IMG/VR virus record: IMGVR_UViG_3300010883_021790
Coordinates: 1 to 21,405 of that record
Strand: one strand, 5' to 3'
Source of the DNA: a virus
Length of the DNA stretch: 21,405 nt
Shown here: positions 1-21,405 of the stretch, one piece after another
How the letters are laid out: each line of letters starts with the position of its first letter
Numbering within the stretch: the stretch's first letter is position 1
The notes under the pieces: generated by a model
The model's input: only the letters and a program-made list of their open reading frames with translations
What the model was told of the DNA's origin: nothing
The model's database searches: none
Program-made: the position numbers and the translations under genes

Positions 1-120
1 ATGTTCGCAGATCAAGTGTTTATGCCGATGGTCAAATTCGCTGTGACGCTTATGTTCGTTGCCATAGTGCTAGACTACGGCTCCCAGATGATTGAAGCGA
101 TTGACACCTTAACCAATTAA
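1..120 (+). CDS. small single-pass membrane peptide, possibly 5'-truncated
   Basis: The frame is open from the first base of the window and begins with ATG, giving 39 residues and a TAA stop. It may start further upstream, outside the window. Residues about 9-25 are a continuous hydrophobic stretch rich in Val, Phe, Met, Leu and Ala, which looks like one transmembrane helix, followed by an acidic polar tail. The next ORF starts one base after the stop, so the two may be co-translated. I recognise no family. Small membrane peptides in phages can be holins, spanins or superinfection-exclusion factors, but nothing here decides between them. Confidence 0.4.
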   Translation: MFADQVFMPMVKFAVTLMFVAIVLDYGSQMIEAIDTLTN

Positions 121-121
121 G

Positions 122-187
122 ATGATTGCCGCAGCCATAGTTTTTAGCGTCACCATTATTTTAACCCTATATCAAAAACGAAAATGA
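122..187 (+). CDS. 21-residue putative membrane peptide
   Basis: A very short ORF: about 16 hydrophobic residues with a basic Lys-Arg-Lys end. This is the usual shape of a tiny inner-membrane peptide with the basic end in the cytoplasm. It starts one base after the previous stop, and its TGA overlaps the next ATG (ATGA at 184-187), a coupling junction that recurs in this window. That placement is the main argument that it is translated. Its length makes chance a real possibility. Confidence 0.3.
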   Translation: MIAAAIVFSVTIILTLYQKRK

Positions 188-345
188 AAACACAACAAGC
201 TACCATCGTATCCGTAACACTTACTGCCGAAGAATTTAAACAACTTCAAGAGCGGGGGAGCGTCAAAGTAAACAGTGACAATGATGAACAAAAGTTTGAA
301 CTACCCCAAGGCCCGTGTTTTTTGAATGGGCAATGGGTTTGCTAG
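184..345 (+). CDS. hypothetical protein, 53 aa
   Basis: The ORF starts inside an ATGA overlap with the preceding mini-ORF and ends in TAG. The product is polar and mostly soluble. Its middle is Lys/Asp/Glu-rich, and its C-terminal part has two Cys and a Trp (ending Gly-Gln-Trp-Val-Cys). There is no signal peptide and no family I recognise. The N-terminal half (a Thr/Val strand followed by TAEEFKQL) would suit a small strand-helix fold. Support comes from the gapless arrangement with its neighbours. Confidence 0.42.
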   Translation: MKTQQATIVSVTLTAEEFKQLQERGSVKVNSDNDEQKFELPQGPCFLNGQWVC

Positions 346-359
346 TGTAATTCTTAAAG

Positions 360-578
360 ATGGAAAACGAAACGGAAAACCGAGTGCCCGAGTTTGCTAT
401 TTTTCAAAACAGCAGGACAAGGGTTGCCGCGATTTGGACGAAACACCAAGGGCGATGGCAAGAGTGTCAGTCAGAGGAGTATGACGCCATCAATTTATTC
501 GTTAGCTTACTGCGTGAGTCCAACAACCCACACGCAACGCTCGAGGAGATCGTCAAAATTATGAAAAAGGACCGCTAG
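360..578 (+). CDS. hypothetical protein, 72 aa
   Basis: A 72-residue ORF 14 bases after the previous stop. The product is hydrophilic. The N-terminal half is rich in Arg and Glu with two Trp residues, and the C-terminal half is probably helical (Asp-Ala-Ile-Asn-Leu-Phe-Val-Ser-Leu-Leu, then Thr-Leu-Glu-Glu-Ile-Val-Lys-Ile). No catalytic motif or known domain is visible. TGTAAT at 346-351 lies eight bases before the ATG and resembles a -10 box, but there is no convincing -35. This is the last gene before a 203-base non-coding gap. Codon use here looks somewhat richer in G and C than in the glycan genes that follow. Confidence 0.5.
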   Translation: MENETENRVPEFAIFQNSRTRVAAIWTKHQGRWQECQSEEYDAINLFVSLLRESNNPHATLEEIVKIMKKDR

Positions 579-605
579 CGCCCAATTTTGCTAATAGGAT
601 CCGAC

Positions 606-666
606 CACCCCCCCCTTTTAAAGAAACTTGCTAACAAGTTATTCGCATAATCAGGGCTGGGGGGTG
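606..666. other. nested inverted repeat in the 579-781 intergenic gap
   Basis: CACCCCCC (606-613) can pair with GGGGGGTG (659-666). Inside it sits a perfect six-base stem with a four-base loop: AACTTG (625-630), CTAA, CAAGTT (635-640). Further on, AATAATT (712-718) and AATTATT (725-731) form another small palindrome in an AT-rich stretch. The outer G/C arms are unusual in this AT-rich DNA. There is no U-run directly after the outer stem, so it is not a textbook intrinsic terminator. It may still end transcription of the small-ORF group or act as an RNA or DNA structural element. The rest of the gap holds no gene I can support. Confidence 0.4.
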
Positions 667-745
667 AAAATTTATCTGCCCGGTAAAAAAACCCCTAGGT
701 GAATATTTATTAATAATTATTTAAAATTATTCGTGCGGTATTTAA

Positions 746-773
746 TTGATTTTGCGCTTTTCTTTGCTATTAT
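746..773 (+). promoter_or_regulatory. candidate promoter for the glycan operon
   Basis: TTGATT (746-751) as -35 and TATTAT (768-773) as -10 are separated by 16 bases. The GTG start of rmlA is eight bases after the -10, so a transcript starting at the usual distance would have almost no leader. No good ribosome binding site precedes that GTG. The hexamers match consensus only partly and the region is AT-rich, so chance is possible. The position, at the only sizeable gap before an eleven-gene run, is what makes it plausible. Confidence 0.3.
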
Positions 774-781
774 ATAGAGCC

Positions 782-1636
782 GTGAAAGGAATTGTATTAA
801 CAGGTGGAGCAAGCTCAAGACTGTATCCAACAGCATTGGTAAATAACAAAGGACTATTGCCTGTATATGATAAACCTATGATATACTATCCTCTTTGTAC
901 ATTAATTGAAAATGGTATTAAAGATATTTGTTTAATTTCTTCTCCTGATCAAATCAACAGTTATAGGAAGCTATTAGGCAATGGAAGTAGATTGGGTATT
1001 AAAATTTGTTATAAAGTTCAAAAAAGGCCCGAAGGGATAGCGCAAGCTTTTTTAATTGCTAAAACTTTTATTAAGAATGATAAAGTCGCGCTAATACTTG
1101 GTGATAATATTTTCTATGGAAGCCGCGTGTTTGGTCAGGCCTTTCGAGGCTTCAGAACGGGGGGTACCATATTTGGGTATGAAGTAAAAGACCCCACAAG
1201 ATATGGGGTAGTCAATTTCGAAGAGGGAAAACTCGCAAGCGTTGTCGAAAAACCAGAAGAGCCAAGCAGCAACTATGCAGTTCCGGGGCTATACTTGTTT
1301 GATAAAGATGTTGTTGAAATTACTAAAAAGTACGTAAACCCATCTGAAAGAGGAGAGTTAGAAATAGCTTCTGTAATTAATCAATATATTGCAAGAAAAT
1401 CAGTAAAACTAGTAAAAATTAATAGAGGCTGTGCGTGGCTTGACGCAGGGACTCCTACTTCCTTGCATGAATCATCACAGTACATTAAGGTTATAGAAGA
1501 AAGACAAGGGATTAAAATAGGTTGTATTGAAGAAGCTGCTTTTAAAAGAAAATTCATAAAAAAGATACAACTAAAAGATCTAGCGGCCAAAATGCCAAAC
1601 AGTGATTATAAAGAGTATTTAGAAAGATTGTTATGA
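782..1636 (+). CDS. rmlA: glucose-1-phosphate thymidylyltransferase (sugar-nucleotide pyrophosphorylase)
   Basis: RmlA family, which condenses glucose-1-phosphate with dTTP to dTDP-glucose, the entry step to dTDP-deoxysugars. I start it at GTG 782, giving 284 aa. A longer reading from TTG 746 adds 12 hydrophobic residues not expected in the family, whereas Met-Lys-Gly-Ile-Val-Leu-Thr-Gly-Gly is the normal N-terminus. Visible motifs are the nucleotide-binding GG-x3-RLYP loop, LLPVYDKPMIYYPL, LGDN with metal-binding Asp at residue 108, EKPEEPSSNYAVPGLY, RGELEI and AWLDAGT. The length is close to bacterial RmlA. It is the first gene of the glycan island and overlaps the next gene by ATGA. The family signature is clear; dTTP rather than UTP specificity is inferred from the motif set and the nearby rmlB. 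Confidence 0.93.
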   Translation: MKGIVLTGGASSRLYPTALVNNKGLLPVYDKPMIYYPLCTLIENGIKDICLISSPDQINSYRKLLGNGSRLGIKICYKVQKRPEGIAQAFLIAKTFIKNDKVALILGDNIFYGSRVFGQAFRGFRTGGTIFGYEVKDPTRYGVVNFEEGKLASVVEKPEEPSSNYAVPGLYLFDKDVVEITKKYVNPSERGELEIASVINQYIARKSVKLVKINRGCAWLDAGTPTSLHESSQYIKVIEERQGIKIGCIEEAAFKRKFIKKIQLKDLAAKMPNSDYKEYLERLL

Positions 1637-2493
1637 TATTAGTATTAGGACAGACAGGGTACATAGGAACTCAATTCATAAATGAGTTAAAATATAGAAA
1701 TTTATCATATAGGGGTATATCGCGGGTAAATATAGATTATACTAATTATTTTGCGCTTTCTTCTCTGCTTACCACAGACGTTGCTAGAAACAATTTTGAA
1801 TTAGTTATCAACTGCTCAGGGTATATAGGCAGACCCAACGTTGATGCGTGTGAGGATCATAAGGCAGAAACGATAGAGGGAAATGTTGTATTACCAAAAA
1901 TGATATCGGATGTCTGTTCAGACGTAGGCATTCCACTTATACACATATCTTCTGGATGTATTTATAATGGATATGATAAAACGTATACCGAGGAAGACCC
2001 CCCCGATTTTTGTTTTAAAACTAATAATGGTTCTTTTTATTCTGGATGTAAGGCGTTAGCCGAAGATTTAATTAATAAGGATAATTCTTATATTTGTAGA
2101 TTAAGGATTCCCTTTGATGAGTTCGATAACCCACGGAACTACGTAAGCAAATTAAAAAATTATAGTAAATTGTTAAATGCTAAAAATTCAATCTCTCATA
2201 GGGGTGATTTTGTTAGAGCTTGTTTGGATTTATTTGAGAATGATTGTCCTAAAGGTATTTATAATATAGTTAATTCTGGATACGCGACAACCGAACAGGT
2301 TGCGCGACTCATGACTAAATATAATATTAAAGATAATTTTAGCTTTTTTGAAAGCGAAGAAGAATTTTATAGACTTGGAGCGAAAGCTCCAAGATCTAAT
2401 TGTTTGCTCGATAACTCAAAATTGCTTTCTATGGGGGTTAAAATAAGAAGCGTTAGCGAGGCGCTGGAAGATTCCCTACAAAAATGGACATAA
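1633..2493 (+). CDS. RmlD-like NAD(P)-dependent sugar-nucleotide reductase
   Basis: A short-chain dehydrogenase/reductase of the dTDP-4-dehydrorhamnose reductase type, 286 aa. The nucleotide-binding loop is at residues 6-12 (Gly-Gln-Thr-Gly-Tyr-Ile-Gly). A strand ending Ile-Ser-Ser-Gly-Cys-Ile-Tyr-Asn-Gly corresponds to the RmlD strand that usually reads ISTDYVFDG. The catalytic Tyr-x3-Lys is Tyr136/Lys140. The usual Asp in the ISTDYVFDG position is replaced here, so the substrate may not be dTDP-4-keto-rhamnose. It is coupled to rmlA by an ATGA overlap and followed at once by the amidotransferase gene. The likely role is reduction of a 4-keto sugar nucleotide made by the RmlB encoded further on. 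No RmlC epimerase is seen, so a rhamnose product cannot be assumed. Confidence 0.8.
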   Translation: MILVLGQTGYIGTQFINELKYRNLSYRGISRVNIDYTNYFALSSLLTTDVARNNFELVINCSGYIGRPNVDACEDHKAETIEGNVVLPKMISDVCSDVGIPLIHISSGCIYNGYDKTYTEEDPPDFCFKTNNGSFYSGCKALAEDLINKDNSYICRLRIPFDEFDNPRNYVSKLKNYSKLLNAKNSISHRGDFVRACLDLFENDCPKGIYNIVNSGYATTEQVARLMTKYNIKDNFSFFESEEEFYRLGAKAPRSNCLLDNSKLLSMGVKIRSVSEALEDSLQKWT

Positions 2494-2494
2494 T

Positions 2495-3823
2495 ATGTGT
2501 GGAATATATTGTTCAAATTTATCTGCTTTAGAAAAAGGCTACGGAGAGCATTTGCTTAATTTACGTGGCCCAGATAATCTTTCCGAAGTTCAGGTTGAAG
2601 ATTTTTTCATATCCCACTCTTTGCTAAGTATTACTGGCGACACAACCTCTCAACCTTTTATAAAAAATAATATTGCATGTTTATATAATGGAGAAATTTA
2701 CAACCATGAAGAATACGGAAATTATGACAGCGATGGTGAAGCCTTAATTGATGCCTACTTACGGGACGGTATTTTCTTTCCCCAAAATCTTGACGGAGAA
2801 TTTGCTATAGCGCTAATTGATTTTCTAAATAATTTATTAATCATTTCCACCGACACTTTTAGCACGAAGCCTATATATTATTCTCTAGAAGACAAAATGT
2901 TCGGGTGCAGTTCTTACAAATCTCCATTGGAGGAAGCCGGACACAAGAACATAAAAAAATTGCCACCGAATACCATCAGGGTTATTAACATGTCTGATTT
3001 TACATCGTCAGACCATATCGTTACTAATTTTAACTTAGACCAAAAAAACAACTCCTTTGATGGGTGGGTTCGCGCGTTCGAAAAATCTATCGAAAAAAGA
3101 ACTCGAAATTGTAGAAAAAAAATCTTTATCGGTCTAAGTAGCGGTCATGATAGCGGGGCTATATATAACGAGCTTATAAATCAAGAAACCCCATTTAAGG
3201 CTTATTCTGTCAAGGGGAGTGAGAATGACCATATAATAGATCAAAGAAAAAAAATAATTGAATTTGAATCTGACTGTTACCATAAAACCCTATTTAAAAG
3301 TGAAGGCGCTTATAGGAAGGCTCACGATTATATAGTGGAGAACACCGAGCCATATAATTATGTTATAAAGTCTGACTATGGGGACTATAGTGAAAATTGT
3401 AAATTAGTAGACGATAGTGGGTCTAACTGGCTCTCTTGGGTATTCGAACACGCTCGACTAGACGGGGGAAAGGTTTGTCTCTCTGGAATGGGCGCGGATG
3501 AAATAATTTCTGATTATGGGTTTGGAGGAAATAGATATTTTTTGCATAGTAATTTCGGCGGAAACTTTCCCGATAACTTGAAAGATATATTTCCTTGGGG
3601 ATGTTTCTTTGGCAGTAGCATGGAATCTTACATGGTAAAAGAAGAATACGTTGGTGGCGCTTACGGAATAGAAACAAGATATCCGTTTTTAGATAAAAAT
3701 TTGGTTCAAGAATTTTTAAATTTAGAAAAAGACTTAAAAAACAGTAACTATAAATCTGTCTTACATGAATATTTGACTAGAGAAAATGTGCCTTTTGTGC
3801 CTCATACGAAAATGGGATTTTAA
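2495..3823 (+). CDS. asparagine-synthase-like glutamine amidotransferase, short C-terminus
   Basis: AsnB family, 442 aa. The N-terminal glutaminase domain has the Cys2 nucleophile (Met-Cys-Gly-Ile), RGPD at 24-27 and YNGEIYNH at 64-71. The synthetase domain has an ATP-pyrophosphatase loop LSSGHDS at 214-220, where the usual form is SGGxDS, and SGMGADE at 330-336. The protein stops directly after Lys-Met-Gly-Phe (439-442), a motif that in bacterial AsnB (about 550 aa) is followed by roughly 100 more residues. The next gene starts one base after the stop. Family members in O-antigen clusters often amidate sugar acids rather than aspartate. Among sugar genes that role seems likelier here, but it is inferred. 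I leave the symbol blank for that reason. Confidence 0.87.
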   Translation: MCGIYCSNLSALEKGYGEHLLNLRGPDNLSEVQVEDFFISHSLLSITGDTTSQPFIKNNIACLYNGEIYNHEEYGNYDSDGEALIDAYLRDGIFFPQNLDGEFAIALIDFLNNLLIISTDTFSTKPIYYSLEDKMFGCSSYKSPLEEAGHKNIKKLPPNTIRVINMSDFTSSDHIVTNFNLDQKNNSFDGWVRAFEKSIEKRTRNCRKKIFIGLSSGHDSGAIYNELINQETPFKAYSVKGSENDHIIDQRKKIIEFESDCYHKTLFKSEGAYRKAHDYIVENTEPYNYVIKSDYGDYSENCKLVDDSGSNWLSWVFEHARLDGGKVCLSGMGADEIISDYGFGGNRYFLHSNFGGNFPDNLKDIFPWGCFFGSSMESYMVKEEYVGGAYGIETRYPFLDKNLVQEFLNLEKDLKNSNYKSVLHEYLTRENVPFVPHTKMGF

Positions 3824-3824
3824 A

Positions 3825-4697
3825 ATGAAGCTTACTATTTATCTAACCGCCAACGAAGAGTATATTGATTTTGTAAAAGTGTTTCTTTATTCTGTTAAAA
3901 AAAACTTTCCTCAAGAAAAATTAAAAAAAATAATTATAAATGATTTGGGATTTTCTTTCGAACAAAGGATTGGCCTCAAAAAGTTTCACCCACTGGTAGA
4001 ATTTATTTCGACCACCAAAACTAAAGTTAATGCGGACGAAGTGTGGGGAGAGGGATGGAGACTTGCTATATCTAATAAAACAGAGGGCTTATTTTCCGTA
4101 TGTAATGAAGATAATTACCCCATATTAATGATTGACGTTGATACTTTTGTCTTAAGGGATTTTTCTGACGAAATATTTTACGGATGCGATGTTCAGGTAT
4201 GCCAACAAAAACCCGTTAAAACAGCTTATGGTCAAACCATAGATTATATAGGGTGCTGGTTTGTAGCTCACAACGACAAGGCGAAAGAATTCATTTACAG
4301 ATGGATGCACAAGATAAGCGCAAGTCAGTGGGCGCATAGAGAAACCCCGGGCCTATGCAGCTTAATGGATCAACTGAAGAACTCACAGAACACCCATTTT
4401 ACCATAAAAGAAAATCACGAAAATGATATTTGTGCTTTAGATTATAATCCGGCAGGAAAAGAATGGGGCAAGCCAAAAATATTACACTTTAGAAGCAACC
4501 CCCAATGCGTAAATATTTCCAAGGAGGCTAACGGGCCCACGGGTCTTAAGGAGCCGTTTGCTAATACTAACGTCGGCGTTTCTGTTAATGACAAATTTTA
4601 CCTAGACAGAATAAACGGAACAAAAAATCTACCAAATGAAATAAGGCGATTATACTATGAGGCCGATAAAGAAAATTTAATTTTACCCATAAAATGA
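3825..4697 (+). CDS. GT-A-fold glycosyltransferase, GT8-like
   Basis: A putative nucleotide-sugar-dependent glycosyltransferase, 290 aa. I choose ATG 3825, one base after the asparagine-synthase stop. The frame is open further upstream, but that stretch reads into the preceding gene and gives an unlikely N-terminus. The metal-binding DxD is Asp104-Val-Asp106 in Leu-Met-Ile-Asp-Val-Asp-Thr-Phe. A later Met-Asp-Gln and Ile-Leu-His-Phe with His221 match the third metal ligand of GT8-like enzymes. There is no signal peptide or membrane segment, so it should act in the cytoplasm. Donor and acceptor cannot be read from sequence. It overlaps the next gene by ATGA. Confidence 0.7.
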   Translation: MKLTIYLTANEEYIDFVKVFLYSVKKNFPQEKLKKIIINDLGFSFEQRIGLKKFHPLVEFISTTKTKVNADEVWGEGWRLAISNKTEGLFSVCNEDNYPILMIDVDTFVLRDFSDEIFYGCDVQVCQQKPVKTAYGQTIDYIGCWFVAHNDKAKEFIYRWMHKISASQWAHRETPGLCSLMDQLKNSQNTHFTIKENHENDICALDYNPAGKEWGKPKILHFRSNPQCVNISKEANGPTGLKEPFANTNVGVSVNDKFYLDRINGTKNLPNEIRRLYYEADKENLILPIK

Positions 4698-5407
4698 AAT
4701 TAGCAGTTCTGACAAGCCTCTTTGGAAGCCGAAACGATCTTCGCTCATTAAGCGTTTGGGAAAGGAGATATGACGTTGATTATTACGCCTTCTTAGATAG
4801 AGAGCATAAAGAAACCTTGGGGTGGAACCAAATAACGTCCCCCAGTTTCACAACTTACGCCGAATGGTCCAACAGAAGAAATGCAAAAATATACAAAATA
4901 TTACCAAATTTATTTTTACCGAATTATGACGCTTATGTTTGGGTAGACGCTTGTCAAACGGTTATTAGAGACCCTCATGCGATTTGCGAAGAGGTTCTAA
5001 AAGATAATGATATAGCTGTATTTAAACATTCTGATAGATGCTGCGTATATGATGAAGCTCAAATAGTGAGCAGATTAAAAGCGGACTCCGCCGAAACAAT
5101 AAGCAAACAAGTAGAATACCTAGAGTCAAAAAATTTTCCAAAAAATAACGGCTTATATGAATTAGCCTGCTTCGTGAGAAAAAATAATGAAATCACAAAC
5201 CAAATGGGATTAATGTGGTGGGAAATGATATGCCGGTTCTCTTCTAGGGATCAGATTTCTTTTCCGTATATTTTGTGGGAATTGAAAGATAAAATAAAAA
5301 TTTCTATTTTGCCCGGGCTTGTTAATCATTCTAGAGCAAATGATTTTTTTCAATATAACAAAACTCATAGCTCGTTAATTGACGACTGGCGCAACAAGAC
5401 TTCTTAA
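4694..5407 (+). CDS. TOD1/MUCI70-type (DUF616) glycosyltransferase-like protein
   Basis: 237 aa, overlapping the previous gene by ATGA. The pattern fits the TOD1/MUCI70 (DUF616, PF04765) family: an N-terminal strand with Leu-Thr-Ser-Leu-Phe-Gly, then Arg-Asn-Ala-Lys-Ile-Tyr-Lys and Leu-Pro-Asn-Tyr before Val-Trp-Val-Asp-Ala-Cys (Asp85). Near the C-terminus comes Ser-Arg-Asp-Gln-Ile-Ser-Phe-Pro-Tyr, resembling the RDQ-SF-Y motif of that family. Members are GT-A-like proteins in plant and bacterial glycan pathways; biochemical knowledge of the bacterial ones is thin. No signal peptide is visible. It sits between two other glycosyltransferase candidates, which supports a role in assembling the same glycan. 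The family call rests on motif memory, not a search. Confidence 0.68.
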   Translation: MKLAVLTSLFGSRNDLRSLSVWERRYDVDYYAFLDREHKETLGWNQITSPSFTTYAEWSNRRNAKIYKILPNLFLPNYDAYVWVDACQTVIRDPHAICEEVLKDNDIAVFKHSDRCCVYDEAQIVSRLKADSAETISKQVEYLESKNFPKNNGLYELACFVRKNNEITNQMGLMWWEMICRFSSRDQISFPYILWELKDKIKISILPGLVNHSRANDFFQYNKTHSSLIDDWRNKTS

Positions 5408-5408
5408 A

Positions 5409-6182
5409 GTGCATATTATAAACTTTGACAAAGAATACTTAGAGTGGGCTAGAATATTAGTTATGTCTAATTTGTTGGTTAATCAAGATGAAAAAATGTA
5501 TCTCTCCACCGTTAACTTAACGGATGAAGATATAGATGGTCTTTATGCCATTGGTGAAAATTTAATTATAGAAAACGAACTAGTTAGCCCCAAGGACGTT
5601 CCCTTGGTGGCGGAACGCATAACGGAGCATAACAAAACGGATAGATATGGTCCGCTAGATAATCGTATGCCAGAATTTATGGCTTGTAGAATTTCAAAGG
5701 TTTTTCAAAGAGCGTTCGAGAAATTTTCGAACGAAGATTTGTTTGTGTTAACTGGGGCGGATACATTTATTAACAGAAGGTTCCCCTTTAAAGAATTTGT
5801 TGATTCGCATGACGCCGCCCTTTTAACCGGGAATACTGGATCACCCCCTAGCAATCTCGCTACGGGAGTCATGTGTCTAAAGAATGTTTCACCGTGCAAA
5901 GAATTAGTTGATTTGTGGGTGAGCTATTCAGAAAACGAACAAGTCATCCGGAGCTACCGAAAGGGTTATTGGTTTTGGGACCAAGTAACCCTGAACTGCG
6001 CTGCAGAAGATATGGTTTATAAAGAAAAAATAAGAATCAAAGAACTTCCCCACTCAAGGCTTATTAATACAAACCAAGACAAAGAAGCCTATATGTGGTC
6101 TGTTCACAAATTAAATAAAGAAGGAAGAAATAAAACCTTTGACTTATGGGTGGAAGAACTAGAGAAAAGACGCTATCTTTGA
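5409..6182 (+). CDS. putative GT-A-like glycosyltransferase
   Basis: 257 aa starting at GTG 5409, one base after the previous TAA. A reading from TTG 5379 would overlap the previous gene and add ten unconserved-looking residues, so I prefer the GTG. The candidate metal site is Thr115-Gly-Ala-Asp118-Thr-Phe, where the first Asp of DxD is replaced by Gly. Later come Leu-Ala-Thr-Gly-Val-Met-Cys-Leu-Lys and Phe-Trp-Asp-Gln-Val-Thr-Leu-Asn, the layout seen in nucleotide-diphospho-sugar transferases (acceptor-side strand, then D-Q). The Pro-His-Ser-Arg-Leu near residue 225 may give the closing His. Function is inferred from fold-like motifs and from neighbours of the same kind. Confidence 0.55.
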   Translation: MHIINFDKEYLEWARILVMSNLLVNQDEKMYLSTVNLTDEDIDGLYAIGENLIIENELVSPKDVPLVAERITEHNKTDRYGPLDNRMPEFMACRISKVFQRAFEKFSNEDLFVLTGADTFINRRFPFKEFVDSHDAALLTGNTGSPPSNLATGVMCLKNVSPCKELVDLWVSYSENEQVIRSYRKGYWFWDQVTLNCAAEDMVYKEKIRIKELPHSRLINTNQDKEAYMWSVHKLNKEGRNKTFDLWVEELEKRRYL

Positions 6183-6194
6183 TAAAATAAAATT

Positions 6195-6809
6195 ATGCAA
6201 AACAAGTTAATGAAAAAGGGGGGAATTGAAATTCATTCTTCCAGCATTGTAGAATCTACCGACATAGGAGACGGAACGACGATTTGGGCATACTCTCACG
6301 TATCAGCGGGCGCTTCCATAGGTAAAAACTGCATGATAGGAGAAGGTGTCCATATAGGGAAAAATGTAAAAATTGGAGATAATTGTAAAATACAAAACCA
6401 TTCTTTACTTTATGAAGGTGTGATTTTAGAAGACGATGTGTTTATTGGGCCAAGCGTAATTACTACGAACGATTTATACCCTAGGGCGTTTGGCGAATGG
6501 ACCGAGCGCTTCGCTAAAACATTAATCAAAAGAGGAGCGGGTGTCGGGGCGAATAGCACAATAGTTTGCGGAACTACTTTGGGTGAATTTTGCATGGTAG
6601 GTGCGGGCTCTGTTGTGGTGGATGATGTTATGAATCAATCCTTGGTAAAGGGTAGCCCCGCAAGACATACAAGATTTATGTCTGACATAAAGGATAGTCC
6701 TTTCCACGGAAGCTACAGATCTGACGACCCAAACGACTCTAAAGGAAAAAGTACAATTTGCACCGCTGACCCCAACCCTATGAACAAAGATACAAAAATG
6801 TTTTTGTAA
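6195..6809 (+). CDS. sugar N-acetyltransferase, left-handed beta-helix (WlbB/FdtC-like)
   Basis: 204 aa. Residues about 14-160 carry hexapeptide repeats (Ile/Val-Gly-x4 periodicity: IGDGT, IGKNCMIGEGVHIGKNVKIGDN, IGPS) typical of trimeric acyltransferases. The loop Asn-Asp-Leu-Tyr-Pro-Arg-Ala, then Arg-Gly-Ala-Gly-Val-Gly-Ala-Asn-Ser-Thr-Ile-Val-Cys-Gly and Gly-Ser-Pro-Ala-Arg, match enzymes that acetylate the 3-amino group of nucleotide sugars using acetyl-CoA (WlbB/WbpD and FdtC/QdtC). A polar 45-residue tail follows the helix. ATG 6210 is an alternative start. The expected partner aminotransferase is not in the window, so the amino-sugar substrate must come from the host or from genes outside it, or the enzyme has another acceptor. 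Confidence 0.87.
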   Translation: MQNKLMKKGGIEIHSSSIVESTDIGDGTTIWAYSHVSAGASIGKNCMIGEGVHIGKNVKIGDNCKIQNHSLLYEGVILEDDVFIGPSVITTNDLYPRAFGEWTERFAKTLIKRGAGVGANSTIVCGTTLGEFCMVGAGSVVVDDVMNQSLVKGSPARHTRFMSDIKDSPFHGSYRSDDPNDSKGKSTICTADPNPMNKDTKMFL

Positions 6810-6830
6810 ACCCTACCTGCTCAGAAGAAA

Positions 6831-7562
6831 ATGTCAAAATTTAATCCAGTAGTTTTAATTACTCAGCCTAGAGAAATCACCGAAGTGATAAACTCTATGA
6901 AAAAATATATAAAATACCCCAAGGTATGGTTCAAGGGATATACTGAGCCCGAAGTTACTAAAGAAATAAATAGATACGTAAGAAATACTAATTATAGTCA
7001 TTATATTATATGCGCGGATGACGTTATTGTTAACGAGCAGGTTTTTGAAGAAATGGATAAATATGTTAATATATTTTCTCCCCACCATGAAACATCACGA
7101 GATATAGTTACTGGGTGGTGCAACTTAGATATTGATCATATAGACGGCAGCTTAAAGCGCGACAGCAACATAGCAGAAAAAGAGATAACCTTGGAAAATG
7201 GGATTTGGCCGTTAACGAGTGATTACGAATTTTCTTCAATACAGAACATTTTGTCTAGAAAGGGTTTGATTCAAACATACCTATCTTCTTTTGCTCTGTC
7301 TTGCGTGCCTAGAGAAACTTTAATTGGATACCCGCTCACTACTTACAAAACTCCCGGTTTTCTGTTTGAGAGAACGCCTCGCGCTCAACCCCGTGGATGC
7401 TGCTCTGATCACGAATTTTCTCGAAGGATCACCGAAGACGGAATAAAAATTTGGACTACGCCAAAAATGTTTATAAAACACCTGAGAGAAGAGCGTGACC
7501 CCTTCCTTAAGAAAAATTGGATCGTAGGAAAAGTTGAACCAACTATAACCGAGGAGTTGTGA
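6831..7562 (+). CDS. putative glycosyltransferase, GT2-like
   Basis: 243 aa. ATG 6831 follows a purine-rich AGAAGAA stretch that could serve as the ribosome binding site. Residues 57-66 read Tyr-Ile-Ile-Cys-Ala-Asp-Asp-Val-Ile-Val, a hydrophobic strand ending in an acidic pair (Asp63-Asp64) like the metal site of GT-A enzymes. Near the C-terminus, Cys-Ser-Asp193-His-Glu195-Phe-Ser-Arg-Arg followed by Gly-Ile-Lys-Ile-Trp and Ile-Lys-His217-Leu matches the catalytic E/D-x-E-F-x-R and closing His of GT2-type transferases. There is no membrane segment. It lies between the acetyltransferase and rmlB, separated from rmlB by 57 bases. Acceptor unknown. Confidence 0.62.
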   Translation: MSKFNPVVLITQPREITEVINSMKKYIKYPKVWFKGYTEPEVTKEINRYVRNTNYSHYIICADDVIVNEQVFEEMDKYVNIFSPHHETSRDIVTGWCNLDIDHIDGSLKRDSNIAEKEITLENGIWPLTSDYEFSSIQNILSRKGLIQTYLSSFALSCVPRETLIGYPLTTYKTPGFLFERTPRAQPRGCCSDHEFSRRITEDGIKIWTTPKMFIKHLREERDPFLKKNWIVGKVEPTITEEL

Positions 7563-7619
7563 TAGTCGGGGGTACAAGGATTTAACAAGTTTTCCCGTCT
7601 TTAAAAAGTGCAAATTATT

Positions 7620-8576
7620 ATGAACTTATTAGTTACAGGTGGATGTGGGTTTATCGGTTCTAACTTTATAGGACACGTTATAGAAAAAAAGCGAGTACAA
7701 AAACTTGTCAATGTCGACTGCCTTTCTTACGCCGCTTCACTCGGCAACGTTAGGTCTTTCGGAAAAAACCCCAAGTATCTTTTTGAAGAATATGATTTAT
7801 CAGACTATGGAAAAGTGTACGATACCTTTTACAAGCACGACATAACACACGTAGTCCACCTAGCTGCAGAAACACACGTAGATAACTCTATATTAGACGC
7901 TGACGCGTTTTTATCGTCAAATGTACTCGGGACACACAGCTTACTTAAAGCGGCCTTAAAATTCAAAACAAAGCGATTTCACCATGTATCAACAGATGAG
8001 GTATATGGCCACCTGAACGTAGGAGGCGATAAGTTTTCGGAGGATACCCCATACGACCCAAGAAACCCATACTCCGCGTCAAAGGCTGCTTCAGATTTTT
8101 TGGTAAGATCTTATTTTCATACGCACAGCTTACCTGTAACGATTTCAAACTGCAGCAACAATTACGGCCCAAACCAACACAAAGAAAAATTTATACCGAC
8201 CGTTATTAATTCGTTACTAAACGAGGCAAGAATACCCGTGTACGGCAAGGGAGATAACATTAGGGACTGGATTTACGTAGAGGATCACTGTAGCGCTATA
8301 TGGAAAATTTTGACAAAAGGAAAGCTGGGAGAAACATATCTAGTAGGCTCAAATTGTGAAAAAACAAATTTAGAAATAATTCACGAAATTTGTAAAATAT
8401 TAAATAGGAGTCCTGATGATTACGTAAAGTTCGTAGAAGATCGCTTAGGGCATGATTTTAGATACGCCATTAATAATTGTAAAATATCTCAAGAATTAAA
8501 ATGGAAACCTAAGGTCAAATTAAAACATGGAATTAAAAAGACAATAGATCATTATGCACGAATCATTGATAGATGA
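7620..8576 (+). CDS. rmlB: dTDP-glucose 4,6-dehydratase
   Basis: RmlB, 318 aa, converts dTDP-glucose to dTDP-4-keto-6-deoxyglucose with bound NAD. ATG 7620 gives the family N-terminus MNLLVTGGCGFIGSN with the dinucleotide loop at residues 6-13. An in-frame GTG at 7608 is possible but unneeded. Catalytic residues are visible: Thr125-Asp126-Glu127 in STDEVYG (124-130), and Tyr151/Lys155 in YSASK. HLAAETHVD, NNYGPNQHKEKFIP and GDNIRDWIYVEDH are also diagnostic. The length is slightly below the usual 340-360 aa. It is separated from rmlA by six genes, yet the two must work in series. The end overlaps the next gene by 23 bases. Confidence 0.95.
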   Translation: MNLLVTGGCGFIGSNFIGHVIEKKRVQKLVNVDCLSYAASLGNVRSFGKNPKYLFEEYDLSDYGKVYDTFYKHDITHVVHLAAETHVDNSILDADAFLSSNVLGTHSLLKAALKFKTKRFHHVSTDEVYGHLNVGGDKFSEDTPYDPRNPYSASKAASDFLVRSYFHTHSLPVTISNCSNNYGPNQHKEKFIPTVINSLLNEARIPVYGKGDNIRDWIYVEDHCSAIWKILTKGKLGETYLVGSNCEKTNLEIIHEICKILNRSPDDYVKFVEDRLGHDFRYAINNCKISQELKWKPKVKLKHGIKKTIDHYARIIDR

Positions 8577-9531
8577 TGTAAGGCTGCACGTTGACGAAAT
8601 CTCCCCGAACGAAGATAAGACTCTTGTTAGGGGGTGGTGTGCGTCAGATTCGGCTAATGAAATAGAGTCCGTAAGATTAATTGCTGGCAAAAAGTTTTCT
8701 TTTTCTGGGGATGTTTCGCAAGAGAGAAAAGACGTCTACGAGTATTATGGAAACAATGATAAGTATCTAAATTCCGGTTTCTCTATAAATGTCACTAAGA
8801 AGCTAAAGGACAAAGAAGATATATTTTTACAAGTTTTACACAAAAAAGAATGGAAAAATGCCCAGAAACTTGAGGGGACAAACATCTATAAAATTTACGA
8901 ACCAGAATCAATAAATTTTAAAATTAATAGCGAGCTTGACATAAACGCAATTGTCGTAGACAACTTCTACGAGAATCCAGAGGAAGTAAGAGAATTTGCA
9001 TTACAGAGCGGTTCATTTAATTCCCACTTAGAATATCACAAAGGCCAGAGAACAGAGGAGGTCTGGAGACCAGAGGAAGTCAAACAGTCTCTAGAAAAAC
9101 TTTTGCTAAGAAAAATTACAAACTGGGACAAACATGGAGCTAACGGCGTTTTTCAATTCTGTACATCAGAAGACCCTATCGTTTACCATGTAGACGCCCA
9201 ATCCTACGCGGCGGTTGTGTATTTAACTCCTGACGCCCCGCCAGAGTGCGGCACCACTTTTTACAGGAGCAAGGTAAATGGCTTAAGAGAAGCGCCAACG
9301 AAGGAAATCGCTAAAGAATTAAACAAAACAGAAGAGCATTTAAACGCTGAAATTTTTAGCGCTGGGTTCTATGACAAAACTAAATTCGAGACGGTAGATG
9401 TTATCGGGAATGTCTTCAATAGGCTTGTCGTCTGGGACGCGAGATTAATCCATGCTGCCTCAGAATACTTTGGATCAGACATGCAAGACTCTAGGCTTTT
9501 CCACATGTTTTTCTTCGATACGGAGGAATAA
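8554..9531 (+). CDS. 2OG-Fe(II) oxygenase-like protein with an N-terminal beta domain
   Basis: 325 aa in two parts. Residues about 130-325 look like a non-haem iron 2-oxoglutarate dioxygenase of the DUF6445 kind. They hold a Phe-Tyr-Glu-Asn-Pro opening, iron ligands His212-x-Asp214 and His300, Arg314 as the likely 2-oxoglutarate ligand, and Val-Val-Trp-Asp-Ala before the distal His. Residues 1-120 form a separate probably beta-sandwich region, with Val-Arg-Gly-Trp near residue 27, an Arg-Lys-Asp-Val-Tyr-Glu-Tyr stretch and Ser-Gly-Phe at about 75. That pattern recurs in proteins of sugar clusters but I cannot name it. The start lies 23 bases inside rmlB. It may hydroxylate a sugar, lipid or protein side chain; the substrate is unknown. 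The TAA overlaps the next ATG (TAATG). Confidence 0.72.
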   Translation: MHESLIDDVRLHVDEISPNEDKTLVRGWCASDSANEIESVRLIAGKKFSFSGDVSQERKDVYEYYGNNDKYLNSGFSINVTKKLKDKEDIFLQVLHKKEWKNAQKLEGTNIYKIYEPESINFKINSELDINAIVVDNFYENPEEVREFALQSGSFNSHLEYHKGQRTEEVWRPEEVKQSLEKLLLRKITNWDKHGANGVFQFCTSEDPIVYHVDAQSYAAVVYLTPDAPPECGTTFYRSKVNGLREAPTKEIAKELNKTEEHLNAEIFSAGFYDKTKFETVDVIGNVFNRLVVWDARLIHAASEYFGSDMQDSRLFHMFFFDTEE

Positions 9532-10217
9532 TGAAACTAGCAATCCTTCAGCCTAATTTTTTCCCGTATAGATCTTATTATGATTTAGTGAAAAAGGTTG
9601 ATAAGGTTGTCTTCCTTGATGATGTATATTACAATAACAAAAGCTGGGTGAACAAAACCCTGCTAAAAGTAAGATCAAAGGATTTTTACTTTAGGATACC
9701 GATAAACAACTACAAACAGCTAAATATAAAAGACGTCAAAATTAAAAATGAAAAATGGAAAAAGAACTTTTTAAAAATGATTAACCTTGAGTATAAATAT
9801 TGCCCCAACTTTTCACTAGTGTTTCCTGTTATCGAAGAAGCAATAAGTTTGCCGACAGACAGTATTGCTCACCTTTCTGCTTACAGCGTTTTTAAAATAT
9901 CTAGTCTTTTTAAAGACAATACAGAATTCGCCTTTTCCTCGATTGACTATCCGAACGTAAAGGGGTCTATAGAAGATAAAATTTTAACTATCTGCAAAAA
10001 AGAAAAAGCTTCAATCTATTATTCTCTATTCAAAACCCCGTACAATGCAGAAAAATTCCTTAGAAATGACATAAAAGTAAGTAATTTCGTGTCTTATGAA
10101 GGGAGGTGCTCGATAATGGACGACTTAATGACAAACCATTCTTACCATCACTTCCTTGAAAAAGAGTGTAATCTTAGGCAGCATGAACAATCACGAGCCT
10201 TCGAGCCAACAGAGTAA
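9531..10217 (+). CDS. WbqC-family protein
   Basis: 228 aa, the usual length for the WbqC family (PF08889). The N-terminus (AILQPNFFPYRSYYDL, then Val-Asp-Lys-Val-Val-Phe-Leu-Asp-Asp-Val and Lys-Ser-Trp-Val-Asn-Lys) is the family signature. Ser-Ile-Met-Asp-Asp-Leu-Met near the C-terminus also fits. WbqC proteins occur in O-antigen and other deoxysugar clusters, often beside aminotransferases. Their reaction is not well established. GGAGG four bases before the ATG is a good ribosome binding site, and the gene overlaps the oxygenase by TAATG. It is the last recognisable glycan gene, and its 3' end overlaps the PhoH gene by 35 bases. Confidence 0.87.
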   Translation: MKLAILQPNFFPYRSYYDLVKKVDKVVFLDDVYYNNKSWVNKTLLKVRSKDFYFRIPINNYKQLNIKDVKIKNEKWKKNFLKMINLEYKYCPNFSLVFPVIEEAISLPTDSIAHLSAYSVFKISSLFKDNTEFAFSSIDYPNVKGSIEDKILTICKKEKASIYYSLFKTPYNAEKFLRNDIKVSNFVSYEGRCSIMDDLMTNHSYHHFLEKECNLRQHEQSRAFEPTE

Positions 10218-10977
10218 AGTAAAAATTCGTGGAGATAGAGAGACGGCGAAAAACTTAACTGAAACAAGTAGAAAACTAAAAGCGGCTCCGGATCCAATAA
10301 AGAGGCAAATCAAAATAAACCAATTTCCTTGGACTGAAAAACAAAAAGAATTTTTTAGAGTAGCCCTAGACCCCTCAACTAACATAGTCTTTGTCAATGG
10401 CCCAGCGGGCACAGCAAAGACTCTTCTTTCTGTATATTGTGGCCTTCAGCTTTTAAACATGAAAGCTACTAACGACATAATGTACTTACGGTCCGCGGTG
10501 GAAAGCTCGGACAAAAGCTTGGGATATTTACCCGGTGATGCAAACGAAAAGCTAAGGTTCTACAACCTACCCTTTCTCGACAAGCTGGAGGAACTACTGA
10601 CAGAAAGTAGCGCTCAAAAACTAGAAGAACAAAAAAGAGTTTCTATGTTTCCCGTAAATTTTGCTAGGGGTATGAACTGGAAATATAAATGCATTATTCT
10701 TGACGAGGCCCAAAACAGCTCTATAAAAGAAATTATAACCGTGCTTACTAGAATGGGAGAGGGATGCAGGTGTTTCGTCTTGGCCGACCCAATGCAGACC
10801 GACCTAAAAAATGGAAACGCACAAGGAGGGTTCGAGGGACTATCACACATTTTTTCTGACGAAGAAAGCGTAAACATGGGCGTATACTCGTTCAGCTTTT
10901 CAGAAGAAGACATCATGAGGTCAGAGTTGGTTAAATTTTTAATCAAGAAGCTTAGAAGCTTTGCGGAGGAAGAATAA
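10183..10977 (+). CDS. phoH: PhoH-like P-loop ATPase
   Basis: 264 aa from ATG 10183. An in-frame TTG at 10156 would add nine residues from inside the previous gene. The P-loop is Gly-Pro-Ala-Gly-Thr-Ala-Lys79-Thr80 and Walker B is Ile-Ile-Leu-Asp174-Glu-Ala-Gln. Leu-Ala-Asp-Pro-Met-Gln-Thr-Asp follows in the position of helicase motif III. Upstream of the P-loop, Thr-Glu-Lys-Gln-Lys-Glu-Phe-Phe is the Q-motif-like region. PhoH ATPases are related to superfamily 1 helicases and very common in marine phages. The role in phages is unsettled, with phosphate stress, RNA metabolism and nucleic-acid unwinding proposed. It overlaps the WbqC gene by 35 bases and precedes a small unknown gene by two bases. 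Confidence 0.92.
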   Translation: MNNHEPSSQQSKVKIRGDRETAKNLTETSRKLKAAPDPIKRQIKINQFPWTEKQKEFFRVALDPSTNIVFVNGPAGTAKTLLSVYCGLQLLNMKATNDIMYLRSAVESSDKSLGYLPGDANEKLRFYNLPFLDKLEELLTESSAQKLEEQKRVSMFPVNFARGMNWKYKCIILDEAQNSSIKEIITVLTRMGEGCRCFVLADPMQTDLKNGNAQGGFEGLSHIFSDEESVNMGVYSFSFSEEDIMRSELVKFLIKKLRSFAEEE

Positions 10978-10979
10978 CA

Positions 10980-11288
10980 ATGCACCCAGTCTTAAGAAAG
11001 GAATTCGAAAACCTTAAGGCTCTATCTAAGAACTCACCACTTGCGATCATAGAGACTCAGATGGAAAACGCAGCCTTTGTTTCTAATGGAGATAGGCTTG
11101 TGTGCTTGGTTGTAGAAGAGGCTAAAATCCACAATATGTTATCCTGTTTTAGGGTTAATTTAAAAAAATGGAAATGGGCTGAGGAAGAAGGGTTTAACTT
11201 GGAAGACGGAATCCCTGCGGACTTGGGTAGGGAAATTCTCATTAAATTTCAGTCCCCAGCTGAGTATCTAAATTATTTAAATCTTTAA
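10980..11288 (+). CDS. hypothetical protein, 102 aa
   Basis: Starts two bases after the PhoH stop, with a GGAGG stretch about 11 bases before the ATG, so it is probably translated from the same message. The product is mixed helix and strand. A strand-like Leu-Val-Cys-Leu-Val-Val-Glu-Glu is followed by an amphipathic Lys-Lys-Trp-Lys-Trp-Ala-Glu-Glu-Glu segment and an acidic, hydrophobic C-terminus. No family recognised and no membrane segment. It is the end of the long + strand run that begins at 782; the stop overlaps the end of a possible minus-strand gene by four bases. Confidence 0.65.
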   Translation: MHPVLRKEFENLKALSKNSPLAIIETQMENAAFVSNGDRLVCLVVEEAKIHNMLSCFRVNLKKWKWAEEEGFNLEDGIPADLGREILIKFQSPAEYLNYLNL

Positions 11289-11476
11289 GACTTGTGGTGG
11301 TTTTTATCGTGACGCTCTGTCCAGTGATTTTCTTTATTTAACCCATTATTTTTTATATAGAGCTCGGATTCGTGCGCTAGATTGTTTATTTTTCGAAAAT
11401 ATAGAGCGACCTGAGCATTAGGGTTCTTACAGAAAGGAAAGCTTAAAGACATGATTTCTTTTAGTTCTTTTTTCAT
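11285..11476 (-). CDS. possible minus-strand gene, 63 aa
   Basis: The only minus-strand ORF that does not lie inside a + strand gene. Read on its own strand, GAGG (11482-11485) stands five bases before the ATG at 11476, a correctly placed ribosome binding site. It fills the gap between 11288 and 11554 almost fully and ends tail to tail with the previous gene. The product starts Met-Lys-Lys-Glu-Leu-Lys-Glu, has a short aromatic/Leu middle and ends very polar and His-rich (Glu-Arg-His-Asp-Lys-Asn-His-His). No family recognised. A non-coding leader or regulatory RNA is the alternative for this gap. Confidence 0.42.
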   Translation of the reverse strand: MKKELKEIMSLSFPFCKNPNAQVALYFRKINNLAHESELYIKNNGLNKENHWTERHDKNHHKS

Positions 11477-11517
11477 TTTCGCCTCAATCTTAATTACACC
11501 ATGAAAGTCATATTTAT

Positions 11518-11546
11518 TTTAAAAAAAAACAAAAACATGGTATAAT
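11518..11546 (+). promoter_or_regulatory. candidate promoter, divergent intergenic region
   Basis: A perfect TATAAT at 11541-11546 lies eight bases before the ATG of the zinc-ribbon gene. TTTAAA at 11518-11523, 17 bases upstream, is a weak -35. No ribosome binding site is seen between the -10 and the ATG, so the mRNA would be nearly leaderless. On the other strand the same stretch reads AAATAAATA (about 11511-11519), close to the T4 late-promoter core TATAAATA, and points toward the possible minus-strand gene. Both readings come from an AT-rich stretch. Confidence 0.45.
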
Positions 11547-11554
11547 AATCATAT

Positions 11555-11938
11555 ATGAAAAAGTATTGTTTTGATTGCGGAGCAAAGATGGAGTTCTCGG
11601 TTAAAGAGAAACCAAAATTTTGCCCGCAGTGTAGAAAACCGCTAGAATCTTCGCTTGGTACTCGCTGCGAAGAGGGCGCGATCGAAGAAGACTTCGATGA
11701 TGTGACGGCGGTTAACATAGGGGATAACATGCAGGGCTTGGATTTTGACCTAGATAACGAGTCTCTAAAAGTTAAGAAAGACACTCTCCAGTCTCTTATG
11801 GGTACGTTAGATAAAGCGAGCGACAAAAATTCGTCATCCGTAGATTTTCCGACCCCCTCAAAAGAAGAGGTCCTAGAACAATACAAAAAAGAGGCCGGAA
11901 CGTTAAGGGATCATAGGCGTTCTACAGAAAATGAGTAA
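11555..11938 (+). CDS. zinc-ribbon protein, 127 aa
   Basis: An N-terminal zinc ribbon is formed by Cys5-x2-Cys8 and Cys23-Pro-Gln-Cys26. The rest, from about residue 40, is strongly acidic with few hydrophobic positions and is probably disordered, apart from a possible helix near Ser-Lys-Glu-Glu-Val-Leu-Glu-Gln-Tyr-Lys-Lys. A ribbon with an acidic tail could contact RNA polymerase or the sigma factor made by the next gene. The two genes overlap by eight bases (ATGAGTAA), so their products are probably made in step. The specific role is unknown; a transcription coactivator comparable in position to T4 gp33 is only a suggestion. Confidence 0.72.
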   Translation: MKKYCFDCGAKMEFSVKEKPKFCPQCRKPLESSLGTRCEEGAIEEDFDDVTAVNIGDNMQGLDFDLDNESLKVKKDTLQSLMGTLDKASDKNSSSVDFPTPSKEEVLEQYKKEAGTLRDHRRSTENE

Positions 11939-12641
11939 GAATGAGAAGAAAGACACAACAGCTAGAAAGCTCACATTTGAAGAAAGCATTGGTTTTATTG
12001 ATCAAGAAATTATTAAAAGAAGGGGCAAGTGGAACCTAACATCACTTCACTGGATGGATTATGATGATGTTTCGCAAATTATAAGAATTCATATACATGA
12101 AAAATGGCACTTATATGACGCAAGCAAACCATTGGGCCCTTGGGTAAACAGAATAATTTCTAATCAGATAAAAAACCTTATAAGAAACAATTATGGAAAC
12201 TTTAGTAGACCATGCTTAAAGTGTGAAGCGGCAAGACCAAACAATGGGTGTGATATATATGATTCTCAATGCGCTGAGTGCCCACTATACGCTAAGTGGG
12301 AAAAAACTAAAAAATCAGCTTATGAGATTAAAATTCCCCTAGCCTTGGAAGATCACGCACACGAAGTAAGCCCGGTTGGTTTTGAAGATAATATAAACTT
12401 AAATAAGTTTGCCGCGAATTTACATAAAAAAATGAAGACCAACCTAAAGTCAAACGAATGGATTGTTTACAAAGGGTTATTTATTGACAATAAGACGGAA
12501 GAAGAAGTGGCAAAAAAAATGGGGTTCAAATCAAACGAGAAAAATAGAACCCCCGGTTATAAACAAATTAAAAATTTAAGAAAAAAAATTATAGAAAAGG
12601 TCAAAAAATGCTTAAAAAGGGATGAGGTAGACTACTTATGA
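11931..12641 (+). CDS. phage sigma-70-like factor with a Cys-rich insertion
   Basis: 236 aa. Residues about 35-92 look like sigma region 2: Asp-Tyr-Asp-Asp-Val-Ser-Gln-Ile, an aromatic/His stretch, then Gly-Pro-Trp-Val-Asn-Arg-Ile-Ile-Ser-Asn-Gln-Ile-Lys-Asn-Leu-Ile-Arg, the promoter-melting helix pattern. Residues about 170-230 hold a region-4-like helix-turn-helix with Thr-Glu-Glu-Glu-Val-Ala-Lys-Lys-Met-Gly-Phe. Between them is a Cys cluster (Cys95, 98, 107, 114, 117) that may bind zinc. The likely role is directing host RNA polymerase to late promoters, like T4 gp55. It overlaps the zinc-ribbon gene by eight bases and the SET gene by ATGA. The family call is from motifs; promoter specificity is unknown. 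Confidence 0.75.
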   Translation: MSKNEKKDTTARKLTFEESIGFIDQEIIKRRGKWNLTSLHWMDYDDVSQIIRIHIHEKWHLYDASKPLGPWVNRIISNQIKNLIRNNYGNFSRPCLKCEAARPNNGCDIYDSQCAECPLYAKWEKTKKSAYEIKIPLALEDHAHEVSPVGFEDNINLNKFAANLHKKMKTNLKSNEWIVYKGLFIDNKTEEEVAKKMGFKSNEKNRTPGYKQIKNLRKKIIEKVKKCLKRDEVDYL

Positions 12642-13270
12642 AAATACACGATAAATTAGCTAATGGAATATATCTTGGAGCTTCAGCAATTCCGGGCGCT
12701 GGAGTAGGGGTATTCACGGGGGTCCCAATTGGAGCAGGAACACCCACGTGCGAATACAAGGGAGAAACATTCGATAGCTTGGATGTTCCTCGCCAACGAT
12801 ACGAATATACGCGGCAAAGCGGGTTCTCAACCCCACATCTTATATATACGCAGGCCCATCCGCCGTCAGGATTATACATAGAATCGCACCCCGCTCTTTG
12901 TAAGGCGGAAATGGGGTTAGGCTGTTTTGTAAATGACGCAAGAAATCACACCAACAGAGAAAAAGCCCTCGAAGAAAAGCAAGACCCGCAGGAGAAGCTA
13001 AACATGTCAATAGAAGCGGGGTACAATTGTACTTATTTCATAGTTCCAAATGAGCCTGTTATTTATTTAACAGCGATAAGGAACATAGAGGCCGGGGAAG
13101 AGCTGCTTGTAAATTATGGAGATAAGTACTGGGGCCCCTTTGCTGAGGCGGAGGAAGTGCAAAAAAAAAGGGAAGAAGCCCTGCGGGAAAAAGAACAAGG
13201 GGAAAAAACAGAACAAAAAAGCGAAAAAGAAAGCCTAGAAGAAAAAGAAAATGAGCTCGTCTCAACATAA
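12638..13270 (+). CDS. SET-domain protein (putative lysine methyltransferase)
   Basis: 210 aa. Residues about 10-165 match a SET domain, which transfers methyl from S-adenosylmethionine to lysine. The pieces visible are Gly-Ala-Gly-Val-Gly-Val-Phe-Thr with Ile-Gly-Ala-Gly and Glu-Tyr-Lys-Gly-Glu near the start; Gly95-Cys-Phe-Val-Asn99-Asp-Ala-Arg-Asn at the NHS position; and Ile-Glu-Ala-Gly-Glu-Glu-Leu-Leu-Val-Asn159-Tyr160-Gly161 with the Tyr expected for catalysis. The pre-NHS and post-NHS segments are separated by an insertion of about 45 residues. From about residue 170 the tail is a Lys/Glu-rich probable coiled coil. It is coupled to the sigma gene by ATGA and overlaps the next gene by 20 bases. 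The target is unknown: host RNA polymerase, a ribosomal protein or a phage protein are all possible. Confidence 0.83.
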   Translation: MKIHDKLANGIYLGASAIPGAGVGVFTGVPIGAGTPTCEYKGETFDSLDVPRQRYEYTRQSGFSTPHLIYTQAHPPSGLYIESHPALCKAEMGLGCFVNDARNHTNREKALEEKQDPQEKLNMSIEAGYNCTYFIVPNEPVIYLTAIRNIEAGEELLVNYGDKYWGPFAEAEEVQKKREEALREKEQGEKTEQKSEKESLEEKENELVST

Positions 13271-14348
13271 TTCCTTAGACTCGGAGCAGAAGGAAAAAGT
13301 TCTTAACGAGTGGAACTCTAGGTTAGAAAATCCTCCTGCTTTATTAGAGTTAATAAGGATAGCTTACCCCGGTAGACCAGATCTAGACGGCAGGAGCAAA
13401 GAGGGTAGAGAAATTAAAGCGTTTCTTGCAACAAGAAAAATAAAAGCTCACGGCGCTCACGAATACCAAGCTAAAGAAAAAATAAACCTCACAGAAGAAC
13501 AAAAACAATTCGTAGAAAGCAATGCTTCCATGATGAACGGAAGAGAGATGGCTTGCGTTATATTCGCCGATAACGAGCTTACGAATCTCCATCAAGAAGT
13601 TCGGTCTGTGAACGACCACATAAAATCTTTAGACTTAGAGCCATACGAAAACCCTAATGAGGTTCCCAATTCGCAATATAAGCCGCCAAAAACGTTTGAC
13701 AGAACCGTTAATACGGTAAATAAATATGTTAATAACGAAATCAATAAAAACAAAATCACGAGCTCTGTTAAAAAGAATATCGATTCTTTGATAAATTATT
13801 TAAGTACTTACAGATTTAGTCATCAAATTAATACCTACTCATCACAAACAGACAGAGAGCTGTTCGAAAGCAGCTTCGTAAGGTATACTCACGACAAGCC
13901 AGATTTATCTCAAGAAGAGGTAGACCAATACATAGTCCTTTCTACAGAAGTTATTATTGCTGCCAGCATCCAAAGAAGGACAGAAAGACTTCAGACGTTA
14001 CTTGATACGGCGGCAGAAGACACGGAAGGAAGGCGTATCGCCATGGCTCTTGTAGATGCCATCAGCTCCGCTCAGACAGAGTACAACCAATGTATCAACA
14101 GGCAACAAAAACTGCTGGACTCCTTAAAGCAAAAAAGAAGTGACGTACTTAAAAACAAAATCAAGGAAAACGCAAGCGTACTAAACCTTGTTCAACTATG
14201 GAAAGAGGAAGAGTCTAGAAAAAAACTGATACAGCTGGCAAACATAAGAAAGAAAGCCGTGTCAGAAGAAATGGAAAACCTAACTGACATGGACGAAATT
14301 AAATGCAGAATTATGGGGCTAAGCAAGGGGGAGGTTCTAGATGAGTAG
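13251..14348 (+). CDS. helix-rich phage protein, possible small terminase
   Basis: 365 aa, no family recognised with certainty. Residues about 18-120 are a tandem of helical segments. Asn-Pro-Pro-Ala-Leu-Leu-Glu-Leu-Ile is followed by Gly-Arg-Glu-Ile-Lys-Ala-Phe-Leu-Ala-Thr, then Leu-Thr-Glu-Glu-Gln-Lys-Gln-Phe-Val and Met-Asn-Gly-Arg-Glu-Met-Ala-Cys-Val-Ile-Phe, which looks like helix-turn-helix DNA-binding modules. Residues about 230-365 are charged and strongly helical, probably coiled coil. A DNA-binding N-terminus with an oligomerising coiled coil, two genes before the large terminase, is the usual layout of a small terminase, but this protein is longer than most. A DNA-binding regulator is equally open. 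It overlaps the SET gene by 20 bases and the nuclease gene by ATGAGTAG. Confidence 0.7.
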   Translation: MSSSQHNSLDSEQKEKVLNEWNSRLENPPALLELIRIAYPGRPDLDGRSKEGREIKAFLATRKIKAHGAHEYQAKEKINLTEEQKQFVESNASMMNGREMACVIFADNELTNLHQEVRSVNDHIKSLDLEPYENPNEVPNSQYKPPKTFDRTVNTVNKYVNNEINKNKITSSVKKNIDSLINYLSTYRFSHQINTYSSQTDRELFESSFVRYTHDKPDLSQEEVDQYIVLSTEVIIAASIQRRTERLQTLLDTAAEDTEGRRIAMALVDAISSAQTEYNQCINRQQKLLDSLKQKRSDVLKNKIKENASVLNLVQLWKEEESRKKLIQLANIRKKAVSEEMENLTDMDEIKCRIMGLSKGEVLDE

Positions 14349-15300
14349 TGTTATTGTCCCAGACCCAACTTGTCAAGCTTGCCAAAAACAATTCGAAACT
14401 CACAGGCAATTGCACGCCCATCTCAAGGCTCACGATTTAAGGGTTGTGGGATATTATCAAAAATATTTCCCAAGGCATGATCTCCGTGATAATAAGATTA
14501 TTAAGTATAAAAGCTTAGAGCAATATTTTTCAACTGACTTTAACTCTAGAACCAACCTCCGTCTTTGGCTTAAATCAGCGACAAAAGAAGAAGCGGTAAC
14601 TTACTGCAAAAACATTCTATTAAAAAGAAAAAACGACAAGGGGCTTGTCTACACCCCAACACAAGTAGAGCTTAGAACAATACTTTCGCCGCCCATTCAG
14701 TATCTACGAGAGATTTTAGACGGGTATTATAAGGTATGCGAAGAAATGGGGTTCAAAAACAAATATCAATTACCGACAGAAATAGTTGAAGGCAAGGAAT
14801 ACGCAAAGCCGCAATATTCTATACATATAGACACAAGAGAACAGCTTCCCTTAAAGTTTGATGATTACACCACTAGGTCCACGACGCTATCAGTGGGGGA
14901 CTATACTTTTAGTGAACCGAAATTAACATGCAACTGCTATATAGAAAGAAAGTCTTTGGCTGATTTTATTTCTACCATGAGTGTTAAAAATTTAGAAAGA
15001 TTTGAAAAAGAAATAACAAGAGCAAAAGAAGAAGATATTAATTTAATTGTTTTAATTGAGGATACATTAAGCCACGCCGTCAGCTTTAAATTTTTGCCGC
15101 ATATATCTAAAAAAATAAAAGCAACGCCAGAGTATATATTTCACAACGTAAGAGAACTAATACAAAAATACCCACACATTCAATTCCTCTTTGTCGGAGG
15201 AAGGAAAGAAGCCAAAAGGGTTATTAAAAAAATATTCTTTAGTGGGTGCATATATAAAAAAATAGATCTTCAATACGCGTACGATACGAAAGTTTTATAA
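14341..15300 (+). CDS. C2H2 zinc-finger / ERCC4-type nuclease
   Basis: 319 aa. Residues 11-31 are a canonical C2H2 finger, Cys-x2-Cys-x3-Phe-x5-Leu-x2-His-x3-His. The C-terminal half, from about residue 155, is an ERCC4 (XPF-family) nuclease: Asp164-Thr-Arg166-Glu167, Val-Gly186-Asp187-Tyr188 and Ile-Glu202-Arg203-Lys204-Ser, the D-n-GD-n-ERK active site. ERCC4 nucleases cut branched or flapped DNA near junctions. The middle (about 45-150) is helical and unassigned. GGGGGAGG seven bases before the ATG is the best ribosome binding site in this stretch. It overlaps the upstream gene by eight bases and the terminase by TAATG. A role in clearing branches before packaging, like T4 endonuclease VII, is inferred from position. 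Confidence 0.88.
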   Translation: MSSVIVPDPTCQACQKQFETHRQLHAHLKAHDLRVVGYYQKYFPRHDLRDNKIIKYKSLEQYFSTDFNSRTNLRLWLKSATKEEAVTYCKNILLKRKNDKGLVYTPTQVELRTILSPPIQYLREILDGYYKVCEEMGFKNKYQLPTEIVEGKEYAKPQYSIHIDTREQLPLKFDDYTTRSTTLSVGDYTFSEPKLTCNCYIERKSLADFISTMSVKNLERFEKEITRAKEEDINLIVLIEDTLSHAVSFKFLPHISKKIKATPEYIFHNVRELIQKYPHIQFLFVGGRKEAKRVIKKIFFSGCIYKKIDLQYAYDTKVL

Positions 15301-17126
15301 TGTGGTACTGCCCTGAAAAATACGAAACAGAGCCGGAAAACATCAATAAAAAGATGCTTGAATTGGAAGGCTTTTTATCTGATAGAGAAGCTAAAATAAC
15401 TTTAGCAAGGTTTATGCAAGCCAATCTAGGTTTCACCACCGAGTTGATATCAGGAATTAAGCTTGCGACATATCAAGAAGTGACTCTTCGCGGTATGATG
15501 AATAGAAATTTTACGATGTGTGTGTGGGGCCGTGGTTGCGGTAAAACTTTTATAGCTTCGGTTTTTTGCTTTCTCCAGTGCATATTTAACCCCGGGACCA
15601 AGATACTTGTTGCTGGACCAACATTTCGTACTGCAAGATTTATATTTAGCAATTTAGAGAAAATGGTAGAATCAAAAGGTGCAGAATTGCTAGCTCAATG
15701 TTTCGGCGCAAAAATAAAACGTAATGACCAATTCGAGTGGTCTATCAACGGGGGAACCATAACAGCCATTCCCCTTAACGGAGAAAAGATCCGTGGTTTT
15801 CGCGCTAATGTCCTTTTGTTAGATGAGTACCTTTTGTTACCAGAAGACTTAATCAATACGGTTCTTATGCCATTCTTGGTAGCGCCTCAAAACATGAAAG
15901 AGCGTATTGAAATTAGAGAAACGGAAGATAAGCTAATTGAATCGGGCCACATGACAGAAGAGGAAAGAATGATATTTGATAATGATTCAAAAATGATTGC
16001 CCTGTCCTCGGCGTCATACACATTTGAAAATTTGTACAGAACTTACAAAGATTGGGGGAATCATATTTACGACGATAAAAAAAGCAATTCCTCGTATTTC
16101 ATTTCGCAGATGGGGTACGAAGCATTACCCGAGCATATGATTGATCAAACTATTATTGAGGCCGCCCAAGACGGAGGAACTTCCAACGCTTCTTTTCAGC
16201 GGGAATACTGCGCTATGTTTACGGACGGAAGCGATAGTTATTTTAGCGCTATCAAAATGCATGCATGCACTATTCCAGACGGAGAAGAACCAACAACCTT
16301 AATAAAGGGGCGTCCAGATAAAAAATATGTAGTAGGCATTGACCCTAACATGAGCGATAGCCCAAGCGCTGACTTTTTCGGTATAGCTATAATGGAAATT
16401 GACGAAGAAAAAGAAACCTCCACGCTGGTGCATAATTACGCTGGTCTAGGTAATTTAAATAAACACGTACAATATCTTTATTACATACTAGAAAACTTTG
16501 ATCCAGTTTTTATTTCCGTTGATAATGCTGGGTCAGACATGTTTCTTGACGCGGCTAACAACTCTAAACTTTTCTTAGATAATAGAATTAATTTAAAAAC
16601 AATTGAATTCGACTCTAACAAAGAAGGGGTAGATTATACCAAACAAGTGAGAGATCTTAAAAGAGCATATAATAAAGAAAATAGGCAAATAGCATTTAAC
16701 CAAGTCTTCTCTAGCGATTGGATAAGGAAAGCTAACGAGCTTCTTCAGGCTAATATTGATTATAAAAAAATATGGTTTAGTTCTAAAACCACAGCTAATG
16801 GCTCCGAATTCGACAAACAAAGCACTTACAAAATTAATTTAAAGCAAGTTGGCGAAGATAATTTGGGAATGTTCATAGAAACTCAAGATGATCTAGTATA
16901 CCAAGTTAAAAGGCAATGCGCGTTAGTAGAGGTAAAAACCACGGCAAGGGGAACGCAAACATTTGACCTGCCGCAGCATTTAAAGCGAAATACCAGCGCG
17001 GGCAGAGCAAGAAAAGATAATTATACTGCATTATTACTTGCAAACTGGGCGACAAAATGTTACTTTGATATGCAAAATTATAAGTTGAACGAAGGAACTG
17101 CGACATTTACCCCAAGAATGGTGTAA
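15300..17126 (+). CDS. terL: terminase large subunit
   Basis: 608 aa, the packaging motor ATPase and headful nuclease. The Walker A is Gly77-Arg-Gly-Cys-Gly-Lys82-Thr83, an unusual form with Cys. Walker B is Val-Leu-Leu-Leu-Asp175-Glu176-Tyr, and Leu-Ser-Ser-Ala-Ser follows as motif III. The RNase-H-like nuclease has Asp348 (Gly-Ile-Asp-Pro-Asn), Asp408 (Ser-Val-Asp-Asn-Ala-Gly) and Asp573 (Lys-Asp-Asn-Tyr-Thr-Ala-Leu). Length and order agree with the gp17-type large terminase of myophages. The start overlaps the nuclease stop (TAATG), so it lacks its own spaced ribosome binding site. The gene is followed by a 46-base A/T-rich gap and then the portal gene, the expected packaging order. The class of DNA end it generates cannot be read from sequence alone. 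Confidence 0.95.
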   Translation: MWYCPEKYETEPENINKKMLELEGFLSDREAKITLARFMQANLGFTTELISGIKLATYQEVTLRGMMNRNFTMCVWGRGCGKTFIASVFCFLQCIFNPGTKILVAGPTFRTARFIFSNLEKMVESKGAELLAQCFGAKIKRNDQFEWSINGGTITAIPLNGEKIRGFRANVLLLDEYLLLPEDLINTVLMPFLVAPQNMKERIEIRETEDKLIESGHMTEEERMIFDNDSKMIALSSASYTFENLYRTYKDWGNHIYDDKKSNSSYFISQMGYEALPEHMIDQTIIEAAQDGGTSNASFQREYCAMFTDGSDSYFSAIKMHACTIPDGEEPTTLIKGRPDKKYVVGIDPNMSDSPSADFFGIAIMEIDEEKETSTLVHNYAGLGNLNKHVQYLYYILENFDPVFISVDNAGSDMFLDAANNSKLFLDNRINLKTIEFDSNKEGVDYTKQVRDLKRAYNKENRQIAFNQVFSSDWIRKANELLQANIDYKKIWFSSKTTANGSEFDKQSTYKINLKQVGEDNLGMFIETQDDLVYQVKRQCALVEVKTTARGTQTFDLPQHLKRNTSAGRARKDNYTALLLANWATKCYFDMQNYKLNEGTATFTPRMV

Positions 17127-17172
17127 TGTAAAATAAGATTTAATTAAAAAAAATAGGCTAAAAAAAACTAAA
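17127..17172. other. A/T-rich gap between terL and portal
   Basis: A 46-base stretch consisting almost only of A and T with runs of A. No ribosome binding site is seen before the portal ATG, and no -10/-35 pair is convincing. There is no inverted repeat of useful length. It may just be a spacer. Confidence 0.5.
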
Positions 17173-19251
17173 ATGAAGGAAAAAAAAGAAACCTCCAAAA
17201 GCGCTGCCCCCAAAAAGCCAAGAAAGCCAAGGGCATCCACAAAAAAGGAGCAGCACGCCGTTGAGCCATTAATGACATCAACGGCGTCATACACGTATGA
17301 ATCTGTCTCTCATACGGACTCAGGAGTTTCAACCTACAGGAGAAATAAATCGGGCAACATAGAAAGGACCGACAAATTTTCAAATATTGAGAAAGGTCTT
17401 ATTCCGTTTAAAACCTACACTGGATCAGGACAGAGCGGAATTTCTATTAGGGACGCTATAATTTTATGCCAAAAAGCGTATTACAATTTCTCTGTATTTA
17501 GGAATACAATTGACTTGATGACAGAGTTTTCTTCGAGTGATATTTATTTTGAGGGAGGAAGCAAGAAGTCCCAAAAGTTTTTCGAATCTCTTTTTAAAAA
17601 GATAAATGTTTTTGATTTGCAAGATAGATTTTTTAGAGAGTATTACAGGTCGGGAAATGTTTTCTTCTACAGGTTTGACGCAAAGCTGAAGCCCGCTGAC
17701 ATCAAAAAGATAAGTCAAACATTTGGCGCAAAAGCTAAAACCGTAAAGATTCCATTTAGATATGTAATTTTAAATCCAGCAGATATACAAATATCAGGTT
17801 CGTTAAATTTTAGCCAAGCAAGAAAATATCACAAAGTACTTACTGACTACGAACTGGAGAGGGTAAGAAATCCCAAGACAGAAGAAGATAAAGAAATATA
17901 CGACGCGCTTGATCCTGCTACAAAAAAGAAAATTAAAGGCAGCCCCCTTTCTAACGCGGTCCTTATGCTTCTAGACGCAGATAGATTTCACGCGGTATTC
18001 TACAAGAAACAAGACTACGAACCCTTTAGTGTCCCCATGGGGTATCCAGTTCTTGAAGACATAAACCATAAGGCTGAACTAAAAAGAATGGATATGGCCA
18101 TAACAAGAACCGTTCAGCAAGCTATTCTTCTTGTTACCATGGGGACAGAGCCAGACAAGGGTGGAATAAATCAAGAAAATCTGCTAAAAATGCAAAACCT
18201 TTTCGAGAACCAATCCGTGGGAAGAGTCCTCATAGCAGATTACACTACTGATGCTAAATTTGTAATACCACAAATTGGAGATATTTTAGACCCCAAAAAG
18301 TACGATGTTGTAAACGCTGATATTAATTCTGGATTAAACAATATGCTTACCGGCGTTGATACAGGGGGGGAAAAATTTGCCAATATATCCTCAAAGGTTG
18401 AAGTTTTTATAGCAAGGTTAAGACAGGCTAGATTATCTTTTTTAAATGATTTCCTTACACCTGAAATAAAAAGAATTTCGAAGTCTCTCGGTTTTAAAAA
18501 TCATCCTACCCCAAAATTAAACGAGGTTCTCTTAAGAGACAATACAGAAAAATACAGGGTCTACACTCGCATGGCCGAACTAGGACTGTTAACTCCAGAA
18601 GAGCTTTTCGAGGCTCTCGATACAAACAGATTACCGAACAAAGAAACCTCAATGGATTCGCAAAGGAAATATTTAAACGACAGAGATGAGGGGCTTTACT
18701 TTCCGCTGGTTGGTGGATCACCCGTAGAGAACCCGGCCATGGAGGGTTGGGTGCCTCAAGAAATCGCCCACCCAGAGCTACAAAAAACAAGCACACCCGC
18801 CCCGAACAAAGAAGCTGCGCCAAAAAATACTGGCCCCAAAAAAAGCCAAACAACTTCCCCCAACGTAGGGAGACCCTCTGGAACCAAGGGAATTCCTCAG
18901 AAAGAAAAGGCGGCTGCAGAAGAGAACTTTAGTTTCGAAAGCTTAAAACAAAATATTGTAAAATCTCAAGATTTAGAAAAACTAGTTGAAAAAGAGCTTA
19001 GAAAAAAACACAAGAAAACAAGGCTTACTAAAAATCAAAAGGAAGTAGCAACAACAATTAGCCACATAATTATTTGCAACGAAACCCCCGACAAGTGGGG
19101 AGAATGTGTGGCAAAATATTGCGAAAAACCAGTAGATCAAAACGCAGAACAAGTTAGACAAGTAGAAGATATCGCCATAAAACATCAATTAGATACTTTT
19201 ATGGCAAGCATACTATTTCATAGCACAATAGAGAACGAAAAAAATGAGTAG
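17173..19251 (+). CDS. portal protein with C-terminal extension
   Basis: 692 aa, the ring at the capsid vertex through which DNA enters. Characteristic parts: the basic N-terminal tail (residues 1-30, Lys/Pro-rich); Tyr157-Tyr-Arg-Ser-Gly-Asn-Val-Phe-Phe-Tyr-Arg-Phe, the portal wing strand pattern; Asn-Pro-Ala-Asp-Ile-Gln-Ile; a long helix around 311 (Thr-Arg-Thr-Val-Gln-Gln-Ala); and Gly399-Glu-Lys-Phe-Ala-Asn before the C-terminal helices. Residues about 535-585 are a Pro/Lys/Thr/Ala linker, followed by a 105-residue helical domain that I do not recognise and that is additional to a usual portal. Position directly after terL supports the call. The TAG overlaps the next gene by eight bases (ATGAGTAG). 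Confidence 0.85.
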   Translation: MKEKKETSKSAAPKKPRKPRASTKKEQHAVEPLMTSTASYTYESVSHTDSGVSTYRRNKSGNIERTDKFSNIEKGLIPFKTYTGSGQSGISIRDAIILCQKAYYNFSVFRNTIDLMTEFSSSDIYFEGGSKKSQKFFESLFKKINVFDLQDRFFREYYRSGNVFFYRFDAKLKPADIKKISQTFGAKAKTVKIPFRYVILNPADIQISGSLNFSQARKYHKVLTDYELERVRNPKTEEDKEIYDALDPATKKKIKGSPLSNAVLMLLDADRFHAVFYKKQDYEPFSVPMGYPVLEDINHKAELKRMDMAITRTVQQAILLVTMGTEPDKGGINQENLLKMQNLFENQSVGRVLIADYTTDAKFVIPQIGDILDPKKYDVVNADINSGLNNMLTGVDTGGEKFANISSKVEVFIARLRQARLSFLNDFLTPEIKRISKSLGFKNHPTPKLNEVLLRDNTEKYRVYTRMAELGLLTPEELFEALDTNRLPNKETSMDSQRKYLNDRDEGLYFPLVGGSPVENPAMEGWVPQEIAHPELQKTSTPAPNKEAAPKNTGPKKSQTTSPNVGRPSGTKGIPQKEKAAAEENFSFESLKQNIVKSQDLEKLVEKELRKKHKKTRLTKNQKEVATTISHIIICNETPDKWGECVAKYCEKPVDQNAEQVRQVEDIAIKHQLDTFMASILFHSTIENEKNE

Positions 19252-21405
19252 ATTTAGACATTCAGGCTTACGAAGTACTCAGTTAAATATAAGGAGGGAC
19301 TCTGCTTATTTAACGAGCAATGACGGCCTGCTTATCTCCGCTCCAATGTCTCACCAAAATATTGTTATAATGGACGTTTTGGTAATGTCTGGATCTGGGA
19401 AATTATGTACTGGCGCCAGCGGAACGGGCGTGCATCTTTGTAACATAAACCAAGGATACAATCACCTCAGGGCTCCTATTTCTGTTCCTAATGGCCAAGC
19501 TGTTTATACGGATGTTTTGGGGGGAGACGTAACGGTTACCTACGCTATTGGGCCTAATTTCTCCGAGACAGCTGGCGCGGGGGGCGGATCAGGAACAACG
19601 CAGCCGCCAGCTGGAGCAACCACCACGACAACCACCACGACAACCACCACGACAACCGCTACCCCCAGCTCAATGACAATGACGTGGGCGGCCGCAACCT
19701 CTTCTATTACAGAGGAAATTGGCAACCAAATTTTATCCATTACCGTTAACAGAAGTGGTTCTAGTGGCACAGCCACCGTTAATTGGAATACGACCGACGG
19801 AACCGCGACTTCAGCTGGATCACAAGCAGATTACGTAGATCCTCAGGCCGGCGCAAACCCGGCTGGCCCCATAACTTTCGAAGCGGGAGAAACATCCAAG
19901 ACTGTGGCTATAGAAATAACAGCGGCGAATTACGGAGGCTGGGATGAAGATGACGAGTTATTTACTGTAACACTTTCAAATCCAAGTTGGTCGGCTGGCT
20001 CAGTTACACTACCAAGCCCAATACATACAGTAACCATTGCTAATTTAACGACGACAACACCATCGTCATCTCAGGAGTGTGGAGTGGGGTATAGTTGCGT
20101 TTGTTCAGTCTATGCTTGTGGCATGCCATACGATTGGATGAATGGAGAATGGGTCTGGTCTACAACCGGAATTGACAGTCATCCTATTTATCATAGAGAA
20201 GACCCCAATAATTCAAATCAATTCGGATTGCTAAACTATAACTCGCCGAATTTCCCCGGTGGTTATGGGTGGAATATTTATTATGATATATGGGATGTCG
20301 GCCTACAGGCTTACTTAGGGAAAACAGATCTTCATAAGAACACTGCGGGAGGAGATTGTCCGTATACTGTCTTGGCTGACAACAGGTGGGTTCATGATGC
20401 TAACATTTTTGAGTTATCGTCAATTAGCGACACCAGCATAACTTGCCCGACAACCACAACTCTCGCGCCAGAAGCGGAGACGTATTTTGCTTGGAGCACT
20501 ATAGTCGCTTATTACCTTAATGAAGTGGCTGGGGCTAACGTTGTTCTGACAGTTACCCGATCAGGCAATACCTCTACGGCGGCAACATTAAGTTATACGA
20601 CGGCTAATATTACTGCTGTAGAGTGGGCCGACTATCTTCCAGCAAGTGGGACACTCAATTTCGCCGCCGATGAAACAAGTAAAACTATTACAGTCGACGC
20701 TAAAGCTGACTCTACGATAAATGGCGACGAAACGTTTAAGGTAGTGTTAAGTAGTCCAACTCAAGTAGGCGGTCCTGCCTCTATCATATGGCCTTCCGAC
20801 GAAAACGGAAGTTGTACGGGTTCCAACTCTTGCGTCAATATGCCAATGGCAACAGAAAATATCATAACCATGATCGAAGCTCATGAGGTTACCGTAGGCT
20901 TTACGCTTTCGTCTTCAATAGTTACGGCAGAGGGAAATTCTGGTTCGGTTGTGCACTCCATCAATGTTGAAAGAGACTCAGACCCCACTGGTGTTATTTA
21001 TGGAGGTACGGTAACTGTTGATTATGCAACAAGTGATGCAACCGCTACCACGGCAAACGGAGATTATGACCATGTTAATGGCACCTTAACTTTTGCTTCT
21101 CAAGTTGCTAATCAGGTCATTGCCGTGACTATAAATGGTGATACAACATTTGAAAATAACGAATATTTCAACGTTACTCTGTCAAACCCAAGCATTAATG
21201 TATCCGGGGTAACGGCGAAAATCGTTGGGTCAGCAGTGCATGAAGTGCAAATTACAAATGACGATACTACTACTACTCCCACTCCTCCTACTACGACGAC
21301 TACAACTACCGCCGCAGCAACGACGACTACAACTACCGCCGCAGCAACGACGACTACAACTACCGCCGCAGCAACGACGACTACAACTACCGCCGCAGCA
21401 ACGAC
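19244..21405 (+). CDS. Calx-beta multidomain structural or adhesin protein, 3'-truncated by the window
   Basis: Open from ATG 19244 to the window edge (720 codons), so the C-terminus is missing. Residues 1-115 are a compact beta-like domain with no signal peptide, consistent with a virion protein rather than a secreted one. A Thr run at 126-138 leads to a Calx-beta domain at about 145-266. Next come a Cys/Trp/Tyr-rich domain at about 279-401 (Cys279, 372 and 401 visible) and Calx-beta domains at about 412-544 and 548-674. Their shared pattern is a Gly-rich Thr strand, an Asp-Tyr turn, a Thr-Phe strand, then Glu-x-Phe-x-Val-x-Leu-Ser-x-Pro. Calx-beta domains often bind calcium and occur in adhesins. 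The end is a Thr/Ala repeat. It overlaps portal by eight bases. A decoration or fibre role is inferred from position. Confidence 0.82.
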   Translation, partial: MSRFRHSGLRSTQLNIRRDSAYLTSNDGLLISAPMSHQNIVIMDVLVMSGSGKLCTGASGTGVHLCNINQGYNHLRAPISVPNGQAVYTDVLGGDVTVTYAIGPNFSETAGAGGGSGTTQPPAGATTTTTTTTTTTTTATPSSMTMTWAAATSSITEEIGNQILSITVNRSGSSGTATVNWNTTDGTATSAGSQADYVDPQAGANPAGPITFEAGETSKTVAIEITAANYGGWDEDDELFTVTLSNPSWSAGSVTLPSPIHTVTIANLTTTTPSSSQECGVGYSCVCSVYACGMPYDWMNGEWVWSTTGIDSHPIYHREDPNNSNQFGLLNYNSPNFPGGYGWNIYYDIWDVGLQAYLGKTDLHKNTAGGDCPYTVLADNRWVHDANIFELSSISDTSITCPTTTTLAPEAETYFAWSTIVAYYLNEVAGANVVLTVTRSGNTSTAATLSYTTANITAVEWADYLPASGTLNFAADETSKTITVDAKADSTINGDETFKVVLSSPTQVGGPASIIWPSDENGSCTGSNSCVNMPMATENIITMIEAHEVTVGFTLSSSIVTAEGNSGSVVHSINVERDSDPTGVIYGGTVTVDYATSDATATTANGDYDHVNGTLTFASQVANQVIAVTINGDTTFENNEYFNVTLSNPSINVSGVTAKIVGSAVHEVQITNDDTTTTPTPPTTTTTTTAAATTTTTTAAATTTTTTAAATTTTTTAAAT
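19619..19654 (+). repeat. 12-base tandem repeat coding Thr run
   Basis: Three perfect copies of ACCACCACGACA, in frame inside the Calx-beta gene, encode twelve Thr residues, and the next codon is also Thr. The tract joins the first domain to the first Calx-beta domain as a flexible linker. Each copy is a multiple of three, so gain or loss of copies would keep the frame. Confidence 0.9.
21293..21405 (+). repeat. 27-base tandem repeat coding Thr6-Ala3 units
   Basis: Four full copies of a 27-base unit (21293-21319, 21320-21346, 21347-21373, 21374-21400) plus a fifth partial copy at the window edge, all identical as read. Each codes six Thr and three Ala. The tract follows the third Calx-beta domain and a short Thr/Pro lead-in, and continues beyond the window. 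Its composition is that of a mucin-like stalk. The perfect identity suggests recent copy-number change. Confidence 0.92.

Follow-up and report, generated by a model that had tools for sequence, protein, structure and literature searches.

The stretch of viral DNA analysed here (the window; 21,405 nucleotides, in full a single IMG/VR record) carries a locus that our data support as a phage-owned sugar-nucleotide and glycosyltransferase (GT) operon adjoining packaging genes. Judging from the sequence, we consider it reasonably probable that this operon supplies rhamnose, that the rhamnose genes enclose a swappable interior, that the resulting glycan is attached to virions and that it provides a serotype-like coat. 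Phage glycan islands are already known; the rhamnose route by an NRS/ER-type enzyme and the frame-plus-cassette design look new.

The glycan locus and its linkage to phage packaging genes

All eleven ORFs that a sequence-only reading had assigned to an island were recovered on the + strand at 782-10217, overlapping or almost abutting, and profile searches gave family or profile-level kinship for ten of the eleven products, gtD being the exception. The features discussed are:

360..578, + strand: small ORF of 72 amino acids, 5' flank marker, beside rmlA in six contigs
782..1636, + strand: rmlA, glucose-1-phosphate thymidylyltransferase, first frame gene; GTG start at 782; Pfam 1e-55
1633..2493, + strand: NRS/ER-type dTDP/UDP-4-keto-6-deoxyglucose 3,5-epimerase/4-reductase, second frame gene; assigned by phmmer, profile, residues and tree
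2495..3823, + strand: AsnB-like glutamine amidotransferase, interior; PF13537 and PF00733, over Pfam cut-offs
3822..4697, + strand: gtA, PF03407-type GT with DxD, interior; Pfam 1.7e-5, above cut-off
4694..5407, + strand: TOD1/MUCI70-type GT, interior; Pfam TOD1_MUCI70 2.7e-21
5406..6182, + strand: gtC, probable GT-A-like GT, interior; hhalign against the gtA profile, P 8.5e-5
6195..6809, + strand: WlbB-like left-handed beta-helix sugar N-acetyltransferase, interior; PDB 3mqg 139 bits, 7s43 126, 4mzu 120
6831..7562, + strand: gtD, interior; phrog_1574, E 0.001; two viral relatives only found
7620..8576, + strand: rmlB, dTDP-glucose 4,6-dehydratase, third frame gene; TIGR01181 416 bits
8554..9531, + strand: N-terminal domain and DUF6445 oxygenase-like domain; DUF6445 5e-14, phrog_1644 1.2e-33
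9531..10217, + strand: WbqC-family protein, last gene of the island at its 3' side, diverging fast; PF08889 3.3e-34
10183..10977, + strand: phoH, conserved 3' island boundary; PF02562 5.7e-46
15300..17126, + strand: terL, hallmark gene of phages, physically linked to the island; phrog_2 1.5e-23, Terminase_6N 1.5e-8; 548 viral relatives

The claimed neighbourhood of packaging genes was borne out: the island is followed by PhoH (ATG at 10183), a zinc ribbon protein, a sigma-like protein, SET, an ERCC4 nuclease, TerL (15300) and a gene in the portal position (17173), and in 18 of 37 TerL-linked contigs the distance from rmlB to a downstream phoH is no more than 4 kb. At the other flank, the 72-residue ORF is matched by tblastn in L090 (86%), in L094, L099, L102 and L124 (42-55%) and in L193 and L186 (48%). 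L090 is the best relative and has all eleven genes in identical order with protein identities of 77-93%. Every island gene except gtD is under purifying selection (dN/dS 0.05-0.14).

The chimera of bacterial and phage DNA that the sequence-only reading had named as its own possible undoing is excluded by the finding that the locus and terL (with phoH) lie on one molecule in 22 other IMG/VR records, which are distinct contigs. No evidence in favour of such an assembly artefact was found, the junction recurs in many different IMG data sets as judged by identifier, and we regard the probability of an artefact as negligible.

Affiliation with cyanophages was rejected given that no member of the psbA/psbD family was found in 18 records, and the sole hint to a host, a TerL relative (63%) on a contig of a Flavobacteriales MAG, is too weak for naming one.

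A predicted dTDP-L-rhamnose route with an NRS/ER-type enzyme

NRS/ER is a two-in-one enzyme that replaces RmlC and RmlD and is known from plants and giant viruses. The second frame gene is a predicted NRS/ER-type bifunctional 3,5-epimerase/4-reductase and not RmlD. It had been described as an RmlD-like reductase; of this description the PF04321 match and the RmlD fold stood, but identity with RmlD did not, as the score of 52 bits falls short of the equivalog cut-off, 224. The claimed identities of its partners held: RmlA scores 350 bits with TIGR01207, slightly below the NCBIfam cut-off of 360.65, and has GDN and WLDAG motifs that are invariant across relatives, while RmlB exceeds its cut-off of 365 and has conserved STDE and YxxxK motifs.

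Alternatively, the second gene could encode a true RmlD, or a 4-ketoreductase yielding dTDP-6-deoxyglucose or dTDP-D-fucose, with RmlC provided by the host. The PF04321 match and the fold would fit this explanation, which we nevertheless find improbable given the low equivalog score and three further lines of evidence. First, phmmer ranks plant 4qqr (114 bits) and mimivirus 7jid (65) above the best RmlD (30), as does a clade profile of the gene (plant NRS/ER 161.8 bits, mimivirus 110, best RmlD 70). Second, the phage enzyme is split from the RmlD rows in the tree with support of 100/100. Third, the epimerase pair Cys109 and Lys173 is invariant in the A3 set together with the SDR residues Tyr136/Lys140, and E. 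coli RfbD is without the SSGC motif. Cys109 and Lys173 align with Cys108 and Lys175 of mimivirus L780, which have been established as epimerase residues by mutagenesis (PMC9614988), and the Cys, GxPNVD and RNxxxK motifs occur combined in 70 of 80 viral relatives.

RmlC was absent from 34/34 and 49/50 related records (83/84 together) in a search whose control was positive in 11/14 genomes. With RmlC missing and the RmlD score below its cut-off, the genes fall outside the canonical RmlABCD pathway. Because the NRS/ER-type enzyme replaces both RmlC and RmlD, the missing RmlC leaves no gap, and it is well supported that rmlA, the NRS/ER-type gene and rmlB form a complete predicted route from glucose-1-phosphate to dTDP-L-rhamnose in which RmlC would not be needed. 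Two earlier candidates were dropped once NRS/ER was recognised: a canonical route with host RmlC, and dTDP-fucose or dTDP-quinovose as the product, which had been weighed when RmlC was found missing.

The frame genes co-diverge with terL much as the portal gene does (rho 0.69-0.80 for the frame genes and 0.76 for portal). A search of 395 Bacteroidota genomes for NRS/ER gave a best match of 85 bits, the bacterial survey consisting of Bacteroidota and plasmids only, and a literature search for phage NRS/ER found no paper. Most earlier descriptions of the enzyme come from eukaryotes and giant viruses; an RmlC-free NRS/ER route in phages would have been masked by annotation as 'RmlD'. In a 2011 survey, the NRS/ER enzyme domain had only four bacterial homologues and was described as being of unknown origin (PMC3220709); with hundreds of viral copies now available, that question becomes testable.

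A conserved frame around an exchangeable interior

The view of the island as recurrent and phage-owned was confirmed, but that of a single fixed gene set gave way to that of a conserved frame whose interior can be swapped. Across relatives, rmlA, the NRS/ER-type gene and rmlB enclose anything from no gene to about 10 genes, on a stretch whose length ranges from 7 bp to 7,579 bp, with families that include DegT, GNAT, GT92, GT2, RgpF-like proteins, FkbM methyltransferase, UDP-GlcNAc 2-epimerase and cytidylyltransferases. Over 15.26 kb, L090 and L091 share 99.06% identity; past a breakpoint inside asnB the identity falls to 78-85%, and about 5 kb of additional inserted sequence sets the two apart. 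In total, these data support that the three rhamnose genes constitute a conserved frame and that the putative GTs and sugar modifiers inside it are swapped between these uncultured phages. The locus is thus a variable GT-rich region in a phage genome, as expected of a phage glycan/host recognition island; no tail fibre gene was recognised inside the sampled islands.

In the window, the interior would comprise two to four GTs, an AsnB-type amidotransferase and a WlbB-like N-acetyltransferase, and the DUF6445 oxygenase and WbqC end the island. The claims for the amidotransferase, the hexapeptide acetyltransferase, the oxygenase and WbqC were all sustained by matches above Pfam cut-offs. The AsnB-like protein has invariant Cys2 and SSGxDS, and its TIGR01536 score of 112 bits is under the cut-off of 267. 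Of four proposed GTs, those at 3822 and 4694 are supported by Pfam and that at 5406 by kinship to the gtA profile, but the fourth, gtD at 6831, matched no Pfam or NCBIfam family. The D-x-D of gtA is invariant in 10 relatives and is covered by the gtC/gtA alignment. The TOD1/MUCI70-type GT is 43% identical to a marine single-cell phage protein and 27-29% identical to proteins of Cellulophaga phages. AlphaFold models built from 3-4 sequences were poor, with a pLDDT of 48 for gtC and 36 for gtD. The idea of gtD as GT2-like was abandoned when profile comparison gave no match. The dS of gtD is 0.069 versus 0.4-1.6 in neighbouring genes, supporting that gtD may have been exchanged recently between phages.

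A point against our reading is that a WlbB-like acetyltransferase requires an amino sugar substrate and that the window encodes no aminotransferase; four relatives carry pieces of DegT elsewhere. In the DUF6445 protein, the H-x-D, H and R of the HxD...H...R pattern are invariant in 19 relatives, and in a cultured cyanophage a homologue has tail fibre genes, collagen-like genes and sugar enzymes as its neighbours. WbqC has a median identity of 56% where TerL exceeds 85%; a literature search on its function gave no informative paper.

We suggest that the content of the interior determines which sugars are added and how these are trimmed, so that related phages would carry different glycans. The locus would then be modular and recombining, with constant ends and an exchangeable middle, an architecture comparable to that of bacterial surface-antigen loci, and its core and cargo genes can now be named.

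Proposed destination of the glycan

Nearly all island proteins are soluble: of 287 proteins from the sampled loci, only 1 has two or more hydrophobic segments (control RfbX, 9), and no protein of a 178-kb relative has more than three. The flippase and initiating transferase of a Wzx/Wzy O-antigen-type cluster were absent from 31 related records in a profile search that covered the two families Polysacc_synt (PF01943) and Bac_transf (PF02397). From soluble enzymes and the lack of these proteins and of other multi-pass membrane proteins, we infer that cytoplasmic assembly on virion proteins is favoured over remodelling of the host O-antigen. The phage probably makes a custom sugar decoration, its own particles being the most likely target: cytoplasmic enzymes would assemble the glycan straight onto virion proteins out of nucleotide sugars, with the oxygenase perhaps providing hydroxyl acceptors. 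More speculatively, a swappable coat might act like a serotype, masking the particle or tuning it towards receptors, grazers and competitors.

Alternatively, the products could feed the O-antigen or capsule pathway of the host, such that infected cells with an altered surface keep other phages out. GTs in pelagimyophage (PMC7029224) and cyanophage (PMC9602691) islands have been interpreted in this way in the literature, and two families of the island, WlbB-like and WbqC, are characteristic of O-antigen loci in bacteria. However, neither in the island nor in the 178-kb relative did the two profiles and the counts of hydrophobic segments reveal a flippase, an initiating transferase, a polymerase or any multi-pass membrane protein; moreover, the enzymes would need to fit host machinery and the diversity of cargo would have to match every host. 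We consider host-surface remodelling somewhat unlikely. Host lipid-linked machinery might be borrowed, which counts against the virion reading.

Glycosylated phage DNA is a known phenomenon and lends precedent to a third use of the GTs, the decoration of modified phage bases against restriction. The precedent includes a Shewanella phage recently reported to carry a pentose on cytosine (PMC12838424). Against DNA hypermodification, the thymidylate-synthase/dCMP-hydroxymethylase family (PF00303) occurs in 0/13 related records including the 178-kb one, a count that is not final as the records are fragments, and rhamnose with N-acetyl and amido modification and interior turnover far exceeds known DNA glycosylation. 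We regard this use as very improbable.

As to acceptors on the virion, a mucin-like Calx-beta protein (19244-21403) was rejected: its poly-Thr tracts are confined to the window, L004, L009 and L011, all other carriers of the island being without them, and may therefore reflect close kinship.

Returning to virion glycosylation, its most far-reaching form is that tailed phages of one clade autonomously put a switchable rhamnose-based glycan on their own virions while these are still in the cytoplasm, using NRS/ER and possibly oxygenase-made hydroxyl acceptors, from a serotype cassette with a constant frame. In this full form the proposal is tentative and, taken as a whole, unlikely. If the glycan is on the virion, the system would be a prokaryotic counterpart to the autonomous glycosylation of giant viruses.

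Comparison with known systems

The glycan region of Synechococcus phage S-SCSM1 (MK867354, 102-121 kb) similarly has a TOD1-type GT (43.5% identity) with an AsnB-type amidotransferase (48.7%) immediately after it, and numerous GTs and 2OG oxygenases within a single phage run; however, a GDP-fucose route (GMD, fucose synthase) replaces dTDP-rhamnose, NRS/ER is missing, and S-SCSM1 is a T4-like cyanophage of another terminase lineage. In the rml block of Phapecoctavirus, for example in Escherichia phage ESCO13, dTDP-rhamnose genes also lie a few genes upstream of phoH, but these are canonical rmlB, A, C and D with a true RmlD (26.6% identity, without the Cys motif) and no variable GT interior. 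The host recognition cluster of pelagimyophages is likewise a hypervariable, GT-rich island of marine phages, but it sits between VrlC and gp14 and contains tail fibres, whereas the present island lies between orf1/rmlA and phoH; 'dtdp' is absent from the text of that paper, and dTDP-sugar genes are unmentioned (PMC7029224).

Plant NRS/ER (UER1, PDB 4qqr) is the best solved relative and shares GRPNVD, GC, SFYSxxK and NPRNxxxK; it favours UDP-sugars (PMC6556577), unlike the dTDP route predicted here. Mimivirus and chlorovirus (R141, L780) make their own activated rhamnose by a bifunctional epimerase/reductase and glycosylate their own particles outside the host ER/Golgi (PMC9614988). These are eukaryotic giant viruses with a UDP route lacking RmlA, whereas the tailed phage described here encodes RmlA, pointing to a dTDP route.

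The eleven-gene island and its linkage to the packaging genes

The window spans a complete IMG/VR virus record (21,405 bases) and carries eleven overlapping or almost touching open reading frames on the + strand between 782 and 10217. The coordinates and start codons proposed in the sequence-only reading (GTG at 782, ATG at 10183) were judged sensible, and scoring against protein families gave the following gene content.

Gene content of the window (assignments of island genes by family score)
Island gene 1, + strand: RmlA
Island gene 2 (1633-2493), + strand: RmlD-superfamily SDR
Island gene 3, + strand: AsnB-type amidotransferase
Island gene 4, + strand: PF03407 glycosyltransferase (GT)
Island gene 5, + strand: TOD1/MUCI70 GT
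Island gene 6, gtC (5406-6182), + strand: no family assigned
Island gene 7, + strand: hexapeptide acetyltransferase
Island gene 8, gtD (6831-7562), + strand: no family assigned
Island gene 9, + strand: RmlB
Island gene 10, + strand: DUF6445 (the oxygenase-like gene)
Island gene 11, + strand: WbqC
3' of the island, in order: PhoH, zinc ribbon, sigma-like, SET, o365 (no family), ERCC4 nuclease, TerL
After TerL: portal-position protein (portal match weak), then Calx-beta-like protein ("Calx-beta" being a reading of its repeats)

The SET-domain protein (12638-13270), within the phage core region, diverges fast (31-89%) and was not detected in several relatives. The Calx-beta-like repeat protein (19244-21403), 3' of the portal gene, has poly-Thr/Ala linkers and reaches the contig end; its Thr tracts are confined to the closest relatives.

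A TerL scan of IMG/VR returned 548 relatives. Of 37 contigs with both terL and phoH and no less than 1.2 kb of sequence preceding phoH, 18 have rmlB in the 4 kb upstream of phoH, as do 11/11 contigs with TerL identity of at least 82%. The second island gene, rmlB, phoH and terL occur together on a single molecule in 22 records besides the window (the 28 loci of the linkage survey include six contigs fetched twice), and the best relative, L090, has all eleven island genes in the same order. A chimera of bacterial and phage DNA, named in the sequence-only reading as its refutation, is therefore excluded. The 22 TerL-linked carriers, a subset of the 80 viral relatives of the second gene, are tailed phages. 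A 77-kb contig of a Flavobacteriales MAG (L170, NZWA01000041) encodes a TerL relative (63%) without the rml frame, a possible but weak hint at the host.

The second gene and the predicted rhamnose route

By its sequence, the second gene is a bifunctional 3,5-epimerase/4-reductase (NRS/ER), an enzyme that replaces RmlC and RmlD. Against solved structures it scores 114 bits with the plant 3,5-epimerase/4-reductase (4qqr), 65 with the mimivirus rhamnose synthase (7jid) and 30 with true RmlD; its clade profile gives 161.8, 110 and 70 bits for the plant enzyme, the mimivirus enzyme and RmlD, respectively, and on the NCBIfam rmlD model it reaches 52 against a cut-off of 224. Cys109 and Lys173 align with Cys108 and Lys175 of mimivirus L780, established as catalytic by mutagenesis (PMC9614988), and Cys109, Tyr136, Lys140 and Lys173 are invariant across its homologue set. 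Of the 80 viral relatives, 70 combine the Cys, GxPNVD and RNxxxK motifs, against 0/15 Bacteroidota RmlD-like proteins; E. coli RfbD lacks the SSGC motif. In a maximum-likelihood tree the viral, plant and mimivirus rows split from RmlD at 100/100. The profile scores, catalytic residues, motifs and this split make the true RmlD suggested by the initial "RmlD-like" label unlikely. The NRS/ER side also takes two long-branched Bacteroidota rows, and its inner branching does not settle the origin.

RmlC is missing from 34/34 and 49/50 related records in two sets; the sole match (L252 record, G483, 419-904) lies at a contig edge with internal stop codons reported. Near the NRS/ER gene, rmlA is found in 56 and rmlB in 54 of the 80 viral relatives. 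Since the second gene is assigned as NRS/ER, RmlC is missing and rmlA and rmlB lie nearby, we predict that rmlA, NRS/ER and rmlB alone would make dTDP-L-rhamnose. L780 takes dTDP substrates as well (PMC9614988).

A close NRS/ER homologue was found in none of 50,697 cultured-phage records (best matches 23-27% identity, mostly annotated RmlD), 72,556 plasmids or 395 genomes of Bacteroidota, the bacterial phylum covered (best 85 bits). A 2011 survey listed four bacterial homologues, all in Verrucomicrobia, and did not settle where the enzyme came from (PMC3220709).

A constant frame with a swappable interior

In related contigs the 5' end of the island is formed by rmlA and NRS/ER and the 3' end by rmlB, often the oxygenase and often WbqC, followed by phoH. 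The interior spans 7 bp to 7,579 bp (zero to about ten genes), and its families vary: DegT, GNAT, GT92, GT2-like, RgpF-like, FkbM methyltransferase, polysaccharide deacetylase, UDP-GlcNAc 2-epimerase and cytidylyltransferases. The divergence of the three frame genes tracks that of TerL, with Spearman values, from mutually non-independent pairwise identities, of 0.80 for rmlA, 0.72 for the second gene and 0.69 for rmlB; portal gives 0.76 and phoH 0.59. Median WbqC identity is 56% where TerL exceeds 85%.

One related interior (L107:2415-9995) resembles a phage-borne nonulosonate-type set: it encodes a full-length DegT and a GNAT together with a polysaccharide deacetylase, an MptE-like protein and a CMP-sugar-type cytidylyltransferase. 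Miniature DegT-type aminotransferase-like proteins of ~200 aa recur in related islands and keep a PLP-lysine-like SFxxKK motif; in the L112 copy and other related records the PF01041 profile aligns in two disjoint segments, and the middle is absent.

Miniature DegT-like proteins in related loci
L091:1930-2526
L093:1812-2408
L093:4608-5231
L098:5008-5655
L099:5393-5986
L104:7797-8408
L112:2986-3582
L113:4348-4971

A long relative (G451, 178,487 bases; loci L287-L295) has its island at about 132-138 kb, at least two more dehydratase/epimerase-like genes outside it (29.9 and 72.0 kb, rmlB matches) and a large Thr-rich (22%) protein at the record end.

L090 and the related locus L091 share 99.06% identity across 15,260 bases starting inside asnB, and only 78-85% beyond this breakpoint; L091 additionally carries another copy of asnB and about 5 kb more cargo. 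The pair documents a cassette exchange. The window's gtD shows a dS of 0.069 to relatives versus 0.4-1.6 for its neighbours and has therefore recently been exchanged. All other island genes have dN/dS of 0.05-0.14 (NG86; some dS saturated) and are thus maintained.

Proposed destination of the glycan

Neither Polysacc_synt flippases nor Bac_transf initiators were found in 31 related records, more than one hydrophobic segment was predicted in 1/287 proteins of the sampled loci (nine in the control RfbX), and no protein of the 178-kb relative exceeds three. The locus is thus unlikely to encode a self-contained surface polysaccharide pathway. The role usually proposed in publications (PMC7029224, PMC9602691), remodelling of host LPS with the help of the host's machinery, is possible, although the same 31 records lack these flippase and initiator families. 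DNA glycosylation is an unlikely role of the island: 13 related records, among them the 178-kb one, contain no member of the thymidylate-synthase/dCMP-hydroxymethylase family. The best-fitting option is that sugars would be transferred directly onto phage proteins in the cytoplasm. The homologue of the oxygenase in cyanophage DSL-LC02 has tail fibre and collagen-like genes around it, a hint that fibre proteins may be modified.

Comparison with known systems

Phage glycan islands as such are already known: S-SCSM1 has a TOD1-AsnB pair related to that of the island, Phapecoctavirus has a true rmlBACD block close to phoH, and pelagimyophages have a hypervariable cluster rich in GTs (PMC7029224). 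In the open-licence literature we found no paper on a phage NRS/ER. What is new here is the NRS/ER route, as assigned from sequence, and the constant frame with a swappable interior adjoining phoH and terL.

Follow-up and report, generated by a model that had tools for sequence, protein, structure and literature searches.

The window analysed here is a stretch of viral DNA of 21,405 nucleotides, which makes up its entire public record. Since it carries a terminase, a probable portal and PhoH, we assigned it by gene content to a tailed phage, of which it would be a 21.4-kb fragment. Its genes include a run in the order zinc-ribbon protein, sigma factor, SET protein, GX, ERCC4 nuclease, terminase and portal. 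The features of this run, together with three motifs inside the SET gene that were located by alignment, are listed below.

11555-11938, + strand: 127-aa protein with an N-terminal zinc-ribbon-like motif (weak zinc-ribbon matches), first gene in the run
11931-12641, + strand: sigma-70-like factor with a Cys-rich insert (Sigma70_r2), conserved in 76 loci; its stop overlaps the start of the SET gene
12638-13270, + strand: SET-domain protein of 210 aa with an ATG start (Pfam SET, AF2 model)
12701-12763, + strand: N-terminal SET motif, G22-x-G24-x-F26 and E39-Y40-K41-G42, with the pocket residue Tyr40
12932-12937, + strand: N99-D100, counterpart of the N-H of motif III (NHS), pairing with the N-H of EZH2
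13097-13132, + strand: E154-E-L-L-V-N-Y160-G161-D-K-Y164-W165, with the putative catalytic Tyr160 and the C-terminal motif, aligning with 'ELFFNYGD' of EZH2
13251-14348, + strand: GX, a 365-aa protein whose gene is the universal downstream gene and overlaps the SET gene by 20 bp
14341-15300, + strand: ERCC4-type nuclease (PF02732 E=1e-10, phrog_3490 E=6e-17) with an N-terminal C2H2-like zinc-finger match
15300-17126, + strand: terminase large subunit (PF03237 E=1.5e-8, phrog_2 E=1.5e-23)
17173-19251, + strand: probable portal with a Lys-rich N-terminal tail (weak Phage_portal and phrog portal matches, and its position after the terminase)

A promoter-like site at 11518-11546, before the zinc-ribbon gene, was found by pattern only, and the totals for such sites are near the shuffled expectation. 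The sigma protein matched Sigma70_r2 with 24.4 bits against a cut-off of 24 and the whole-sigma model TIGR02937 with E=4e-7 and 29.7 bits against a cut-off of 42.9; it had no match among the PDB sequences. Profile searches with GX gave no confident family match. The ERCC4 nuclease adjoins the terminase in the relatives that were read, and its sole match in the phage database is from a haloarchaeal virus. The upstream half of the fragment holds a cluster of sugar-nucleotide and glycosyltransferase genes (746-10217), whose members are an RmlA-like NTP_transferase, RmlD-like, asparagine-synthase-like and glycosyltransferase-like proteins, a hexapeptide transferase, an RmlB-like dehydratase, DUF6445 and WbqC; its make-up differs among relatives, whereas the block from sigma to terminase is constant. 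At the other end, a long ORF (19244-21405) runs off the fragment; its repeat domains, Calx-beta-like by eye, are joined by poly-Thr linkers, for which perfect tandem repeats with 12-bp and 27-bp units code.

Related viral records reach 148-166 kb, and searches of the phage collection with the terminase and the sigma protein found no close isolate. The sigma gene argues for a bacterium as the host. Sampling codes attached to some of the related contigs suggest that the family is marine. When 12 relatives were searched for the T4-type major capsid, no match was obtained and the control was silent too; psbA was absent from the same 12 records, most of which are fragments, with the control working. 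There is thus no sign of a cyanophage in the 12 relatives, mostly fragments, searched for psbA.

The initial annotation had read the gene at 12638-13270 as a SET-domain methyltransferase in a phage. Its 210-aa product comprises a core of about residues 1-165 and a helical, K/E-rich tail of about 45 aa. The match to the Pfam SET profile PF00856 extends over residues 22-161 and the entire profile (1-105 of 105), with E=4.9e-10 and 40.2 bits, while the curated cut-off is 22.4 bits. By using a profile of 41 sequences against PDB, 159 distinct sequences were matched, with EZH2 at the top (E=2.7e-21). The depth of the input mattered for the AF2 prediction: 8 sequences gave a pLDDT of only 68, and we used instead the model from 41 sequences, which has a pLDDT of 95.1 and a pTM of 0.84. 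This model aligned with the structures of SET8, EZH2 and SETD7 over 118-133 residues, with Z of 12.3-13.3 and rmsd of 2.4-3.3. PHROGs has no family for the protein, and the plasmid search with SET returned no match. The full-profile Pfam match over the cut-off and the confident SET-fold model bear out the initial reading; the SET core, on whose presence that reading hung, is there in the predicted structure, the SAM pocket being judged by the conserved residues. We concluded that 12638-13270 is a true, apparently intact SET-domain gene in a phage.

Residue conservation was assessed in an alignment of 41 sequences, 17 of them from the phage family and 24 from relatives outside it. G22, G24, F26, N99, D100, Y160, G161 and W165 are invariant in this alignment. 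G42 is unchanged in 17/17 phage family members, and position 40 is Y in all 17 and Y or F in the other relatives; Y40 would occupy the position of Y245 in SET8. By alignment to EZH2, Y160 is the predicted catalytic tyrosine. At motif III the Asn is kept and the His is replaced in 41/41 sequences, so that N-D stands in place of N-H. In some SET enzymes, activity is abolished when the motif III His is changed. Decay was considered as the cause of N-D and ruled out: each of the 24 sequences from outside the phage family has N-D as well, and it is therefore a feature of the group. Unlike most bacterial relatives, the phage family has inserts that flank N-D on either side, as well as the K/E-rich helical tail; the insert region near the motif III position often shapes the substrate choice of SET enzymes.

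The replacement of N-H by N-D could also be read as a sign that the fold was kept for binding or sensing SAM and not for methyl transfer, and in the literature found no activity has been shown for any phage SET. We consider such a protein quite improbable, because Tyr160, Tyr40, the GxG and N99 are invariant in 17/17 phage members and the gene is under purifying selection (see below). As the canonical N-H pair is replaced, lysine methyltransferase stays a likely assignment: judged by its residues and fold, the product is very probably such an enzyme, and we are reasonably confident that it is an active one.

The nearest cellular relatives found are single-domain SET proteins of Bacteroidota, such as L122 from Agriterribacter humi and L163 from Flavobacterium; they come from one motif-based scan, by which others may be missed. 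They share with the window protein the SET fold, N-D, the Y-G-x-x-Y-W end and the single-domain build, but are only 23-32% identical to it, have YGK where it has YGD, and are without long inserts around N-D, so that most are about 130-165 aa in length as compared with a 165-aa core plus tail in the phage. The genes flanking the chromosomal copies are locally conserved in at most 9 loci and gave no clue to a substrate. In a SET tree built by a quick method from 142 columns, with support from that method only, a branch (SH-aLRT 92) separates the phage family from the neighbouring Bacteroidota SETs, and the family is not nested inside the bacterial N-D clade. Single N-D SETs are also borne, in other gene contexts, by the huge phage LR756502 and by freshwater or other phages (L194/L199 and L197/L198); these fall on the Bacteroidota side of the tree.

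Several other known proteins resemble the window protein. The Stenotrophomonas phages Moby, Mendera, Marzo and Yut2 and ORF62 of phage Ps15 have phage-borne single SET domains as well; those of the Stenotrophomonas phages were met through an N-H type query only and lie outside the family alignment. SET8/KMT5A, EZH2 and SETD7 share with it the SET fold, the catalytic Tyr and the GxG positions; they are eukaryotic, with 20-31% core identity and other pre- and post-SET parts and substrates. The window protein gives a partial match, well below the family cut-off, to the NCBIfam model of Legionella LegAS4 (E=0.008; L122 reaches E=8e-12), and a LegAS4 structure is among the SET fold matches; LegAS4 is a multi-domain injected effector, unlike the single-domain SET of the window. 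Chlorovirus vSET (PBCV-1) is likewise a small viral single-domain SET enzyme; it acts on histone H3K27 of the algal host and is packaged (PMC7019647). Whereas the host of vSET has histones, that of the window phage, bacterial by its sigma gene, would be without such histones, and an H3K27 activity would therefore have no obvious target here.

The SET start and the sigma stop share the four letters ATGA (12638-12641), just as had been claimed. The same 4-bp overlap (ATGA, once GTGA) was found in 14 of the 16 non-redundant SET-bearing loci, and the other two have gaps of 7 and 9 bp. It is not peculiar to this pair of genes: as drawn, overlaps occur at 12 of the window's 19 junctions (two of them resting on uncertain TTG starts), including those of SET with GX and of GX with ERCC4. 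The sigma gene was found both with and without SET among relatives, and in those without it the start of GX takes the place of the SET start (mostly -4 to +5 bp). The 4-bp overlap is thus ordinary packing in an operon. The coupling of SET to sigma that the initial annotation had proposed holds as far as the physical overlap goes; a functional link does not follow, because operon overlaps are the rule and sigma persists without SET, and any link in timing would apply equally to the 365-aa GX, the ERCC4 nuclease and the terminase. Co-expression of SET with the sigma-to-terminase operon is likely.

These observations bear on the role that had been suggested, as a guess, for the enzyme: timed with the phage sigma factor, it would redirect expression by methylating the host's RNA polymerase, one of its nucleoid proteins or a ribosomal protein. 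The adjoining sigma gene, with ATGA overlaps in most SET-bearing loci, is in favour of such a host takeover, and precedents exist outside phages: H3K27 is trimethylated by chlorovirus vSET, which has been implicated in the shutdown of host transcription (PMC7019647), and in vitro the archaeal Go1-SET adds methyl groups to MC1-alpha, a DNA-binding protein (PMC3980110). However, overlaps of this kind are common in the operon, relatives that have no SET still have sigma, and the terminase in the operon points to middle-to-late rather than early expression, as we infer. No Lys column was found to track SET presence in sigma, the zinc-ribbon protein, GX, ERCC4 or terminase, a comparison of low power that bears on sigma and not on host proteins. 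On balance we regard this role as unlikely. Sigma itself was considered as a substrate and set aside, since no sigma lysine follows SET presence, at the same low power.

To place the gene in its family, we compared the loci of relatives. The sigma protein is encoded at 76 viral loci, with GX and ERCC4 following in all, and about 75 related viral contigs all have the block of sigma, GX, ERCC4 nuclease and terminase. SET has a single site in this block, between sigma and GX, and the flanks are intact in relatives that are without it; SET is therefore an accessory insertion into the sigma-to-terminase operon. One clade of 22 rows in the sigma tree (SH-aLRT 91) contains every SET-bearing row, 15 in number, and 7 rows without SET; presence and absence require 5 changes in all. 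One gain and about four losses would be one parsimonious reading that fits these counts, which by themselves cannot give the direction. One contig (L040:5391-6648) has a tandem pair of divergent SET genes following sigma.

The dN/dS of the SET core is about 0.06-0.26, for pairs with estimable dS only, and that of sigma, GX, ERCC4 and terminase is 0.02-0.09. The SET gene is under purifying selection, and its evolution, several-fold faster than that of its neighbours, fits relaxed constraint as well as adaptation. A gene that was gained, duplicated and lost, with a patchy distribution, fast evolution relative to its neighbours and a tandem copy in L040, is what may be expected of a counter-defence enzyme which methylates and disables a host anti-phage protein. 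We think this decidedly improbable: accessory genes of operons behave alike for many reasons, this one sits in a packaging operon and not in an early accessory region, and no defence protein was identified.

Other SET genes exist in the same phage family. Contigs of L055, L071 and L087 have different SET genes elsewhere, of the N-H type where the motif was seen; such genes lie at L211:3300-3674, L212:3093-3527, L213:2753-3889 and L214:2989-3357. This suggests that SET genes were acquired repeatedly within the family. Identical SET genes with the classical NHSSDPN motif were also observed in L009-L011, which are of an unrelated phage type, among genes for small Lys-rich proteins. SET proteins occur in several unrelated phage groups.

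The start of the portal-like protein (17173-17250) is a histone-tail-like stretch rich in Lys, Pro and Arg, KSAAPKKPRKPRASTKK; this stretch is variable among relatives and occurs with or without SET. If the enzyme acts within the run in which it lies, a late structural or packaging protein could be the substrate, for example the Lys-rich tail of the portal, whose methylation would protect, stabilise or tune the particle. The place of SET in the sigma-GX-ERCC4-terminase-portal run and the Lys-rich N-terminal tails of portals across the family are consistent with this, as are two portal columns that are Lys mostly in SET-bearing phages; but the tail is equally present in SET-less phages, and the two columns, uncorrected for column number and relatedness, are possibly due to chance. 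We put it forward as a tentative possibility.

Three of the alternatives considered above concern the substrate only and are therefore compatible with the explanation we prefer, to which we give fairly strong credence as a whole: SET would be an acquired accessory SAM-dependent lysine methyltransferase that is expressed with the operon. The small single-domain enzyme would bind S-adenosylmethionine and move methyl groups to protein lysine. It would have been acquired once by the ancestor of one sub-clade of these presumably marine tailed phages, the apparent source being the pool of N-D SETs that is now seen in Bacteroidota chromosomes and some large phages; transfer from Bacteroidota to phage and the reverse both fit a SET tree of few columns. 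Inserted between sigma and GX, it would have diverged with inserts of its own and been lost several times, being dispensable for the core cycle and yet under selection in the phages that have it. Expression together with the sigma-terminase operon is probable, and our guess at the likeliest class of substrate is a middle-to-late phage or host protein, such as a basic nucleic-acid-binding or particle protein.

A SET gene in a phage is not in itself new, contrary to what the initial annotation implied. Earlier annotations of SET exist for Stenotrophomonas phage Moby, for proteins of uncultured Caudovirales (BFVD) and for ORF62 of phage Ps15 (PMC9025141). In the open-access literature found, no activity, function or substrate is given for any phage-encoded SET. 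The novelty lies in the clade: a separate group of phage proteins with a known enzyme fold, maintained by selection, carrying an insert of its own and established in a packaging operon.

It is conceivable, though rather doubtful, that the targets of this phage-specific clade of lysine methyltransferases are particle or late-transcription proteins of the phage itself, or else a protein of host defence or transcription, and that protein lysine methylation is a regulatory layer of infection which phages acquired repeatedly. Pairs with and without the gene at one locus, together with a conserved active site, make the question of protein methylation by phages directly testable. If SET acts on transcription, particles or defence, protein lysine methylation would join the tools of phage takeover.
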